A DNA stretch of 64,000 nt. It comes from Natronorubrum daqingense. GTDB taxonomy: Archaea > Halobacteriota > Halobacteria > Halobacteriales > Natrialbaceae. The DNA lies in contig NZ_CP019327.1 in NCBI RefSeq assembly GCF_001971705.1, positions 1,922,001 to 1,986,000 on the forward strand, given 5' to 3'. Numbering within the stretch: the first letter of the stretch is position 1; each line of letters begins with the position of its first letter. Shown in pieces: positions 1 to 64,000 of the stretch. The notes under the pieces were generated by a model. That model did no database searches, was not told where the DNA came from, and saw nothing but the letters and a program-made list of their open reading frames with translations. Position numbers and translations under genes: made by a program.

Positions 1-93
1 TCACCCCGCTGAGGTAGCGGGCAAAATCGATTTCTGACCCGGCTACTGGTAGTCGGGGGCACAATCTATACTCTGTCGGCTAAACAGGTATCT

Positions 94-1016
94 ATGTCGG
101 GTGAAATACTTGGATTCAGATCAGTGAAATTACCGACGAACAGCCATTATGTATCCCCGGTGTGTTCCCGACTGCAATGACCGATCTCGTCCACTATCAC
201 CACCCCGATGACGAGCAGTACTCACTCGCGTACGTAACCCTGGATCCAGACGAGATCAACCCCGACGACGGGAGGGTCGAAGCCTACCACCTGACGAAAC
301 GGTTCATGTTCTGTTCACCAACTCCGGTGTGAGCGGCACCATCGACGAGCTTTCCGGCGAGTTGGAAACGAAGTTGGACGGAATGTCAGAGTCGGATCGT
401 CTCGTTACTATGCGGATTCTCCAGACGTTCGAAGGTGTCCTCGATGCCATGGAACTCAAGGAAGGTGAGAAACTCGAGATCTACAAACAAATCGAAGTTG
501 GTCGGATCCCGGCTGCACTCGATCACGTTGACTGGTCCGGCTCGGTCGTCGACGTAGCTGGCCAGTTGATGTCGTCACTCATTTTGGCACATCCGCTTCT
601 GAACGCTAATCATCGCGTCGATCGCGTTCGCCGAGTAGTACATCGAGAGCGCTGATTCGTCGTTTTCACTACCGGAGTTAGCAACTGAGACGTACGATTG
701 CCAGAAGTGGGTCGATCCGTATATCGTCGACTCAAAACGTCTCCTCACCGTGCGCCGGAATACGATGCCGTTCAGGCTGCTCAGCCAGTGGGGTTGTGAT
801 GTCGTCTTGCGAAAGGGCGATATCGAAATCGATCTCTCGGAGTACGATCTTGAGATGCCGCATTCAGATGCCTTGTCGAGATATGCTGTGCGACATTCAG
901 ACCTCTGTATGGACTTCGTGACCGAGTCAGTTACCCGAGCCGGAGCGCCTCATCTCCGCTTTGAGCAGGGGGTCGACAAAGAGGAGTTCCTCGAGTATCT
1001 GAAAGACACCAACTGA
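94..1016 (+). pseudogene. Broken Fic/Doc-like gene
   Basis: One ancestral coding region can be followed through three reading frames. A first piece lies at about 105-300 (…PGVFPTAMTDLVHYHH…). The frame changes near 300 and continues at about 302-616 through a Fic-like signature, HPLLNANHR. It shifts again at about 617, meets an in-frame TAG at 636-638, and then runs to the stop at 1014-1016. The HPxxxxNxR pattern resembles the Fic/Doc active-site loop (HPFxxGNxR), but the acidic residue is Asn and the first Gly is Ala, so the family call is tentative. At least two frameshifts and one nonsense codon make a functional full-length product unlikely. It lies at the left edge of a defence island, where toxin-like remnants are common. 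The upstream end is uncertain. Confidence 0.6.
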
Positions 1017-1025
1017 GATTCCAAC

Positions 1026-1130
1026 TTAGTCCTGCAGTTGAGCAACGGTTCGGCCGAGTTCTCGCGCACGCTCACTTTCAGAAATTTCGTACCGTTCTTC
1101 CAGCGAGCGAAGTTGTTCCTTGAATTCCAT
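1026..1130 (-). CDS. Possible 34-residue protein
   Basis: A short frame begins at the ATG at 1128-1130 and ends at TAA 1026-1028. The predicted peptide (MEFKEQLRSLEERYEIS…) is highly charged and would form an amphipathic helix, and its composition resembles haloarchaeal protein. It sits antisense, ten bases after the decayed Fic-like gene, so it could be a small partner protein or simply a chance frame. No family was recognised. The remaining bases up to 1294 show only the promoter of the next gene. Confidence 0.25.
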   Translation of the reverse strand: MEFKEQLRSLEERYEISESERARELGRTVAQLQD

Positions 1131-1263
1131 AGTGCTTTGTGCGGAAGTGCTGCTCTCCTATGCAGAAGATAGTACGCCGCTGAATAAGTAGGTTCCCGTG
1201 CCCAGATACACTACCTTCTCACTCGCCACTACGAAATTATCATTAGCGATTCTTGGCAAACAG

Positions 1264-1270
1264 ATATATT
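1264..1270 (+). promoter_or_regulatory. TATA-like box
   Basis: ATATATT centred about 28 nt before the ATG at 1295 fits a leaderless haloarchaeal promoter. It decides the start of the next gene, because the earlier in-frame TTG at 1253 lies upstream of this box. Confidence 0.55.
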
Positions 1271-1294
1271 ATCAATTTATTCGATAGTCACAGT

Positions 1295-2728
1295 ATGATT
1301 GATCCTGACATCGAACGTGCTCAAAAGCTCGCTGAACGAGCGAAACACGAGTCGGTCACGGCAGAACGATTAACCGAGAACAAGATTAGGCTCAAACGGT
1401 ATCGGCTGCGAGACGATCCACTTTACCGACTACTCCGTGAGGATGAACAACCTCATTTTTTGTTTCACTCAAATCGGCACACGCCATCGTTCAGTGGTCC
1501 TGCGGCCCCAGAAGGTATCGAGCGATCCCGGCGTTCCCGGGTAATGCACCTCGTTACCGACTTGAGGTGGATAATGGTTGCCGGAAACCGAGATGGGGAT
1601 CAGAGACAAGAACTCATATTATATGATATCAAGGCCACGAACTACGAAACTGGCGACTCTTTCACCTCAAAACTCTCAAAAAACGTGTTCGCTCTAGAGA
1701 CAGATGGTGCTCACTATGCTGTTCCATTGTCGAACGACTATGATGAGAGTGATCTCGAAGAACTGAGCCTCTACCTTCGAGATAACTATGGAGCCAGTCG
1801 CGGCGGAGTCGCAGTTGACTCTGACGAGGCAGGATACACTATAGCTGGCAATGATGCGATCAAATACGACGCAAGCGACGTTCGCACACGAATCGATCGA
1901 CTTCCCGACTCCGCATTAGACGAAGCTGATGAGTTGATCGCGCAGACAGATGATCTCGAAGAACTCATTCCCAGGTTGGATGAGCTAATTGAGGAGAACG
2001 AAAAATCGAATCGGTCTCTCAATGACCGAGTGAGTGAGGCTTCGTCAGTTGAAGAATTGAGACGAGGGATTGAGACTCCAGCAGAGCGTGCTCAACGTCA
2101 CGCCAAAGAACGCGCTGAAAGAGGGTTAGAACAGGCACGGGAGACATTCAACCAGGCTGATCCGGAAGAAGTTGGAAAATGGGGTGTGAACGTCGGTCGA
2201 TCTGCCGCTCCACTAGCGAAGGTGGCACCTGGGTCCACGCCACTGTGGATCGCAGCGTATCTCATGCTTGGTGGTGTTGCAGGTACACACGCTAGCGGGG
2301 CCAAGAATTCGCCGCTGGCCGATGTAGATCCCGAAGCGCTTGCGGCTCACGCTACTGCATTAGCTGACGCTGGTAAAGGACTCGAAAATATCGATGGAGA
2401 AGCAGCCGGTGCCTTGCTTGGTGCTTTTTCGTACCTCGGTCACCAATTGACTCCTGATGAATACGCAAAATGGATCGTGGCGGCAAATCCAGAAGCAATC
2501 CTCGCTGGAGCTGAAGCTGGTGCGTCTTTCGCAGTAAGCGATGATGTTTCCGGCACGCGACGACAGGGTGCTGTAGCCGGAGCGGGACTAGGAATCCTTG
2601 GGAGCTACGCAAACATAGACGATAACTCAGACGCACTTCAGGCTATAGTGGATGCAGATCTCTACGAAGAGTACCTAGAGGAACTTTCAGACAGTCGAGA
2701 GCGAACTCTTGAAGAGTCAACGGTATAG
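1295..2728 (+). CDS. PH-like domain protein with hydrophobic C-terminal region
   Basis: A protein of 477 residues from the ATG at 1295. The N-terminal third (about residues 40-150) has the look of a bacterial-type pleckstrin-homology fold: a short FLFHS strand, then VTDLRWIMVAG and a YDIKATNYETG strand. The middle (about 195-280) is charged and probably helical or coiled. From about 290 to 430 there are Ala/Gly-rich hydrophobic stretches (PLWIAAYLMLGGVAG, GAVAGAGLGILG) that could insert in or act at membranes. The function is unknown. The layout, a sensor-like N-terminus with a hydrophobic end, and its place in a defence island make an effector role possible, but this is inference. Confidence 0.7.
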   Translation: MIDPDIERAQKLAERAKHESVTAERLTENKIRLKRYRLRDDPLYRLLREDEQPHFLFHSNRHTPSFSGPAAPEGIERSRRSRVMHLVTDLRWIMVAGNRDGDQRQELILYDIKATNYETGDSFTSKLSKNVFALETDGAHYAVPLSNDYDESDLEELSLYLRDNYGASRGGVAVDSDEAGYTIAGNDAIKYDASDVRTRIDRLPDSALDEADELIAQTDDLEELIPRLDELIEENEKSNRSLNDRVSEASSVEELRRGIETPAERAQRHAKERAERGLEQARETFNQADPEEVGKWGVNVGRSAAPLAKVAPGSTPLWIAAYLMLGGVAGTHASGAKNSPLADVDPEALAAHATALADAGKGLENIDGEAAGALLGAFSYLGHQLTPDEYAKWIVAANPEAILAGAEAGASFAVSDDVSGTRRQGAVAGAGLGILGSYANIDDNSDALQAIVDADLYEEYLEELSDSRERTLEESTV

Positions 2729-2788
2729 GGACTATTTGGATAGGCATTTACCACAAATACATTGATGGACGGGTATGTGTGACTGAAT

Positions 2789-3847
2789 ATGCAAGATGAT
2801 TCTAATTCCATACTACAATCTAATTATGTTGGATCCATAACTGTACTGGGTGGAATGCTTGTCACCGCTGCACTGTTTTTGACAATTATACTCATGATCG
2901 GGATCATAATAAATACATTCCAAAATTCGGTTCCAGACGATCCCACAATAGAAGCTATAGGAATATTTGTCAATGGGATACTCACTATTGGACTTTTGTA
3001 TCTTTATCATCAATCTTCAAAGACACAGGAAAGTCAAGAAAAGTCCCTCTCTGAACAGGCTAAAGCGCTGAATTCCCAAGCAAGTACATTATCAGACCAT
3101 ACAAAAGAGTTAGCGACTCAAAGGCAAATATTGGCTGAGCAGCGTAACCTTGCAGAATATAGTCAAAAATCAATCATATCCATCACAGACTTCCATTTTG
3201 TTCCTTTATCAGCGAGCCAAGAACGGCACGATTTTCAAGAAAACCCTTATTTATACTACTCTGAATTTTTAGAGTTGGATATCTCGAATTATGGCGCAGC
3301 TCCAGCACATGACTTTCATATAGAATTATACATATGCACTGGCGATGAAGATTTCAGCTTCATTTCCCCTTTGCTCAGAGAAAGTTGGAAGGAGACCTCG
3401 GACAAGCTATACTCTGAAAAGGCCACTCCAGTCTTATTGAATAGGGAAGGTGCGGGAATTTCATCTAATGATGAGAAACGGACTATGTCCGCAACACTCC
3501 TTTCGCCAATTGAAGATATACCTGACAGTTGGGTTTCGAAAGCCCGATTTGGTGTCTACAAATTCTCAGGACCATCTGGTGTCCTTGAACATATCACTGA
3601 TAATGTCGATGGTGATGTGACAATTGGTACCCATCTGTGGTTTAAGGATGGGACAGGAACAAGAGGGCCAAAGTATCTCAGATGGGTTAATATATCCACT
3701 GAAGATCTAATCGGTAGAGAAGGCTTTGTGGATGATGACTATGATATGGAAGAAGATCGGATAGATTTGAGCCGAATATTCCATACCGTAGGCACAACAG
3801 CCGATGATGATGATATACCTGTCTTACAACATCCGGCTGAACGCTGA
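2789..3847 (+). CDS. AT-rich membrane protein with coiled coil
   Basis: A protein of 352 residues with no recognised family. Two hydrophobic segments, at about residues 15-42 (GSITVLGGMLVTAALFLTII…) and 55-73, look like membrane helices. They are followed by a Ser/Gln-rich helical stretch at about 75-125 (SLSEQAKALNSQ…) typical of a coiled coil, and then a soluble beta-rich domain to the end. The codons are much richer in A/T than those of neighbouring genes, which suggests recent transfer. It stands alone between the PH-like protein and the EVE nuclease, each with its own spacing, so shared transcription is uncertain. A membrane sensor or effector role is only a guess. Confidence 0.7.
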   Translation: MQDDSNSILQSNYVGSITVLGGMLVTAALFLTIILMIGIIINTFQNSVPDDPTIEAIGIFVNGILTIGLLYLYHQSSKTQESQEKSLSEQAKALNSQASTLSDHTKELATQRQILAEQRNLAEYSQKSIISITDFHFVPLSASQERHDFQENPYLYYSEFLELDISNYGAAPAHDFHIELYICTGDEDFSFISPLLRESWKETSDKLYSEKATPVLLNREGAGISSNDEKRTMSATLLSPIEDIPDSWVSKARFGVYKFSGPSGVLEHITDNVDGDVTIGTHLWFKDGTGTRGPKYLRWVNISTEDLIGREGFVDDDYDMEEDRIDLSRIFHTVGTTADDDDIPVLQHPAER

Positions 3848-3895
3848 CTAAGATCTACAGAACATTCAAGCATCTAACTTTCAACTTACACCATA

Positions 3896-4933
3896 ATGTC
3901 ACGTCTCTATATCGCTCCGATCGGATCTGATTGGATGGAACGATTTGAACGAACAGTCGCCTCACCGGTCGACCTTTCCGATATCGAGCTGCCACCTGCA
4001 CTTGAAGACAAACAGGAGGTGCGAATTTGGGGAACGACAGAAGGTCAGCAGAAACGCCGGTACTTCACCGCGATGGAAACTGGGGATCCGATCCTCTTCT
4101 ACTCGGATGGTGAGTTCTTTGCTTCAGGTCGTGTCGGGGCGACTGTTCAAGACGTGTCTCTCGGTGAAGCGATCTGGGGAAGCGACGATAGCGGCTATAT
4201 ATACACGGTTACGGACTACGAGCCGATCTCTATAACACCGGACGAACTCGGAGACCTCTTAGGTTACGGTGATGGCTGGCATCCTCGGGGGTTCGTACAC
4301 GTCTCCGAGCGGGCGATCAATTCGCTACTGACCGAGTATAGTTCCATCGAGGAAGCGTTCCAGGACCTGAGATCGAGTGAACCGACCACCGGACCGTCCG
4401 GGCCCGACGATGAGGGGGGTAGTGAAGAAGAAGGGGATGACGGCCGTGTTCATACCGAGATTCAGTGGTACCTTGTCCAGCTGGGACAGCAACACGGCTA
4501 CGACGTCCACGTTGCGATCAACGACAAGAACCGAACCTACAATGGTGACCGGCTGGGCGAAGATTGCCTCGACAAACTGGTGTTGCCAGGGTTCAGCGAT
4601 GCAGTGACCAATATCATCCGCTACGTCGACGTGATCTGGCTCGAGGGCGACGCGATCGTCGCGATGTTCGAGGTAGAGAGTACAACGAGCATCTACAGCG
4701 GTATTCTACGAATGACTGATTTCGTAACTCGAGTTCCGAACTTCGCCGTAGATATGTACATCGTCGCGGCCGAAGAAGACTCAGACGATGTTCGGAAAGA
4801 AATGACCAGGCCAACCTTCGAGACGGTTCTCGCGCCCGTTGAACATAGTTCACTGCAGTTCTTGAGCTTCGGGGATGTTCGAAAAACGTATGAAACGGTC
4901 GAAGCCGCAGGACCACTGCAGGACGTATTCTAA
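3896..4933 (+). CDS. EVE-like domain fused to PD-(D/E)XK-type nuclease
   Basis: A 345-residue protein. Residues about 1-150 resemble an EVE/PUA-like domain that binds modified bases: GDPILFYSDG followed by a FASGRV strand and a tail ending in YTVTDYEPIS. An acidic low-complexity linker (about 160-182) leads into a C-terminal domain (about 183-345) with the nuclease-like pattern VDVIW…FEVES, in which the usual catalytic Lys is Glu. Such fusions are known as type IV restriction enzymes that cut DNA carrying modified bases. It lies 140 bp before brxE on the same strand, suggesting it complements BREX by attacking modified phage DNA. Substrate and activity are inferred. Confidence 0.7.
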   Translation: MSRLYIAPIGSDWMERFERTVASPVDLSDIELPPALEDKQEVRIWGTTEGQQKRRYFTAMETGDPILFYSDGEFFASGRVGATVQDVSLGEAIWGSDDSGYIYTVTDYEPISITPDELGDLLGYGDGWHPRGFVHVSERAINSLLTEYSSIEEAFQDLRSSEPTTGPSGPDDEGGSEEEGDDGRVHTEIQWYLVQLGQQHGYDVHVAINDKNRTYNGDRLGEDCLDKLVLPGFSDAVTNIIRYVDVIWLEGDAIVAMFEVESTTSIYSGILRMTDFVTRVPNFAVDMYIVAAEEDSDDVRKEMTRPTFETVLAPVEHSSLQFLSFGDVRKTYETVEAAGPLQDVF

Positions 4934-5040
4934 GTCCTTTCACTCGTTATCGCGGCTTACTGCAACTGAAAATATCCCATAACTCTCGAGCACACATCGG
5001 CTTTCGTGACCGTGAAAATACCATGTAGTGAAAACACGTG

Positions 5041-5050
5041 AATACTATAG
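5041..5050 (+). promoter_or_regulatory. TATA-like box of the brxE-A-B-C operon
   Basis: AATACTATAG is centred about 28 nt before the ATG at 5074. This spacing supports a leaderless transcript and favours that ATG over the GTG at 5038, which lies at the box itself. It is probably the main promoter of the first BREX block. Confidence 0.5.
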
Positions 5051-5073
5051 GGGCGGTCACCAATCGACACAGT

Positions 5074-5679
5074 ATGTCAAGTGAATCGCTCGAGGACGCA
5101 CTCGAAACCGTCCAAGAGGAGTTGGAATCACTAGGGGTGGACGATGCGTTAGCACGGGAGGTTGTCTCGTATCGACTTCTTGTTGAGAGGCTCGGAGAAG
5201 AGCGGAACAACGAGTGGTGGGAATCGATTGTTTTTACCGAAACGGGACGGGATCGACTCGAAGAAGTCACTCCCAAAACCGCAGTCAAAGCGCGAATAGA
5301 CCTTGCACAGCGTATTGGCCGGAAAGTAGAACAGGACAGGTTACCCGAAAACACGGTCTCTCTCTTCTATCTCGGGCCGACTGCGGAGTCACAGATCGAC
5401 GCTGAACTCGAGAACATTGGGAAGGAAGACGTTCCGTTCGATGCACTCGAATCGCTTTCAATTACCTTTGACGAGGCGGGATGGGCGGATGGTCTCGTCG
5501 ATGACACCGAACCCGCTATAGATACTACAGAGACAGTGATGCAGATCGGAGATATTAGCGACGAATCGGAACTCAAGTCACGGCGTACGCTTCGTGAAGT
5601 CGCACGCCAGTGTGTAGTAGCATACGGCCACTCTACTCACAACAGCCTTCGAGTGCCCTACTACAACATCGATCGATGA
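5074..5679 (+). CDS. brxE: BrxE-like BREX protein
   Basis: A 201-residue protein beginning at ATG 5074. It carries the pattern of the BrxE family: an N-terminal helix with LLVERLGEE followed by the WWES pair and a Pro-rich turn (VTPKTAVKAR), then an LFYLGP segment. BrxE is a small protein of unknown biochemical role described from type 6 BREX loci. Here its stop overlaps the start of brxA (ATGATGA), so the two are translationally coupled and head the BREX operon. The match was recognised from motif layout only and should be confirmed by profile search. Confidence 0.6.
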   Translation: MSSESLEDALETVQEELESLGVDDALAREVVSYRLLVERLGEERNNEWWESIVFTETGRDRLEEVTPKTAVKARIDLAQRIGRKVEQDRLPENTVSLFYLGPTAESQIDAELENIGKEDVPFDALESLSITFDEAGWADGLVDDTEPAIDTTETVMQIGDISDESELKSRRTLREVARQCVVAYGHSTHNSLRVPYYNIDR

Positions 5680-6467
5680 TGACTCAACCAGTTGATTCGG
5701 AAGACGTTGAGTACGACTCCTGGATAGCTCACAATACGACGTATATCGAGGAGACAAAACGCGTTCTGGAGGAGTACGTTGAACTCCAGTCTTTTGACGA
5801 TACCAAGGAACGCGTCGTCGGGGATAATATTCTAAATAAAGAGACTAGCAAGTATCGAAAGACCGTATTCCGCGAGATTGCTCGTCGATACATCCCTCAT
5901 GAAGATGAGTATGTTGAAACACCGCTGATGCGCGTACTAGCATCCGAGGTGGATGAGACCATCAAAGAGTGGATCCTCTACTACGAATTTTCGCAGAATA
6001 AGTTGATCCGTCAGTTGACGATCGACTTCCTGTACAAGAAATACACCAGTGGCTCACTCCTTATTCAAGCCCCAGAAATACGCGAGTACATCACTGAGTT
6101 AGGAAAGAATCATCCGGAGATACAGGACTGGTCTCAGAGTACGCTTGAGGAAGCGAGTACGAAGTACCTGAGCGCTCTGAAGAATTTTGGACTGTTAAAA
6201 GGGACTCTGGAAAAAGAGTTTGAGGTGTTCTATGTTCCTGACGAAGCGATAGCGTACGTCTGCTACCAACTCTATGGAGACGACGCTGAGACAGTGGAGG
6301 AACTCGTTTCGCATCCAGATTGGCGGCTATTCTTCTTCGACGAAGATGAGGTTCGGCGAAGATTGCAAGGAATCAGCCCCCGGTATATCCGATACGAAAA
6401 GCGAGGTAGTACCGAACGAATCGAGCCGGTTTTCGACGATATTCACGAGGCCATCGATGACTTCTAG
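5676..6467 (+). CDS. brxA: BREX protein BrxA (DUF1819-like)
   Basis: About 262 residues from the ATGATG at 5676-5681; the coordinates start at the first of the two. The central part (about residues 45-185) has the helical DUF1819 pattern, including NILNKETSKYRKTVFREIARRY and an SALKNFGLLKG segment near 165-175. BrxA is a small DNA-binding helical protein required in several BREX types. The protein is longer than the usual ~200 residues, with a roughly 40-residue acidic N-terminal extension and a C-terminal tail. It overlaps brxE by 4 nt and brxB by 11 nt, so the order E-A-B-C is strongly coupled. Confidence 0.75.
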   Translation: MMTQPVDSEDVEYDSWIAHNTTYIEETKRVLEEYVELQSFDDTKERVVGDNILNKETSKYRKTVFREIARRYIPHEDEYVETPLMRVLASEVDETIKEWILYYEFSQNKLIRQLTIDFLYKKYTSGSLLIQAPEIREYITELGKNHPEIQDWSQSTLEEASTKYLSALKNFGLLKGTLEKEFEVFYVPDEAIAYVCYQLYGDDAETVEELVSHPDWRLFFFDEDEVRRRLQGISPRYIRYEKRGSTERIEPVFDDIHEAIDDF

Positions 6468-7020
6468 TAAGATACAATCCCGAATGGAGGAACTCGAGTC
6501 GTTGACAATAGACAACCGAGAGCGTATCGGCCGACGTACTGGGGTCCCATTTATCGTGTTCACATACGATCCAAAAGACGAACTCTCGGTCGATGACACG
6601 GTAGAAGCGTACGTCAAAAAACTGCGTAACCGAGGACAGTCAGTGGAGCGCATTGATATGCGCGACCTCGTCTTTACTCTCCTCGAGGAAGAACGCATCC
6701 TCGATGCTGTCATCGAGAAAGAGCAGGCAAATGAGGGGGAATTGCGTGAGGGACTCTCTTCCGTCCTTCTCGGCGGGAGGACTGACGAACAGGGACTGAT
6801 TGCGGAAACGATCAAGGACCGAATCGACGATGTCGATACTGCAGTGGTGTACAGAACTGGAGTCTTGTACCCCTTCGCTGGCATCTCTTCGATTCTCATG
6901 CAGCTAGAGAACGAAATCGAAACACCATTCGTCGTCTTCTATCCCGCAGTCAAAGAAGACAAGAGTTTAAAATTCCTCGACAAAACAGAGGGGACATACT
7001 ACCGCGCTCGGGTGATCTAA
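6457..7020 (+). CDS. brxB: BREX protein BrxB (DUF1788-like)
   Basis: 187 residues from ATG 6457, which overlaps the end of brxA; the frame is open further upstream but that part duplicates brxA coding. The DUF1788 signature is clear: an N-terminal VPFIVFTYDP strand, then RGQSVERIDMRDLV, and a C-terminal block VVYRTGVLYPF…FVVFYPAVKED. The length is close to that of the family. BrxB is an essential but poorly understood BREX component that may work with BrxC. It ends one base before the brxC start codon. Confidence 0.8.
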   Translation: MTSSKIQSRMEELESLTIDNRERIGRRTGVPFIVFTYDPKDELSVDDTVEAYVKKLRNRGQSVERIDMRDLVFTLLEEERILDAVIEKEQANEGELREGLSSVLLGGRTDEQGLIAETIKDRIDDVDTAVVYRTGVLYPFAGISSILMQLENEIETPFVVFYPAVKEDKSLKFLDKTEGTYYRARVI

Positions 7021-7021
7021 T

Positions 7022-10000
7022 ATGAGTTCAAACACGATAACCACGATTGACGATATCTTCTATCGGTCGATAGACCGGCACATCAACCGCGTCGTTAAGG
7101 TTGAACAAGACGACACAGAGACGGTAAAACAGGAACTCGACGAATACGTACTAACCGGGTCTCTCGAGCAACACTACCTAAAGATTCTGGAGGCGATCCG
7201 AGATACGGAGCACAATCCGACCGACGAAACGGGGGTCTGGATTTCCGGGTTCTTCGGCTCAGGAAAGAGCCACTTCATGAAGATCCTCGGCTACATTCTG
7301 GAGGATAAGACGCTCCCCGACGGCCGATCCGCCGCAGAGGCGTTCAAGCCTCGAGCGCAAGATGAAACCCTGAAAGCGACCGTTGACGCCGTTAGCCGAA
7401 CGTTCGACTCGGAGGTGCTGATGTTCCAGATCGGCTCGCGAACGAGCCGAGCCGGTGAGGATTCGATCACAGACGTGATCAACCGCGAATTCAATCGCAA
7501 GCAAGGCTACGCGGAGCTCCCGTGGGTCGCGCGTCTGGAAGAGGACCTCGAAAAGGAAGGACGATACGAAGCGTTCAAAGAGGCAGTCGAAGCCAACGAC
7601 GGACGAGACTGGGAGGAGATTCAACAGAGCGCTGCGTTCATCGAGCCAAAAATCGAACAGGGGCTCGTCGATGCCGTTCCCGATTTCGACGAGCAGGACG
7701 CGAAGAACGCGATAGAGAACGTCAAAGACGAGCCGGAGATCACTCCTGCCTCGCTCGCGGAACGAATTCTCGAGTATGTCGAGCAGAAAGAGGCCGAAAC
7801 GGATCAAGACGTTCGATTCTTCGTCTTCTTGGACGAGATCTCGCAGTTCATCGGTGACGACGAGCAGTTACTCCTTGAACTCCAGAGTATCGCCGAAAAA
7901 TTCGGCGAAAAGGGGATGGGGAAGCTCTGGCTCGGAGTGACTTCCCAAGAGAAACTCGAGGAACTCGTTCCGGGAGTTCTTGCGAAGAACCTCGAAGAGT
8001 CGAAAGTCGGCGACCGGTTCCCGCACCAAACGGATCTCATCTCGGATAACCTCGACGACGTCGTTCGTGACCGTATCTTGCAAAAGAAGGGAGATGCAAT
8101 CCCATCGATCGAGACGCTGTACGGTGATAATGAGGGTCGGCTGAGTGCCAGATACAAACTAAACTCATCCCGTCAGATGGAAACGGTCAACGACGAGTCG
8201 TTCGTCGAGTGCTATCCATTCCTCCCCTATCAGCTGGAAATATTGCCCCAGATCTTCGCAGCCCTTCGTGGCCGAGGATCCGACGACCGGTTGACCGGCC
8301 GCGAACGGACACTCATCGACGTTACGCAGAGCGTCTTCAACGAACCGCACAACCTTCGTAATCGTAAGATGGGGGCACTCGCGACACTCGATCTCGTATA
8401 CGAGGAAATTGTTGAGGACATTGACGACGATGATCAGCGGACGATTGCCGATGCATCTCCACAGGATGTCGATAACGAACTGGCACGCCGAGTACTGAAA
8501 TCACTGTACCTCTTGCAGCGTCTCGACTGGATTCCCAACACCGCTTCAAACATCGCGACGACCCTGTACGACGAAATAGGGGACATGAGCGCCTTCGAGA
8601 GCGAGGTTGAGGGGGTTTTAGAGCAGTTGGTCGAAGAAGGATACGTCGGTCGTGGCGAGGAAGGATACCGGTTCCTGCAGGAATCGGAACGGAAACTCGA
8701 GGACGAAATCGCGTCCGTAAAGGTCAACGAAGGGAGAGTCCGCGGTCGCTCAAAGGAATTCGTTCGTGAGGCCCTGGACAGTGCCGATACGGTTCGGTAC
8801 CGAGAACAGCCGTTCCCGGTTTCGGTCGAAGTAGACGGCGAACAACTCTCCGGTAGCGGCCACATCCACCTCCACGCCTACTCTCCGGTTCACCAGCAGT
8901 TCGAAGAAATCAACCCACGGACGCTGAAGACCCAGAGCTTCGATCAAGAGGATACGGTCTACTGGATCGCTGATGATAGCGATGCAAACGATATCAAGAG
9001 TCGAATCAAACGGATCAAGCAGATCGAACAAATTGCGACGGAAAAACAGGGTCAGCAACTCAGTACTGAAGAGCAGGAAGCACTCGATCAAAAGAAAGAG
9101 GATCTTGGTCGAATGCGACGCAGCGTCCAGCGGGACATCGAGATCGCCTTCCAGACTGGAACGCTGATTTACCACGGGAACGAGACGGAACTGGAAGAGT
9201 CGGGAACGCGTCTCGATCGAATCATTCAGGACCCGGCCCGAGACGCCGTCGAGCGGGTTTTCACCAAACTCGAAGACGGACTTGGGAGTGTCAGTAACCG
9301 AAACATCGAGAAGCTGTTCGAAGATCTCGAAAGCCGATCGAATCCGGCCGTATTCAAAGAGTTGAACGTGGTTCTCGATGGCGAGCTAAATCCAGAGGCG
9401 CGGATCGCGACTGAGGTCGCTGACGAGATCGACTCGCGGGAGAAAGCCGGTGACGTTCCTACCGGAAAGGCGTTGATCGAGCACTTCTCCGAGCCACCGT
9501 ACGGTTGGAGCCGCGATGTTGTCCGGCTGGCGGCGGCCGTGTTGTTCAGAAACGGATCGATTATGGCGATCTACAAGGAGCAAACCTTCGACAGCTACGT
9601 CGACGACGGCGCTCAAGATGTGTTCACTCAGATCTCGAAGTTCCGCGAGGCTTCGTTCAAAGAGCGTGAAACGGTCGATCCAGAAACCCGAAACGAGGCA
9701 AAGCAGCTACTCGACATCCTCTTCGACAAGAAAGTCAAGCAAACAGACCAGGAGGTTGCACAGGGGATCTCGGAGGCTGCAAGCGAATGGATCGAGACGT
9801 GTAAGGAGCGACAGACGAATCTCGACGACGCGTTCTTCCCACTGCGTGACGAACCCAAGCGGCTCGTCACGCTACTCACGGCGATTCGAGACAAGGGTAC
9901 GTCGGCGGCAAAGATCAACGCCTTCCTCGAGCACGAAGACGAGCTTGAGGACCTGGTCGGTACGGTGAAGAAGGTCGTCGAGTTCGATCGATCGGGCAAG

Positions 10001-10642
10001 CTCGACAAGTATGCGATCTATCGTGAATTCCTCGAGAACGAGTGGGAGGAGTTCGAAGACCTCGCGAAGACATCCTCATTCGTCGAGATCAGTGACGACG
10101 TACAAGAGGCAGCACGTCAGCTCGAAGGGGAGATCGATTCGAGGGCGGTCATCGAGAACTGGTCGAACATCGAGACCGACTACCGATCGGTTGCGAACGC
10201 ATACGCCCGAACGTACGAAGACCTCTACAAGCAGCGATACGAGCTGTATTCGCGAGCCGCGGACGACGTGCGTGCACAAGGTTCCGATCTCGATACCGAT
10301 GATCTCGAGACGGCTGTCGAGCCACTTACGAATCGGATGGGGAGTTCGTCGATCTCCGTGGATATCGACGAGCGTTCGCATTTGAACCTCAATCCGAGTC
10401 TGAAGCAGCTGACCGAGTATCTCCAGACCGTCGATTCGTATCGGAAACAGTCGCGTGATCGAATCGACGAGCTTCGGCCAGAAGACGAGGATGTTACGCA
10501 CTATCGCGTCGACCTCGAGGAGTTCTTCGGAGGCATCATCGTGACGGAGGAAGAGGAACTCGATGCACCCGTTGATCGGCTTCGGACCGAAGTGCTGGAG
10601 TTACTCGACGAGGAGGATGATGTCGAGGTACACTTCGAGTAG
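7022..10642 (+). CDS. brxC: BREX ATPase BrxC/PglY
   Basis: 1206 residues, in the family range for the large BREX ATPase. A Walker A motif GFFGSGKS sits at about residues 76-83 and a Walker B-like strand (FFVFLDEIS) near 268-276. The N-terminus (TTIDDIFYRSIDRHINRVVKV) is typical of BrxC. The remainder is helical with coiled-coil stretches, for example around residues 655-700. BrxC is needed for both methylation and phage exclusion and probably acts with PglX and PglZ. Here there is a single copy, whereas type 5 loci of haloarchaea are described with two. Its stop lies 8 bp from the stop of the convergent nuclease gene. Confidence 0.9.
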   Translation: MSSNTITTIDDIFYRSIDRHINRVVKVEQDDTETVKQELDEYVLTGSLEQHYLKILEAIRDTEHNPTDETGVWISGFFGSGKSHFMKILGYILEDKTLPDGRSAAEAFKPRAQDETLKATVDAVSRTFDSEVLMFQIGSRTSRAGEDSITDVINREFNRKQGYAELPWVARLEEDLEKEGRYEAFKEAVEANDGRDWEEIQQSAAFIEPKIEQGLVDAVPDFDEQDAKNAIENVKDEPEITPASLAERILEYVEQKEAETDQDVRFFVFLDEISQFIGDDEQLLLELQSIAEKFGEKGMGKLWLGVTSQEKLEELVPGVLAKNLEESKVGDRFPHQTDLISDNLDDVVRDRILQKKGDAIPSIETLYGDNEGRLSARYKLNSSRQMETVNDESFVECYPFLPYQLEILPQIFAALRGRGSDDRLTGRERTLIDVTQSVFNEPHNLRNRKMGALATLDLVYEEIVEDIDDDDQRTIADASPQDVDNELARRVLKSLYLLQRLDWIPNTASNIATTLYDEIGDMSAFESEVEGVLEQLVEEGYVGRGEEGYRFLQESERKLEDEIASVKVNEGRVRGRSKEFVREALDSADTVRYREQPFPVSVEVDGEQLSGSGHIHLHAYSPVHQQFEEINPRTLKTQSFDQEDTVYWIADDSDANDIKSRIKRIKQIEQIATEKQGQQLSTEEQEALDQKKEDLGRMRRSVQRDIEIAFQTGTLIYHGNETELEESGTRLDRIIQDPARDAVERVFTKLEDGLGSVSNRNIEKLFEDLESRSNPAVFKELNVVLDGELNPEARIATEVADEIDSREKAGDVPTGKALIEHFSEPPYGWSRDVVRLAAAVLFRNGSIMAIYKEQTFDSYVDDGAQDVFTQISKFREASFKERETVDPETRNEAKQLLDILFDKKVKQTDQEVAQGISEAASEWIETCKERQTNLDDAFFPLRDEPKRLVTLLTAIRDKGTSAAKINAFLEHEDELEDLVGTVKKVVEFDRSGKLDKYAIYREFLENEWEEFEDLAKTSSFVEISDDVQEAARQLEGEIDSRAVIENWSNIETDYRSVANAYARTYEDLYKQRYELYSRAADDVRAQGSDLDTDDLETAVEPLTNRMGSSSISVDIDERSHLNLNPSLKQLTEYLQTVDSYRKQSRDRIDELRPEDEDVTHYRVDLEEFFGGIIVTEEEELDAPVDRLRTEVLELLDEEDDVEVHFE

Positions 10643-10650
10643 CGTCTGAG

Positions 10651-11316
10651 TTAAAGGATCTTAGTCGCTTGTCGTTCGATAGCTGTCTTCTCCATTACAT
10701 CGACATCTCCCATTGCCTGTCGCGTCTGGAACGTGTCATAGGACTCTCGTTCTTTGTAGCGGAACGGAAGTCGTGCAAAGGTTTCGGACAGATCGATCGA
10801 TGCAATTAGTTTATGCTCATCGTCTTTTGCTGGTCGAGCGTATACCTTCCATTTGATACCGTCGGTCGCGAACGCGACGGTTGGATCACCGAGGTCACTC
10901 TTAAGATATTCCACGATGTCCATTTCAGCATACTCGAATTTGTTCGGCGTTTTGACCTCGCCAATGACTGCACACTTGATGTTACTCTGGAAGTTTTTGA
11001 TGGCGAAATCCGGGGTAGAGTGGTCCCATTTCGGGTAGCCGTACGGCTGCGCCCAATGGTCGAAGCCGAAGATATCCAGTGAGGGCCAGACAAGAAACTG
11101 TTCTACGAAGCGTTCTGGCTCTTGTCCAACTTTCTTCCCTTTGAGGTACTTCCCATCGTTGGCAATCTGATCGAGGTGGACGGGGACACCTCGGCGTGAG
11201 AACTCGTCAGCAAAGTTCTCGAGAACGCGGAGCAACCGTTCAGCAATTGAAGAGTGGTCGTCGAAACTCGTGTTCCTGTATCCGTTATCCGTCATTCGTT
11301 GGTCATCGGTAACCAT
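10651..11316 (-). CDS. PD-(D/E)XK nuclease, HsdR N-terminal-like
   Basis: A protein of about 221 residues from ATG 11316; ATG 11295 or GTG 11451 are alternatives, the last running almost into pglX. After a helical N-terminus (ERLLRVLENFADEFSRR) the core shows a canonical PD-(D/E)XK site: STPDFAI, about 16 residues, then GEVKTPN, followed by a helix and VAFATDGIKWKVY. This resembles the nuclease domain at the front of type I restriction R subunits. It is antisense between brxC and pglX, sharing an intergenic control region with pglX. It could supply the DNA cleavage BREX is thought to lack, or be an independent guard. Restriction activity is inferred. Confidence 0.65.
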   Translation of the reverse strand: MVTDDQRMTDNGYRNTSFDDHSSIAERLLRVLENFADEFSRRGVPVHLDQIANDGKYLKGKKVGQEPERFVEQFLVWPSLDIFGFDHWAQPYGYPKWDHSTPDFAIKNFQSNIKCAVIGEVKTPNKFEYAEMDIVEYLKSDLGDPTVAFATDGIKWKVYARPAKDDEHKLIASIDLSETFARLPFRYKERESYDTFQTRQAMGDVDVMEKTAIERQATKIL

Positions 11317-11462
11317 CAACTGATTGCTCAATAGTAGTTCGAAGCATGTTTGTTGAAGAGTCAGTTTCTCGAACCCACTAGATTGATACGGCTGCTGTTT
11401 GTGGAAGGTAGTATACTGGAAGAGGGCAGCACCACGCTCCCTCGAATTCACGGACTCTACAT

Positions 11463-14400
11463 ATGTCAGCGAAAACTCGACACAACGGTCTCAGCGCGGA
11501 CGTTCGATCGGACATCCGAAGCACCATTTTACAGGCTCGCAAGACGCTCGAGGACGAATTTGAACGCCAACTCGAGCGCTACGGGATATACGATGACGAG
11601 CGAGTCCCGGTGAGTTCGCTATCTCACCTGTCCGTCGAGGATATTGCGACACGGAAAGAGATCGATGCAGCGCTCGAGCGTGAACTCGAGGCAACAGATG
11701 GACTCTACGGGCGGGCATATCAGAACTACATTCGCGAAGCGACCAAGGAGCATCTCAACCGGCTCGTCGGGCTGAAGACGATCGAAGCGCGAGATCTAGT
11801 CACAGAGACGCTTCGGACGCGGGCGGAGTACGGGAATCGCTCGTACATGCACTACACTGTCGACGAGATCGCCGGGGAGTTGACCGATACCTCCGATGAC
11901 GGCCTGGGGGTTGCACTGGATTTAGCCTACCAGGAGATTGGATCGGAAATTCAGGTGCTGTTCGATGGGTCGGATTACACGGCAATTGAGCCGGGCTTTG
12001 CGGTTCGACGGGAGGTGCTTGAGGAACTTGACGATCTTGAGAACGATGTCTGGGCATCGGACGAGGCAATGGGATGGGTATACCAGTACTTTGGCAAGAA
12101 CGAGCGCGAGGAAATCGACCACCGAATCAACGAAGGTGATTATAAGGTACGGGACACGGATGTCGCAACGAAGACACAACTCTTCACGCCCCGTTATATC
12201 GTCGAGTGGATGGTCGATAATTCGCTGGGGCGATTATGGCTCGAAATGTACGGCGATCAGACGGACATCAACGACGAAAACAAATGTTTCTACCTCGCTC
12301 CTCTTGAGGAGTCGCTAACCGACCGAAATGTAAAGGATGTCCGTGAAATTAAGGTACTGGACCCAGCCTGTGGCAGCGGACATATGCTGTTCTACGCCTT
12401 CGATGTACTGTATGAGATGTATCTTGAGCACAGTGATGTTGCCGAGAAGTACATTCCCCGAGAGATTTTAAAAAACAATTTATATGGGGTTGATATTGAT
12501 GAGGGCGCAGCCCAGATTGCGGCTCTGTCACTATATGTGAAAGCGAAGAGCCACTCACCGAATGTTGCTATTGAAGGGATGAACATCGTATCAGCAAACG
12601 CTGTATTAGTCAATGGTGAAAAAAAGGAAGAAGTGCTAAAGCGGGCTGATTCAGAGTTAGAACAGCGAGTTCTTGAGCAAGTATGGACGAGTTTTGAGCA
12701 TATTCGAGAGTGGGGGAGTTTAGTTCGGATCGAAGAACAAATCGAGGAAATTATCGAGGAAGAACTTGAAGAGATTAGCTCAACAGGTCAATCACAGTTT
12801 ACAAACGATGGGAAGTTGGCAAAGCAATCCTCTGTAGTTGCGTTTTCAGATGATGAAGATGAATCATGGGAACAAATAAAAGAGAGACTTTTGACACAAG
12901 TCAAGTATTTGGCCGAAGAAGCTTTGGAACAAAACGACCCTGTTGAAGAAATGTTTGCCGAGGAAGTGGAAAAAAGCGTACGCTTGTTAGATGTTTTTGT
13001 AGAAGATTTTGATGTTGTAGTGTCTAATCCTCCATATCTTGGAAGTAAGAAAATGGGTGAGGACCTGAAAAAACATATAAAAAGTTATAAGGGCAGCAGA
13101 AATCTCTATACCGCGTTTATTGAACGATGTACAGAATTCGCTGATGAAGATGGCTATGTGACAATGGTAACTCCTGAAGATTTCATGTTTCTTTATAGTT
13201 ATAGGGGTCTCCGAAAAGAACTCGTGTCAAACCAACAATTGATAGAGGGTGCACATCTATCGCGCTATGGTTTTGATCAAGCTAAAGATTCGTATACAAT
13301 TCCGTTTGTGCTACGTAATACTAATCCTTCCAACTTTCAGTCATCTAGATTCTACCGCATGACTCACGAACAAGAGAAGTATGAAGACTTCGAGGACAAA
13401 ATCAATGGTTTGAAAGAGATAACGAATTATAACAGATCAAATAAACCACATGATGATGTATATGTTGTGAATCAAAATACATTCCAAGAAATAGACCGCC
13501 AACCATTTGTCTATTGGTTTGGATCAGAAATATTGAATTTATATGAGGAGTATCCACTATTAGACGATCTTGCAGATGTTGTTGCTGGGCTCCAGACCGG
13601 AGACGATGATAAATTCACTAGGTGCTGGTGGGAGATAGAAGAAGATCAAATAGGAAATCAATACAAATGGTATATGTTGAGTGGTGATGACGATGTCTAT
13701 TACTACTCTCCAGAAAGAATCGTTCGCTGGGAAGGTGATGGGGAAAGCATAAAAAATGAAGACGGGAGTCACGTGAGGAATGAAGACTATTATGGCAACC
13801 AAGGAATCACTTTCCGTCGAGCGAGTAAGCGATTCACTGCACGTGTCCAGCCTAAAGATCACATCTTTAGTAACCATGCACATTTTGTAGATGTTCAAGA
13901 CGATGAAAGAACAAAAGAACTCGTCACATACCTTTGTTCCTCACTCGTTCGCTTTATATTGCAGGGATTAAATCCTGGATTAGATTTCCAAGTGGGTGAT
14001 GGGAAACGAATTCCAGTGAAAGAAGAACCGTCTGAAAAGCTTCAAAGCTTAGGGCAGAGTGCAATTGAAGTACAAAAATCAAAATCATCTCTCTATGAAA
14101 CTAAGCGCGAGTTCAGTGGAGAAATTTTCCAGAAGTCATTTGATCAATACTTATTACAGAAGGATTTGGCAACATCAGATATTGAAATCATACATGGATT
14201 AGCTGACAATAGTGTCTTCGAAGAGTATGGGATTGATGGAAGGGCAAAAGATCGTGTATTAGATGAAAATTTGGCAAATCTGTCAGAATATCCACACTTG
14301 AAAAACTCAGGGGAAATTGAATCTGACTCGCGAGAGTTCCGTGAGAGAATACCCACAACCGAAGTTGACAACGAAACTTATGATAATATTGTAAAGGTCA

Positions 14401-15170
14401 TTAGAGATAATATGGGGGACTCTATCCGAGAGATAGCGGAAAAAACTGAAGTCTCACCATATACGATCACTTTGATTAGATCCCAAAACGATCTGTATAC
14501 TCGTGGTGAGAAACAAGAAGCAGCAGGCCGGCTTCTGTCATATTATCTTGGATATGTTTTCGGCAGATGGGATCATCTCGAGCAAGTCACACCTATCGAA
14601 GACGATATCCTCGTCTTCGACGATCAGTTTGACAATAACGTAACTGGTCGCATCCGCAAGTGCATCAAAGCCAATTTCGACAACGTTTATGAGAAGGAAG
14701 CCGAGATCGAGGAGTTACTCAACAAGGATATGACCGACTGGCTACAAGAGAACTTCTTCCGCTATCACCACACGAAGGAGTACCGCCGTCGCGGTCAGCG
14801 CATCCCTATTTACTGGCACCTCGAGAGCGACGACGGTGCGTTCAGTTGCTTCCTCTACTATCACGCCATGGACGCCGAAACGCTTCCAAAACTCCGCGGT
14901 CAGTACGTCGACGCCAAGATCGAAACCCTCGAGAATCGGCTCGAAAGCATCGAGAGTCAACTCGAGGGCGCGAGTGACGATCGGAAACCCGAACTCAACT
15001 CCGAACTCGAGGAGGTTCAGGAACAACTCGATGATGTTAGAGACTTCGGTGAGCGACTCGACGAGTTGATCGATGAGGGCTTCGAGCCGGACTTCGAGGC
15101 TGGCATCTGGGAGAACATCCAACAGGTCGATGAGTACGATCTCCTGCAGACTGAATTGGATAAGCTCTGA
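11463..15170 (+). CDS. pglX: BREX adenine-specific DNA methyltransferase PglX
   Basis: 1235 residues. It has N6-adenine methyltransferase motif I (LDPACGSGHML, about residues 299-309) and motif IV NPPYLG at about 522. The C-terminal half should hold the target recognition region and ends in a coiled coil (about 1150-1200). It methylates one strand of an asymmetric site and marks self DNA. Base composition is uneven: roughly 11463-12450 and 14570-15170 use GC-rich codons like brxC, while about 12450-14560, covering motif IV and recognition sequence, is distinctly AT-rich. This suggests replacement of the specificity part by recombination. The start is ATG 11463; a TATA-like TATACT at 11411-11416 is about 50 nt upstream, implying a short leader. 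Confidence 0.9.
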   Translation: MSAKTRHNGLSADVRSDIRSTILQARKTLEDEFERQLERYGIYDDERVPVSSLSHLSVEDIATRKEIDAALERELEATDGLYGRAYQNYIREATKEHLNRLVGLKTIEARDLVTETLRTRAEYGNRSYMHYTVDEIAGELTDTSDDGLGVALDLAYQEIGSEIQVLFDGSDYTAIEPGFAVRREVLEELDDLENDVWASDEAMGWVYQYFGKNEREEIDHRINEGDYKVRDTDVATKTQLFTPRYIVEWMVDNSLGRLWLEMYGDQTDINDENKCFYLAPLEESLTDRNVKDVREIKVLDPACGSGHMLFYAFDVLYEMYLEHSDVAEKYIPREILKNNLYGVDIDEGAAQIAALSLYVKAKSHSPNVAIEGMNIVSANAVLVNGEKKEEVLKRADSELEQRVLEQVWTSFEHIREWGSLVRIEEQIEEIIEEELEEISSTGQSQFTNDGKLAKQSSVVAFSDDEDESWEQIKERLLTQVKYLAEEALEQNDPVEEMFAEEVEKSVRLLDVFVEDFDVVVSNPPYLGSKKMGEDLKKHIKSYKGSRNLYTAFIERCTEFADEDGYVTMVTPEDFMFLYSYRGLRKELVSNQQLIEGAHLSRYGFDQAKDSYTIPFVLRNTNPSNFQSSRFYRMTHEQEKYEDFEDKINGLKEITNYNRSNKPHDDVYVVNQNTFQEIDRQPFVYWFGSEILNLYEEYPLLDDLADVVAGLQTGDDDKFTRCWWEIEEDQIGNQYKWYMLSGDDDVYYYSPERIVRWEGDGESIKNEDGSHVRNEDYYGNQGITFRRASKRFTARVQPKDHIFSNHAHFVDVQDDERTKELVTYLCSSLVRFILQGLNPGLDFQVGDGKRIPVKEEPSEKLQSLGQSAIEVQKSKSSLYETKREFSGEIFQKSFDQYLLQKDLATSDIEIIHGLADNSVFEEYGIDGRAKDRVLDENLANLSEYPHLKNSGEIESDSREFRERIPTTEVDNETYDNIVKVIRDNMGDSIREIAEKTEVSPYTITLIRSQNDLYTRGEKQEAAGRLLSYYLGYVFGRWDHLEQVTPIEDDILVFDDQFDNNVTGRIRKCIKANFDNVYEKEAEIEELLNKDMTDWLQENFFRYHHTKEYRRRGQRIPIYWHLESDDGAFSCFLYYHAMDAETLPKLRGQYVDAKIETLENRLESIESQLEGASDDRKPELNSELEEVQEQLDDVRDFGERLDELIDEGFEPDFEAGIWENIQQVDEYDLLQTELDKL

Positions 15171-15411
15171 TTTGGATGTCGTTCTCGCATCGGTCCCGTC
15201 TCAGTTAGAGCGGTTCTAATATGCAAACTTACCGTGGACCGTCACTGGAGAAGGCCAGCAAATAACGGCACCGATAAGAACGATCATTTGCCTGGTTTCA
15301 CGGCGAAAACCGACTTACCAGTGTCTACTAGAAAAGTCGGTATTCTGTCGGTTCGCAAAGAGTGAGTACGGAACGCCAATAAAAATAACAGCTAACCTCT
15401 ATATCTTTAAA
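15171..15411. terminator. Convergent intergenic region with hairpin
   Basis: Between the ends of pglX and the opposing small gene, arms ACCGACTT (15309-15316) and AAGTCGGT (15334-15341) can pair over a 17-nt loop, and the segment after 15378 is AT-rich. It may end transcription from both sides. No gene is seen here. Confidence 0.35.
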
Positions 15412-15783
15412 TCATGCCTGTACTACCTGTTGATAGGACTCGAGAATCGAACGTCGAACTTCATCCGTGATATCACCTGTTCCCCGTAACTCGACCGTAT
15501 ACTTGAACGAGCCACGCCACTTCCAGCTCCGTGGAATTTCGCTAAACTGATTGCTCTCTTTTGGCGTCTGAAGCGGGGCCTCACGAACGGAATCCTTGAC
15601 CGACCCATCTAGGTGGATGTACACGAATGAATCACCTCGATTTGGCTGGACAGTCATAAATGCCAATCGCCGACTGTCGGGTCGATCAACGTAGTAAGTA
15701 AAGCCCTCACCGGACTGTTGTTTGCTCCATCCCTCGAGTTCTCCCGAAACGAACCTTTCGACAGCAGACATAATCTCTTCCAT
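15412..15783 (-). CDS. Small conserved-looking protein of unknown function
   Basis: 123 residues from ATG 15783. The sequence alternates strands typical of a compact alpha/beta domain: FTYYVDRPDSRRLAFMTVQP, then FVYIHLDG, then WRGSFKYTVELRG, ending in a helix. No catalytic motif or family was recognised with confidence; it is loosely reminiscent of small DUF5655-type domains found with nucleases. It is encoded antisense within the BREX locus between pglX and pglZ and starts about 100 bp from the divergent zinc-ribbon gene, so the two may share a control region. Confidence 0.6.
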   Translation of the reverse strand: MEEIMSAVERFVSGELEGWSKQQSGEGFTYYVDRPDSRRLAFMTVQPNRGDSFVYIHLDGSVKDSVREAPLQTPKESNQFSEIPRSWKWRGSFKYTVELRGTGDITDEVRRSILESYQQVVQA

Positions 15784-15886
15784 AGATTCCCTTCTTACGG
15801 AATTGTGAAATTAGTATCGGCTCGTCTACATTGAGCGCACACGCAGATGCCGTCAAAGATATTAGCATACAAGCAAGTAATGCTGG

Positions 15887-16360
15887 ATGGACTTTTGCAA
15901 CCAGTGTGGTGTCCTTCTCATACCTGACGCAGATAGTGATCAGTGTACGGACTGTGATTCAGAAAACGGTTCACCAACTATCTCACGCCAGGCAGAAGCA
16001 GTTGGAACTGATCTTGAGCAACTTCGATCAACAAAAAGTGGTACCATCCGCAAGCGGAATGCGGAAAAGTGGCTTCGCAATTGTGATAGACCGAGTTCAA
16101 CGGAATTCAAGCGGTCAATTCTCCCGAAACCAGCGGGATTCGAAGGCAGTACCTATGAAACGGATATTTCGAATATCCGTGTTACCGGTGATGCGCAGTT
16201 CGTCGAAACCGTCGCCGGACTCCTAAAATCGATCCTCGATCTCGAAAACGACGAGACACGGGTCGAATTAAATCTCCAGCGAACGAGGGTCCGTGACACT
16301 AAACAGTATACAGGGAACTACGCGCTCTATCTCTCCGTAGCTGAACGAGGTGGTCAATGA
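15887..16360 (+). CDS. Zinc-ribbon protein within BREX locus
   Basis: 157 residues from ATG 15887. The N-terminus carries a treble-type zinc ribbon with two Cys pairs (CNQCG at residues 4-8 and CTDC near 20-23). The remainder (about 45-157) is charged and includes FVETVAGLLKSILDLEND followed by VELNLQRTRV, which may be a small alpha/beta domain. A TATA-like ATATTAG about 26 nt upstream supports a leaderless start. No family was recognised. The position between pglX and pglZ, with its own promoter, suggests an accessory BREX gene or a passenger inserted with the neighbouring nuclease. Confidence 0.6.
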   Translation: MDFCNQCGVLLIPDADSDQCTDCDSENGSPTISRQAEAVGTDLEQLRSTKSGTIRKRNAEKWLRNCDRPSSTEFKRSILPKPAGFEGSTYETDISNIRVTGDAQFVETVAGLLKSILDLENDETRVELNLQRTRVRDTKQYTGNYALYLSVAERGGQ

Positions 16361-16485
16361 GCTGTTACAAGAACGTGTTCGGTATTATTTCGACCTGTGC
16401 GAACCTTGGTCACATGGATCATTGAAATACACCCCCCTGTATTCGAAAATCGGGCGTGGTTTCTTTGGCTCACCGCAAGAGCAAC

Positions 16486-18345
16486 CTACCACTCAGCTGC
16501 ACTCGCATGAGTCCTTGGAGTATCCCACTTATCCATCACAAACTGTATTAATCTCTCTTCACGCTCACCAATGCTCTTAACCGACCATTCATCGTAATCT
16601 TGGAGATCCCACTGTACCCATAGCTTCGATTTCTCGTATCCTTCGTCGCGTTTCGTCTGGAAATCCTTGTTCCCCCACTTCGAGTTCCAAGATTTGCTCG
16701 CAAGCGTTAAATTACCAAAGCGATGTTTGTAGGCATCATATCGCGCCTGGGCACTTGGATAATCTCCTGGCTCCTCAATAGGCAGTTCATCGGGGCTCTG
16801 TGGCCAGATATGCTCGATAGTGTAATTCTCACCCATTGCATCATCTAACGAAATCGATCCTGTCTCTCCTTCGTCTACGGCGCGGTGTTCATTGTAAAAG
16901 TAGAAGAGGTATCGGAGATCTTGTGAGGTAACATTTGTGTATAGATCAGACGACGACAATACTCGTCGGAACTGTGAATCGTTTTCGTATCGATGCATGA
17001 TATTGACGATTTTATGTATCCACACATTGATAGAACTCGTCTCAGTCGTATCTCTTGCCAGTGTTTGGAGCGATGATCGACCAGTGTAAGTTGGATGGTT
17101 TCCAACAGCGTATACTCTGAAAATGTATGTTTCAATGGCATCGAGAAGTTTTCGTCGACCTTCACGGTCTAGATGAGGCCACGCCTTGAGTAACAACGGA
17201 TAGAACTTCGTTGCATGGCGTAGTTTGTGAATCCGGTCAATCAGATCAGCAATCTCATCATCTTTCCGGTGTGAGAGAATATTCCCGAGATTATCAAATG
17301 CCCTCTCAAGGCTTTCGACGTACTCTTGAATGTACTCCAAGCATGCTTCTGGGTCCTTCTCTCGTAACGAACGCACGTGTGATTTGAGATTTTCGAGGAA
17401 TGCTGGAGTCTGGTGATCTTGGCGGTCGGACCAATCGAAGAACGTGATAAAATGATAGCGCTGGACCGCATCGTCTTCAATATCGTCGATGTATGGAGAA
17501 TCAATCATTCGCTGGTGGTCGTCATACATCTGACCGAACGCTTGACGAATCTGACGGATTGTCCCCTGTCCATCATCTTCGTCTTCTGCTGCGAGATAAG
17601 CCATTCTCATGAGAAATGACTTCGTCTTGTCGAAGGTAGACAATGCTCGCCCTCGGTCATTTACACTGTCGAAAATAAGCGTCGCTTTTTCTGGGTTTTC
17701 GGCGTCTACGACGTATACCATCAACTCCAAGTCAAGAATTGTCTCCCAGAGCTGCTTGAGTTCAGTAGCAATTTCGATCGCTTCGACTTCTGGTTGCTCC
17801 CAGAGCTCTTCCAATTGATCGTCAAAATACTCCTTTGCTTCTATCATCTTTCGTTGGGAGGGGCGCTCTGGTTCAGAAAGATTCCGACCGTCAATAATCC
17901 GTTCAAGATATTCGCTATCTTCCCCATCGAGTAATTTGAGGAAGTAGATGTTATCTTCGACTAAGATTTTCTTTCTCATTTCCTCTACGTCGTTGAGTAT
18001 TTCCTCTTCATGGGCAGTCTTCGGCGCGATCTGCTCGAGAAATTCAATCATTGACTTAGCCAATAGTGTAAGCGAGGTCAGTCGCTGTTGACCATCGATT
18101 AGGAGATTAATATTCTTCTCTGTTTCACCGCCGTATCCATCGATTTGTTGTGCTGTTTCTGTCTCGTTCGTCTTTTGAATGATGATCGTTCCGAAATAAT
18201 GTTGTTTCCCATCGGGTAGCGTTGACAGGTCGGTCCAGAGATCGCTCCACTCTGGTTTCTTCCACGAGTAGTACCGTTGATAATCGGGAATATGGAAAAC
18301 CCCGGCCGTCGTAAGTTCCTCTAACGATTTCTTACCAGACTCCAT
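16486..18345 (-). CDS. GmrSD/BrxU-like DUF262-DUF1524 restriction protein
   Basis: About 619 residues from ATG 18345. The N-terminal DUF262 (ParB-like nucleotide hydrolysis) domain shows IPDYQRYYSW near residue 20 and the hallmark DGQQRLT near residue 84, with FDSVNDRGRALS following at about 215-230. The C-terminal DUF1524 HNH nuclease has EHIWPQ, then GNLTL and NSKW. This fused layout is that of type IV GmrSD enzymes, and of BrxU found in BREX loci of bacteria, which cut phage DNA with modified cytosines. It is divergent from pglZ with promoters packed into about 135 bp. Codon use is more AT-rich than pglZ. It probably protects against phages whose modified DNA evades BREX. Confidence 0.85.
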   Translation of the reverse strand: MESGKKSLEELTTAGVFHIPDYQRYYSWKKPEWSDLWTDLSTLPDGKQHYFGTIIIQKTNETETAQQIDGYGGETEKNINLLIDGQQRLTSLTLLAKSMIEFLEQIAPKTAHEEEILNDVEEMRKKILVEDNIYFLKLLDGEDSEYLERIIDGRNLSEPERPSQRKMIEAKEYFDDQLEELWEQPEVEAIEIATELKQLWETILDLELMVYVVDAENPEKATLIFDSVNDRGRALSTFDKTKSFLMRMAYLAAEDEDDGQGTIRQIRQAFGQMYDDHQRMIDSPYIDDIEDDAVQRYHFITFFDWSDRQDHQTPAFLENLKSHVRSLREKDPEACLEYIQEYVESLERAFDNLGNILSHRKDDEIADLIDRIHKLRHATKFYPLLLKAWPHLDREGRRKLLDAIETYIFRVYAVGNHPTYTGRSSLQTLARDTTETSSINVWIHKIVNIMHRYENDSQFRRVLSSSDLYTNVTSQDLRYLFYFYNEHRAVDEGETGSISLDDAMGENYTIEHIWPQSPDELPIEEPGDYPSAQARYDAYKHRFGNLTLASKSWNSKWGNKDFQTKRDEGYEKSKLWVQWDLQDYDEWSVKSIGEREERLIQFVMDKWDTPRTHASAAEW

Positions 18346-18365
18346 ACTCCCACTCCTCACAGCGA

Positions 18366-18375
18366 AGTAATAATT
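18366..18375 (-). promoter_or_regulatory. TATA-like box of the GmrSD-like gene
   Basis: Read on the minus strand, AATTATTACT is centred about 26 nt before ATG 18345, fitting a leaderless start and supporting this ATG over the codon at 18360. Confidence 0.45.
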
Positions 18376-18400
18376 CCTGTCCCCATCGAACTACCTGACT

Positions 18401-18410
18401 ATTATAGTAG
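18401..18410 (+). promoter_or_regulatory. TATA-like box of pglZ-brxL
   Basis: ATTATAGTAG would place transcription start near 18431, giving pglZ a leader of about 50 nt. That leader holds a 13-residue frame (ATG 18441) whose TAA overlaps the pglZ ATG as TAATG. Confidence 0.4.
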
Positions 18411-18481
18411 CAGTCACTCTATGACCGACAAGTGAGATTCATGCAACGAAGGAAAATCGACTGTACGTCGGTGATTCGCTA

Positions 18482-20917
18482 ATGTCGGACACGTTCACGG
18501 AGGTCGTCACCGAACTCGAGGAAAAGTTCGATCGCCATCCCGTCTGGGTCTGGTACGATTCGAGCGAGAAGTACGGCAACGTCATCGACGATATCGAAGC
18601 GACGATGGAAGATCGAGGGGTGAACGTCGCCCGATACGATGGAAGCTTCCTCGAACTGAAACGTCGCCTCTGGGAAGAGGACAACGACATCGAAGAGGAG
18701 TGGTTGTTCTACATCCCGAAATGGCGCGATGAGGCGGAGTGGTTTATGGACGTCCACCGGCTGGGTCGACAGTTCCGGCCCGGCGCAACTGTCGGTGATC
18801 GCCCCGCTTCGAAGTATCTCGTCGGAAAGGAGGATCGAATCCCGGACGAGTACGCCAACTGGGGGCAAAACGAGACGCAACTGAGTCGAGCGTTCTTCTG
18901 CGTCCTCTTCGAAACGCCGAACCATTCTCCGCGAGACTACATCGTCCAGTACCTCGCGGATCCCGACGCGTACCGTGATACGATCGAAGAACACGGGCAG
19001 GGGCACGAGTGGGAACACCTTCTTCAAGACACGTACGGCATCTCGGCGGGGCTCGACGCGGAAGAGATCGCAACCGAAGTACTCTTCGGCGAACTCCAAC
19101 ACAACTCTCCCACCGACCGGTATGACCGTCTCGCTGCCGACGATACGAAAGCAGCAACTGAACTCTGTGAATACTGGCAGAAGATCGATACCGCGACCTA
19201 TCTCGAGTACGCCGCTTCGGTTAGCGAGGACCGGAATCTCACCCAAGAGGTCGTCGGCTCGGACTCGCTCGAGTGGGCGTCGAATTCGTTCCGACAGGTC
19301 GACGACGGCCTCGTCCAACTCTGTCTGAATCGCCTTTCCCAAGCCGACTTCGATGAACTCCCCACAATTGCAACCGAGCTCGAGTCCGTCGTCGAGCGGC
19401 GACGGAACGGGTTCTGGTACGATGAGGGACACGCTGGGTACTGGGATATTCTCGACCACGGATTGGAAGTCCTCGACGATGCAGGATCCGCAATAGACGA
19501 AATCGAAGCCGAGGGATACGATCCGAGAACTCTCGCTGACCGGTACACTGACGACTGGTGGACGATAGACGCTGCGTACCGTCGATACGTCCGCAGCGTC
19601 AAAGACAACCGTCGTCCCGTCGAGGGATTGCACGACGTTCGAGACCGGATTACGAACTACTACGTGTCGTTCCTTCGGACGCTCAACCGTCCGGTCGCCG
19701 AATACCTCGCCGACGACCCTGTGCTCGGAACACCACAGACGGGCTTCTTCGACTCACACGTCGATCGTGAAGATGGAACGGCAGTCATCATCTGTGATGG
19801 ATTGCGATATGAACTAGCCCGTGAGTTAGAGGAACGGTTCGAATCCGACGACGAAACCGACCAGCACACTGCGCTCGCGTCGGCTGCACTTCCGTCGATC
19901 ACGGAGGTCGGGATGGCGACTCATCTTCCCGGAGATCTTTCGCTCAAACTTGACTCGAGCGAAGACTTAGTCGTGGAAGTCGACGAAACCGAAATCTCGT
20001 CGAAGCAGGATCGGAAAGCCTGCTTGAACGATGCCGGGTTCACGGTTTCGGATATCGATGACGTTCTGAGTACCCCTCAGAAATCCCTGAAAGAAGAGGG
20101 TGTACCACCGAGAATTGTTTACTCCGGTATTATCGACAAGCTCGGGGAAAGTCTCGACGATGATAAGGCACTTGCACAGGCTGCCGACCACGTTCGCGAC
20201 GTAGAGGACGTAATTCAACGCCTCCGCGCTGCAGGGTACACTCGGTTCGTTGTGACCGCAGATCACGGCTTCCTCTACACCGAAGAACTCTCCGACCGGG
20301 ATAAGGTCGAATCACTCGATGGGGTTGCGTTCACGAAGCGAAGATTCGCAGCAGCCAATGCTGATGCTCCGGTTATTCCGGGTGAGGAGATCATCGAGTT
20401 CGACGAGAGCCAACTGAGTCAATTAGGGATCGAAGCGGACGATCTTCGACTGTTCTTCCCGCGAAGCGTCGCCTGCTTCAAAGCAGCCGGTGGAAACATG
20501 CGTTACTTCCACGGGGGTATTTCGATGCAGGAGTTAGCAGTCCCCTGCCTTACAGTGACGACCGTTGAGCGCGAGGACGAAGACGCTCCGATCGAATACG
20601 ACGTGTCGTTCCCAGACAACGTAACAAACACCATCGTCGACGTAACGATTGCTGCTCGGAGTAGTCAGCTTTCGTTTTCCCGGACGCCGACACTCCGACT
20701 CACGGCAACGGTCGATGGTCGAGAGGTGGCGGAACCGAAACTCATCGAGGTCAACCAGGGCGAGAACGAAGCAACGCTCCGTCTGAAAAGCGGCGAACTC
20801 GACGAGGACGCAACCATTTTGTTCGAGGCGATTGACGAAGAGACGCGTGAGACAGTGGCCAAGGGTGAAGCGAAAAATGACATCATTATGCGTGAAGACT
20901 TCGAATTCGATATCTAA
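18482..20917 (+). CDS. pglZ: BREX phosphatase-fold protein PglZ
   Basis: 811 residues, the family length. The alkaline-phosphatase-like PglZ domain occupies roughly residues 380-700: VIICDGLRYEL near 435-445 holds the first metal-binding Asp, and VTADHGFLY near 592-600 holds the Asp-His pair. The N-terminal half (PVWVWYDSSEKY…) is the usual PglZ front domain. PglZ is a core BREX component present in all types. It begins the second BREX transcript and overlaps brxL by one base. Its sequence is even in composition and GC-rich, unlike the centre of pglX. Confidence 0.9.
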   Translation: MSDTFTEVVTELEEKFDRHPVWVWYDSSEKYGNVIDDIEATMEDRGVNVARYDGSFLELKRRLWEEDNDIEEEWLFYIPKWRDEAEWFMDVHRLGRQFRPGATVGDRPASKYLVGKEDRIPDEYANWGQNETQLSRAFFCVLFETPNHSPRDYIVQYLADPDAYRDTIEEHGQGHEWEHLLQDTYGISAGLDAEEIATEVLFGELQHNSPTDRYDRLAADDTKAATELCEYWQKIDTATYLEYAASVSEDRNLTQEVVGSDSLEWASNSFRQVDDGLVQLCLNRLSQADFDELPTIATELESVVERRRNGFWYDEGHAGYWDILDHGLEVLDDAGSAIDEIEAEGYDPRTLADRYTDDWWTIDAAYRRYVRSVKDNRRPVEGLHDVRDRITNYYVSFLRTLNRPVAEYLADDPVLGTPQTGFFDSHVDREDGTAVIICDGLRYELARELEERFESDDETDQHTALASAALPSITEVGMATHLPGDLSLKLDSSEDLVVEVDETEISSKQDRKACLNDAGFTVSDIDDVLSTPQKSLKEEGVPPRIVYSGIIDKLGESLDDDKALAQAADHVRDVEDVIQRLRAAGYTRFVVTADHGFLYTEELSDRDKVESLDGVAFTKRRFAAANADAPVIPGEEIIEFDESQLSQLGIEADDLRLFFPRSVACFKAAGGNMRYFHGGISMQELAVPCLTVTTVEREDEDAPIEYDVSFPDNVTNTIVDVTIAARSSQLSFSRTPTLRLTATVDGREVAEPKLIEVNQGENEATLRLKSGELDEDATILFEAIDEETRETVAKGEAKNDIIMREDFEFDI

Positions 20918-22944
20918 TGACCCGACGTGAACTCGACCAAAAGGCGCTCGAGCACTTTTCTGGGCGCGTCGTCCGGAAAGATCTCGTCCAGGACATCAAA
21001 TCGGGTGCGAACGTCCCGACGTATGTCTTGGAGTATCTCGTCGGTCAGTATTGTGCCACCGATAGTGAGTCGGCGATCGAGGAAGGCGTCGAGAGAGTAA
21101 AAGAAATACTGAAGAAACACTATGTCCGGCCCGACGAGGCGGAGTTCATCAAGTCGGAGGTTCGTGAACGGGGCCGCTACCGCGTGATTGACAAAGTGAA
21201 TGTCCACCTCGACGAACGTCAAGACGCATACGTCGGCTCGTTCGTCAATCTGCAAATTAGCAACGTCGAGATCAACGAACATCTCGTCAGCAAACACCCC
21301 AAACTGCTTGGTGGAGGCGTGTGGGCGGTTATTGACCTCGAGTATCTCCCAGACAACGTTGGATCGGAGCACAGCCTCTTTGGAATTGACTCGTTCAAAC
21401 CGATTCAGGTATCGAGTCTCGATCTCGAGGAGATCAAAGAGCGTCGTCGAGAGTTCACACGCGACGAGTGGCGCGATCTACTGCTGCACAGTCTAGGATA
21501 CGATCCAGCTACGTTCTCCGATCGAGAGAAGATGCTCTTTCTCACCCGATGCCTCCCTCTCTGTGAGAATAACTATAATTACGTTGAGCTCGGCCCACGG
21601 GGGACCGGAAAGAGCTTCTTGTACCGCGAGATCAGCCCTCACTCAATCCTTATTTCTGGAGGCAAGACGACGGTCGCAAAGCTGTTCCTAAACCTCAATA
21701 CGGGACAAATAGGTCTCGTTGGTCGATGGGATGTCGTCGCTTTCGACGAGGTCGGGGGGCTGCAATTTTCCGATTCGGAGGCAGTCCAGATGCTCAAAGA
21801 TTACATGGAGTCTGGGAGTTTCTCGCGCGGCACTGAAGAACTCTCAGCGCGTGCATCAATGGTCTACGTCGGAAACATCGATCTCGATGTTGAAGGTGTT
21901 CTCAAAAGCTCACATCTCTTCAAGCCGTTCCCCGATGATATGCAAGATCTCGCGCTAATCGATCGCTTCCACTATTATCTTCCCGGCTGGGAAATTCCAA
22001 AGATGCGCTCGGAGTTCTTCGACGATCAGTTTGGATTCATCGTCGATTACTTCTCCGAGTTCATGCGTGAACTGCGGAAAGAATCCCACGGCGACGCGAT
22101 AAACGAGTACTTCGCCTTCGGCGATCACCTGAACCAGCGAGATGAACGAGCGGTCCGAAAGACCGTTTCAGGATTCCTGAAAATGCTCCATCCGCACGGT
22201 GAGTACACAAAAGAAGAGCTCCGGGAATACCTCGAATTCGCTATGGAAGGGCGGCGACGAGTGAAAGAACAGTTGAAGCGGATGGGTGGAATGGAGTACA
22301 GGGCGGTCAACTTCTCGTATATCGATCTGGATACTCGAGAGGAGATCTTCGTCACCGTTCCGGAGGAAGCAGAGGAGACACTCATTCCGCAGGGAACGCA
22401 ACAGCCGGGCTCTATCTATACGATTGGGAACACCGAGTCTCAGAATGCCGTTTTCCGGATCGAGACACAGGCACTTCCAGGGAAAGGGAAAAAGAGCATC
22501 TCGGGTACTCCCGGATCTGAAATGAAAGAGGAGTTCGAAACAGCGTATGACTATCTGAAGGCAAACATGCGTGAGCTTTCTCGCGAAGAGTCCCTTGACG
22601 ATCACGACATCAAAATTCAGGTGTTAAACCCATCAGATGCCTCGGAAGGAAAGGCTACCAGTGTCGGGTTCCTAGTTGGAATCATCTCGAGTATACTCGA
22701 TCGACCAGTACGTCCGCGTCTCGTAGTGCTCGGGAGCATGAGCCTCATGGGAGAGCTCGTGGAAGCAAGTTCGCTCGTCGATAAACTCCAATTAGCAGTC
22801 GACTCGGGAGCGGGGACGGTACTTCTTCCGGCGAAAAATAAAGACAGCTTCAGCAAGATCCCTGATGAGATTCTTGATGAACTCGAACTCGTATTCTATA
22901 CCGATCCAATAGAGGCAGCAAGCAAGGCACTCCAATTAGAATAG
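20917..22944 (+). CDS. brxL: BREX Lon-like protein BrxL
   Basis: 675 residues. An AAA+ ATPase domain has Walker A GPRGTGKS at about 226-233 and Walker B VVAFDEVGG near 275-283. The C-terminal quarter has a Lon-like fold (GFLVGIISSILDRPVRP, then VVLGSMSLMGEL and a late VDKLQLAVDSG). BrxL forms barrel-like rings on DNA and is the effector of type 1 and type 4 BREX. Its presence here replaces the helicases BrxHI/BrxHII of other types. It starts inside the pglZ stop (TAATG), ends the BREX locus, and is followed by hairpins that probably stop transcription. Confidence 0.9.
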   Translation: MTRRELDQKALEHFSGRVVRKDLVQDIKSGANVPTYVLEYLVGQYCATDSESAIEEGVERVKEILKKHYVRPDEAEFIKSEVRERGRYRVIDKVNVHLDERQDAYVGSFVNLQISNVEINEHLVSKHPKLLGGGVWAVIDLEYLPDNVGSEHSLFGIDSFKPIQVSSLDLEEIKERRREFTRDEWRDLLLHSLGYDPATFSDREKMLFLTRCLPLCENNYNYVELGPRGTGKSFLYREISPHSILISGGKTTVAKLFLNLNTGQIGLVGRWDVVAFDEVGGLQFSDSEAVQMLKDYMESGSFSRGTEELSARASMVYVGNIDLDVEGVLKSSHLFKPFPDDMQDLALIDRFHYYLPGWEIPKMRSEFFDDQFGFIVDYFSEFMRELRKESHGDAINEYFAFGDHLNQRDERAVRKTVSGFLKMLHPHGEYTKEELREYLEFAMEGRRRVKEQLKRMGGMEYRAVNFSYIDLDTREEIFVTVPEEAEETLIPQGTQQPGSIYTIGNTESQNAVFRIETQALPGKGKKSISGTPGSEMKEEFETAYDYLKANMRELSREESLDDHDIKIQVLNPSDASEGKATSVGFLVGIISSILDRPVRPRLVVLGSMSLMGELVEASSLVDKLQLAVDSGAGTVLLPAKNKDSFSKIPDEILDELELVFYTDPIEAASKALQLE

Positions 22945-23222
22945 CATATCTGGGACTAGGGACAGTCCCTGGATCCACACCCCCGTTTCGTGTGCATCAA
23001 CTCGAGCTCGCGGAGGCGTAAGTAATTTTTTGAGCAAGTGCCCTTAGGCACACTCGCTAAGGGGGTTGTCCCAGCGGTCGGGAACGGATAACCCGCCCAA
23101 ACCATATTCTGGCGTTATCGTGCCGATTGGCTCTCCAGTCGAAACACGCGTTCGGCGATATTCCGGTAAAACAGACCGCTAATTAGACCCGTACGACAGT
23201 GTTGCCACTCACTGGGACAGCG
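22945..23222 (+). terminator. Hairpin-rich region after brxL
   Basis: No gene is seen. It contains AGGGACAGTCCCT (22958-22970), a T-run at about 23025-23031, and a strong inverted repeat CCCTTAG/CTAAGGG with a 9-nt loop (23041-23063) that competes with a smaller hairpin GTGCC/GGCAC (23038-23051). This is a likely termination zone for the pglZ-brxL transcript and for the convergent gene ending at 23223. Confidence 0.45.
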
Positions 23223-24848
23223 CTATCTGAGGGTCGGATTCACCTTTCCGTATTCCCACGCATCGGGATCGGATCGCCACTGGACATCGGCTGTCCGCAG
23301 TTCGAGTGGATCCCGCCCGATTGAACGCCAGGCGTCGACAGCCTCGGCGAGTACATCTTGGATACGCGGATTGGACGAACTCTTCAGCTTCGAGAGGATC
23401 GTATCGATCCGTAGTGTCGTATCCTCCTCATCGGCAACGCCGACGAGACTCGCACTGTACTTCGTACAGAACTGTTGCCAGGCGTTCGATGATGCGCTCT
23501 TGGTCTCGAGATTGTAGAGCTTCGAGACGCGATCGGCAGCGTTCTCGATCCCGAACTCGACCTGCTCGACGATTGCGGTGATGTCTTGCTCGAACTTCTT
23601 GCTCGCGAAGGAGACGCACGCGTTGTCGTTCCGTAGTACACCCCGGAGTCGATCGAGCGTCCGATACACCGTGCTGATACTCCGCCCAGTGTTCTCCGCC
23701 AGCTCGTTCGGGTGTTGCTTCCCACCATCGGTGACGAGCGTCTCGAGGACCCTCTCGTCGCTCTCACGGAGTCCGACGAACGTCTGGAGAATCATCGCGT
23801 TCTGCTCGGTCTCGAGTTCCGGCGTCGGATCAGCGAACAGCTCGACGGGCTTCTCCGAAGCGACTGCGTCGAAGTGATCGTCGGGGACGTACGTCGTCTG
23901 ATCGACCTGGACCGGAACTCCGCTCCAGGAAAGAACGTTGATGAGCGTCTCGTCGATCTCCCGACGGAGCTTACGATGATCTTCCCATCGGAACGAGCGA
24001 TTGCTGTTCAGCTTCTTTTTCAGCAAAACGCCCACCTTCGGATGGTAGAGCGGATCCGTCTCATCGTCTTCGCGGACGTACTTCGGGTGGTAGTGCTTGA
24101 TCTGCTTCCCGAATCGGTGGCCCGATATCAGTCGCTTCGCGTCCGGCGTCGGCAGCCGGACCCGATGGTTGTATCCGACGATGTCCTCGTTGTCGACGCG
24201 GTACTCGAACTTGCTGCCCTTCTCGGTCGCACAGAGGTGCATCAATCGCTGCATGATTCCGGCTCGACCGACGACCTTGGGACTCCAGGATCGATTTAGC
24301 CGGACGTATCGTTCGTATGTCGTGATATTACTCATCCCGTGGACCTCTCCCGCGAAATAGTCCGTATTGATCGGGAGATTGCCTTCTCGAGCCAGCACCT
24401 GGACGAACGTCGGCAACAGACGACGGAACTCGAGCGGCTCGAGGTTCGAGCCGGCGAAGCGAACGTTGACGCCCTCATCTTCGGGGATGTTATCGAACGG
24501 TGTTGAGACCTGATCGCCGGTCTCGTAATGGCGCATATCGGCGAAGCGCGGTTGAATCAGGAAGTTCGCTTTCCGCTCACCACGTCCGTATCCGCTTATC
24601 CGATACTCGTAGAGACGTTCGTTGGTGACATCGTCCTGCAGACGCGGCGCGATCCCGCTCTTCTGGTACTTGAGGTTGACCGTCCACTCTTCGCCGTCGA
24701 CTTCCGTCTCGATCTCGCCGGAGTAGCCGTCGAACCGTTGGATAAGGAGTCGACCGAGAATCCAGTAAGGGCTGAGCCCGTTCTCAGTGAAGATGAGGTT
24801 CCCTTCGCACTCGTGAGGCGCGGTCGCGATCTGCCTCACGCGCGACAC
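23223..24848 (-). CDS. Winged-helix domain protein next to tRNA-Thr
   Basis: 541 residues from a GTG at 24848. Most of the protein is a long alpha/beta region of unknown function. Near residues 380-405 a clear winged-helix motif appears (HPNELAENTGRSISTVYRTL), as in MarR- or phage-type regulators. I associate it with a haloarchaeal group found on integrated elements beside tRNA genes (possibly DUF7845), but only from memory. It is convergent with brxL and its upstream region runs to the tRNA gene. The start could be later. It may regulate an integrated element, or itself. Confidence 0.65.
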   Translation of the reverse strand: MSRVRQIATAPHECEGNLIFTENGLSPYWILGRLLIQRFDGYSGEIETEVDGEEWTVNLKYQKSGIAPRLQDDVTNERLYEYRISGYGRGERKANFLIQPRFADMRHYETGDQVSTPFDNIPEDEGVNVRFAGSNLEPLEFRRLLPTFVQVLAREGNLPINTDYFAGEVHGMSNITTYERYVRLNRSWSPKVVGRAGIMQRLMHLCATEKGSKFEYRVDNEDIVGYNHRVRLPTPDAKRLISGHRFGKQIKHYHPKYVREDDETDPLYHPKVGVLLKKKLNSNRSFRWEDHRKLRREIDETLINVLSWSGVPVQVDQTTYVPDDHFDAVASEKPVELFADPTPELETEQNAMILQTFVGLRESDERVLETLVTDGGKQHPNELAENTGRSISTVYRTLDRLRGVLRNDNACVSFASKKFEQDITAIVEQVEFGIENAADRVSKLYNLETKSASSNAWQQFCTKYSASLVGVADEEDTTLRIDTILSKLKSSSNPRIQDVLAEAVDAWRSIGRDPLELRTADVQWRSDPDAWEYGKVNPTLR

Positions 24849-24886
24849 CTCAATTTATGGGGGTTGGGACTAGAGTATTCAGGTGT

Positions 24887-24910
24887 ATTTCTCCCGTTAA
24901 CGGGGGAAAT
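24887..24910. promoter_or_regulatory. 24-bp near-perfect palindrome
   Basis: Twelve-base arms meet at GTTAAC; only one pair fails (TCCCGTT against AACGGGG). It sits between the tRNA-Thr 3' end and the GTG of the winged-helix gene, about 40-60 nt upstream of that start. That is suitable for an operator bound by a dimeric regulator, perhaps the neighbouring protein. It could alternatively end tRNA transcription. Confidence 0.45.
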
Positions 24911-24926
24911 TGAAGGAATCGTCCGA

Positions 24927-25000
24927 AGCCGGTGGAGGGATTTGAACCCTCGACCTAATCCTTACGAAGGATTCGCTCTGCCAGTCTGAGCTACACCGGC
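24927..25000 (-). tRNA. tRNA-Thr(CGT)
   Basis: A full cloverleaf can be drawn on the minus strand: acceptor GCCGGTG/CACCGGC with discriminator U, D-stem GCTC/GAGC, anticodon stem AATCC/GGATT around the loop TTCGTAA (anticodon CGT with A37), and T-stem GAGGG/CCCTC around TTCAAAT. No CCA is encoded. It reads ACG codons. It marks the right edge of the BREX island, and tRNA 3' ends are common integration sites, but no second copy of the 3' end was seen to the left. Confidence 0.95.
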
Positions 25001-25133
25001 GCGTTCGCGTGCCACGCATCGGCGTCGTCGCCTCGACACTAACGCGCATTCTATCGTAGGGCCGAAGTCAGCCATAAGGATTGCGAATCGGCGCTGTCGT
25101 GCGATCGGTTCTCGCGGTCGGACTCGAGCCCGA

Positions 25134-26150
25134 TTATCGCTCGAGTCGAACGTCGAGACAGACGTTGAGTTCGTGTGGCGCGTAGGAGCGAACGACGCGC
25201 TCCGTCTCGACTCCGACCTCGTAGTCGGGTTCGGCTGCCTCGCGGATCGCTCGTTCGCCCGGCCCAAACGGGTCGTCTTCGTGCTGAATATCGTAGTAGT
25301 GGATGACGCAGTCGTCGCTCGCGAGGGTAACGGCGGACTCAAGAAAGTCGTCCGCGCTGTGGGGCAGGTTCATGACGAGACGGTCAGCCCAGTTCTCGTA
25401 CTCGGCTGCGACCTCGCGCACGTCCTCACAGATCGCCGTCACGCGATCCTCGACGCCGTTCCGACGCGCGTTCTCGCGCAGGTACTCAATCGCGGTCTCG
25501 TTGATATCGACGCCGACGCACTCCGCGCCGCGTTTGGCGAAAGGGATCACGAACGGCCCGACGCCGGCGAACATGTCTAAGGCTCGTTCGCGCTTTGCCC
25601 CGTTCTCATCCACCGACGCACGTCGTAACTCCCCTACCTGCTCGGCGACCCGATGGCGCTCGGTCGCGAGTCGCGGCGAGAAATAGACGTCCGAGAGATC
25701 CAGCGCAAACTCACAGCCGTACTCGCGGTGGACGACCGTCGTGTCCTCGCCGGCGAGGAGATCCCAGTCGCGCACCCGCGTTTCGCCTTTGACCTTCGAG
25801 GCCTTGTTCACCACCGTCTCGAGGGGGAGATCCGATTCGACGACGGCGTCTGCGATCGCTCGAGCGCGTTCGTCGTCGTCTTCGTCGAGTAAGGCGGCAG
25901 TTCCGAGTCGTTCGTAGGACGGTTCGAATCCCAGCAGGTCCGCGGGCGTCGTCTGCGTCTCGCGTTCGGAGACGGGTCGGGAGACGACCTCGAGGTCGTC
26001 GGAGACGGCTTCGGGATCGACGACCGGAACGTAGAGGTCACCCTCCGCGACCGAGATTTCGTACTCGTCGTCGATCAGGTCCGCCTCCGCCAGTTGGCGA
26101 CGCGTCGCTTCGCCCTCCTCTCGCGGGACGCGGACGCACGGCACTTCCAT
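25134..26150 (-). CDS. trm5: tRNA (guanine-37-N1)-methyltransferase Trm5
   Basis: 338 residues from ATG 26150. The class I SAM-binding core includes ALDMFAGVGPFVIPFAKRG and GVDINETAIEYL at about 205-235. The catalytic loop MNLPHSADDFL lies near 280-290, the NLPxxxxxF signature of Trm5. The N-terminal part carries the small D1-like and RNA-binding segments. It methylates G37 next to the anticodon and so prevents frameshifting. It lies 130 bp downstream, in map terms, of tRNA-Thr and is oriented the same way. A longer frame upstream overlaps the divergent Rieske gene and is not favoured. Confidence 0.9.
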   Translation of the reverse strand: MEVPCVRVPREEGEATRRQLAEADLIDDEYEISVAEGDLYVPVVDPEAVSDDLEVVSRPVSERETQTTPADLLGFEPSYERLGTAALLDEDDDERARAIADAVVESDLPLETVVNKASKVKGETRVRDWDLLAGEDTTVVHREYGCEFALDLSDVYFSPRLATERHRVAEQVGELRRASVDENGAKRERALDMFAGVGPFVIPFAKRGAECVGVDINETAIEYLRENARRNGVEDRVTAICEDVREVAAEYENWADRLVMNLPHSADDFLESAVTLASDDCVIHYYDIQHEDDPFGPGERAIREAAEPDYEVGVETERVVRSYAPHELNVCLDVRLER

Positions 26151-26258
26151 ACCGCTACTCTCCGACGGGCCGCCGTAACGGTGACGTTTTTGGACTCGCG
26201 CACTCGCCGCTGGTCCGTTCCGTGAACAGTTTTCAGGTAGCCGGCGATAGTCACTGGC

Positions 26259-26663
26259 ATGGAGCAACTCACGACCGTCGACACGGTCCACGAGGAGGGC
26301 TCGTGGCTGTTCACGGTGAGCGACCGGTTCGGCGACGAAGAAGAGGTGATTCTCGTTCCCTGCGAAGATGGGGTTGAGGCCTGGGTCAACCGCTGTACGC
26401 ACGAATCTCAACGATTCGATACCGGCCGTGGCGCGCCGATTCGTAACGGGCAGATCGTCTGTCCCCGCCACGGCTCGATGTTCGACTCCTGTTCGGGTCA
26501 CTGTGATAACGGCGAAGCGGCCAACACGACGCTCCCCGCGGTCGATATTACGGTCCACACCGACGGGACGGTTTTTCTCACCGACGACGACGTGACGTTC
26601 GCACACGAGGGCGGCATCGACGATGACGACGATCCGGACTCAACCTCGCACATTTCGTTGTGA
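26259..26663 (+). CDS. Rieske [2Fe-2S] protein
   Basis: 134 residues. The Rieske cluster motif is complete: C-T-H near residues 46-48, 19 residues later C-P-R-H (68-71), each providing one Cys and one His ligand. There is no membrane helix or signal peptide, so it is a soluble ferredoxin-like electron carrier, perhaps for an oxygenase or nitrite reductase-like partner that is not present here. The tail is acidic (DDDDDP). It is divergent from trm5 and followed on the same strand by dphB after about 80 bp. Confidence 0.85.
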   Translation: MEQLTTVDTVHEEGSWLFTVSDRFGDEEEVILVPCEDGVEAWVNRCTHESQRFDTGRGAPIRNGQIVCPRHGSMFDSCSGHCDNGEAANTTLPAVDITVHTDGTVFLTDDDVTFAHEGGIDDDDDPDSTSHISL

Positions 26664-26745
26664 CGATCGTTCGGCGTACCACTCCGGACCAGCGTTCGAT
26701 ACCCGTCTCGAAAGCGTATTCCCGCCGCTCTCACTACACGAACGC

Positions 26746-27534
26746 ATGCTCACCTTCATCGGCCTCGGCCTCTACGACGAGCGATCGATCACCGTCGAGG
26801 GCCAGGAAGCGCTACGTGACGCCGACCGCGCCTACGCGGAGTTCTACACCAGCAAACTCATCGGGACGACCGTCGCCGACCTCGAGTCCACCCACGATGT
26901 CGACATCGAGGTTCGTGACCGGGCCGGAGTCGAGCAACACCCGGACGACATCCTCGAGCGAGCCGAAACCGAGGACGTCGCCTTCCTGACTGCTGGCGAC
27001 ACGATGATCTCGACGACGCACGTCGACCTCCGCCTGCGCGCTCACGAGCGAGGCATCGAGACGCGGGTTATCCACGGGATCACGGCCCAGACGGCGACGA
27101 GTTCGCTCACCGGCCTGCAAAACTACCGCTTCGGGAAGGCGACGACGCTCCCCTTTCCCTACGCCCATGGAGCCGACGGCCTCCCGGCAAGCGTGACCAA
27201 CACCATCGACGACAATCGCGAGGATGGCCTCCACACCGTGGTCTATCTCGATATCAAGGTGGGCCACGAGCGAGCGGACGAAGACGAGTACATGACCGCG
27301 GATATCGGCGCGGAGCTTCTCGCCGAGGAGTACCCGGACCTCGTCGGGGTCGTCGTGGCACGTGCCGGGAGTCCGGACCCGCTCGTCGAAGCGGGTACGA
27401 TGAGCGACCTCTCGACGCGGGAGTTCGGCGATCCGCTGCACTTGCTCGTCGTCCCGGGCGAGTGTCACCTGCTCGAGGCCGACGCGGTCGTCGCGCTCGC
27501 CGGTGCCGACCGATCGACGCTCGACGTCGTCTGA
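26746..27534 (+). CDS. dphB: Diphthine synthase DphB
   Basis: 262 residues from ATG 26746; an upstream in-frame extension overlaps the Rieske gene and lacks family similarity. It starts with the tetrapyrrole-methylase-like strand MLTFIGLGLYDERS, has the GDTMISTTH loop near residue 85 and VIHGITAQTATSS near 110. DphB transfers methyl groups from SAM to the modified histidine of elongation factor aEF2 in diphthamide synthesis. Length and order of motifs match the archaeal family. Confidence 0.9.
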   Translation: MLTFIGLGLYDERSITVEGQEALRDADRAYAEFYTSKLIGTTVADLESTHDVDIEVRDRAGVEQHPDDILERAETEDVAFLTAGDTMISTTHVDLRLRAHERGIETRVIHGITAQTATSSLTGLQNYRFGKATTLPFPYAHGADGLPASVTNTIDDNREDGLHTVVYLDIKVGHERADEDEYMTADIGAELLAEEYPDLVGVVVARAGSPDPLVEAGTMSDLSTREFGDPLHLLVVPGECHLLEADAVVALAGADRSTLDVV

Positions 27535-27732
27535 GGGGATTGGCTCAGTCGCTGGTGAGTGTTGCGAGCGAGAAATTTTCGTTCAGTTCACGGCCGTCGA
27601 GCGGCATGAAACGGTTAGTTATCGAACCAATAAGCCCCGCGAATGCGGGCGTGCACGTCGATTTTGGGCGGGGAACGGTTTATCCACTCTATTAACAAGT
27701 AGCCGTGGCGCCAGCGGAGAGATACGGATAGC

Positions 27733-29631
27733 ATGAACAAGGAACACGACTCACGCGGCCCGTCGCGACGATGGCTCTTGAGCACAGTCGGCGTGGCGTC
27801 GGCCGCGCTTGCAGGGTGCACGGACATATTGTCCGACGAGGGGTCCGGTGACGACGCAGACGGCGAGGGGTCTGACGACTCAGGGAGCGACTCGAGCGGC
27901 GATGGCTCCGCACAGTGGCCTGCGATCGAGGCGGGCGAACAGCTCTCCGATTTCGAGGATCTCGACGAGTGGTTCCCACAGAACAGCGAACTCTCGGCGG
28001 CCGAGGACGAGGCGCGAATCGGTTCACAGGCGGCCGTCGTCGAGAGCGACGGTCGCGAGGCCAGAATCGACATGCGCCTCGACGGGATCGACCTCGAGGA
28101 GTGGGACGTCTCGCTGGCCGTGAAGCCGGAGGCGGCAGACCAGATCGTCGTCGAATTCCTCGCGCCGGATCGAGACGCGCGTCTCAACACCGTCAGAACG
28201 GTACCGGACGGCTACGAGGGCTGGTTCCGCCTCGACTGTGGCTACGAGCACAAACCCGAGGGCGAACCCGATCTCTCGAACGTCACGCGGATCAACGTCG
28301 TTGCGGTCGGTTCGGAAGACGGCGAGACGCGGATGCTCGTCGACGACCTCCGACGGACGGAGGCGGCCGACAACGGGAAAGCCATCCTCGCATTCTACGG
28401 CGGCTACGACTCCCACTACGATATTGCCGCGGAGATGCTCGAGGAGCGCGACTGGACGGCGGCCGTGCCGATGAGTCCCGACCAGATCGGTGCGGACGGA
28501 CGGATGGGCCTCGAGGAGCTACAGGACCTCCAGGATCGCGGCTGGGACGTCTGTTCGCATCCCCAAATTTCGACCCCGCTGCCCGAAATGCCCGAGGACC
28601 GCCAGCGGGACGTTCTCGAGACGAATCGCGACTCGCTCGAGGATAACGGCTTCGAAGACGGTGCCAGACACCTGTTCGTTCCCGACGACCGAATGGACGA
28701 GACGACCGTCGAGGTTGCCAGGGATGTTCACGACTCGGCCTTTCTCTTTGGCTCCTGTCCGAGCGGCGTCCCGCCGACGGGCATGCATACGATTCCGCTC
28801 ATCTGGGGACCGGCGCTCCACAACGGCGTTCGGCGACACATCAACCTCGCCGATCAGTACAACCAGTTGACCGTCATGGAGGTCCCGCGAATCGTGGATG
28901 AGGAGGACGTCGACGTCGACGAGAATCGGATGTCCCTCGACGACTTCGAGCACCTGCTCAACCACATCGAACACCGCGGACTCGACGTCATCACGCCCTC
29001 GGATCTCGTCGACGGGACGTACGAAAGCGACGAGGAGGACGAAGACCACGACGACGGCCGACCGGACGGCACTATCCTCGAGGAGGGCCAGGCCTACGAG
29101 TTCGACGACACCGGCTCGACGACCGAATCAGGAGTCGACCTCGAAGAAGGCGTCGCTTCCGCGAGCTTCACGCACGACGGCGACGACGAGTTCGTCGTCG
29201 AATTGGTAGCAGACGGCGGCGGAAGCGACGTGACGCTGGTGACCACCGACGGAAACACGGCCGGCGAGTCGATCGCAGCGGTCGAGGAGGGCTCCTACGG
29301 CCTCGAGATCCAGGCCGACGGCGAGTGGACTATCGACCTCTCGCAACCGGAAGTTCACGCCGACGACCTCGACGAACTCGGCGTGGAGGCCAGCGGAACG
29401 GGCTCGTCGTTCGTCGGGCCGATCTGGGCCGAAGACGACGTTCGACTCGAGGTGGCTCACGACGGCGACGGCGAGTTCCTCGTCGACGGCTACGACGCGG
29501 ACGGCGCCAGCGAATCGATCGTGAGCGACACGGGATCCTTCGACAGTTCGCGCTCGTTCAGTGCCGGCGGAACCGTCTGGATCAACGTCGAAGCGGACGG
29601 CGACTGGTCGCTCGAGGCCAGCGACGCCTAA
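27733..29631 (+). CDS. Tat-exported lipoprotein with polysaccharide deacetylase domain
   Basis: 632 residues. The N-terminus has a twin-arginine signal (SRRWLLSTVGVASAALAGC) whose Cys is a lipobox, so the protein is exported folded and anchored outside. An acidic Ser/Gly/Asp linker follows. Residues about 55-205 form a jelly-roll-like carbohydrate-binding region. Residues about 215-430 resemble a NodB-type deacetylase (AILAFYGGYDSHYDIA, then DVCSHPQIS), though the usual DD pair is altered. The last 190 residues are two beta-sandwich-like repeats rich in Asp/Glu. It probably acts on surface or environmental polysaccharide. Confidence 0.8.
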   Translation: MNKEHDSRGPSRRWLLSTVGVASAALAGCTDILSDEGSGDDADGEGSDDSGSDSSGDGSAQWPAIEAGEQLSDFEDLDEWFPQNSELSAAEDEARIGSQAAVVESDGREARIDMRLDGIDLEEWDVSLAVKPEAADQIVVEFLAPDRDARLNTVRTVPDGYEGWFRLDCGYEHKPEGEPDLSNVTRINVVAVGSEDGETRMLVDDLRRTEAADNGKAILAFYGGYDSHYDIAAEMLEERDWTAAVPMSPDQIGADGRMGLEELQDLQDRGWDVCSHPQISTPLPEMPEDRQRDVLETNRDSLEDNGFEDGARHLFVPDDRMDETTVEVARDVHDSAFLFGSCPSGVPPTGMHTIPLIWGPALHNGVRRHINLADQYNQLTVMEVPRIVDEEDVDVDENRMSLDDFEHLLNHIEHRGLDVITPSDLVDGTYESDEEDEDHDDGRPDGTILEEGQAYEFDDTGSTTESGVDLEEGVASASFTHDGDDEFVVELVADGGGSDVTLVTTDGNTAGESIAAVEEGSYGLEIQADGEWTIDLSQPEVHADDLDELGVEASGTGSSFVGPIWAEDDVRLEVAHDGDGEFLVDGYDADGASESIVSDTGSFDSSRSFSAGGTVWINVEADGDWSLEASDA

Positions 29632-29682
29632 CTTCGCCCGGTCGCGAGCAGTTCCGCGTTACAGCACCGCGAGCATTCCTCG

Positions 29683-30795
29683 CTACAGAACCGACTCGAG
29701 TCGGTTCAGGAAGTCACCGGGAACCTCGACGTGTGGCGCGTGGCCCGTCTTGCCGAAGACAACCTCCTCGAACTCGCCGCCGGCGTCGGCGTACTCCTCG
29801 AGGGCCGCGCGCGTCTGGTCGACCATCGGCTGGGGCGGGAACACCTCCTCGCCGGGCCAGTCGGGAACCGTTCCCATCCGTCCGAGCGTGCCCACGTCGA
29901 ACAGCGACTCATTCGAGACGATCTGGTCCGAATCGCCGCGTAGCCAGAGCACGGGTGGTTTCTCGTCGGGGTCGATGTCGGTAATTTGCTCGAGCGAACA
30001 GTACTTCGGCGAGATGGCGTTGTTGACGCCGGCGTCTCCGGGGGCGACGCCCGGCCAGTTCTCGCTCTGCGTCGCGTTTCCGGGGTAGTTCTCCGCACCG
30101 GTGACGGTGTCGAGCATCCCCGTCAGGTACGACTCCTCGCGTTCGGTATCGAACGTGTGACTCGGAGCGACGTAGTACGTCCGCAGAATCTTTCGCGGCG
30201 AGGCCTCGCCTCCTTCGCTTCGATCCCGATCCGCCAGTCCGCTCACGAACGCGTCGTTTCCGAGCCCCCCGCCGGAGCCGGCGTAATCCTCGAAGCAGGG
30301 CGTTCCGTCCTCGCCTTTCGTCCCGCCGAACCCGTACGGCGAGAGAGGGTTCACCAGTACGAGCGAGTCCACGTCCCCGGGGTTGTCGATCGCGTATCGC
30401 ATCGCGACGCCGCCGCCGTTGGACCACCCGACGAGCGTGAACGGTGTCCCGAGGTCGAGTTCAGAAACCAACGCCCGAAGGTCGGCCTCGAAATCGCCCA
30501 GCCCGTTAGTGGCGTCGACCGGTTTCGTCTCCGAATCGCCGTAGCCTCGCAAGTCGGGTGCGATGGCTCGATACCGCTCCGGCAGCGAACTTATGACGTC
30601 TTCGAAAAATCGCGAGGAAGAGACGTTTCCGTGGAGAAAGACGACTGTCGAATCGGTGTCTACCGCTTCGCGTTCGCCGCCCGTTTCCCCGGCTCCAGTT
30701 CCCCCACCAGACTCGAGGTAGTGCGTCTCGAGACGGTCGGTCGTGACGCTGCGTGAGGCAACCCCCTCGAGGGTATCGTCTCGCGTTCGTGTCAT
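29683..30795 (-). CDS. Alpha/beta hydrolase
   Basis: 370 residues from ATG 30795. Oxyanion motif FLHGNVSSS lies near residue 53, DLRGYGDS near 82, and the nucleophile elbow GWSNGGG near 125. A C-terminal GKTGHAPHVEVP supplies the catalytic His. A long insertion (about 150-235) forms a lid typical of haloalkane-dehalogenase- or epoxide-hydrolase-like enzymes. There is no signal peptide. The substrate cannot be told. It is convergent with the deacetylase gene and lies just after the phosphatase gene on the same strand. Confidence 0.8.
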   Translation of the reverse strand: MTRTRDDTLEGVASRSVTTDRLETHYLESGGGTGAGETGGEREAVDTDSTVVFLHGNVSSSRFFEDVISSLPERYRAIAPDLRGYGDSETKPVDATNGLGDFEADLRALVSELDLGTPFTLVGWSNGGGVAMRYAIDNPGDVDSLVLVNPLSPYGFGGTKGEDGTPCFEDYAGSGGGLGNDAFVSGLADRDRSEGGEASPRKILRTYYVAPSHTFDTEREESYLTGMLDTVTGAENYPGNATQSENWPGVAPGDAGVNNAISPKYCSLEQITDIDPDEKPPVLWLRGDSDQIVSNESLFDVGTLGRMGTVPDWPGEEVFPPQPMVDQTRAALEEYADAGGEFEEVVFGKTGHAPHVEVPGDFLNRLESVL

Positions 30796-30849
30796 ACCCG
30801 CGGTACCACGTGCCCCCTGATAACGTTCCGTCCGGCAGAGCGCCGGCCT

Positions 30850-31344
30850 TTACAGTCGGTCGAGTAACTCGAGCAGTTCGGCTTCGGTCGCGTTTCCGTC
30901 CCGAATCGCCTCTCTGGGTGCCCGTGGCCACGGCCTGGTCTCGACGGCCTCGAGCGCGGCCTCGGGCGCGTATCCTCGATCACCGACCAGCCAGCCGGCG
31001 GCGACGACCCCCGTCCGACCGAGGCCGGCGTTGCAGTGAATCGCGACGTTCTCGCCCGCAGCCGTCTGCCGACCGAGGATATCGACGGCACTCTCGAGGC
31101 GCTCGAGATCGGGGAGGTGACGGTCTCGAATCGGAACGTGGGCGGTTTCGAACGCGTCGTCGTACGCCGCCGGACAACCCCACCGACCCGCCTCGCGCTC
31201 GGAGAGTAAGCAGACGACGCCGGAGACGTTACGAGTCCGGAGAATCTCGCGCCACTCCTCGAGGTCGCCCCCGAGGTGGCCGGGCCGACAGGCTCCAAAA
31301 AGCGGTTCGTCCTCGACGATCCGGCCGAAATTCGCGCTCGTCAT
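30850..31344 (-). CDS. Dual-specificity/tyrosine phosphatase-like protein
   Basis: 164 residues from ATG 31344 (a GTG six codons earlier is possible). The cysteine phosphatase loop HCNAGLGRTG occurs near residues 100-110, with a preceding general-acid candidate in PIRDRHLPD. Its size matches small archaeal dual-specificity phosphatases. It probably dephosphorylates Ser/Thr/Tyr residues or a small phosphorylated molecule. It is about 55 bp upstream of the hydrolase gene and may be cotranscribed. Confidence 0.85.
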   Translation of the reverse strand: MTSANFGRIVEDEPLFGACRPGHLGGDLEEWREILRTRNVSGVVCLLSEREAGRWGCPAAYDDAFETAHVPIRDRHLPDLERLESAVDILGRQTAAGENVAIHCNAGLGRTGVVAAGWLVGDRGYAPEAALEAVETRPWPRAPREAIRDGNATEAELLELLDRL

Positions 31345-31507
31345 TGGGTGAATTGTCACCACAGAGACGACGCAGTGACTTTACTGTTGATACCACCGGA
31401 ATACCCTGCCCCACTCAACCACTCCTGCCCGCTTCGCTATCCGTCGTGAGCGAGCGCCGACTCAGAAAAGCGAATCCGCCCCAATAACCAAAACGAGAGT
31501 CGTTCGA

Positions 31508-32491
31508 CTACAGTCGCTCGATAATCGCGTCCGTCACGTCGTCGGTCGACGCGTCGCCGCCGAGGTCGGGCGTTCGTGGCCCCTCCTCGAGCGTCGCTTC
31601 GACGGCCTCGTGAACCGCGTGGGCCTGCTCGTCGTAGCCCAGGAACTCGAGCATCATCGCAGCCGAGATGATCGTCGCAGCCGGGTTCGCGACGCCCTCG
31701 CCGGCGATGTCGGGTGCGGTGCCGTGGACGGGCTCGAACAACCCGCGCTCGGAGCCGACGTTCGCCGATGGGAGCAAGCCGAGGCCGCCGACGAGGCCGG
31801 CGGCGAGATCGGAAAGCACGTCGCCCGCGAGGTTCGGACAGGCGATCACGTCGAACTGCTCGGGCTCGAGACAGACGCGCGTCGCGAAGGCGTCCATCAG
31901 CACCTCGTCGGTCTCGACGCCGTTCTCGTCGGCGACCGATTTGATGGTGTCCCGAAAGACGCCGTCCGTCTCGCGCATGACGTTCGCTTTGTGAACGATG
32001 GTGAAGCCGTCGTGGTCGTCGGACTCCGACACGTACTCGCAGGCGAACTCGCCGAGCTCCGCCGAAGCCGACTCGGTGACGACGCGCGTCAGCGTCGCGA
32101 CGTCCTCGGTGAGTCGATCCTCGTGACCCGCGTAGACGCCCTCGGTGTTCTCGCGCAGGAAGACGAGATCCGTCTCGGGACGAACGGCGTCGATCCCCGG
32201 GTACGCCTTCGCGGGACGGATGTTGACGAACGAGTCCACGGCGTCCCGAAGCGGGAGGATGACGTCCGCCGCCGTCTCGCCGGCCGCACCGAACAGCGTC
32301 GCGTCGGCCGACGCCGCGAGGTCGTAGGTCTCCTGTGGCAGCGCCTCGCCGGTCGCTTCTTTTAGCGAATCACCCGCGTCGGCCTCGACGAACTCGAAGT
32401 CGATCTCGAGTGCCTCGAGTACGTCGACGGCGGCTGGCGTGACTTCCTTCCCGATTCCGTCGCCCGGAATGACGGCGATTTCGTGAGTCAT
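31508..32491 (-). CDS. leuB: 3-isopropylmalate dehydrogenase
   Basis: 327 residues from ATG 32491. It opens with [13 protein letters not shown], has the substrate/metal region [11 protein letters not shown] near 120-130, and ends the Rossmann-like core with [13 protein letters not shown] near 265. LeuB oxidises and decarboxylates 3-isopropylmalate with NAD in leucine synthesis. Isocitrate/isopropylmalate dehydrogenases share these motifs, but the small size and cluster with leuC-leuD favour LeuB. It is the last gene of the minus-strand branched-chain cluster, separated from leuD by a transporter gene. Confidence 0.9.
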
Positions 32492-32632
32492 GTGCAACCA
32501 TCTCGCGGGGTACAAAAAGAGGGTATCGATACCGCGATCCGAACTCGAGTGGAGCACCGCTCGACGTTCGGACGTGCGGAGAAAAACGCGCTATCGTGAG
32601 CGCTACCGAGGCGAAAATCGACGACACGCCGC

Positions 32633-33547
32633 TCAAGCGTATCCGAGACCGCTCGAGAGTCCTACTGCCTCAGCAATCGCACGCCGCTTGAGCAGGACGA
32701 ACCCGACGGCGACCAGCGCGAATCCGCCGATCGTCAACGCGCTGATCTCCTCGCCGAGCACGACGACGCCGGCGACCGTCGCCACAACGGGTACCAGATA
32801 CCCGATCAGCGCCGCCTCGAACGCACCGTGGGTCTCGAGGATCGAGAAGTAGATCACGAAGGCGATCGCAGTCGCGAAGATTCCGAGGTAGAGCAGCGCG
32901 CCGAGCGACGCCGCGTCGAGCACGTCAGCGCTCGGGAACTCGCCGGTGCCCAGGCTCACGACGTGGAGGACGACGGCGCCGACGAGCATCGACCAGCCGA
33001 CCAGCGGGAGCTGTGGGAGCGTCGGTCCGGCGCGCTGGATCAGGACGCCGCCGAGTGCGACGCTACAGACCTGTCCGACGACGAGCAGCCGCGCGGCCGT
33101 ATCGCCGGCCAGCAGATTTCCAGGGTCGGGTTGGACGATCAGCCCGACGCCCAGGAAGCCGACTGCAGCGCCGGCGGCGCCGACCCCCGAGAGGCGTTCA
33201 CCGAGCAGCGGGATCGCCCACAACGCGGTGACGATCGGCACGAGCCCTTGCAGGATCGCGGCGACGCCGCTCGGGACGGTCTGCTGGCCGAGAAAGAGCA
33301 GTCCGTTGCCCGCGACGAGGAAGACGCCGCCGCCGGCAATCGCCGCCAGGTCGTTTCGCGCGCTCGGCCGCCAGTCATCGACGCGATAGACGGCCACGGC
33401 GAGCAACAACACCGCCGCGATATCGTAGCGCACGGCGGCGAAGAGCAACGGCGGAAGCGACTCGAGACCGATCGAAATCGCCGGGAAGGAGAGTCCCCAG
33501 AGAACGGCCAACGACAGGAACAACGCGACATCAGCGTTCCGAGACAC
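32633..33547 (-). CDS. EamA/DMT-family transporter
   Basis: 304 residues from a GTG at 33547. Ten hydrophobic helices in two repeats (ALFLSLAVLWGLSFPAI at the start; FVIYFSILETHGAFEAALIGY in the second repeat) are typical of drug/metabolite transporters. Many such proteins export amino acids or metabolites. It lies between leuD and leuB on the same strand, so export of a branched-chain amino acid or intermediate is plausible but not shown. About 200 bp before it, to the leuD stop, hold no other gene. Confidence 0.85.
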   Translation of the reverse strand: MSRNADVALFLSLAVLWGLSFPAISIGLESLPPLLFAAVRYDIAAVLLLAVAVYRVDDWRPSARNDLAAIAGGGVFLVAGNGLLFLGQQTVPSGVAAILQGLVPIVTALWAIPLLGERLSGVGAAGAAVGFLGVGLIVQPDPGNLLAGDTAARLLVVGQVCSVALGGVLIQRAGPTLPQLPLVGWSMLVGAVVLHVVSLGTGEFPSADVLDAASLGALLYLGIFATAIAFVIYFSILETHGAFEAALIGYLVPVVATVAGVVVLGEEISALTIGGFALVAVGFVLLKRRAIAEAVGLSSGLGYA

Positions 33548-33748
33548 ACGCGCTATTTGGGCGGTCGGCCGAAATCGATGTCGGTGGGTGCCTCGTTCTG
33601 CCGGTTTCGGCGTGCTACCACTGAGTGTGACAGACGGAGGCGCTCGCTCGAGCGGACGCGAACAGCGGTGAAAACGACGGTGAAAGCGAGAACGGTGAAA
33701 AGGAAATGACGGACGAACTCGAGCGAGTATCGAGTCCGTCGCTCGAAT

Positions 33749-34390
33749 CTATTCGGCTTCCGGAATCGCGTCGTCGGTGACGTACGGCAGCTCCCGTGCC
33801 TTCTCGCTGACCGCACCGGCGTTGGACTTCATCAGCGCCGTCGTGTCCCAGACGCCCTCGACGAGGGCCTTGCGCTGGGCGTCGTCGACGGTAACGTCGA
33901 TCGTCTCTCCGCCGTAGGTTACCTCCTCGGCTCCCACGTCGATATCGATCTCGCCGTCGGGATTCGCATCGACCCACTCCTGGAGCTCCTCGATGGTCTC
34001 GCTGTCTGCCGTGACGGTTGGAATACCGAGTGCCAGACAGTTACCCGCGAAGATCTCGGCGAAGCTCTCGCCGATGATCGCGTCGATTCCCCAGCGCATC
34101 AGGGCCTGTGGCGCGTGCTCTCTCGAGGAGCCACAGCCGAAGTTGCTGTTGACGACCATCACCGAAGAGTCCTGGAATCGATCCTCGTTGAACGGGTGTT
34201 CCTTCTGGTTGTCGTCGTCGTCAAATCGGACGTCGAAAAACGCGAACTCGCCGAGTCCGTCGAACGTGACGACCTTCATAAACCGCGCGGGGATGATCTG
34301 GTCGGTGTCGATGTCGTTGCCCCGGATCGGAACGCCCGAGCCGGAGACGGCCTCGACTTCCGGAATTTCGACCTCGTCAGTTCCAGTCAT
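33749..34390 (-). CDS. leuD: 3-isopropylmalate dehydratase small subunit
   Basis: 213 residues. It includes the swivelling-domain motif [14 protein letters not shown] near residues 85-100 and [12 protein letters not shown] near 25-35, both conserved in LeuD. It pairs with LeuC to isomerise 2- to 3-isopropylmalate. Its start overlaps the leuC stop by 4 nt, ensuring equal production of the subunits. Confidence 0.92.
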
Positions 34391-35808
34391 GCCGTCTGCA
34401 CCCCCTTCAGGTCGCGCACGTCAGAGACTTCCCCGTTGATCGCGGCCGCGGCGACCATCCGCGGGTTCATCAGGACGGTGCGTCCGTCCTTGCTGCCCTG
34501 CCGACCGACGAAGTTGCGGTTCGAGGAGGAAGCACAGGCCTCGTCGCCCTCGAGTTGGTCCTCGTTCATGCCCAGACACATCGAACAACCGGCGTTGCGC
34601 CACTCGAAGCCGGCCTCCTCGAAGGTATCTTTGAGCCCTTCCTTCTCTGCGGTCTCCTGGACGCGTTGGCTGCCGGGGACGACCAGTGCGCGAACGTCGT
34701 CGTCGACCTGCCGGCCCTCGACGATTTCGGCCGCGCGACGCAGGTCCGGTAGGCGAGCGTTCGTACAGGAACCGAGGAAGGCGACGTCGATGTCGTAGCC
34801 CTCCATCGTCTCGCCGGGGTCGACGCGCATGTGCTCCTGTGCGCGTTCGGCCGTGGCCTCCTTGTCAGCGGGCAGGTCCTCGGGCGCTGGAATCGAGTCC
34901 GTGATACCGATTCCCTGTCCCGGCGTCGTGCCCCAGGTGACGACCGGCTCGAGTTCGTCCGCGTCGATGTGGACGACGTCGTCGTACTCTGCCGTCTCGT
35001 CGCTCGCGATCGACTCCCAGTAGGGTTTGAGTTCCTCGAACTCCTCGGGGTTCTCCTGGAAGTAGTCGGTCTCCTCGAGCCACTCGTAGGTGGTCTCGTC
35101 GGGGTTGACGTAGCCCGCACGTGCCCCACCTTCGATCGACATGTTACAGATCGACATCCGCCCCTCCATCCCGAGGTTCTCGATGGCCTCGCCGGCGTAC
35201 TCGTAGACGTAGCCGACGCCGCCTTCGGTGCCCAGTCGGCTGATGATCTCGAGGATGACGTCCTTCGCCTCGACGCCGTCGCCGAGTTCGCCGTCGATCT
35301 GGATCTTGCGGACCTTCTGCTTCTCGAAGGCGAGAGTGCCCGTCGCGAGCACGTCCCGAATCTGGCTGGTCCCGATCCCGAACGCGAGCGCGCCGAACGC
35401 GCCGTGCGTCGAGGTGTGGCTGTCGCCACAGACGATCGTTTTGCCGGGTTGGGTGAGCCCCTGCTCCGGGCCGACGACGTGGACGATTCCCTGGTCGCCG
35501 CTGTTCGGGTCCGAGAACTCGATTCCGGCCTCGCGGACGTTCTCCTCGAGTTCGCTCATCATCTCTTCGGCCGCATCCTCTTCGTAGGGGCGAGACTGAT
35601 CCGCGGTCGGGATGATGTGATCGACCGTCGCGTGGGTGAGTTCGGGGTAGGCGACCTCGAGGTCGCGTTCCTCGAGCATCCCGAACGCTTGTGGACTCGT
35701 GACCTCGTGGATGAGGTGCAAGCCGACGAACAGCTGATCCTGTCCGGTCGGCAGCGTCGTCACCTTGTGGTGATCCCAGACCTTGTCGTACAGTGTTCCG
35801 TCGCTCAT
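34387..35808 (-). CDS. leuC: 3-isopropylmalate dehydratase large subunit
   Basis: 473 residues. It has the aconitase-family [4Fe-4S] ligands: a Cys in FLGSCTNAR near 348-352 and the pair C-S-M-C near 408-411. The substrate region [12 protein letters not shown] lies near 127-138. With LeuD it catalyses isopropylmalate isomerisation. It overlaps leuD downstream and a small acidic gene upstream, each by 4 nt. Confidence 0.93.
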
Positions 35809-36083
35809 TCCTCGTCCTCTACGGTTGGATTGCGCCCACGCTCGAAGACGCGATTCGCGTCGTCTGCATGTTGGGGCGGCGTATGTGTCACGTCTTTCAT
35901 CGTCTGTTCGTTCCCGTCCGCTGTCTCTTCCTCGTCGGTCGACTCCGACGGCGTCGCAGCCGGTTCGCCACCATCTGCGGCGACGATCGGTCCTCGGCTG
36001 AACAGCTGGCCGGCCGTCTTCCCCGTGTAGGGATTCGTGTGGCTGACGTCGGCCATCGCATCCGTGTGCTCGTTCTGACTCAT
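35805..36083 (-). CDS. Small acidic protein inside the ilv-leu operon
   Basis: 92 residues, very acidic and probably disordered in the middle (a run of Glu, Asp and Thr), with [16 protein letters not shown] near the N-terminus and [17 protein letters not shown] near the end. No family was recognised. It lies between ilvC and leuC, with 42 bp to ilvC and a 4-nt overlap with leuC, so it is cotranslated with the pathway enzymes. A role in assembly or regulation of the dehydratase is conceivable. Confidence 0.7.
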
Positions 36084-36125
36084 GTTATTGTCGTCTCCTG
36101 ATGTTGTAACGCGGTTCTCGAGTCC

Positions 36126-37184
36126 CTAGTCGTCCGCCTGCACGCGAACGGACTCGTCTTCGTCGTCCGTTTCAGTGCCTTCATCGGCCCACGCGAACAG
36201 ATCGCGCAGTCGCTCGCCGACTTCTTCGATCTCGTGGTCCTTTTCGGCCTGTCGAAGCTGCGTGTAGCTCGGTCGGCCGGCCTGGTTCTCGACGATCCAT
36301 TCGCGCGTGAAGTCGCCGTTTTGGATCTCCTCGAGCGTCTCTTCCATGTTCTCGCGGACGTTCTCGTCGACGATCCGGTCGCCACGCGAGAGGCCGCCGT
36401 ACTCGGCGGTGTCGGAGACGGAATCCCACATCTCGGAGTGGCCACCTTCGTACATCAGATCGACGATGAGTTTGAGCTCGTTCAGGCACTCGAAATAGGC
36501 GATTTCGGGCGAATAGCCCGCGTCGACGAGCGTTTCGTAGCCGTGTTTGACCAACGAGGTGACGCCGCCACAGAGGACGGCCTGCTCACCGAAGAGGTCG
36601 GACTCGACTTCTTCCCGGAACGTCGTCTCGATGACGCCAGCGCGGGTACACCCGATTGCCTTCGCGTACGCGAGTGCGCGCTCGTCTGCCTCGCCCGTTT
36701 CGTCTTGATAGACTGCGAGCAGACCGGGCGTGCCCTCGTCGTTCTCATAGTTTCGGCGAACGAGGTGGCCCGGGCTCTTCGGTGCGACCATCGTCACGTC
36801 GACGCCTTCTGGCGGCTGAATCTGGTTGTAGTGAATGTTCAGTCCGTGTGCGAACTGGAGTGTTTGACCCGACTCGAGGTTCGGTTCGATGGCGTTCTCG
36901 TAGACGTCCGCCTGAACGGTGTCGGGGACGAGGACGGACACGTATGAGGCCTGTTTGACTGCGTCGGCTGGCGTCGTCACGGTCAGGCCGTCCGCTTCAG
37001 CGGCCGAGCGCGAGGAAGAATCCTCGCGCAGGCCGACGACCACGTCGATACCGCTTTCGTGAAGATTGAGCGCGTGTGCGTGTCCCTGGCTGCCGTAGCC
37101 CAGTACGGCCACGGTCTCGTCGTCGAGCGTCGATACGTCTGCGTCGTCGTCGTAGTAGATGTCGGTGGTGAATTCGTCAGTCAT
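36126..37184 (-). CDS. ilvC: Ketol-acid reductoisomerase
   Basis: 352 residues from ATG 37184. The NADPH-binding loop [15 protein letters not shown] is at about 23-37, the catalytic region [11 protein letters not shown] near 130, and the C-terminal knotted domain has [10 protein letters not shown] and [20 protein letters not shown]. It is a class I enzyme in length, converting acetolactate to dihydroxyisovalerate. Its start overlaps the ilvN stop by 8 nt. The C-terminal tail of acidic residues is a halophilic addition. Confidence 0.93.
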
Positions 37185-37845
37185 CGGTTTGTGGTTGTGC
37201 GTTCGGTTGTTGGTTCGCCTCGTCGGCGGTCGATACCGTCGAACTGGCCGCGGCCGTGTCGTCCGTGCCACGCGCCAGCGCCGTCAACCCGGTCCGAGAG
37301 ATCTCTCGAATTCCAAATTGGGTGAACGTCTCGATCGCCGCGTCGATCTTCTGGCGCGCACCCGTCACCTCGAACGTTGCTGATTCGGGACTCGAGTCGA
37401 CCGTCTTCGCGCCGTACATATCCGCGACAGCGGCGACCTGATCCGGACGCTCGGCGTTGACCTTGATCAAGGCTAGCTCCCGGCGCATCGCGTCGGGCTC
37501 GAGCTCGCGCACGGCGATCACCGGCACCAGCTTTCGCAGCTGTTTTTTGATCTGGTCGATACCGGGATCGGGTTCTTCGACGACGACCGTGATTCGAGCA
37601 CGGTTCTCGTCTTCGTCCTCGGTAGGCCCGACGGTCAGACTCTCGATGTTGAACTGCCGCCTCGAGAACAGTCCCGAGACGTCAGAGAGCACGCCGGGTT
37701 CGTGTTCGACCAGCGCCGAAATGACGGTGCGTCGAGGTTCGCGTTTCGCCTCGACTTCGGGGTCGATGCGAATGCCCTGTTTGTTTCGCCGGCCGGCCGG
37801 CGTCGGTCGCTCCTCCGGGGTCGGGCCGTCGAGACCCCGTTTCAT
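37177..37845 (-). CDS. ilvN: Acetolactate synthase regulatory subunit
   Basis: 222 residues from ATG 37845. After a basic N-terminal extension, an ACT domain begins at about residue 40 ([20 protein letters not shown]) with the NIESLTVGP strand; the second domain contains [11 protein letters not shown]. It binds valine-type effectors and controls IlvB. The C-terminus (about 190-222) is low-complexity, rich in Thr/Ala/Gln. It overlaps ilvB by 4 nt and ilvC by 8 nt. Confidence 0.92.
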
Positions 37846-39668
37846 AGTTGGTCCTCCGTCAGCGCGAACTGACCGTTGTCCCCGCCGGCCGGAACCATCG
37901 GGTAGACGTTCGCCTGCGGATCGATGTGGACATCGATCACGGACGGGCCGTCGTACGCGATGGCCTCCTCGATCGTGTCGGCGACTTCGTCGTAGTCGTC
38001 GATTCGGAAGCCGGCCGCACCGAACGCTTCGGCGAGTTTGTCGAACTCGGGCATCCAGTTGTAGTTCGACGCGGAGTGACGGCCCTCGAAGAAGGCGTCT
38101 TGCCACTGTCGAACCATCCCGATGTACTCGTTGTTGAGCACGGCGACCGTAATGTCGAGGTTCTCGCGAACGGCCACGGACAGGCCCTGCATCGTCATCA
38201 GGAACGAGCCGTCGCCGTCGATACAGACGACCGTCTGGTCGTCGTCGGCCGCGAGTCGTGCGCCGATAGCGGCCGGCAGCCCATAGCCCATCGTCCCGAG
38301 ACCGTGACTCGAGACCCACGTTCGGGGTTCGGTGTACGTCCAGTACTGGCAGGCCCACATCTGGTGTTGGCCGACGCCGGTGGTGACGATAGTGTCGTCG
38401 TCGGTAGCCTCGTCTAATGCTTCGACGACGAACTCCGGTTGGACCGGTTCGTCCTCGGGTGCGTCGTAGGCCATCGAGTAGTCGGATTTCCACTGCTGGC
38501 ACTGCGCGCGCCACTTTTTGGCCTGTGGTGAGGCCTGAACGGCGTCGGCCAGTTGTTCGACGACCGTTGCTGCGTCGCCGATCAGCGGGTAATCCGCGTG
38601 AATGTTCTTCGAAACCTCCGCGGGGTCGATGTCGACGTGGATGATCTCCGCGTCGGGCGCGAACGTGTCGATGCCGCCGGTCAGGCGGTCGTCGAATCGG
38701 GTTCCGATCGCCAGCATGGTATCACAGTGGGTGATCGCCATGTTGGCGTACCCGGTGCCGTGCATGCCGGCCATCTCCATCGAGAGTTCGTGATCCTCGG
38801 GGAACGCCCCGATTCCGGGCATCGTCGTGACGACCGGAATCTCGTGTTCGGTCGCGAACTCGCGACAGACCTCGCTGGCCTCGCCTTTGATGACGCCGCC
38901 GCCCAGAAGCATCACGGGTCGGTTCGCGGACTCGAGGCGGTCTGCTGCGGCCTCGACGATGGCCGACTCCGCGTGCGTCTGGACCTCGTAGGTGTCGGGC
39001 GTCTTCGGCGCGTCGGGTTCGCAGTCAGTCTCGGCTTTCGTGACGTCCTTGGGCAGGTCGACCAGCGTCGGCCCGGGTCGTCCTTCGCGGGCGAGCGCGA
39101 ACGCCTCGCTCACGTCGCTCCCGACGAGATCCGGATCCGACGAGAACGTGTTGTCCTTCGTGACCGGCGTCGTGACGCCCGTCGTGTCGGTCTCCTGGAA
39201 CGCGTCGTTACCGACGAACTCCGTCGGAACCTGTCCCGTCAACGCGAGCATCGGATCCGAGTCCATGTCGGCGTCCGCGATGCCCGTCACGAGGTTCGTC
39301 GCGCCGGGCCCAGAGGTAGCCAGACAGACGCCCGGCTCGCCCGAGACGATACCGTAAGCGTCGGCCGCGTGCGAGGCTCCCTGTTCGTGGGCCATCGTCA
39401 CGTGGTAAATGTCCGAATCGTACAGGGCGTCGTAGACGGGCATGATCGCGCCACCTTGCACGCCGAAAGCGTACTCGACGCCCGCGTTCTCGAGGGCGCG
39501 AACGACTGACTGCGCTCCGTTCGTCACGGGTTCGGGCGTCGTCTCCGCGGGCGCTTCGGCGTCGGATTCGGCCTCGCTGGGCGGATCCGTCTGTGTGCCG
39601 TCGGTGGGATGGTCGTCGGACTGTGCTTCCGTCTCTGCTGGGGGTATTTTGGTTGCTCGTTCGCTCAT
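37842..39668 (-). CDS. ilvB: Acetolactate synthase large subunit
   Basis: 608 residues. A Ser/Glu/Thr-rich halophilic N-terminal extension of about 50 residues precedes the enzyme, which starts with VVRALENAGVEYAFGVQGG. The catalytic Glu lies in MAHEQGASHAADAYG near 90-100. The thiamine diphosphate/Mg motif GDGSFLMT…NNEY is at about 480-515. It condenses pyruvate or pyruvate plus 2-oxobutyrate, the first shared step of valine and isoleucine synthesis. It opens the ilvB-ilvN-ilvC-leuC-leuD block. Confidence 0.93.
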   Translation of the reverse strand: MSERATKIPPAETEAQSDDHPTDGTQTDPPSEAESDAEAPAETTPEPVTNGAQSVVRALENAGVEYAFGVQGGAIMPVYDALYDSDIYHVTMAHEQGASHAADAYGIVSGEPGVCLATSGPGATNLVTGIADADMDSDPMLALTGQVPTEFVGNDAFQETDTTGVTTPVTKDNTFSSDPDLVGSDVSEAFALAREGRPGPTLVDLPKDVTKAETDCEPDAPKTPDTYEVQTHAESAIVEAAADRLESANRPVMLLGGGVIKGEASEVCREFATEHEIPVVTTMPGIGAFPEDHELSMEMAGMHGTGYANMAITHCDTMLAIGTRFDDRLTGGIDTFAPDAEIIHVDIDPAEVSKNIHADYPLIGDAATVVEQLADAVQASPQAKKWRAQCQQWKSDYSMAYDAPEDEPVQPEFVVEALDEATDDDTIVTTGVGQHQMWACQYWTYTEPRTWVSSHGLGTMGYGLPAAIGARLAADDDQTVVCIDGDGSFLMTMQGLSVAVRENLDITVAVLNNEYIGMVRQWQDAFFEGRHSASNYNWMPEFDKLAEAFGAAGFRIDDYDEVADTIEEAIAYDGPSVIDVHIDPQANVYPMVPAGGDNGQFALTEDQL

Positions 39669-40030
39669 CGATTACCTCCCGCCGCGGTGGAGGGGCCCAC
39701 CGATCGTGCGTTCGGTGTATGCGCTGCTGTCATCTGTTGTATTGCGTGTCGCTGTGAATCCGATGCGACCAATTCCGAACCGAATCGACGAGGTACTAGA
39801 ATAGGGGCAGAGTCGCCCCTACAATACGAATCGGGGCGTGCACACTCTCCGCGTCTGCGTGCGGATGAACCGAATCGAGTGTGCCAACCGTCATTATTGA
39901 TACTGTAGCTCGCTCGAGGAACATAATGCTTGCGAGTCGAGCGACACCGCTCGTCGTTGTGACTCGCTTCGCGTCCGCTCGAGTGCCACAGCAGAGGCTC
40001 GCGGCCGGTAGCAAACGTAGTGGACATGCC
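39669..40030 (-). promoter_or_regulatory. leuA-ilvB intergenic region with leader hairpin
   Basis: 362 bases without a convincing gene. Read on the minus strand, a TATA-like CATTATG lies near 39943-39949, which would give ilvB a leader of over 200 nt. Within it TAGGGGC/GCCCCTA (39802-39821) forms a 7-bp stem with a 6-nt loop. This could be an attenuator, a processing site, or a leuA terminator. Confidence 0.4.
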
Positions 40031-41338
40031 TCAGATGCGCACCTCCTCTTCCTCCTCGCTCTGGCGGTCGACGCCAGCTTCTTCGGCGAATCGCTCTAAG
40101 TCGTCCACCGTTACCCGGCGCTTTTCAGCGCCGTAATCTTTGACTCGGCGAGTGACCGCCGTGACTTGCTCGTCGGACGGGGCGAACCCGCGCTCGCGAA
40201 GTCGTTCGCGAACCGAGTGGGTGCCGGTGTGTTTGCCCATGACGAGCTTGCGTTCGGCACCGACCATCTCCGGCGTCATGACGCCGGGTTCGAACGTGTC
40301 CGAGTTTTCGATCACGCCCGCGGCGTGAATACCGCTCTCGTGGGAGAACGCGTTGTCGCCGACGATGGGCTTGTTGCCCGGCGTTCCCATTGCACTCTTC
40401 TCTTCGACGATGTCGGAGAGTTCGGTGATGCGCGTCGTGTCGATTCCAGTATCGGTCTGGTAGAGCGACTCGACGGCCATCACGTACTCCTCGTAGGCGG
40501 CGTTTCCGGCCCGCTCGCCGATCGAGTTGACCGACACCTGCGCCTGGTCCGCGCCGGCTTCGATGCCGGCCAGCGCGTTTGCGGTGGCCAGTCCGAAGTC
40601 GTCGTGGGTGTGGACGTCGATCCGCGCGTCGGTGTGAGCAGAGACCTTCTCGATCATGGCTCGGAACCGACCGGGGGTGGCGACGCCACAGGTGTCCGGA
40701 ATGTTGATCCAGTCGACGCCTGCCTCGGTGACCGCTTCGATCACTTCGAGCAGGAACTCCTCGTCCGTCCGCGTCGCATCCATCGGCGAGAACATGCAGG
40801 TCGTTCCCGACTCGACGATGCGTTCGACGGAGTCGACTGCGCGCTGTGCTACTTCCTCCCGTGTCGCGTGCATCGAATCCTCGATCTGAACGTCGCTGGT
40901 GCTCACGAACGTGTGAACCATTTCGACGCCGGAATCGAGTGCGGCTTCGATGTCCCCGTCGACGACACGGGCTAACCCGCAGGTCGTCGTCTGGGTCGAT
41001 GACGCGATATCACGAACGGCCTCGAACTCGGCGTCCGAGTTGACCGGGAACCCTGCCTCGATGACGTGGGTACCCATATCGTCCAGAATGGACGCGATCT
41101 GCCGTTTGTCGTCGTAGGAGAACGAAGTACCGGGTGACTGTTCGCCGTCCCGGAGGGTCGTATCGAAAACACGTGCTGACTCTATTTCGTCAGTGGAATC
41201 TAACGTGCCCTGGAAGAACTCGACCCCCCTGACTGGTGTCAGAGGACGGGTTGTCTTGTGAAGACATTGTATCTGAAACCGACGTGCGACGAGGTATATA
41301 ACTCTGGTGCTGTCACCGTCGTTCGACAGATCGCTCAC
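40031..41338 (-). CDS. leuA: 2-isopropylmalate/citramalate synthase family protein
   Basis: The enzyme core is certain: FDTTLRDGEQSPG, then DVHTHDDFGLA and FSHESGIHAAG, typical of the LeuA/citramalate synthase TIM barrel; the length after the core start is about 390 residues. It lacks the long C-terminal leucine-binding domain of full LeuA, so a citramalate synthase or short LeuA role are both possible. The start is a problem: the only in-frame GTG is at 41338, upstream of a good TATA box at 41295-41301. The ATG at 41267 in the right place for that promoter is one base out of frame with the core and would need a shift, for instance at the run of six C/G bases at 41224-41229. Confidence 0.85.
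   Translation of the reverse strand: MSDLSNDGDSTRVIYLVARRFQIQCLHKTTRPLTPVRGVEFFQGTLDSTDEIESARVFDTTLRDGEQSPGTSFSYDDKRQIASILDDMGTHVIEAGFPVNSDAEFEAVRDIASSTQTTTCGLARVVDGDIEAALDSGVEMVHTFVSTSDVQIEDSMHATREEVAQRAVDSVERIVESGTTCMFSPMDATRTDEEFLLEVIEAVTEAGVDWINIPDTCGVATPGRFRAMIEKVSAHTDARIDVHTHDDFGLATANALAGIEAGADQAQVSVNSIGERAGNAAYEEYVMAVESLYQTDTGIDTTRITELSDIVEEKSAMGTPGNKPIVGDNAFSHESGIHAAGVIENSDTFEPGVMTPEMVGAERKLVMGKHTGTHSVRERLRERGFAPSDEQVTAVTRRVKDYGAEKRRVTVDDLERFAEEAGVDRQSEEEEEVRI
41295..41301 (-). promoter_or_regulatory. TATA box before leuA
   Basis: TTATATA on the minus strand, about 31 nt before the ATG at 41267. Transcription from here would start near 41272, downstream of the GTG at 41338. Confidence 0.6.
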
Positions 41339-41385
41339 ACGATCGCTCGAGTCGTCGTGAGAGAAAATCGCAAGACATCAACGCC

Positions 41386-41556
41386 CTAATATTCTATTGA
41401 AACTACCCAACGGATATTATCACCCCTTCGAGAACGGAGGGAATCCGGGTCCGAGTCGACCTCCTCTCGACTGATTTGCTCGAGCGAGCGCTGGCGCGCG
41501 CACCGGTGTGGACAGTTGACCAGAACACGCAGAAGAATACGCCCGAAGAAGTTCAT
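41386..41556 (-). CDS. Short ORF upstream of leuA, possible leader peptide
   Basis: A 56-residue frame from ATG 41556, with a TATA-like AATTAT about 22 nt upstream. Its N-terminus has a cluster of branched-chain residues (GRILLRVLVNC), then a basic Cys/Arg region and a hydrophilic tail. It lies between the lrp-like gene and leuA, the first gene of branched-chain synthesis, so a leader-peptide role is attractive. The rest of the 350-base gap (41339-41688) shows only promoters. It could also be an ordinary small protein or a chance frame. Confidence 0.4.
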   Translation of the reverse strand: MNFFGRILLRVLVNCPHRCARQRSLEQISREEVDSDPDSLRSRRGDNIRWVVSIEY

Positions 41557-41688
41557 TTCCGATAGTAGTGGCGGATAATTCACTGATCGTAAATTTCGGC
41601 AGTGTAATTCGGACGAGTCGGCACCGATCAGTCGTTAGTGTCGACGACACCACAATTGTCGTCGGTCGCCGCCGACTACCGTTCACCC

Positions 41689-42282
41689 CTATTCGAGCGC
41701 CTCGCGATGCGATTCGTACTCCTCGAGATAGCGCGCTTCGCAGGAGGGACAACAGAACGTCTTCACGTCGCCGTCGACCGTCGTCGTCACGCCGTCGCCG
41801 CTGACCTGCTTGCCACAGACGACGCACTCGAGTGAGAATCCCGACGCCGAGAGCCCGGTGAACCGATCCGAGCGAGCGAGCAGCGTCACGTCGTACCCCG
41901 AGAGTAACGCGAAGTCGAGTTCGGACTCGAGCCACGGGCGAACCCTCGAGTCAGGGACCGTCGCGTGGACGATGATGCGCCCGTCCATTCCCTCGAAGAC
42001 GGTGTCGACGCCCGGCAATTCGCTCGCGGCCACGTAGACGTCGTCGACTGCGTCCGGGGTGGCCTCGAGTTCGACCAACACGGGAACGTCGTTCCGAAGT
42101 TTCTCTCGGTCGACGTCGATCGTGAACCCGCGGATAACGCCCTGTTCCTCGAGTCGCGAAATGCGATCCGAGACGGCCGGCGGCGTGAGATCGACGCGGT
42201 CTGCGATCTCGTTGTAGGGTCGTCTCGCGTCCGCGAACAGCAACTCGAGAATCTCGAGGTCGGTGTCGTCGAGGTCGCGCAT
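41689..42282 (-). CDS. Lrp/AsnC-type regulator with C-terminal TRASH domain
   Basis: 197 residues from ATG 42282. The N-terminal helix-turn-helix (DLEILELLFADARRPYNEIA…PPAVSDRISRLEEQGV) is of the Lrp/AsnC type, followed by a ligand-binding alpha/beta domain (about 70-145). The C-terminus has a TRASH-like metal site with Cys residues in CVVCGK and FCCPSCEARY. The combination suggests a metal- or amino-acid-responsive regulator. It lies upstream of leuA on the same strand and may control the branched-chain cluster, although TRASH-Lrp proteins elsewhere often control metal export. Confidence 0.85.
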   Translation of the reverse strand: MRDLDDTDLEILELLFADARRPYNEIADRVDLTPPAVSDRISRLEEQGVIRGFTIDVDREKLRNDVPVLVELEATPDAVDDVYVAASELPGVDTVFEGMDGRIIVHATVPDSRVRPWLESELDFALLSGYDVTLLARSDRFTGLSASGFSLECVVCGKQVSGDGVTTTVDGDVKTFCCPSCEARYLEEYESHREALE

Positions 42283-42403
42283 GTGTGTTCGGTAGGGAGG
42301 GGAGAGACAAGAGTGTACGGCGCGAACGTGTTGCTCGCCGTTCGATCGAACACGCACGCGCGTGTGGTCCGACTTTGGTGTTCCTCGTGGTAGCCTCGCC
42401 GGT

Positions 42404-42859
42404 ATGACGACCGACGAGATCACCGACCTGTTGACCGAGGCGTACGTCGACGAACTCGAGACCGTGATGAACTACCTGACGAACGCCATCGTCCTCGACG
42501 GCGTCCACGCCGAGGAGGTCAAAGAGAGCCTCGAAGAGGACGTTCAAGAGGAACTCGAGCACGCGCGGATGCTCGGCGAGCGGTTGAAACAACTCGAGCA
42601 CTCGCCGCCCGGCTCCGAAGCGTTCGAGGCGAGCCAGTCGAGTCTGCAACCACCCGAGGACACCACCGACGTACAGTCGGTCATCGAAGGCGTCCTCGAG
42701 GCCGAAGACGACGCGATCGAGACCTATCGAGCGCTCCACGAGGCTGCCTCGGACGCGAACGATCCGGTAACCGAAGACGTCGCCGTGTCGATTCTCTCGG
42801 ACGAGGAGGCCCACCGAACCGAATTCCGTGGTTTTCACAAGGAGTTCCCACAGAACTAG
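42404..42859 (+). CDS. Ferritin-like diiron-type helical protein
   Basis: 151 residues from ATG 42404. Four helices with carboxylate/His pairs in the ferritin-like pattern: YVDELETVMNYL, EELEHARMLGERL and, at the end, SDEEAHRTEF. The fold is that of small bacterioferritin/rubrerythrin-like proteins, but the exact subfamily is unclear. It is divergent from the Lrp-TRASH gene, with which it shares a 120-bp control region, making a metal or redox link between the two plausible. Confidence 0.75.
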   Translation: MTTDEITDLLTEAYVDELETVMNYLTNAIVLDGVHAEEVKESLEEDVQEELEHARMLGERLKQLEHSPPGSEAFEASQSSLQPPEDTTDVQSVIEGVLEAEDDAIETYRALHEAASDANDPVTEDVAVSILSDEEAHRTEFRGFHKEFPQN

Positions 42860-43068
42860 CCGTTCAGTACCCGACGGTATCTGCGGGATAGGCTCACAGT
42901 CTCCGCGAGTGAACCAAGAGCGCTTTCGCTCGGAACGGAGAGGAGAGACTTTTGATCACCCGTTTCCCGAGAAACGCCGTGCTGTGTGGTGCAGCCATCA
43001 ACACGGCAGGCCGTAGCGCAAACGGGTGGAGGCGAACGTTTTTCTCGTCACGGTTCGACCCACCCGGT

Positions 43069-43359
43069 ATGAGCGATTTCGACCTCGACCTGCGAACAGT
43101 CGAGGAACACATCGACGAAGAACTCGAGCTCGAGGGGAGTATCATCCTCGGGGTGCTCGACGGGACGACGGACCCCGACGAGTGGCTCGAAGCAATATCC
43201 AAGGGAAACGTCCTCGTCCTCAACGTCGACGGGGATGTCAACGATCTGGCCGCCGGCTTCGCTCGCGACGTGAAAGAATCCGGTGGGAACCTCGTGCACT
43301 TTCGTGGCTTCTTGCTCGTAACGCCGCCAGGTGTCGACGTCAGTACGGACCGTCTCTAA
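43069..43359 (+). CDS. Small haloarchaeal protein (DUF5779-like)
   Basis: 96 residues from ATG 43069. The sequence has a LEGSIILGVLDGTTDPDEWL segment and then alternating strands (VLVLNVDGDVN, LVHFRGFLLV), suggesting a compact alpha/beta fold. I associate it with the uncharacterised DUF5779 group from memory. No catalytic residues are evident. It stands alone on the plus strand between two genes for ferritin-like proteins. Confidence 0.7.
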   Translation: MSDFDLDLRTVEEHIDEELELEGSIILGVLDGTTDPDEWLEAISKGNVLVLNVDGDVNDLAAGFARDVKESGGNLVHFRGFLLVTPPGVDVSTDRL

Positions 43360-43405
43360 TCCGACCACTGCCGAAAAAGCAAATGCGGGTGCGCCGCTAT
43401 CGGCG

Positions 43406-43903
43406 CTATCCGGCAGCCTCGAGTTCCTCGTAGTCGAACTGCTCGCCCATCTCCGAGAGCGTCTCGAGTTCGTCCTGTTCCTCGCGGAGCGTCTGCTCTA
43501 AGGTGTCGGCCGCGTCGTCCATCCCGATCTGATCGGCCATCGGGATGAGGTTGCCGTAGACGGCGATTTCGTAGTGTTCTGACTTCTGGCCCGCCGCGAT
43601 GTTGAACCGGTCGATGGCTTGCTCGCTCGGATCTTGGTCCATGAACTCCTCGTGGGCGGAGATCATCCCCTCGACGACGGGATCTTCTTTCGCTTCAGCG
43701 TTCGCGTCGAGTTGCTCGAAGACGTCCTCGATGCGGTCGATGTGGATCTGAGTTTCCTCGCGGTGCTCGGCGAATCCGCTTTGCAGTTCCTCGTTCGAAG
43801 AGGACTGTTCGAGTTCCTCGAGCGCGTCGAGGAGTCGTTGTTCGGTGTAGTACGCGTGTTGTAGCCCGGATACGAAGAGGGATTGGGTTGAATCGATGCT
43901 CAT
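43406..43903 (-). CDS. DUF892/YciE-like ferritin-like protein
   Basis: 165 residues from ATG 43903. It starts with SLFVSGLQHAYYTEQRLLDAL, the family hallmark, and shows helices with EHREETQIHIDRIEDVF and KSEHYEIAVYG that supply the Glu/His metal ligands. DUF892 proteins are ferritin-like and linked to stress response. It is convergent with the small DUF5779-like gene. Confidence 0.85.
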   Translation of the reverse strand: MSIDSTQSLFVSGLQHAYYTEQRLLDALEELEQSSSNEELQSGFAEHREETQIHIDRIEDVFEQLDANAEAKEDPVVEGMISAHEEFMDQDPSEQAIDRFNIAAGQKSEHYEIAVYGNLIPMADQIGMDDAADTLEQTLREEQDELETLSEMGEQFDYEELEAAG

Positions 43904-44011
43904 GACTCCGTCTGATCCGACAGTCCTCCACTCGATAAACGGCTGGCTTGCACTCGGCGGGATGCGCTGTCGTCGCCGTATTCTGCCTCTCGCGGCGTTC
44001 TCCGTCGGCAG

Positions 44012-44698
44012 TCACGCTTCAGTGACTGTCAACACGTGGCCGTCCGGATCGCGAATAACGGCCGTCGTGTCGGACGCTCGCTCGAGCGAGCACACCCGTT
44101 CCGAGACGGCGGAAACCACCGCGTCCAGATCGTCGGTTTCGAACCCGAGATCCACGTGAACCCCCCCTCTCGCGTCCGCGAGACCGAGGTGTGGCTCCCA
44201 CAACTCGAGGGCCATCGGCCCGTCCATCCGGACGCGTTTTCGGTCGTCGCCCACGTCGACGGTCTCGAAGCCCAATTCGCCGTACAGGTCGGCCGCGCGC
44301 TCGAGGGCTTCGACTTCGAGAACGACCTCGAAGATGCCGTCGATCCCCGGCCCGTCGACGGACTGTTGACCCAATTCGACGCAGTTGCCGTCCGGGTCGT
44401 ACAGGTACAACGACCGACTCGACCCGAACTCGGCTTCCTCGAGGTCGTAGGTTTCGCTCAGTCGGTCCCACCAGTCGTCGTACTCTCCGCTCGGAATCGA
44501 GAAGGCGTAGTGAGTGTGCAACCCGCCCCGAGGAACGCCGTCCGGGCGTCTGAGAACGAGGTCGGTCGATCCCGCGGAGAACCGCAACTCCGAGTCGGTT
44601 TTCCCCTCGAGCGTCAATTCCAGCGTCTCCTCGTAGAACGACCGCGCTCGCTCGAGGTACTTGACCTCGAGGGCGAGCCAGGACAGGCCAGTGAGCAT
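44012..44698 (-). CDS. VOC-family protein with two glyoxalase-like domains
   Basis: 228 residues: two vicinal-oxygen-chelate modules, LSWLALEVKYLERARSFYEE in the first and VLEVEALERAADLYGELGF in the second. Metal-ligand positions are suggested by LYDPDGNCVELGQ and IRDPDGHVLTV. Such proteins are dioxygenases, lyases or resistance proteins, and the substrate cannot be deduced. It is divergent from the next gene with about 80 bp between. Confidence 0.8.
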   Translation of the reverse strand: MLTGLSWLALEVKYLERARSFYEETLELTLEGKTDSELRFSAGSTDLVLRRPDGVPRGGLHTHYAFSIPSGEYDDWWDRLSETYDLEEAEFGSSRSLYLYDPDGNCVELGQQSVDGPGIDGIFEVVLEVEALERAADLYGELGFETVDVGDDRKRVRMDGPMALELWEPHLGLADARGGVHVDLGFETDDLDAVVSAVSERVCSLERASDTTAVIRDPDGHVLTVTEA

Positions 44699-44781
44699 GT
44701 AGCCAGGTGTACACCAGACAGTGTCATAGAAGCGTCGCCGAGTGCACGTACGTTTATGGCCGAAACGACCGTATCGACGGT

Positions 44782-45471
44782 ATGACCTTCCGCGTCGACG
44801 AGCACGCCAGCGAGATTCAGGAGATCGACCACTTCGACGGTGGTATCGGCTGGATCGCCCATCCCGAAGAGCGGATGAAACGGGCGAGTCACGCCCTCGA
44901 GAAAGACGGCGAGGTCTGGGTCATCGATCCCGTCGACGCGCCGGGAGTCGATAATCTGCTTACGGAACTCGGCGACGTCACCGGCGTCGTCGTCTTGCTC
45001 GACCGACACACGCGGGACGCCGAGACGGTCGCGAACCGGCACAACGTTCCCGTCTACCTCCCCCGATTCTTCGACGGCGTCACCGAAGACCTCGACGCGC
45101 CGGTCGCTCGCTTCTCCGACGAGCTTTCGGATACCGGTATCGGAGCCCTCGAACTCGTCGACAGCCGATTCTGGCAGGAAGCCGCGTTGTACGACCGCGA
45201 GGAGGGAACGCTCGTCGTCCCCGAATCGCTCGGCGCCTCGTCGTACTTCCTCGCCGGTTCCGAGCGCCTGGGCGTCCATCCGATGCGTCGACTCGTTCCG
45301 CCGAGGGATGCCCTCGAGCGATTCTCGCCGGAACGGATCCTCGTCGGTCACGGGGCTGGGATTACGACCGACGCACCGAGTGCGCTCGAGGAGGCACTTT
45401 CGACCTCGCGTCGGCGCATCCCGCGACTCACCGCGGGAATGCTCTGGCGACTCGGCCCGTTTTCAGGGTGA
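44782..45471 (+). CDS. Metallo-beta-lactamase-fold-like protein lacking the metal motif
   Basis: 229 residues from ATG 44782. The pattern is of the MBL fold: a strand VWVIDPVDAPGV, then GVVVLLDRHTRDAETVAN where active members have HxHxDH, then SLGASSYFLAGSERLG and ERILVGHG near the end. The HxHxDH motif is reduced to a single His (RHTRDA), so normal two-metal hydrolase activity is doubtful. It may be a haloarchaeal degenerate paralogue. It reads away from the VOC gene and is followed by a small plus-strand gene. Confidence 0.7.
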   Translation: MTFRVDEHASEIQEIDHFDGGIGWIAHPEERMKRASHALEKDGEVWVIDPVDAPGVDNLLTELGDVTGVVVLLDRHTRDAETVANRHNVPVYLPRFFDGVTEDLDAPVARFSDELSDTGIGALELVDSRFWQEAALYDREEGTLVVPESLGASSYFLAGSERLGVHPMRRLVPPRDALERFSPERILVGHGAGITTDAPSALEEALSTSRRRIPRLTAGMLWRLGPFSG

Positions 45472-45509
45472 GGGAACACAGCTAACTACGACCGGCGTGT
45501 ACGTTCGAT

Positions 45510-45932
45510 GTGGTATACATCACGCGGGCACTGGTCGACGTACTGCTCGATCTGGCGAGCGACGCCGATCCGGACCGCGTGACGACGGGCGTCTCCATCA
45601 CGCCGGCAGGCGAACTCGAGGGTGCCGACGGACTCCCACCCGAGACGCCCGTGTTCACGGACTTTCTGCTCCCCAATCTGGGAAACGCCGTCAACGCCGT
45701 CTTCGGCGTCGATCTCTCGACGCCGGCCAGACAGTTTCAGGGGCGGTTCGTCTCGCACCCAGTTCGCGAACTCGAGGTGACCAAACGAGACGACCTCGCA
45801 CAGGTCGTCTTCGTCGCCGTTCCGCCCTGGGAGTACGGCGAGCGGACGTTCGCCGCCTTCGACCGTCGCGGCGAGCGACACCCACTCGAGGTTCTCGACG
45901 CACATCCGCCGGAGCAGTCGCTTCGCGGGTGA
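45510..45932 (+). CDS. Uncharacterised haloarchaeal protein
   Basis: 140 residues from a GTG at 45510, 38 bp after the MBL-like gene and probably cotranscribed. The sequence has VYITRALVDVLLDLA at the start, then TPVFTDFLLPNLGNAVNAVFGVDL and FVSHPVREL, followed by VVFVAVPPWEYGER. The strand-rich pattern with a conserved-looking HP loosely recalls JAB/MPN folds, but the HxHx(7)SxxD zinc motif is missing, so this is not claimed. Confidence 0.6.
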   Translation: MVYITRALVDVLLDLASDADPDRVTTGVSITPAGELEGADGLPPETPVFTDFLLPNLGNAVNAVFGVDLSTPARQFQGRFVSHPVRELEVTKRDDLAQVVFVAVPPWEYGERTFAAFDRRGERHPLEVLDAHPPEQSLRG

Positions 45933-46212
45933 GTGGTCGGAAAATAGGGGCTCGAATTGCGACGTCCGTCCGTTCGGCCGACACTGGCGCCAAAAGCTGC
46001 TTATCCGCTCGGCGTCGACGGCCCGTCACCGATTATCTGGTCGATGATGCTTCCACGGTTCGATTCCTCTCGTTGGTCGTCTTCGTTCGATCGAGAGGGG
46101 AAATCAGGAATGTGTGGCATGCGAGTTCGACCTCCACGCGATCCTAGCCGCCTCGCTTCGGATAAACGGAGGGCTTACATGCAAAACGGGCCCGCCTTCC
46201 CCCGGTTTTCGC

Positions 46213-46422
46213 TCACTCGAGGTAGCCTAATCCGCGTAGCTGTTCGGTGATCTCTTCGAACTCGGCTTCGGTGAGCTCGCCCTGTTTCTGGTGTTGGATG
46301 ACGATGCTGCGGAGCAAAAAGCGTGTGAGGTCGCTCGTGCTCTGGAAGCTGGTTCCTTCGATCGTGTCTTCGACGCGATCAGCGAGGTCCTTCGGGATCG
46401 ACACCGTCGTGTATTCGGTCAT
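46213..46422 (-). CDS. Ribbon-helix-helix protein (CopG-like)
   Basis: 69 residues from ATG 46422. The start, EYTTVSIPKDLADRVEDTI, is a classic ribbon-helix-helix strand and helix, followed by STSDLTRFLLRSIVIQ and an acidic tail ending GLGYLE. It is probably a dimeric DNA-binding regulator. The 280 bp between the previous gene and its stop contain only a weak inverted repeat (arms 46066-46072 and 46092-46098), and nothing else is seen there. Confidence 0.8.
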   Translation of the reverse strand: MTEYTTVSIPKDLADRVEDTIEGTSFQSTSDLTRFLLRSIVIQHQKQGELTEAEFEEITEQLRGLGYLE

Positions 46423-46557
46423 AGTCGGATACTCCGTGGCCGTCGCCAAAGGCGTGTCGACACTCGAGGCTGGGCCTCGACGCGAGAGCGTACTGGAGCA
46501 GTGACAGTCGCGTCAGTCTTCGTAGCGGTTTTGCTTTCGGACTCATTACCCCTACGT

Positions 46558-46887
46558 ATGGGAGTCCGGCCACCGTCGAACGGAGACGACGACGAACCCG
46601 AGAGCGTCGAGTTCGGTATCGCTGCTGTGGACGCACAACTCAGAGACGCTGACCTCTCGTTTCCGGCGACGAAAGACGACGTCGCCGCGGAACTCGGTCA
46701 CGAACAGATCGCCTACGATGTCCACGGGAACACGGTCTCACTCGGCGAGATGATCGACCGAGTAGAGACCGGAGAGTTCCGCTCGCGTCAGGAACTGCTC
46801 AACGAACTCCATGGCCCCTTCGAGGAGTACCGAGAGAACAACTCCGGTGGCATGTTCCAACAGATGCGCTCGATGCTTCCGTTCTGA
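46558..46887 (+). CDS. DUF5789-like small protein
   Basis: 109 residues from ATG 46558. After an acidic N-terminus the fold region reads LSFPATKDDVAAELG, then DVHGNTVSLGEMIDRV and FRSRQELLNELHGPF, matching the small haloarchaeal DUF5789 group as I recall it. The function is unknown. It is divergent from the ribbon-helix-helix gene, which may regulate it. Just after its stop, three 10-11-bp repeats of the type GGACACTCGA follow one another (about 46888-46920). Confidence 0.7.
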   Translation: MGVRPPSNGDDDEPESVEFGIAAVDAQLRDADLSFPATKDDVAAELGHEQIAYDVHGNTVSLGEMIDRVETGEFRSRQELLNELHGPFEEYRENNSGGMFQQMRSMLPF

Positions 46888-47075
46888 GGACACTCGAGGA
46901 CATTCCGAGGATACTCGAGGTCGTTCTGTAGAACACTTTCAGAGGCTGCGTTCGGACGGGTAGCCGATTCGGCTGTGACCTCGTTCTTCGCCACCCTTTT
47001 GCCCACGGTCAGCACCGAGACCTTCATACGCGATACGCGTTCGTTGGATACCGCTCGCCGGACACCGTGAGTTCG

Positions 47076-48092
47076 TTAGTCGTCGTCGCGCTGTCGACTC
47101 CGGCGGGTGATCTGCTCGAGGCGACGGCGTTGTTCGCGATGGAGCGTGACGAGCATGTCCGAGAGGACGCCGAACATGAGCAGTTGCACGCCCAACAACA
47201 CCGCGGCCGCCGAGACCATCGCGAGGATTTCGTGACCGATGCCGTATTGGACCCATCGCCAGAGGACGTACGTCGCGATGACTCCACCGGAGGCGATTCC
47301 GCCGATCCCGAGGCTCCCGAAGTAGAATAGCGGGTTGTTCGTCTTGGCGAGCGAGTAGAGCGCGAGGATGATCGTGCCGCCGTCTGTGACCGGGTGGAGG
47401 TTCGTCTCCGATTCGTCGGGCCTGGCGCCGTAACTGACCGGGACGACCGTCGTCTCGACGCCATGTTTGACGCACTCGACGGCGAGTTCGGTCTCGATCG
47501 TAAACCCGTCGGAGTCGAGCGAAAGCCGTTCGAACGAGTCGACGGTGAACGCGCGGTACCCCGAGAGAATATCGTCGTAGTCGGCCCCGTGTATGAACCG
47601 AAACGACCTGTTGATCACCCGATTGCCGAAGCCGTTCAGGGCCTTCATCGCGTCGTCGTCCATGTCCGCAAAGCGGTTGCCGATGACGTGCTCGTACCCC
47701 CGAGAGAGCGGCTCGAGCATGCGATCCGCGTCGGCGGGATCGTACGTACCGTCGCCGTCGAGCATCAACACGTAGGGGACGTTGACGTACTCGAGCGCCT
47801 CGCGGACTGCCTGTCCCTTTCCGTTTCCGGACTGAACGAGGACGTGTGCGCCGCGGTCGCGGGCGATCTCGCACGTCTCGTCGTCCGAGTCGCCGTCGAC
47901 GACGAAGACGTTCGTGTATCCCTCGTCGTGAAACCCGTCGATAACGTCGCCGATCGTGGCCGCCTCGTCGAGCGTCGGGATGAGGATACAGACCTCGTCA
48001 GTGCTGATGTCGCGCGTTTCCTGACTCATGGCGATAACCTCGCCGTCGCCCACGGAGATATTCGGACCCGCGCGAACCGCATCATCATCCAT
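47076..48092 (-). CDS. aglJ: AglJ-like dolichol phosphate glycosyltransferase
   Basis: 338 residues from ATG 48092 (MSQETRD at 48029 is an alternative start). A GT-A family 2 domain has VCILIPTLDEAATIGDVI and the DGDGTYDP metal site near 125-132. Two C-terminal membrane helices follow (GIASGGVIATYVLW, ILAMVSAAAVLLGVQLLMFG). In Haloferax, AglJ adds the first sugar to dolichol phosphate for S-layer N-glycosylation. It is next to aglM on the same strand, which supports the call. It acts on the inner face of the membrane. Confidence 0.8.
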   Translation of the reverse strand: MDDDAVRAGPNISVGDGEVIAMSQETRDISTDEVCILIPTLDEAATIGDVIDGFHDEGYTNVFVVDGDSDDETCEIARDRGAHVLVQSGNGKGQAVREALEYVNVPYVLMLDGDGTYDPADADRMLEPLSRGYEHVIGNRFADMDDDAMKALNGFGNRVINRSFRFIHGADYDDILSGYRAFTVDSFERLSLDSDGFTIETELAVECVKHGVETTVVPVSYGARPDESETNLHPVTDGGTIILALYSLAKTNNPLFYFGSLGIGGIASGGVIATYVLWRWVQYGIGHEILAMVSAAAVLLGVQLLMFGVLSDMLVTLHREQRRRLEQITRRSRQRDDD

Positions 48093-48182
48093 CGGCAGGT
48101 ATTCTGCCCCGTGACTGCAAAAGTATACTGATCGAGTTCTCAACAACAGTGTCACGAAAAGCGATCTGTCTCGATCGCTGGG

Positions 48183-49490
48183 TCACCAGGTCAGGCCCTC
48201 GTATGCGTCGAGCGTCGACTCGTCGACGTCGATTCGCCGCCCGTCGACGACGATTCGCTGGGCCATTCCCTCGAACGATAGCTCGTCGAACTCCGGCCAG
48301 TCTGTCGCCACGACGGCCCCGTCTGCACCCTCGAGTGCGTCACTGGCAGATCCGGCGAACTCGACGGTCGGGTACTCGGAACGGACGTTCTCGACTGCAA
48401 CCGGGTCGTACGCGACGACGGTGGCGTCACGCTCGTGTAGCGTGTCGATGACGTCTAACGCGCGCGACTTTCGGACATCGTCAGTTCCCGGCTTGAACGA
48501 CAGCCCGAGGACGGCGATTCGGGACCCCTCGAGCGACTCGTCGCCTTCGCCCGAGACGTGCTTCTCGAGGAGGTCGACGAGTCGTCGCGGCTGGGCGTCG
48601 TTGACCGCGACGACGGCATCGAGTAGTTCCGGTTCGTACTCCTGTTCGCGTGCCCCCGCGCGTAAGGCGGCGACGTCCTTCGGGAAACACGAACCGCCCC
48701 AGCCGAGCCCCGAGCGCATGAACTGGGCCGAAATTCGATCGTCGAGTCCGACCGCCTCGAGCACCTCGTAGGCGTCCGCACCGTAGGCCTTGGCGATGTT
48801 TCCGAGTTCGTTCACGAGCGAGACTTTCGACGCGAGGAAGGCGTTGTTCGCGTACTTGATGAGTTCGGCTTCGCGGATGTCGGTCTCGACGAGGTCGGTA
48901 TCCTCGCGCTCTAAAATCGGGGCGTACAGTTCGCGAAGCGTCGCTCGGGCTTCCTCGTTCGTCGCTCCGACGACCACCTTGTCGGGCTCGAGGAAGTCCT
49001 CGACTGCCGTTCCCATCCGCAGAAACTCGGGATTCATGGCGAGTTCGAGACCGTCGCCAACTCGCGTTCCGGCGTGATCTTCGAGGACCCGGCCGACGAC
49101 GTCCTCGGTCGTACCTGGCAAGACCGTACTTTTGACCACGACGAGGTGGTCGCTGTCCTTCGCGGCGAGTGCACGGCCGAGCGATTCGGCCCCGGCTTGC
49201 ATGATCGCCAGGTCGAGACTCCCGTCGTCGGCCTGTGGCGTCGGGAGACAGAGGAAGGTGACGTCGGTCTCGCGGACTGCGTCGTAGTCGGTCGTCGCCC
49301 GCAGGTTTGCGCCCGCGTGTTCGGCGATTCGCTCCTCGAGTCCGGACTCGTGGATCGGGGCCTCGCCGGCGTTGATCGTCTCGACGATCTCCTCGTCGAT
49401 TTCGACGTTGACGACCTCGTGACCGAGATCCGCGAGGCAGGCGGCGACGGTCGTTCCGACGTAGCCGCTGCCGACGATAGAAACGTGCAT
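48183..49490 (-). CDS. aglM: UDP-glucose 6-dehydrogenase (AglM-like)
   Basis: 435 residues from ATG 49490. It has the N-terminal NAD fold VSIVGSGYVGTTVAACLA, the catalytic Cys in GWGGSCFPKDVAAL near residue 260, and the C-terminal domain with VLGLSFKPGTDDVRKS. It oxidises UDP-glucose to UDP-glucuronate, used for N-glycans. It is 90 bp upstream of aglJ in the direction of transcription, so both probably serve S-layer glycosylation. UDP-mannuronate-type dehydrogenases share the motifs and cannot be excluded. Confidence 0.9.
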   Translation of the reverse strand: MHVSIVGSGYVGTTVAACLADLGHEVVNVEIDEEIVETINAGEAPIHESGLEERIAEHAGANLRATTDYDAVRETDVTFLCLPTPQADDGSLDLAIMQAGAESLGRALAAKDSDHLVVVKSTVLPGTTEDVVGRVLEDHAGTRVGDGLELAMNPEFLRMGTAVEDFLEPDKVVVGATNEEARATLRELYAPILEREDTDLVETDIREAELIKYANNAFLASKVSLVNELGNIAKAYGADAYEVLEAVGLDDRISAQFMRSGLGWGGSCFPKDVAALRAGAREQEYEPELLDAVVAVNDAQPRRLVDLLEKHVSGEGDESLEGSRIAVLGLSFKPGTDDVRKSRALDVIDTLHERDATVVAYDPVAVENVRSEYPTVEFAGSASDALEGADGAVVATDWPEFDELSFEGMAQRIVVDGRRIDVDESTLDAYEGLTW

Positions 49491-49598
49491 GGACGTGTCG
49501 AGGAACGCCCGTCGTTAGACGTTTTTGACTTCGCTCGAGGGATGGGCGGCCCGGTAGGTCGGGCGCTCCTTTTTGCGCCTTCCCCGTGAACAACCCAC

Positions 49599-50000
49599 AT
49601 GGAACCCCGAATCAGCATGCTCACGTTAGGTGTGACGGACCTCGAGGCATCGACGCGGTTCTACAGAGACGGACTCGGGTTGCCAGAGTACGAGTCTGAG
49701 GGAGACGTTACGTTCTTCGAAACCGCCGGCGCGTGGCTCGCGTTGTATCCGCGAACCGCACTCGCCGAGGACGCCACCGTTTGCGCCGACGGGGACGGGT
49801 TTCGAGGAATGAGCATCGCACACAACGTCGAGTCGAAACGGGACGTCGATACCGTCCTCGAGGAAGCGAGCGGCGCAGGGGCGACGATCCGTAAACCCGC
49901 TCGTGATACCGATTGGGGCGGGTACTCGGGATACTTCGCGGATCTCGACGGCTTCCTCTGGGAAGTCGCGTGGAATCCCGATATGGACCTCACGGGGTAG
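49599..50000 (+). CDS. VOC-family protein, single domain
   Basis: 133 residues. One glyoxalase/bleomycin-resistance-like module: ISMLTLGVTDLEASTRFYRD at the start, and YFADLDGFLWEVAWNP at the end with the usual final Glu ligand. The substrate is unknown. It is divergent from aglM with about 110 bp between them. Confidence 0.85.
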   Translation: MEPRISMLTLGVTDLEASTRFYRDGLGLPEYESEGDVTFFETAGAWLALYPRTALAEDATVCADGDGFRGMSIAHNVESKRDVDTVLEEASGAGATIRKPARDTDWGGYSGYFADLDGFLWEVAWNPDMDLTG

Positions 50001-50084
50001 ATGGATCGGACCGTGCTTCGGTAGCCAGCGTGGATCGTGTTCCGAGAGGCAGTCCAGATCGCACTTTCGGAGACGACCGGTCGA

Positions 50085-51068
50085 TCACTCGAGGTGTCGC
50101 CGAAGGTCGCCGACGGCGTCGTCGTACGCCGCGTGGGCCTGGTCGAGGTTGACGGGATCCGAGATCATGCCGAAGAAGCCGTGGATCATGTCATCGTAGT
50201 TGCGATAGGTGACGGAGACGCCCGCCTCCTCGAGTCGATCTGCGTAGGCCGCACCGTCGTCGCGTAGCGGATCGAAGCCGGCAGTGACGACCGTCGCCGG
50301 CGGGAGTCCGGAGAGATCGTTCGCGAGGCGTGGCATCGCGTAGACGTTCCCTTGGTCGATTTCGTGCTCGAAGTAGTGTTCGCGAAACCAAGTCATGTCG
50401 TCGGTGGTGAGGAAGTAATCCTCGCCGTTCTCGGCGTAGGCCGCCGTCTCGGTGACGTCGCCCGTTCCGGGGTAGACAAGCAGTTGATAGGCGACGTCGG
50501 GGCCGTCGCGGTCCCGCGAGAGCAATGCTGTCGACGCCGCCAGATTCCCGCCCGCGCTGTCGCCAGCCAGTACGAGTCGCTCCGGATCGGCATCGAGCGC
50601 CGGCGCTGCGTCCACCGCCCACTCGAGCGCCGCGTAACAGTCCGTGAGTCCCGCCGGGAACGGGTGTTCGGGTGCGAGGCGGTAGTCGACGCTGACGACC
50701 GGATACCCCGTCTCCGTCGCGAGTTTTCGGCAGGTGTTGTCGTGCGTGTCGATACTACCGATGACCCAACCGCCGCCGTGGAAGTAGACGATCAGCGGTC
50801 GGTCGCCGTCTTCAGGCCCACTGCGTCCGTCTTCACTCGGTCCGGGTTCGTAAATCCGAACGTCGATCGCTCCATCCGGGCCGTCGATGGTTCGGTCGTC
50901 GACCGACTCGAGCGTGCAGACGGGGTCGCCGCCGACGCGGAGTTTCTCGAACATCTCTCGAGCCTCCTGTGGCGAAACCTCGGTGAACTCCGGTGTGTCG
51001 AGGGAGTTGTACATTTCGAGGAACGCCTTGATGTTCGGGTGTGGCTCCGGTGCGCGAGATGGTGTCAT
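50085..51068 (-). CDS. HSL-family carboxylesterase (alpha/beta hydrolase)
   Basis: 327 residues from ATG 51068. The oxyanion motif HGGGW lies near residue 95 and the nucleophile elbow GDSAGGN near 170; catalytic Asp and His are suggested by GFDPLRDDG near 275 and DMIHGF near 298. This is the hormone-sensitive-lipase class of esterases acting on short acyl esters. There is no signal peptide. It is convergent with the VOC gene. Confidence 0.88.
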   Translation of the reverse strand: MTPSRAPEPHPNIKAFLEMYNSLDTPEFTEVSPQEAREMFEKLRVGGDPVCTLESVDDRTIDGPDGAIDVRIYEPGPSEDGRSGPEDGDRPLIVYFHGGGWVIGSIDTHDNTCRKLATETGYPVVSVDYRLAPEHPFPAGLTDCYAALEWAVDAAPALDADPERLVLAGDSAGGNLAASTALLSRDRDGPDVAYQLLVYPGTGDVTETAAYAENGEDYFLTTDDMTWFREHYFEHEIDQGNVYAMPRLANDLSGLPPATVVTAGFDPLRDDGAAYADRLEEAGVSVTYRNYDDMIHGFFGMISDPVNLDQAHAAYDDAVGDLRRHLE

Positions 51069-51220
51069 AACCCACTATTTTCATCGACGACGACAAAAAG
51101 ATATCCTCGCGAAACGACCCGCGTCACGCTCGAGCGAATAGAAACTCACCGCAGACTCCGGACTCAAGGTGACGGCGAGTTCCACACCGTTTATTTCGGT
51201 GCGGAACGGCCCTTCGAGCA

Positions 51221-51748
51221 ATGACGAACCAGGCACTCATCGACGCCTTACGCGAGGCAGACGCCGTCCAGTTCGGCGAGTTCGACCTCGCCCACGGAGA
51301 CACGAGCGAGTACTACGTCGACAAGTACCTCTTCGAGACCGACCCGGACTGCCTCGAGACCGTCGCCGAAGCCTTCGCCGAGCGCGTCGACGCCGACGAC
51401 AAACTCGCCGGCGTCGCACTCGGTGCCGTCCCGCTCGCCGCAGCGACGAGCGTCGCAGCGGGAGTTCCCTACGTCATCGCGCGCAAGCAGCGAAAGGAGT
51501 ACGGCACCGGCAATCTCGTCGAGGGACGACTCGAGGACGGCGAAGAGGTCGTCGTGCTCGAGGACATCGTCACGACAGGGACCAGCCTCGTCGACGCCAT
51601 CGAAGCGCTCCGAGAGGCGGGTGCGACCGTCGAGCGTGCACTGGTCGTCGTCGACCGCGAAGAAGGCGGTCGCGAGAACGTCGAAGCCGCCGACGTCGAG
51701 ATGGAGTCGCTGGTAACGGCGAGCGAGTTGCTCGCCGACCGGGAGTGA
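51221..51748 (+). CDS. pyrE: Orotate phosphoribosyltransferase
   Basis: 175 residues. It starts with [21 protein letters not shown] and has the PRPP-binding motif [16 protein letters not shown] near 110-125, along with [11 protein letters not shown], the catalytic flexible loop. It makes OMP from orotate in pyrimidine synthesis. Length matches archaeal PyrE. It is divergent from the esterase. A run of GAGT-like tetranucleotides begins at its stop codon. Confidence 0.92.
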
Positions 51749-51790
51749 GCGAGTAAGTGAGTAAGTGTGTGAGTGAGTGAGGGGGTGAGC
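51744..51790. repeat. Tetranucleotide (GAGT-like) microsatellite
   Basis: About ten imperfect copies of AGTG/AGTA/TGTG/GAGT in a row at the end of pyrE, changing into GGGGGTGAG. Such a run is unusual in an otherwise complex GC-rich sequence and could vary in length. Confidence 0.7.
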
Positions 51791-51833
51791 GGCTGAATTC
51801 GCGCCACCGAATTGCCGTCTTTGCCGTCTTCCG

Positions 51834-52475
51834 TTACTGTCCGTACGATTCGAACTGCTCGAGGACCGTCTCGAGTTGCTCGTCGGTCAAGGGTCGGGGC
51901 TCGAGGCTCGCCGATCTGATCTCGAGGTACAGCCGTGCCAGACTCTCGACGTGGTGGGTGTTCTCGAGGGCGGTCTCGAGATCCGGTGCGGTGACGACCA
52001 ATCCGTGGTTTTCGATGAACGCGGCGGTCGAGTCAGCCGCCGACATGGCTTCGACGATATTTTCAGCCAGTTTGTCGGTTCCGTAGGGGGCGTACGATGC
52101 GACGGGAACCCGTTTCCCGACCGCGACGATCATGTAGTGAATCGGCGGTAGGGGCTGGTGGGCGGTCGCCATCGCCGTCGACCACGGCGAGTGCGTGTGG
52201 ACGATGGCACCGACGTCTTCGCGTCGGTAGATCGCGCTGTGCATCGGAACCTCGCTGCTGGGGGCCATCTCGCCGTCGCGTTGCTCGCCGTCGACGCCGA
52301 CGACCGGCGTCTCCGCGACGTCGAAACTGTCGTAGGGAACCCCAGTCGGCGTGATTGCGAAGGCGTCGCCGTCAGTACTCTCACGGACGCTCAGATTCCC
52401 GGTTCGTGCGGGGGTCAGTTCGGCCAGTTCAGCAGCGTGTTCGACAACCTGTCGGCGCTCGGACTCGAGAATCAC
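51834..52475 (-). CDS. Class II aldolase (fuculose-phosphate aldolase-like)
   Basis: 213 residues from a GTG at 52475. The zinc-binding His pair is in IVHTHSPWS near 90-95 and a further His lies in ENHGLV near 147-150. An acidic residue before them ([11 protein letters not shown]) is the expected catalytic Glu. It cleaves or makes a phosphorylated sugar by aldol reaction; fuculose or a similar ketose phosphate is likely. It overlaps the preceding HAD gene by 4 nt (GTGA), so the two may work in one pathway. Confidence 0.85.
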
Positions 52476-53173
52476 AGTACAACCTCCGTTAGTTCCTCGA
52501 ACGCATCTATCCTGTGGTCGGGCGCTCGTCGCCCCTCGAGGGGTTCGTCCGGGTCGGCGTTCCAGAGCACCGTCTCGAGGCCGACCGCGTTCGCGCCGAG
52601 GATATCTGCTTCGACGTCGTCACCGACCATCACGGCTTCCGAGGGCCGACACTCGAGTCGGGCCAGCGGCAGGGTGAACATCACCGATCCCGGCTTCTCT
52701 CGACCCGTCTCCTCGGAGGTGAGCAGGAGGTCGATGTACGGCTCGAGTCCCAGTTTCTCGACTTTCGCGAGTTGAATTCGAGTCGTCAGGTTGGTCGTGA
52801 TAGCGACGTCGATTCCCGCCGACTGCAGCGTCTCGAGGGTCTCCTCGACGGCGGGGAAGAGCGTCATCTCCTCGAGGTAGGCCTCCCAGAACGCGTCACC
52901 GAGCGCCAGGGCGTCACCGGGTCTCGATTCGTCGGTAAGTTCCTCGAGCGCGCGCTTGAAGTAGATGAACCGCTCGTGGGTAGCCGCCGTTCCCGAGAGT
53001 TCGCGTTTGACTTCCGTGCGACCGGTCTGGTAGAAGTCCTCGAACGACTCGCGGTCGAAGTCGTAGCCGAACTCGCGGGCGGTTTTGCGGGCCGCCTCGA
53101 GGCCCGCATCCCGGCAGGGCGAGTATGGATACAACGTGTCGTCGAGGTCGAAGAGCACGGCGTTTGCCATCAT
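52472..53173 (-). CDS. HAD-superfamily phosphatase
   Basis: About 233 residues from ATGATG at 53168-53173. HAD motif [13 protein letters not shown] is at the N-terminus, motif II in AITTNLTTR near 115, motif III Lys in GREKPGS and motif [10 protein letters not shown] near 175. It probably removes phosphate from a sugar phosphate made or used by the overlapping aldolase. The helical cap domain is of the C1 type. Confidence 0.88.
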
Positions 53174-53242
53174 ACACCTCAGTGAGTCACGAGGCGAAAA
53201 ACGAGTATCGGTCCGAAACGTCGACTCGTAGACCATCACAAC

Positions 53243-53251
53243 GCTTTTATC
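53243..53251 (+). promoter_or_regulatory. TATA-like box of thrS
   Basis: CTTTTATCC lies about 180 nt before thrS. Transcription would start near 53273 and give a leader of about 150 nt, long for a haloarchaeal gene. Confidence 0.45.
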
Positions 53252-53276
53252 CCGCTCGAGACAACTCGTAGCTACG

Positions 53277-53318
53277 ATGGTAGGTGTCCGCTTTACAGGG
53301 GCTCTCGCCCGCTTCTAA
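53277..53318 (+). CDS. Possible 13-residue leader peptide in the thrS leader
   Basis: A short frame ATG…TAA starts a few bases after the expected transcription start, in a leaderless-like position. It reads MVGVRFTGALARF and has one Thr codon. It may be a translated mini-ORF that influences the hairpin downstream, or a chance frame. Confidence 0.3.
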   Translation: MVGVRFTGALARF

Positions 53319-53384
53319 CTCTCACCTGCTGCTCGCTGTGTCAGATCGGATTCACAGTCGAGTGGTACCCGCGGACGCTCGACC

Positions 53385-53403
53385 GAACTTCTCTGTGAAG
53401 TTC
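53385..53403 (+). promoter_or_regulatory. Hairpin in the thrS leader
   Basis: GAACTTC and GAAGTTC pair perfectly over a 5-nt loop (TCTGT), ending 23 nt before the thrS ATG. It could affect ribosome access or bind ThrRS, as happens in the E. coli thrS leader, but no similarity to that element is claimed. Confidence 0.45.
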
Positions 53404-53426
53404 ACCACCCAGCGATAGCGATACCA

Positions 53427-55382
53427 ATGTCAGAATCAGATTCCCACTCCCAAGAACAGATTACGGTCGTACTGCCAGACGGATCCGAACTCGCAGTCGC
53501 CCCCGACGCGACGGTTGAGGACTGTGCCTACGAGATCGGTCCCGGTCTCGGCCGCGACACGGTCGCCGGGAAACTCGACGGCGACCTCGTCGCCAAAGAA
53601 GCACCCGTCTACGACGGCGTCGAACTCGAGATCGTCACCGACGGAAGCGAGGAGGCCCTCGAGGTTATGCGTCACTCGGCGTCACACTGCCTCGCACAGG
53701 CCGTCGAGCGACTGTACGACGCCGAGGAGGTCAAACTGGCCATCGGCCCGCCGACGGACGAGGGCTTTTACTATGACTTCGACAACCTCGAGATCGACGA
53801 GGAAGACCTCGTCGATCTCGAGCGAGAGATCGAGGAGATCATCGCGGAAGACTACGAGATCGAGCGCGAGGACGTCTCGATCGAAGAGGCTGAGGAACGA
53901 CTCGCCGACGAACCGTACAAACTCGAACTCCTCTCTGAGTTCGCCGACGAGAACGACACCGTCTCGTTCTACAAACAGGGCGAGTGGGAAGACCTCTGTG
54001 CCGGCCCGCACGTCGACTCGACCGGCGAAATCGGCGTCGTGAAACTGCTCGAGATCGCTGGCGCGTACTGGCGCGGCGACGAGGAGAACACGATGCAGAC
54101 GCGAATCTACGGGACGGCCTTCGAGGACGAAAGCGACTTGGAAGAGTTCCTCGAGCGCAAGGAAGAAGCCGAAAAGCGAGATCACCGCCGCATCGGCAAC
54201 GAGATGAACCTCTTCTCGATCCAGGACGTGACCGGTCCCGGCCTCCCGCTCTATCACCCGCCGGGGAAGACGATTCTGAAGGAACTCGAGGACTTCGTCG
54301 AGGATCTCAACCAAGAGGCGGGCTACGACTACGTCGAGACGCCCCACGTCTTCAAGACGGATCTCTGGCACCGCTCTGGTCACTACGAGAACTACGCCGA
54401 CGACATGTTCATCTTCGACGTCGGCGACGACGAGTTCGGCCTGAAGCCGATGAACTGCCCCGGTCACGCCGCCATCTTCCAGGACCAATCCTGGTCGTAC
54501 CGTGATCTACCGATTCGCTACGCCGAGAACGGCAAAGTGTACCGAAAGGAACAGCGCGGAGAGTTGTCGGGGCTCTCTCGCGTCTGGGCCTTTACGATCG
54601 ACGACGGTCACCTGTTCATCCGTCCCAACCAGATCCGCAGCGAAGTCGAACAGATCATGGACATGATCACGGACGTCTTGGAGACGTTCGACCTCGACTA
54701 CGAGATGGCGCTCGCGACGCGCCCCGAGAAGTCCGTCGGCAGCGACGAAATCTGGGAACGCGCGGAGGAACAACTCGAGAACGTCCTCGAGGCGCGCAAT
54801 CAGGAGTACGAAATCGAGGAGGGTGACGGCGCGTTCTACGGCCCGAAGATCGACTTCGCGTTCGAGGACGCGATCGGTCGTTCGTGGGACGGCCCGACGG
54901 TCCAACTCGACTTCAACATGCCCGAGCGCTTCGACCTCGACTACGTCGGCGAAGACAACGAGGAACACCAACCCGTCATGATCCACCGCGCGCTCTACGG
55001 CAGCTACGAGCGCTTCTTCATGATGCTCATCGAGCACTACGAGGGACGGTTCCCGCTGTGGCTCGCACCCGAGCAGGTTCGCGTGCTCCCGATTTCGGAC
55101 AACAACCTCGGCTACGCCCACCGGGTCGCCAACGAGTTCGACGACTTCCGCGTCGAAGTCGACGGTCGAGATTCGACGTTAGAACGCAAGATCCGTGCAG
55201 CCCACGACGACCGCGTCCCCTATCAGATCATCGTCGGCGACAACGAGGAAGCAGACGGCAATATCTCGGTCCGGGATCGCTTCGAGGATCAGGAGTACGA
55301 CGTCGGAATCGAGGAATTCAGGGGCCACCTCGAGAGCGAGCGAGCAGAACAGCGGACCGAACCGGACTTCCTGCAGGAGTAA
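53427..55382 (+). CDS. thrS: Threonyl-tRNA synthetase, bacterial-type architecture
   Basis: 651 residues. An N-terminal TGS domain ([13 protein letters not shown]…) is followed by the N2 editing domain with HSASH near 80-84 and CAGPH near 192-196, both needed to remove mischarged serine. The class II core has the zinc/active-site motif MNCPGH near 341-346, motif 2 (YRKEQRGE) and motif 3 with the Zn His in [13 protein letters not shown]. The C-terminal anticodon domain begins near 545. The TGS-N2 arrangement is of the bacterial kind and not the archaeal editing type. It charges tRNA-Thr, of which the CGT gene is also in this window. Confidence 0.95.
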
Positions 55383-55582
55383 CACTCTCGCCACCACGGT
55401 CTGCCACTTACGAATTACCACGGTCTGAAACACCTGTGAAACGACAGAGGCGCGGACGCGCTACTCACGGTCTCGTGACTCGATACAAAATCCTACGTGC
55501 GTGATATCTAATCACATACGTGGGGATCTGAGCGAACAACTCGATCGAAATACCCATACTTGCAGGATCGTGCATACTAGTT

Positions 55583-56296
55583 ATGAACCGCGCCGAGAAA
55601 GCCGCCCTTCAGCTTCGGGCGGTAGATGTCTTGCGAATGTTAAAAGAGACGAGAACGTACGACGAACTCGCCGAGACGACGGGGCTACCGGCGGGAGATC
55701 TCAACCGCTACGTCAATGGCCACGTCCTTCCGGGAACCGAACGCGCACGAGACGTCGTCGAAGAACTCGGCCACGAAGCCCTGAGTGGGGAACTCGAGGC
55801 GCGTATTCGCGTCGACGACGAAGGCTACGTGGACAACTCCGCTGCGGTCTTCGATCAGCCGTTTCTCGACCTCGTCGCCCCCGTCGTCGCCAACGGGTTC
55901 GACTTCGAGCGACCCGACGTGGTTCTCACGGCCGCAACGGACGGAATTACGCTCGCTGCGTCGCTCGCGAGTTACTACGGAACTCGGTGTGTCTACGCGA
56001 AAAAGCGAAAGGAGACCGCCGTCGAGGAGTTCATCGAGGCTCGAGAGCGCCTCCAATCCGGAATCGAACTCACCTACTATCTCCCCGAATCGGCGATCGA
56101 CGACGGTGACGCGGTGCTCGTCGTCGACGACCTCATCCGCTCGGGTGAGACACAAGAGCTGTTGCTCGATATCGTCGAGACTGCCGACGCCGACGCCGCC
56201 GGCGTGTTCGCACTCATCGCAGCGGGTGAAGAAGGAATGCATCGCGCCCGCGAGCAAACTGATGCGCCAGTCGGTGCCCTGACGACCGTCTACTGA
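55583..56296 (+). CDS. gfcR: PRPP-domain transcriptional regulator GfcR
   Basis: 237 residues. An N-terminal helix-turn-helix (ALQLRAVDVLRMLKETRTYDELAETTG…) is fused to a phosphoribosyltransferase-like domain with VLVVDDLIRSGETQELL near 172-188. This is the haloarchaeal GfcR family, which regulates glycolytic genes and is sometimes misannotated as PyrE. A true pyrE lies elsewhere in the window, which supports a regulatory role here. A TATA-like ATACCCAT about 27-30 nt upstream suggests a leaderless start. In the gap before it, ACCACGGTCTG occurs twice (55393-55403 and 55417-55427). Confidence 0.85.
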   Translation: MNRAEKAALQLRAVDVLRMLKETRTYDELAETTGLPAGDLNRYVNGHVLPGTERARDVVEELGHEALSGELEARIRVDDEGYVDNSAAVFDQPFLDLVAPVVANGFDFERPDVVLTAATDGITLAASLASYYGTRCVYAKKRKETAVEEFIEARERLQSGIELTYYLPESAIDDGDAVLVVDDLIRSGETQELLLDIVETADADAAGVFALIAAGEEGMHRAREQTDAPVGALTTVY

Positions 56297-56480
56297 TCTA
56301 CGCCGTCGCGTATCGGTACCCCGAATCGACCGACGGTCGCCAATTCAGGGCCACGAGCATCGGTCGCTGTCGAATTACCGTTGGTTCTCGTTTCGATCGT
56401 GAATGGGGAGTGTGCGAACGGCTAGCACATTATTAATCATTAGGTTTATGGTGGTCCCCGTCTTCGGTGGGAGTACGACC

Positions 56481-56930
56481 ATGACGAAGACAGTCATCCT
56501 CGGCGTGATTGGGTCCGACGCCCACGTCGTCGGAATCACCATCTTAGAACGAGCGTTTGAGGCGGCCGGATTCGACGTCATCAACCTCGGCGTGCAAACG
56601 TCCCAGGAGGATTTCGTCGACGCCGCAACCGAGCACGACGCAGAGGCTGTACTCGTCTCCTCCCTCTACGGTCACGCGAAACAGGACTGTGAGGGCTTCC
56701 ACCAGCAGATCGTCGACGCCGGACTCGAGGACGTCACGACCTATATCGGAGGCAACCTCGCCGTCGGTCAGGACGACTTCGAGAACACTCGAAAACACTT
56801 CCGAGAGATGGGCTTCGACCGGGTCTTCAACTCCGAAACCGATCCCGAAGACGCGATCGAAGCACTGCGTGCCGATCTGGACATGCGCTCTTCGGAATCC
56901 GAACGAGAAAGCCAAACGATTTCCGCATAA
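56481..56930 (+). CDS. mutS: Methylaspartate mutase small (B12-binding) subunit
   Basis: 149 residues from ATG 56481. It has the cobalamin-binding DxHxxG motif (GVIGSDAHVVGI), then a LGVQTSQEDFV strand and a C-terminal NLAVGQDDF region. With the large subunit MutE it interconverts glutamate and 3-methylaspartate in the methylaspartate cycle, used by many haloarchaea to assimilate acetyl-CoA. The large subunit is usually next door but is not in this window: the following gene is an unrelated Usp gene on the other strand. mutS here is not the mismatch-repair gene (glmS is the alternative name). Confidence 0.85.
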   Translation: MTKTVILGVIGSDAHVVGITILERAFEAAGFDVINLGVQTSQEDFVDAATEHDAEAVLVSSLYGHAKQDCEGFHQQIVDAGLEDVTTYIGGNLAVGQDDFENTRKHFREMGFDRVFNSETDPEDAIEALRADLDMRSSESERESQTISA

Positions 56931-56995
56931 CGAGGCGTACAGCCTCGCCTCGAGTCCGTTAGGAGAGAGAACGCGAGCGGTAGGTGGATTCGGTG

Positions 56996-57430
56996 TTATC
57001 GGACGATCGTAACTGGAACCGGTGAGCGACGAGCGACCTTTTCTGCGACGCTTCCGAGGAGAATTCGACTCGCACCCGTTCGTCCGTGGCTTCCGACGGC
57101 GACGTGGTCGACGTCGTGTTCGTCGGCGTACTCGACGATCGATCGAGAAATGCCGCCGATGACCTGATCCGTTTCGATATCGACGTCGTACTCACTCGCC
57201 TGGGCTTTCGCCTGCTCTAAGAGGTTCTCTGCTTGGGTTTCCTGATGTTGTTGAATCTCGTCGTAGTTCGCCATCGCACCGCCTTCGATCCCCGTCGCGG
57301 CGTAGAAATCACCCGGATCGAGGACGTGCAACGCCGTAATCGTGGCATTCGGGTACTCCTGACAGGCGAACTCGAGTGCCTGCATCGAACGGTTCGAGTC
57401 GTCTACGGGAACGAGGACATGTTGTGCCAT
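56996..57430 (-). CDS. Universal stress protein
   Basis: 144 residues from ATG 57430. It starts with AQHVLVPVDDSNRSMQALEFA and ends with the ATP-binding loop GSHGRTGASRILLGSVAEKVARRSPVPVTIV, the G-2x-G-9x-G(S/T) pattern of nucleotide-binding Usp proteins. A single Usp domain, cytoplasmic. It lies after rpl15e on the same strand, with 160 bp between them that hold no gene. Confidence 0.9.
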   Translation of the reverse strand: MAQHVLVPVDDSNRSMQALEFACQEYPNATITALHVLDPGDFYAATGIEGGAMANYDEIQQHQETQAENLLEQAKAQASEYDVDIETDQVIGGISRSIVEYADEHDVDHVAVGSHGRTGASRILLGSVAEKVARRSPVPVTIVR

Positions 57431-57593
57431 GTGTCCAGAAATAGGCCGTCCATCAAGATAAGCCCCGGGTTCGTTTCGGCATTCGACACTCTCGGTCGAA
57501 TACGTTCGTTTCGCCACGGTTGGCTCTCGCCGAAGCTGATTCGTTCTCGAGTCCGAAAAGCGAAATCTGCAGTAATCTTGAATCTCGACGGCG

Positions 57594-58184
57594 TTACTTG
57601 CCGCGACCCTTGCCGCCGTTGTTCGACGGACGGACCTTCTCGGCACCCGTGCCACGGTTGTTGAGTCCGCGGTTTGCCTTGCCCGCGTTGGTCAGGCCAC
57701 GGAACGCACGGTTCTGGTGGCTGTTGCCACAGATCCAGTTGAGGTCGTCGTCGTTTTCGATCGCCGGGTGATTCGGATCGACGAGGATCGCTTCGAACCA
57801 CTTCTGGGAGCCGTCTTCGCCAACCCAGTAGCTGTTGAGCACGCGCAGGTTGGGGTACTTTCGCGAGACGCGTTCCTCACCGATACGCTGGATGTTCTTG
57901 CGCCGTCCGATACGGTTGACACCCTGGCGTTTCGTTCGGCGACCGGCGGTGAAACGCTCTTTGCGAGCCGTCCCTTTCCGAACCGAGACGCGAACCACGA
58001 TGATTCCCTGTTTGGCCTTGTAACCGAGTTCTCGAGCCTTGTCGAGGCGCGTCGGTCGATCGATACGCTCGATTGCGCCCTGATCGCGCCACTCCTGTTT
58101 TCGCTGCCACTGCAGTTCGCCGAGTTTGCCGTCGTCGGGGTCTTTCCACGCGTCCTTGATGTGGGAATAGAAGCTTTTTGCCAT
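57594..58184 (-). CDS. rpl15e: 50S ribosomal protein L15e
   Basis: 196 residues, the length and very basic composition of archaeal L15e: AKSFYSHIKDAWKDPDDG at the start, then RKQEWRDQGAIERIDRPTRLDKAR and VRVSVRKGTARKERF, ending in a Gly/Lys-rich tail. It binds 23S rRNA in the large subunit. An unusually long structured leader precedes it. Confidence 0.95.
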   Translation of the reverse strand: MAKSFYSHIKDAWKDPDDGKLGELQWQRKQEWRDQGAIERIDRPTRLDKARELGYKAKQGIIVVRVSVRKGTARKERFTAGRRTKRQGVNRIGRRKNIQRIGEERVSRKYPNLRVLNSYWVGEDGSQKWFEAILVDPNHPAIENDDDLNWICGNSHQNRAFRGLTNAGKANRGLNNRGTGAEKVRPSNNGGKGRGK

Positions 58185-58194
58185 TGGTATTCAC

Positions 58195-58299
58195 CGCGGG
58201 CGTTTCCTGGTTCAATCCCGACCGGGGCCGATTCCCCGCGGATCACATCCCGACCTGTGGTGGCGTCGACCGCCGAACAGGTGCCCACTGATGCCCGCG
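58195..58299 (-). ncRNA. Structured leader (three-way junction) of rpl15e
   Basis: The 105 nt just before rpl15e fold by eye into a three-way junction: closing helix CGCGGGC/GCCCGCG (58195-58201 with 58293-58299); one arm ACCTGT/ACAGGT (58253-58258 with 58277-58282) topped by GGCG/CGCC (58262-58265 with 58271-58274); and a second arm ATCC/GGAT plus GGGG/CCCC (58215-58218 with 58240-58243, 58224-58227 with 58234-58237). It ends 11 nt before the start codon. Most haloarchaeal messages have no leader, so a folded one suggests autoregulation by L15e or a separate small RNA. The function is inferred. Confidence 0.5.
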
Positions 58300-58334
58300 A
58301 CTCAGCGAGACTACGTGTTGGTAGCCAACTCTCG

Positions 58335-58342
58335 AGTATAAG
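58335..58342 (-). promoter_or_regulatory. TATA-like box of rpl15e
   Basis: CTTATACT on the minus strand. Transcription would start near 58312, giving a leader of about 128 nt that contains the folded element. Confidence 0.55.
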
Positions 58343-58429
58343 GGCTTCGAACTCCGAAAGCGGATTCACCGAACTGAGACACCGACTGAAACGCGGGCGA
58401 GAATCCCACCGCACGTGTCGATAAACCGC

Positions 58430-58963
58430 TCAACGCACCAGCGGAACTCGCTTGTGCAGTCCAACTGGTGTGACGCCGTTGATTGTCGCAAACACAGCCC
58501 CCAGTACCAACCCGTAAACGAGGTGACCGAGTGCAAACACGAGCGCACTAAGCAACTCTCCAGCGACGCCCGGAACTGGCAGGAACGGAAGGGGAAACGT
58601 CGCGATGCCGGCACCCTGCATTGCGACTGGAAACAAGAGCCCCCCGGCAAAGAGACCGAGGACTGCCCCGAAGAGTAAGCCCCCGATCACGTAGTCGGTG
58701 AACGTGGCCACCTGTTCTTGCACCATCGGCCTCGAGGCGACAGCGGCGAACAGCAGTCCAAAGACGACGCTGAGCGACAGGTGAACGGTCCAGCCGACCG
58801 CGACTGCTACACCCGTTCCTGGAATAAGCCCTCCCAGTAATTCGACCAAGTTCGCGCCGAAGTGGAGTACCAGTCCCATCGCGATTCCGGCAACTAGGCC
58901 ACCAATGAATCCACCACCCCAGATACCGGTACCGTCGGTCGCATGCATGTTATTGACACCCAT
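58430..58963 (-). CDS. Multi-pass membrane protein of unknown function
   Basis: 177 residues from ATG 58963; a longer frame upstream lacks a likely start. After a short hydrophilic N-terminus there are about five Gly-rich hydrophobic helices (GGFIGGLVAGIAMGLVLHFG, VHLSLSVVFGLLFAAV, VIGGLLFGAVLGLFAGGLLF and others). No transporter motif is recognised. It could be a small integral membrane protein of the histidine-kinase/permease-like kind common in haloarchaea, but no function is claimed. It reads towards rpl15e. Confidence 0.7.
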   Translation of the reverse strand: MGVNNMHATDGTGIWGGGFIGGLVAGIAMGLVLHFGANLVELLGGLIPGTGVAVAVGWTVHLSLSVVFGLLFAAVASRPMVQEQVATFTDYVIGGLLFGAVLGLFAGGLLFPVAMQGAGIATFPLPFLPVPGVAGELLSALVFALGHLVYGLVLGAVFATINGVTPVGLHKRVPLVR

Positions 58964-59282
58964 GTCACAATATACGCCCCCATAGTGGATTAAACTGACC
59001 ACTCGTCGATAGTAGTTACTTATCGGTACGCGTACCAACGGAGCCAATCGAGTGAGTGCGCTCGCCGGGGACAGTAATTGAGTACTGTCGACAGTCAGAA
59101 CGCGAATTCCGAGAACGGTAGTGCTCGCATCGATACTGGCGGAACAGCCACCAATCACGAGTAGAACGAGTTCGAAATCGATGACGAGACCTGAGTGTTT
59201 TTAGTTCCGATTTGTACAGTTTAAAACTAGTTACCGAGTTAATAGTTACCAAGTCGCAACGAAAGAGGCGATACGGGATACG

Positions 59283-60815
59283 ATGCAACCCGACGACTCA
59301 ACCAATCGACGAACTCGACGCACAGTACTCACAGGAATCGGTACCGGAGTTACCGGTAGCGTTGCACTCTCCGCCACGGGAACAGCCCTCGATCTCGGCG
59401 ATGCACTGGAGGGACTCACCGCTGTCGGTGACACGCTCGTCGACGACGATCTCGATCTCGGAAGCGAAATACTCCAGGAGGTGCTCGTCGTCTTCGAGTC
59501 GAACGACGATATCGTCCGCCTCGAGGCCCTCGATGTGGAACTCTCGATCGGCTTCGACGTCCTCCCGATCGCGTACGCCGAACTACCGGGATCACTCATC
59601 GAACTCGTCGCCGAGTGGGACGAGGTCCGATACGTCTCCTCGAATTACGAACTCGAGTACCACAACGACGACGCCCGGAGCGACACCAACGCGGACGCGG
59701 TACAGGTAGGTGACGGACTCGAGACGGGCTATACCGGCGAGAACGTTCACGTCGCGGTCATCGATTCGGGTATCGATGGAGCGCATTCGGACCTCGAGGC
59801 CGATCTCGAAGCGAATTACCGATACATTGGAATCCCCGAGGTACAGGACGAACCACTCTGGTGGGAAGAACTCGGGAGCCTCGACACCGACCGCAGCGGT
59901 CATGGAACGCACTGCGCCGGCAGTGTCGGTGCTACCGGTGGCAAGAGCGACGGCGAGTACGCGGGGATGGCACCCGACGCCGATCTGACGGTGTATTCGG
60001 TTGGTCTGGCTGGGCTCCTGATGGTATTCGTCGTGGCAGCGTACGACGACCTGCTCAGTCGTCAGCGCGACGGGGAACACGATATTCAGGTTGTTTCGAA
60101 CTCCTACGGGACGGTCGAAGACGATCGGCCGTTCGTTCCCGACGATCCGATGAACGTCGCGACGTGGCACGCTCACGACGCGGGGATCCTCCCGGTGTTC
60201 TCGGCGGGCAACGACGGCCCCGACCACGGGACGTTGAGCCAGTTCGCAAAGGCGCCACACGTCCTCGGCGTTGGGGCAACCGACGACGAGGAAGCCGTCG
60301 CGGACTTTTCTTCGCGCGGACGACCACAAGACGGCTCGTTCGACGAAGACAACCACGACCGTGAGCTCGCGTACGAAAACCTCACGCAACACTTCGACGA
60401 CGTTCCCGAAGACGAAATCGACGGTCCACTAGGTCTCTACCGCACCGGCGTCACCGCGAAGGGAGAGGACGTGGTGAGCACGCTCAATCCGGTGGATCCG
60501 CTAAACATCGTCGAGCCAAACGAAGAACTCTACTACGGCCCCATGTCCGGCACCAGCATGTCCTGTCCCGTCACCGCTGGCTGTGCCGCGTTAGTCTACG
60601 ACGCGGCAATCGAACACGGCGACGAGCCACCCGATCCGATGGACGTTCTCGTGACGCTCGAGGCGACCGCGGACGAACAACGACACGAGTCCTACACAGC
60701 CGAATCCGTCGGTGCCGGCTACGTCGACGCGCTCGCGGCGCTCGAACACGCCGAATCTGGAACGTTCGCGACGTTCGACGACATCGATATCGCACCGAGT
60801 AGCGACGCCGAGTAA
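59283..60815 (+). CDS. Tat-exported subtilisin-like serine protease
   Basis: 510 residues. A Tat signal (RRTRRTVLTGIGTGVTGSVA) is followed by a propeptide-like region (about 40-130) and an S8 peptidase domain with the full catalytic triad: Asp161 (VAVIDSGID), His207 (SGHGTHCAGS) and Ser425 (GPMSGTSMSCP), with the oxyanion Asn region GNDGPDHG near 317. It is similar to halolysins, secreted after folding, but lacks their C-terminal extension. It is the last gene before the second accessory segment. Confidence 0.92.
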   Translation: MQPDDSTNRRTRRTVLTGIGTGVTGSVALSATGTALDLGDALEGLTAVGDTLVDDDLDLGSEILQEVLVVFESNDDIVRLEALDVELSIGFDVLPIAYAELPGSLIELVAEWDEVRYVSSNYELEYHNDDARSDTNADAVQVGDGLETGYTGENVHVAVIDSGIDGAHSDLEADLEANYRYIGIPEVQDEPLWWEELGSLDTDRSGHGTHCAGSVGATGGKSDGEYAGMAPDADLTVYSVGLAGLLMVFVVAAYDDLLSRQRDGEHDIQVVSNSYGTVEDDRPFVPDDPMNVATWHAHDAGILPVFSAGNDGPDHGTLSQFAKAPHVLGVGATDDEEAVADFSSRGRPQDGSFDEDNHDRELAYENLTQHFDDVPEDEIDGPLGLYRTGVTAKGEDVVSTLNPVDPLNIVEPNEELYYGPMSGTSMSCPVTAGCAALVYDAAIEHGDEPPDPMDVLVTLEATADEQRHESYTAESVGAGYVDALAALEHAESGTFATFDDIDIAPSSDAE

Positions 60816-60899
60816 CCGTTCTCGGCGCATCCCGATACGTTTTCTTTCCAAATTATCCAGATGAACTGAGAGGTGGGAGGACAACTAAAGGAGGCATAT

Positions 60900-60920
60900 A
60901 AGTGTACTACTGGTATACTT
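60900..60920. promoter_or_regulatory. Imperfect palindrome upstream of RHH gene
   Basis: AAGTGTAC, 5 nt, GTATACTT: seven of eight pairs match. It is about 30-50 nt upstream of a TATA-like ACATTTATGG (60948-60957) that fits the RHH start. It may be an operator for the ribbon-helix-helix protein. From 60816 to 60900 nothing else is seen. Confidence 0.45.
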
Positions 60921-60982
60921 TTGGTGAACTGGAATGACGCCTCGACAGTACATTTATGGAATGGTCCTCCGACCTCACACTC

Positions 60983-61105
60983 ATGCCGACGATTAAAGTC
61001 CAAGAGTGGACGAAAGAACGTCTGGAAGAAATCAAAGACGAAGAAGACCACACGTCACTTGATTCAGTCATCAAGTCACTACTAAAAGAGCAAGAAAACC
61101 GATGA
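60983..61105 (+). CDS. 40-residue ribbon-helix-helix protein
   Basis: From ATG 60983, 26-28 nt after a TATA-like box. The sequence is a minimal RHH unit: strand TIKVQEWTKERLEEIK, then a loop and the second helix SLDSVIKSLLKEQ. Such proteins are DNA-binding dimers, often antitoxins or autoregulators. Its stop overlaps the start of the helicase gene (ATGA), so the two are coupled. It probably binds the palindrome at 60900-60920 and controls the pair. Confidence 0.75.
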   Translation: MPTIKVQEWTKERLEEIKDEEDHTSLDSVIKSLLKEQENR

Positions 61106-64000
61106 GGGATATTGGAAACCGGGTTATCGATAACAATGCTGGCTTGTTGACGGATGAGAAGGAGGGCAGTGTCCAAGATGTCTTTGAACACTACCTGAAG
61201 AAGGCAATTGAGGAAGACCGTGCGAACAGCTTCCGAATGGATATTGGAACGGGATTCCTCTTTTTCTCCGGATTTGAAACGATCTCAGACACCTTTCAGG
61301 AATTAATTGAGACGGACACCATTAGTCAAATCGAAGATCCAGACTGGGGGACTGAGGCACCCATCAGGGTTGTAATGGGGCCAGAAACCTCCAATCGAAC
61401 GAAATCAATCTTGCTCTCTCTTGTCACCGATCAGGTCATCGAGTACGATGACGAAGCAATCGAAGTTCTTCGACAGCTCATCAAACGGGACTTGGTTGAT
61501 TTCCGGGTTATCACCGACCGTAAGTTCCACCCAAAACTGTACAGCTTTTATCTCCGCTCTGATGTCCCAGATGACATTTGGGCTGGTTCGGCTAACTTCA
61601 GTAAAGGAGGGCTGCAAAATAACATCGAACTCTCGGTTCAAATGCAGACCGGGAATCAGGATCGAGAGCTGTTTCGGGAGTGGTTCGACAAGTTGTGGGA
61701 ATACGGTGAAGAAGATCTTGATGTATTAGAAGTTCTTGAAAACGTTCAACAGAGCGACTACGTATACCAGCCACCGTCGGTCTTCTTTGCCAAGCTCATT
61801 CGTTACCTTGACCGAGACTACTTGTTGGACAGCACCACCTCGACCGATGGATCACCGCTCTTGGAGTATCAAAATTTAACGTACAACATCGTGATGGAGC
61901 GACTCCAGCGTTACGGAGGATATATTCTTTCGAACAGTGTAGGGACTGGCAAGACATACGTCGCTGCGCAAACTGCAGCAACCTATCAGCGCCGATCACC
62001 AGATAAAGAAATCCTGGTTATCGCTCCCTCAAACGTTACCGAAGAGTGGATAGAAGTGTTCGAGGAATTCAACATCGACTCCGAAACAGAATTCCTCTCG
62101 ATGGGGATGTTGCAGAAACAACCACTTGAAGAGGCAACCGAGGGTGATCGCGTCTTTGACTATCGTGAATACACCGACCGGTTCAGTCTGATTATCGTTG
62201 ATGAGGCTCACAACTACCGGAACGACAGTAATCGGCGCAACAACCTGGAAGACATTATCCGCCAGAATAACGATTCTGACGTACTCTTAACGAGTGCTAC
62301 ACCGATCAACATTAGTCCCGAAGACCTATTCTCTTTGATCGACTTATTTTATCGGGCAGGAAGAGTACAACAATTCGAGAAAGCCGGTCTGAAGTCCCAT
62401 TACGAGAGCACCAGACAAGAACTGAAGCAGTTAGACAACTACGACGATCTAAGCAATAGCCTTATTCAGGATATCAAAAAGATCGAGAACGAACTGTCCA
62501 TTAAGATCACATGGCGGATTATTCAAGAGGAATTCAAAGAGGATCTTCGGGAATTAGCGGGTGATGATGTTGAGTACGACGATCCCGAAATCACCGAAGA
62601 AGAGTACGACTACCCCTCCCGGTATCAGAGCGAAGTTTTCGAGGAAATTGTTCCCTTCCTTGATCAACTCAATTACGAACCCTCGAAACTTTGGGACGGT
62701 CAAGGGTATCAGGACTTCGATAACCTAATCTTCCGACATAAGTGGCGGTTATACAAACGGCTGGAAAGTAGCCTCAAAGCATTTCACGACAGTATCGACA
62801 ACCTGCACAAGCGTTTTATTTTGTACTATGAGTCACTCAAGAGAGATATCGCGATCGAGGAAAATGACGTGTCCTCGTTGTCTACCAGTGTTGACCCACA
62901 GGAAGCCGCCAATGCAACTGATTTCGAACGACTGGAAACCGTCGTCGGTACCTACCGGACTCTCGATTCAGACCTTCAGGAGAAGGTACTTACGAACCTC
63001 AAATCGGACATCGATCTGATTGGACAGATGTTAGATCGAATCAGGTCCTCGTTCGGCCAATCCTCGACCGTCCCCTATCCTGGCGACCGGAAGGTTACGC
63101 GACTACGGTCGATCATCGAAGACGAACTGACTAAAGATAAGCCAGTTGTTATATTCTCACAGTACAGTGATACGGTAGAGTACCTGTATCAAAGCCTCTC
63201 TTCAGAATTCGGGGGTGTACGACGTATTCACGGTGGTTTGTCTAAAGACAAAGAAGAGTTCGTATCCGCCTTCAACCGCGGTGAATTTGACGTCATAATA
63301 ACCACAGACATGTTAGCAGAGGGGGTCAACATTCCGCGCGCGGACGTCATCGTAAATTTCGACCTTCCGTACAATCCGATTACGCTAATTCAGCGAACTG
63401 GCCGTGCATTACGCATTACGAACCCGAAAAAGGTCGAGGTCCATAACTTCCGGCCAGCAGATTCCATTGACCGAGAGCTGGAACTTTACGAAAAATTGGA
63501 CGCTCGACTCGACACTATACTGGATATCGTGGGCCTGGACTTCATCGTCTGGTTGATGGATGAGAAGAAGGTCGAGCAATTGCACGAGGACGAACGTGAG
63601 GAGTACGTCGAGAGTTTAGCGGACTACAATGAAACAATAGCCACCTCCGACCCAAGCGAGATCGCTCCGGAGCAAACACCACCGGAGGAGACGCGGACTG
63701 ATCGTATTCTGCGGCGGGCGATTGACACCTATAACCTGACGTCCGACGATGTGACAGCAGTCTCACCATCGATACGACGGCCGATTTATACTGTGTTGAA
63801 GCCCTCCGGTCGCCAAGAGCAAAACACCGCTGATAGCGACGCTGAGGTTCGGGAATCGGTACTGTCTGACTTCGCTATCCTTGGTGAGACTGGGGGTGCC
63901 CCCTCAATTTGGACTCCGTTACACCGGAGTGTAAAAGCCGGACCGAGTGACGAGGAACTTACCGAGAGTGATATGGGTACCATCGAAGAAATCCGAGAGG
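61102..64000 (+). CDS. PLD-like domain fused to SF2 helicase (partial, runs off the edge)
   Basis: At least 966 residues from ATG 61102; no stop before the window ends. The N-terminus (about 60-200) has one PLD-type site: FHPKLYSF with His143 and Lys145, then GSANFSKGG near 162-170. The SF2 helicase has Walker A VGTGKT (281-285), DEAH (367-370), SAT near 398, and motifs V/VI with IHGGLS, TDMLAEGVNIPRADV and QRTGRALR near 764-771. The end is an acidic, mostly helical region. A nuclease-like/PLD domain on a helicase is common in antiviral systems, so it probably detects and processes foreign nucleic acid. Its RHH partner overlaps it by 4 nt. Confidence 0.85.
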   Translation, partial: MRDIGNRVIDNNAGLLTDEKEGSVQDVFEHYLKKAIEEDRANSFRMDIGTGFLFFSGFETISDTFQELIETDTISQIEDPDWGTEAPIRVVMGPETSNRTKSILLSLVTDQVIEYDDEAIEVLRQLIKRDLVDFRVITDRKFHPKLYSFYLRSDVPDDIWAGSANFSKGGLQNNIELSVQMQTGNQDRELFREWFDKLWEYGEEDLDVLEVLENVQQSDYVYQPPSVFFAKLIRYLDRDYLLDSTTSTDGSPLLEYQNLTYNIVMERLQRYGGYILSNSVGTGKTYVAAQTAATYQRRSPDKEILVIAPSNVTEEWIEVFEEFNIDSETEFLSMGMLQKQPLEEATEGDRVFDYREYTDRFSLIIVDEAHNYRNDSNRRNNLEDIIRQNNDSDVLLTSATPINISPEDLFSLIDLFYRAGRVQQFEKAGLKSHYESTRQELKQLDNYDDLSNSLIQDIKKIENELSIKITWRIIQEEFKEDLRELAGDDVEYDDPEITEEEYDYPSRYQSEVFEEIVPFLDQLNYEPSKLWDGQGYQDFDNLIFRHKWRLYKRLESSLKAFHDSIDNLHKRFILYYESLKRDIAIEENDVSSLSTSVDPQEAANATDFERLETVVGTYRTLDSDLQEKVLTNLKSDIDLIGQMLDRIRSSFGQSSTVPYPGDRKVTRLRSIIEDELTKDKPVVIFSQYSDTVEYLYQSLSSEFGGVRRIHGGLSKDKEEFVSAFNRGEFDVIITTDMLAEGVNIPRADVIVNFDLPYNPITLIQRTGRALRITNPKKVEVHNFRPADSIDRELELYEKLDARLDTILDIVGLDFIVWLMDEKKVEQLHEDEREEYVESLADYNETIATSDPSEIAPEQTPPEETRTDRILRRAIDTYNLTSDDVTAVSPSIRRPIYTVLKPSGRQEQNTADSDAEVRESVLSDFAILGETGGAPSIWTPLHRSVKAGPSDEELTESDMGTIEEIRE

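What the first reader, a model, noticed from the sequence alone, without database searches (positions are those of the whole stretch)
12450..14560. Mosaic pglX with AT-rich specificity core
Codons at about 12450-14560 are much richer in A/T than both ends of the same gene and than brxC. The region covers motif IV and the expected target recognition part. This fits replacement of specificity by recombination, giving a new methylation site while keeping the GC-rich ends that contact partners.
Basis: partly seen in the sequence, partly recalled or inferred. Interest (0 to 1): 0.6.

Follow-up and report, generated by a model that had tools for sequence, protein, structure and literature searches.

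The report
Swapped DNA-recognition core in BREX methylase
The gene for an archaeon's virus-defence enzyme has kept its two ends but carries an exchanged middle part, the part that reads the DNA target, and this middle is AT-rich here and in most of its relatives examined in archaea and bacteria.

Summary
Observation confirmed. The interpretation also holds at the level of DNA ancestry. Against four close relatives the pglX ends are 84-100% identical in protein; aa 601-1050 is 18-73%. Synonymous sites are near saturation in the core but not in the ends or in brxC, pglZ and brxL. A core tree rejects the grouping that the ends support (p-AU 0.0096). The exchanged block holds the MTase loop after motif IV, the target recognition domain and the spacer; one clear exchange (L013/L014) breaks right after NPPY, as do 7 of 10 E. 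coli pairs. Two corrections. The AT-rich core does not mark one import into this strain: core GC3 is below both ends in 24 of 27 haloarchaeal and 18 of 19 hand-picked bacterial pglX. And the AT-rich zone begins 139-304 codons before the fitted exchange junctions. A new methylation site is inferred, not shown. Known kind of system; the compositional rule is the notable part.

The parts
11463..15170 (+). pglX (brxX), BREX-1 adenine-specific DNA methyltransferase, 1235 aa, intact
   Evidence: NCBIfam NF033452 703.6 bits, cut-off 500; PADLOC PglX 504 bits
11463..12464 (+). conserved 5' frame (aa 1-334): N-terminal domain and start of the MTase domain, GC3 0.63
12360..12380 (+). motif I (DPACGSG, aa 300-306), in the conserved frame
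12465..14606 (+). AT-rich zone (aa 335-1048), GC3 0.34
   Evidence: change-point fit; four-fold sites
12882..14696 (+). widest fitted replaced block against close relatives (aa 474-1078, vs L033); vs the same-genus L006 it is 13140-14576 (aa 560-1038)
   Evidence: identity change-point fits
13026..13037 (+). motif IV NPPY (aa 522-525); exchange junctions occur just behind it in relatives
13257..13295 (+). MTase loop (aa 599-611), equivalent to E. coli BrxX 587-601, which sets the last base of the site; four allele types in relatives
   Evidence: alignment; alleles; role from PMC11842806 passages
13488..14033 (+). target recognition domain (about aa 676-857)
   Evidence: alignment to 9ewz_C, limits from PMC11842806
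14034..14606 (+). spacer-helix region, AT-rich and divergent
   Evidence: spacer role from PMC11341690 passages
14607..15170 (+). conserved 3' frame (C-terminal domain), GC3 0.71
5038..5679 (+). brxE
   Evidence: NCBIfam NF033447 132.7 bits, cut-off 40
5610..6467 (+). brxA (start by homology probably 5676)
   Evidence: PF08849; L033 alignment
6274..7020 (+). brxB (start by homology probably near 6457)
   Evidence: PF08747; L033 alignment
7022..10642 (+). brxC
   Evidence: PADLOC 610 bits
18482..20917 (+). pglZ
   Evidence: PADLOC 236 bits
20917..22944 (+). brxL
   Evidence: PADLOC 954 bits

Best explanation
This is the pglX gene of a type 1-like BREX locus in a halophilic archaeon, and it is a mosaic. 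Shown by sequence comparison: the frame (N-terminal domain with the SAM-binding start of the methyltransferase, and the C-terminal domain) shares recent ancestry with pglX of close relatives, while the core (end of the MTase domain with the site-reading loop, target recognition domain, spacer) has much older and different ancestry in every pair. Inferred: the core is exchanged as a cassette by homologous recombination when another BREX locus enters the cell, anchored in the conserved MTase part around motif IV on the left and in the C-terminal domain on the right; selection keeps the frame because it holds the catalytic machinery and probably the contacts with BrxB, BrxC and PglZ, and favours new cores because a new core gives a new 6-base site that viruses have not escaped. 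The low GC of the core is a standing property of these specificity modules, not a trace of one import.
For: Protein identity to L033/L006: BrxC 98.3/97.8%, PglZ 96.8/97.5%, BrxL 97.2/99.3%; pglX aa 1-150 98/94% and aa 1051-1235 94/95%, but 32-65% in the 75-aa bins of aa 526-825 and 18-51% in those of aa 826-975. Four-fold sites differing: ends 35/136 and 40/138, core 76/106 and 43/64; mean 21% over 44 windows of brxC, pglZ, brxL. The five close genes form one clade on the ends (98/98) and not on aa 601-1048 (held together: lnL lower by 66.9, p-AU 0.0096); L004's core groups with L018 of another family (98/90). L013/L014 (different families): 89.8 / 61.9 / 91.9% nt identity with breaks at aa 526 and 897; gain 203 vs at most 13 with codons permuted; the left break is right after NPPY. 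E. coli: 7 of 10 pairs of 5 alleles break at reference aa 515-518 (NPPY 510-513), 3 at 642-665; ends 89-96%, core 48-52% nt identity. The MTase loop comes in 4 types needing 10 changes on the ends tree (shuffled mean 12.5; 13 of 200 shuffles as low). Residues at five TRD base-contact equivalents form a different combination in each of the five close genes.
Against: No donor was found: the nearest core is 52.7% identical, and phage and viral collections gave only distant hits (21-28%). Pairs are not independent; left junctions in haloarchaea are diffuse (aa 474-639 for this gene), so several overlapping events are likely. The AT-rich zone starts upstream of the fitted junctions. A polarised-change test showed no amelioration of the cores in three triples (68 AT-to-GC, 64 GC-to-AT); it is inconclusive but gives no support to recent AT-rich import. 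Changed specificity was not measured.
Confidence: 0.88

Rival explanations
1. No DNA exchange: the core evolves in place under strong diversifying selection.
For: The TRD is the most variable part of BrxX in ConSurf analysis (PMC11842806 passage), as expected for a specificity module.
Against: Synonymous sites are near saturation only in the core and partly in aa 151-480 (core 76/106 vs ends 35/136; brxC, pglZ, brxL about 21%); trees conflict; L013/L014 change abruptly from about 90% to 62% nt identity and back.
Confidence: 0.05
2. A single recent import of an AT-rich core into this strain explains the low GC.
For: The core GC3 (0.34) is an outlier in the locus; island gene 2789-3847 has the same GC3 (0.35).
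Against: Core GC3 is below both ends in 24 of 27 haloarchaeal pglX, core below rest in 9 of 9 BREX-5-like genes, below both ends in 18 of 19 bacterial pglX, core below rest in 5 of 5 E. coli alleles. L033 and L006 share an AT-rich core with different sequences. No donor found.
Confidence: 0.07
3. Compatible with the best explanation and about the AT shift only: the shift arises in place. Rapidly replaced modules escape GC-raising forces (codon selection, or GC-biased gene conversion, which cannot act where alleles are too different to pair), so they rest nearer the mutational AT bias.
For: Core GC3 follows the level of the ends with an offset (core = 0.66 x rest + 0.01 in 19 bacterial genes; 0.60 x rest + 0.08 in 46), not one fixed pool value; GC3 tracks local conservation in pglX (rho 0.79 and 0.74 in two haloarchaeal sets; 0.93 in 12 bacterial genes); three triples show no amelioration.
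Against: Windows of brxC, pglZ, brxL show no such relation (rho -0.16, p 0.29; only 3 windows under 65% identity). Donor DNA that is regularly more AT-rich than its host would look the same.
Confidence: 0.45
4. Phase-variable shuffling from silent cassettes in the same genome.
For: Duplications and phase variation of pglX are mentioned for BREX clusters (PMC11842806 passage).
Against: No second core in the own genome even at E 1; the two weak full-length hits lie in the motif I area; no long inverted repeats flank the block.
Confidence: 0.03

Closest known systems
BREX type 1 PglX/BrxX (E. coli HS, Salmonella D23580; PMC11842806, PMC11341690, passages seen)
   Same: Same domain order NTD, MTase, TRD, CTD; 9ewz_C matched over aa 189-886 and 1051-1219; TRD reported as most variable; specificity changed by engineering the TRD
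   Different: Archaeal and distant, BrxE present; here natural exchange of the core is shown, with junctions
Type I restriction-modification HsdS with exchanged TRDs (Furuta 2011, PMC3077401, start of abstract in a listing only)
   Same: Conserved frame with exchangeable TRDs; haloarchaeal HsdS is also AT-shifted: GC3 0.44 against 0.69 in the upstream frame, lower in 20 of 20
   Different: HsdS is a separate subunit with two TRDs (recalled); PglX is one chain with one TRD plus an MTase loop
Type IIL/MmeI-like enzymes (compared with BrxX in PMC11842806 passages)
   Same: MTase and TRD in one chain, site reading shared by both
   Different: They have a nuclease domain and no BREX partners
BREX type 5 PglX of haloarchaea
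   Same: Conserved ends, variable and AT-shifted core (core below rest in 9 of 9, p<1e-3 in 7 of 9)
   Different: About 30% identical, about 1400 aa; the label is by inference and one annotated member (H93), no family scan was run on them

Membership tests
BREX type 1 | gene set and order brxA-brxB-brxC-pglX-pglZ-brxL | tested here: met
   all six in order, with an opposite-strand gene before pglX and two genes before pglZ
BREX type 1 | PglX above the NCBIfam BREX-1 cut-off | tested here: met
   703.6 vs 500; BREX-5 and BREX-6 models below their cut-offs
BREX type 1 | PglZ above the NCBIfam type 1 cut-off | tested here: not met
   TIGR02687 178 vs 270; no PglZ model reached its cut-off. Filed as type 1-like only
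BREX type 6 | BrxE, PglX and PglZ above the BREX-6 cut-offs | tested here: not met
   BrxE 50.2 vs 80, PglX 441 vs 900, PglZ 109 vs 400
PglX/BrxX | motif I and NPPY motif IV | tested here: met
   aa 300 and 522
PglX/BrxX | four-domain fold | tested here: inconclusive
   sequence match to 9ewz and 8c45; AlphaFold model of the MTase-TRD part poor, pLDDT 49.7
PglX/BrxX | methylation of a 6-base site and phage exclusion | not testable with these tools
   needs methylome and infection tests
Specificity modules exchanged by recombination | conserved ends, divergent core, synonymous saturation and tree conflict | tested here: met
Phase-variable specificity loci | silent cassettes or inverted repeats in the genome | tested here: not met

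The most novel reading that the evidence does not exclude
DNA-specificity modules are standing compositional islands: in BREX PglX (and in HsdS) the target-reading core has about two thirds of the GC3 of its own gene's ends (or partner) in hosts of widely different GC, in archaea and bacteria, and in PglX it is exchanged at two recurrent left junctions, right behind NPPY (loop plus TRD) or at the MTase-TRD hinge (TRD alone). If so, composition alone can mark the exchangeable cassette in uncharacterised methylases, and loop and TRD recombine separately to build new sites.
Probability: 0.55. Interest if true: 0.62.

Novelty: new member of a known kind. Interest (0 to 1): 0.5.

Why it matters
It shows natural replacement of the recognition core in BREX PglX, in archaea and within E. 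coli, with junctions that match the known structure. Engineered changes were known; the natural exchanges give ready-made chimeras for reading the specificity code. The regular AT shift of specificity modules across hosts raises a testable question: why are quickly replaced gene parts AT-rich?

Tried and rejected
Single AT-rich import: rejected as the general cause. A common donor pool of fixed composition: not favoured, since core GC3 follows that of the ends (slope 0.60-0.66). Phage or virus donors: only distant hits. Silent cassettes: none. Direction-of-change test at four-fold sites: inconclusive, three triples, biased by parsimony. AlphaFold of the PglX core: pLDDT 49.7, not used. The genome-contig scan found no relative. 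Profile and fold searches with the opposite-strand ORF: no PDB sequence match at E 0.1, no fold match at E 0.001 or better.

Rows dropped: L022 and L023 (partial genes) from the 27-gene set; L034 = L004 and L037 = L020 are the same records, each counted once per set; L072, a frameshifted second copy in a 12-kb duplication 99.94% identical, not used. The first profile had 8 minus-strand loci unreversed and was redone. The 19 bacterial genes were hand-picked from the listed rows for host GC, not drawn at random. The 30 HsdS loci are those returned; 20 with an upstream frame of 300 codons or more were tested, and that frame was assumed, not checked, to be hsdM. The E. coli alleles are 5: the query and 4 chosen from 40 listed rows.

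Full report
What is there. The window lies in a haloarchaeal chromosome (3.84 Mb assembly, window at C1:1922001-1986000); the closest named relatives are Natrialbaceae. A type 1-like BREX locus runs brxE 5038, brxA, brxB, brxC 7022-10642, an opposite-strand ORF 10651-11451, pglX 11463-15170, a zinc-ribbon ORF 15887, a GmrSD gene on the minus strand 16486-18360, pglZ 18482-20917, brxL 20917-22944. Below, Q is the pglX of the window.

Composition. GC3 of pglX is 0.63 / 0.34 / 0.71 with boundaries 12465 and 14606; gain 62.5 against at most 9.4 in 30 shuffles. The drop is also seen at four-fold sites (0.66 in the ends, 0.34 in the core). brxC, pglZ and brxL have GC3 0.67, 0.65 and 0.60.

Close relatives. 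A search of 392 genomes of the order gave 77 with a match at E 1e-30. Four relatives have nearly the same BREX locus: L033 (Halomontanus rarus plasmid), L004 = L034 (Natronosalvus caseinilyticus plasmid), L005 (G294), L006 (G312, same genus). BrxC, PglZ and BrxL are 98/97/97% identical to L033 and 98/98/99% to L006, 82-94% to the other two. The pglX ends are about as similar as the partners (84-100% in 75-aa bins of aa 1-150 and 1051-1235); the core is not: over aa 601-1050 the bins give 39-65% (L033), 18-47% (L006), 30-73% (L004) and 36-55% (L005). Conserved ends with a divergent centre are seen in all 10 pairs of the five genes.

Replacement, not only fast change. Four-fold sites differing between Q and L033: ends 35/136, aa 151-480 60/109, core 76/106; Q and L006: 40/138, 61/103, 43/64. 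The mean over 44 windows of brxC, pglZ and brxL is 21%. So the core, and in part aa 151-480, has older ancestry than the rest. In trees of 27 genes the close five are one clade on the ends (98/98) but not on aa 601-1048 (p-AU 0.0096; L006 and others are long branches there, a caveat the test shares). On aa 240-520 the five are again one clade (100/100). Within the core, Q is nearest to L004 for aa 526-650 (68-92% in 25-aa bins, against 36-60% for L033) and nearest to L033 for aa 676-850 (44-92% against 28-44% for L004), so the core itself is a mosaic with a break near the MTase-TRD hinge.

Junctions. Two-break fits of nucleotide identity give, for pairs with Q, aa 474-1078 (L033), 560-1038 (L006), 639-1032 (L004), 513-1038 (L005); others: L004/L005 497-1020, L033/L006 526-1035, L013/L014 526-897, L012/L014 599-847. 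In L013/L014, which come from different families, identity falls from 94 to 67% at aa 526, behind NPPY 522-525. In E. coli, megablast of one pglX found 69 records; of the 40 listed, 16 carry both ends but lack part of the middle (63-76% covered in two pieces). Five alleles compared: 7 of 10 pairs break at aa 515-518 (NPPY 510-513) and 3 at 642-665, right ends 957-1011; ends 89-96%, core 48-52% nt identity. These 10 pairs rest on 5 alleles and are not independent. E. coli BrxX has its hinge at 638-675 and its TRD at 651-837 (PMC11842806 passages).

What the block contains. By alignment to E. coli BrxX it holds the equivalent of MTase loop 587-601, reported to set the last base of the site, and the TRD base contacts K681, D684, R751, Q784 and N823 (passages). 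The loop has four types among 27 genes (12, 9, 5, 1), spread over distant genes: 10 changes on the ends tree, 11 on the MTase and TRD trees, hardly fewer than shuffled labels (means 12.4-12.6). At the five TRD contact equivalents the five close genes show five different combinations. That this gives five specificities is inference.

The AT shift is general. Core GC3 is lower than both ends in 24 of 27 haloarchaeal genes, p<1e-3 for core against ends in 21. In 9 BREX-5-like genes the core is lower than the rest in 9, p<1e-3 in 7. In 14 of 14 bacterial genes with ends at GC3 0.55 or more the core is lower than both ends (all p<1e-3); in 4 of 5 with lower ends, significant in 3; Ligilactobacillus at 0.18 shows none. 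In 5 of 5 E. coli alleles the core is 0.29-0.32 against 0.45-0.48. HsdS of haloarchaea is lower than the upstream frame in 20 of 20. GC3 follows local conservation in pglX (rho 0.79, 0.74, 0.93) but not in the windows of the partner genes (rho -0.16), although few of those are as divergent. Core GC3 rises with that of the ends (slope 0.60-0.66), so one fixed donor pool does not explain it. I cannot decide between regularly AT-rich donors and forces acting in place; a direction test was inconclusive.

Prior work. PMC11842806 (passages) names the TRD as most variable and shows changes of specificity by single mutations; PMC9009780 (passages) notes that pglX divergence between E. coli HS and Salmonella fits variable recognition domains; PMC11341690 (passages) engineered PglX; PMC12839542 (passages) reviews BREX domains and nucleases. 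I saw no report of natural core exchange with mapped junctions, or of the GC trough in PglX, in searches; that library lacks most subscription journals.

Noticed in passing
window 10651-11451 (-), probable gene 10651-11316: Opposite-strand ORF between brxC and pglX with an invariant PDF...GE.K pattern in 13 aligned sequences, a likely PD-(D/E)XK nuclease; body 58% and 52% identical in L033 and L034, no match in L005, and only the pglX-adjacent first codons match in L006, so it varies like the pglX core. Model pLDDT 78, no significant fold match.
   Followed up: partly
window 15171-18481: The slot between pglX and pglZ holds different genes in the close relatives; here a zinc-ribbon ORF and a GmrSD-type restriction gene. 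E. coli loci carry a DUF262 gene just before pglX.
   Followed up: no
L036 2421-6095 and 12028-15726: Halobaculum halobium has two pglX genes flanking brxE-A-B-C; the upstream one has no AT-rich core (GC3 0.68 core, 0.60 ends).
   Followed up: partly
L037 / L072 (Haloarcula halophila plasmid): A 12-kb stretch with part of the BREX locus is duplicated at 99.94% identity; pglX in one copy is split by a frameshift near aa 323.
   Followed up: no
window 2789-3847 (+): ORF of 352 aa with GC3 0.35, as low as the pglX core, no family match above cut-off.
   Followed up: no
window 23223-24848 (-): 541-aa protein matching phrog_3288 'transcriptional regulator' at 516 bits, next to brxL and present in G294 at 87%.
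   Followed up: no

Follow-up and report, generated by a model that had tools for sequence, protein, structure and literature searches.

Related restriction and defence systems

Type III restriction-modification (RM) systems combine Mod, a beta-class N6/N4 methylase, with Res, a PD-(D/E)xK nuclease, and Type ISP and Type IIG RM systems have the nuclease and the methylase in one polypeptide. The effector of the Type-2 BREX-related (BR/Hma) systems is an HKD-DNase fused to a Swi2/Snf2 helicase, and it is paired with an N6 methylase (PMC12839542; PMC7641849). The BR systems also need a DUF499 ATPase and DUF3780 (PMC12839542). PbeABCD, which includes the PLD-helicase PbeA, blocked haloarchaeal virus replication with no detectable DNA cleavage, and solitary pbeAC near methylases were noted in the same study (PMC6459918). 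SauUSI is a single modification-dependent protein with its own TRD and without a methylase (PMC7913695, PMC5737866), and its PLD domains form a dimer interface (PMC7913695). In CglI and NgoAVII, the PLD and the ATPase are located on separate chains and a B3 specificity domain is present (PMC7913695, PMC5737866).

The window, a stretch of 64,000 nucleotides of the haloarchaeal chromosome of Natronorubrum daqingense (genome G000, contig C1:1922001-1986000), includes close to its right end the beginning of a gene for a PLD(HKD)-SF2/SNF2 helicase that is followed by an Eco57I-type N6-adenine methylase gene (Table 1). The HKD and SF2 motifs are intact in one chain and the methylase is adjacent, a combination that in the present analysis was grouped under the name 'two-gene HKD-SF2 helicase + Eco57I methylase systems'. 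The locus is best read as an RM system of a known style, in a minimal and little described two-gene variant. A description of the two-gene form in haloarchaea was not found in the literature searched, the coverage of which was partial.

Like the BR Type-2 systems, the locus has an HKD-Swi2/Snf2 effector plus an N6 methylase, but its four-gene island is without DUF499 or DUF3780. No DUF499 was found in the whole G000 genome by a search whose control matched in Thermotoga, and membership in BR/Hma is ruled out because the genome is without DUF499. The locus shares with PbeABCD a PLD and SF2 helicase effector in haloarchaea, and differs from it in having a methylase gene in place of the phosphorothioation genes. 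No PbeB, PbeC, PbeD or Dnd genes were recognised in the insert, and a whole-genome search for DndE was silent, as were its controls. The SNF2 helicase, the Eco57I-like methylase and the PLD activity recall DISARM (DrmD, E=9e-31; DrmMI, E=3e-23). However, the island is without DrmA, DrmB and a separate DrmC, and the PLD is fused to the helicase. DrmA, DrmB (DUF1998/MZB) and DrmC were all missing from the insert, which rules out DISARM membership, and the only MZB protein of the genome is about 1.08 Mb away. Since the genome is without DUF499 and the island without DISARM genes, the locus is a two-gene relative of the BR/Hma, DISARM and Pbe effectors; it is not a member of the BR/Hma or DISARM systems and probably not of PbeABCD.

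The PLD nuclease and the SF2 ATPase are found in one chain and in this order, as in SauUSI, but here the methylase is a separate gene, and a Pfam search produced no match to an SRA domain. The two-component logic is that of Type III RM systems, and a helicase together with a gamma-type adenine methylase with a TRD is known from Type ISP. Unlike in either of these, the nuclease is a PLD and not a PD-(D/E)xK enzyme, and the genes are separate with the helicase first. Type III is ruled out by the methylase, which is of the Eco57I/gamma type with NPPY, and by the HKD nuclease; Type ISP and Type IIG are ruled out by the location of helicase and methylase on separate genes. Inspection of the methylase alignment by eye showed no E-x-K triad in its conserved N-terminal block.

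The accessory insert and its genes

Locus L002 continues to the right of the window, and window coordinates are obtained by adding 58000 to those of L002. Near 60.9 kb the GC content drops from about 0.6 to 0.46-0.49; it is 0.46-0.59 in the module and about 0.63 past it. The insert is about 7.8 kb long, has a low GC content and includes four genes. The module was found in two of ten congeners, G000 and its sister species G352, where it lies between a subtilase gene and RIO2, and the other eight are without it. The flanking RIO2-LplA region is present in all ten. In G270, which lacks the module, subtilase and RIO2 are about 1 kb apart. The chromosomal genes past P0004 are RIO2, LplA and GDH, and no tRNA was found beside the insert in the 40 kb scanned. 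At its ends, the G352 insert has about 410 extra bases on the left (L038:7567-8017) and 340 on the right (about L038:13296-13647).

Table 1. Features of the accessory insert in window coordinates, with L002 coordinates in parentheses.
Feature	Position	Strand	Basis or remark
Left boundary zone of accessory insert	60841..60879	.	G000/G352 alignment break points, GC drop, module absent from 8 congeners
Imperfect palindrome AAGTGTAC-TACTG-GTATACTT, one mismatch	60900..60920	.	Sole operator candidate; not above chance
TATA-like hexamer TTTATG	60953..60958	+	25-30 nt upstream of the RHH ATG; identical in G352
RHH-like ORF, 40 aa, MPTIKVQEWTKERLEEIKDEEDHTSLDSVIKSLLKEQENR	60983..61105	+	Sub-threshold Pfam matches; alternative in-frame ATG at 60956
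PLD(HKD)-SF2/SNF2 helicase, 1086 aa	61102-64362 (L002:3102-6362)	+	966 aa visible in the window, to 64000
Eco57I-type N6-adenine methylase, 1205 aa	64355-67972 (L002:6355-9972)	+	PF07669, E=6e-25; 8-nt overlap with the helicase
P0004, 215-aa ORF, convergent on the methylase	67988-68635 (L002:9988-10635)	-	Beyond the window
Right boundary of accessory insert	near 68,713		G000/G352 alignment breaks

Close relatives of the module were found on a Natronococcus occultus plasmid and in Haloarchaeobius, Halorientalis persicus and Haloferax marinum, and more distant ones on a Haladaptatus plasmid, adjoining an integrase, and on the Methanothermococcus plasmid pMETOK01. The insert is mobile and is also found on plasmids of these three genera, Natronococcus, Haladaptatus and Methanothermococcus. 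Plasmid pMETOK01 (L103), from the deep-sea vent methanogen Methanothermococcus okinawensis, has 15 kb that consist mostly of the Eco57I methylase, the HKD-helicase, an integrase and toxin-antitoxin genes.

The original prediction had placed the start of an accessory segment near 60.9 kb, which agrees with the GC drop and with the absence of the segment from eight congeners. The PLD-SF2 helicase that it had recognised in the ORF running out of the window does have PLD and SF2 domains, and the remainder of the system does lie beyond position 64000, where the end of the helicase, the methylase that had been suggested as a possible partner, and P0004 are all located. Its description of an unrecognised defence arrangement held in part: the PLD-helicase is of a defence type, but its gene is paired with that of a methylase, and the two are best read as a little-described variant of a known-style RM system.

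Pairing of the helicase with the methylase

The N-terminal PLD/HKD domain of the helicase was detected by the Pfam models RE_NgoFVII (E=9.5e-5) and PLDc_2 (E=5.6e-4), and the SF2/SNF2 part consists of ResIII and Helicase_C domains. Across 18 relatives, with identities as low as about 21%, the HKD motif (H143-x-K145, G162-S163-x-N165), Walker A, DEAH and QRxGR do not vary. The best PADLOC profile and best family match of the helicase was C3a139 'HKD+Snf2' (E=1.9e-37), a protein-level candidate model for which a described mechanism was not found in the literature searched; it matches all 18 aligned HKD-helicases. The profiles that followed were DrmD (E=9e-31), PbeA (E=2e-29), HmaA and BrxH. With a dN of 0.008 and a dS of 0.092, the helicase is, on these substitution rates, under purifying selection within the clade. 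Helicase matches at E <= 1e-30 were present in 47 of the 391 haloarchaeal genomes sampled. G000 has a second, more distant HKD-helicase of 1266 aa (L040:7667-11467). At a distance of 3.7 kb from it lies an Eco57I methylase in convergent orientation (L040:15196-18822), and the two genes together span C1 about 1,419,666-1,430,821.

The methylase alignment showed that the motifs DPAxGxGxF and NPPY are kept. Its PADLOC match was DrmMI (E=3e-23), and the solved relatives recovered by profile search were BrxX and other adenine methylases, weakly, at E values of 1e-5 to 1e-2. No virus-borne copies were confirmed. An Eco57I-type methylase lies within about 6 kb of the helicase in 49 of 52 archaeal HKD-helicase loci, which come from haloarchaea and one methanogen; 48 were counted by script, to which the Haladaptatus methylase (NPPH) was added. 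Two of the three loci without a methylase lie on contigs of 7-9 kb. The two genes mostly overlap or are adjacent, and they occur in several independent gene orders, as helicase-methylase, as methylase-helicase and in convergent orientation. The pairing has thus outlasted rearrangement. Within the close clade, all five intact helicases are accompanied by the methylase. In loci L122, L124 and L125 an HKD-helicase stands between two different Eco57I-type methylases, one per side. In another locus, a TATA-binding-protein gene (L043:4103-4651, Pfam-tested) is found just upstream of a methylase-helicase pair, and ORFs that resemble it by look are located at L043:4661-5200, L052:3172-3711 and L077:3076-3612, the last one 3' of the G213 module.

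The methylase occurs without an intact helicase in seven genomes: G352, G337, G164 and four more distant ones. In G352, a 2.55-kb deletion takes away helicase residues 146-998 and the methylase is open; in G337 the helicase is a broken remnant and the methylase is open; and in G164 the methylase is alone. Such asymmetry, with the helicase lost and the methylase kept, would be expected if the methylase protects self. Loci L070-L073 (G150, G378, G386, G370) have solitary methylases that share 46-48% identity with P0002 and are without a related helicase in the neighbourhood; these are possibly domesticated orphans.

A comparison of the Haloarchaeobius and Halorientalis persicus copies bears on specificity. 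The helicases are 98% identical overall and 96-100% identical in every 100-aa window. The methylases are 89-99% identical over residues 1-800 and 20-37% identical over residues 901-1200. The simplest reading is that the C-terminal target-recognition part of the methylase was replaced and that the helicase follows the specificity of the methylase. A diverged methylase C-terminus beside a near-identical helicase thus points to specificity residing in that C-terminus and to a helicase that tolerates a new one.

Small ORFs, proposed mechanism and competing readings

Small RHH regulators are beta-alpha-alpha dimers in which the N-terminal strand binds DNA. The short ORF in front of the helicase matched DUF7557 (E=4.7e-4; 20.0 bits, below the Pfam cut-off of 25) and the VapB-type antitoxin family VAPB_antitox (E=6.4e-3; 17.7 bits, below the cut-off of 27.9). 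Three matches to DUF7557 over the cut-off exist elsewhere in the G000 genome. An AlphaFold (AF2) model of the monomer has two helices and zero strands (pLDDT 77); because the strand is missing from the model, the RHH assignment comes from the sequence. The stop of the ORF and the start of the helicase overlap in ATGA (61102-61105). In each of the six close loci an RHH remnant precedes the helicase, but only G000 and the sister species G352 have an intact frame; these two differ by one nonsynonymous and three synonymous changes. The Haloarchaeobius and Halorientalis versions have the same 4-nt deletion, which puts the sequence past the first strand in another frame, and those of Natronococcus and Haloferax have drifted or eroded, with prolines within helices. 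No RHH was found upstream of the Haladaptatus and Methanothermococcus helicases (43% and 34% identical, respectively). An intact frame in two of six close loci, frameshifts in two and erosion in two indicate that the RHH is not core, and together with the absence from distant members they rule it out as a conserved core gene. It is, as a putative regulator, optional and being lost among relatives, and in this genome it may act as a local repressor.

The palindrome belongs to a class defined by 8-bp arms, up to one mismatch and spacers of 3-8 nt. The window has 404 of these, or 6.3 per kb, and when the intergenic stretch was shuffled, 22% of the resulting sequences contained one. It is kept only in the sister species G352. 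These frequencies rule it out as evidence for an operator and leave the self-regulation proposed in the original prediction without statistical support. The TATA-like hexamer has a spacing that, judging from its position, is compatible with a leaderless haloarchaeal transcript. As for the predicted 40-residue RHH protein, the ORF and its overlap with the next gene were confirmed, and its RHH matches are weak and sub-threshold. The proposed functional unit of operator, RHH and helicase was not supported, since the conserved unit is helicase plus methylase.

We consider it probable that the helicase is the restriction or effector subunit of an ATP-dependent defence system of the restriction-modification type, made up of two genes, in which the methylase marks self. 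That methylation would shield DNA from the effector is supported indirectly by the asymmetric losses and by the replaced specificity region. The methylase would recognise a DNA sequence via its C-terminal specificity region and methylate adenine as the self mark. The PLD-SF2 protein would be recruited to, or activated on, DNA with unmethylated sites, along which it would move, or which it would remodel, with ATP before cutting it or blocking its use. The helicase is probably a dimer with one PLD active site between chains; a dimer is expected because there is one HKD motif per chain, as in SauUSI with its PLD dimer interface. The overlapping helicase and methylase genes are presumably co-translated, and in G000 and G352 the RHH, as first gene, probably reduces the activity of a promoter that lies immediately upstream. 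The gene layout, the intact catalytic motifs, the recurrent pairing, the replaced specificity region and the loss of the helicase beside a surviving methylase are observations; from them we infer the physical partnership of helicase and methylase, the dependence on methylation, the cleavage and the repression by the RHH. Alternatively, the methylase could act independently, with the helicase being a modification-dependent or abortive effector.

DNA cutting by the PLD-helicase is likely, but not certain, since the related PbeABCD blocked virus replication with no cleavage being detected. A Pbe- or BREX-like system that does not cut, and whose helicase arrests the replication of unmodified DNA, is possible but not likely. 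Such a system is suggested by the similarity of the helicase to the PbeA, DrmD and BrxHII models and by the PbeABCD result (PMC6459918), but the strict invariance of the HKD residues in 18 relatives is unexpected for a dead nuclease, and Pbe partners were not recognised in the island. More doubtful is an essential functional unit formed by operator, RHH and helicase, in which the PLD-helicase is under the control of a dedicated RHH repressor. The ATGA overlap, the conservation between G000 and G352 and the matching position of the remnants in four more loci speak for it. Against it stand the frameshifted and eroded versions, the helicases without an RHH upstream, a palindrome not above chance and the 5 nonsynonymous changes per 70 sites in the Haloarchaeobius/Halorientalis remnant (L056/L005), where about 0.6 are expected at the helicase rate. 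It is very unlikely that the module is a decaying mobile-element remnant without function in G000: the insert is of low GC content, occurs in two of ten congeners and is broken in G352, but all three G000 ORFs are open with complete catalytic motifs and the helicase is under purifying selection elsewhere in the clade.

Another reading, which we regard as unlikely, is that of a Type II/IIG-like methylase whose nuclease partner is P0004, which would either be the restriction enzyme or read methylated DNA, with the PLD-helicase a later and dispensable addition. Among 391 haloarchaeal genomes, P0004 was found only beside this methylase (5/5), on which it converges in all five genomes, including in G164, which has no helicase, and in G352, where the helicase is broken, and a remote homologue adjoins a Type III RM system in G250. 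P0004 also matches, weakly, a Type II REase model of PADLOC (E=4e-4), and its best VIA-align neighbours were YTH m6A readers (Z 5.8) and Hjc (Z 5.1), although the pLDDT of the model is 66 and these Z values are below the informative level. A Foldseek search produced zero matches with E <= 0.001. Against this reading, the copies in Haloferax marinum and Halorientalis have the helicase but no P0004, and no canonical PD-(D/E)xK motif was seen in P0004. Nonetheless, P0004 is kept with the methylase where the helicase is gone, so the two-gene account may lack a component of the system. A four-part system can be imagined, improbable as we hold it to be, in which P0004, as a YTH/EVE-like protein or degenerate nuclease, would read the adenine marks of the methylase and license or veto the PLD-helicase, and the RHH would be the archaeal counterpart of the bacterial control (C) proteins, holding back the helicase until the methylation is in place.

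Haloarchaeal genomes have been reported to be rich in 'Type IIG' and orphan methylases (PMC10609329, PMC6471742), and a text search of both reports found helicases unmentioned. The pairing observed here suggests that some of these methylases supply the modification half of an ATP-driven restriction system of two genes with a PLD-helicase effector, and that some of the orphans are leftovers after the loss of the effector. The Halorientalis and Haloarchaeobius pair, with the same helicase and a replaced methylase specificity region, is a ready comparison for what sets specificity, and the G000 and G352 pair, with an intact and a broken helicase, is one for protection by the methylase.
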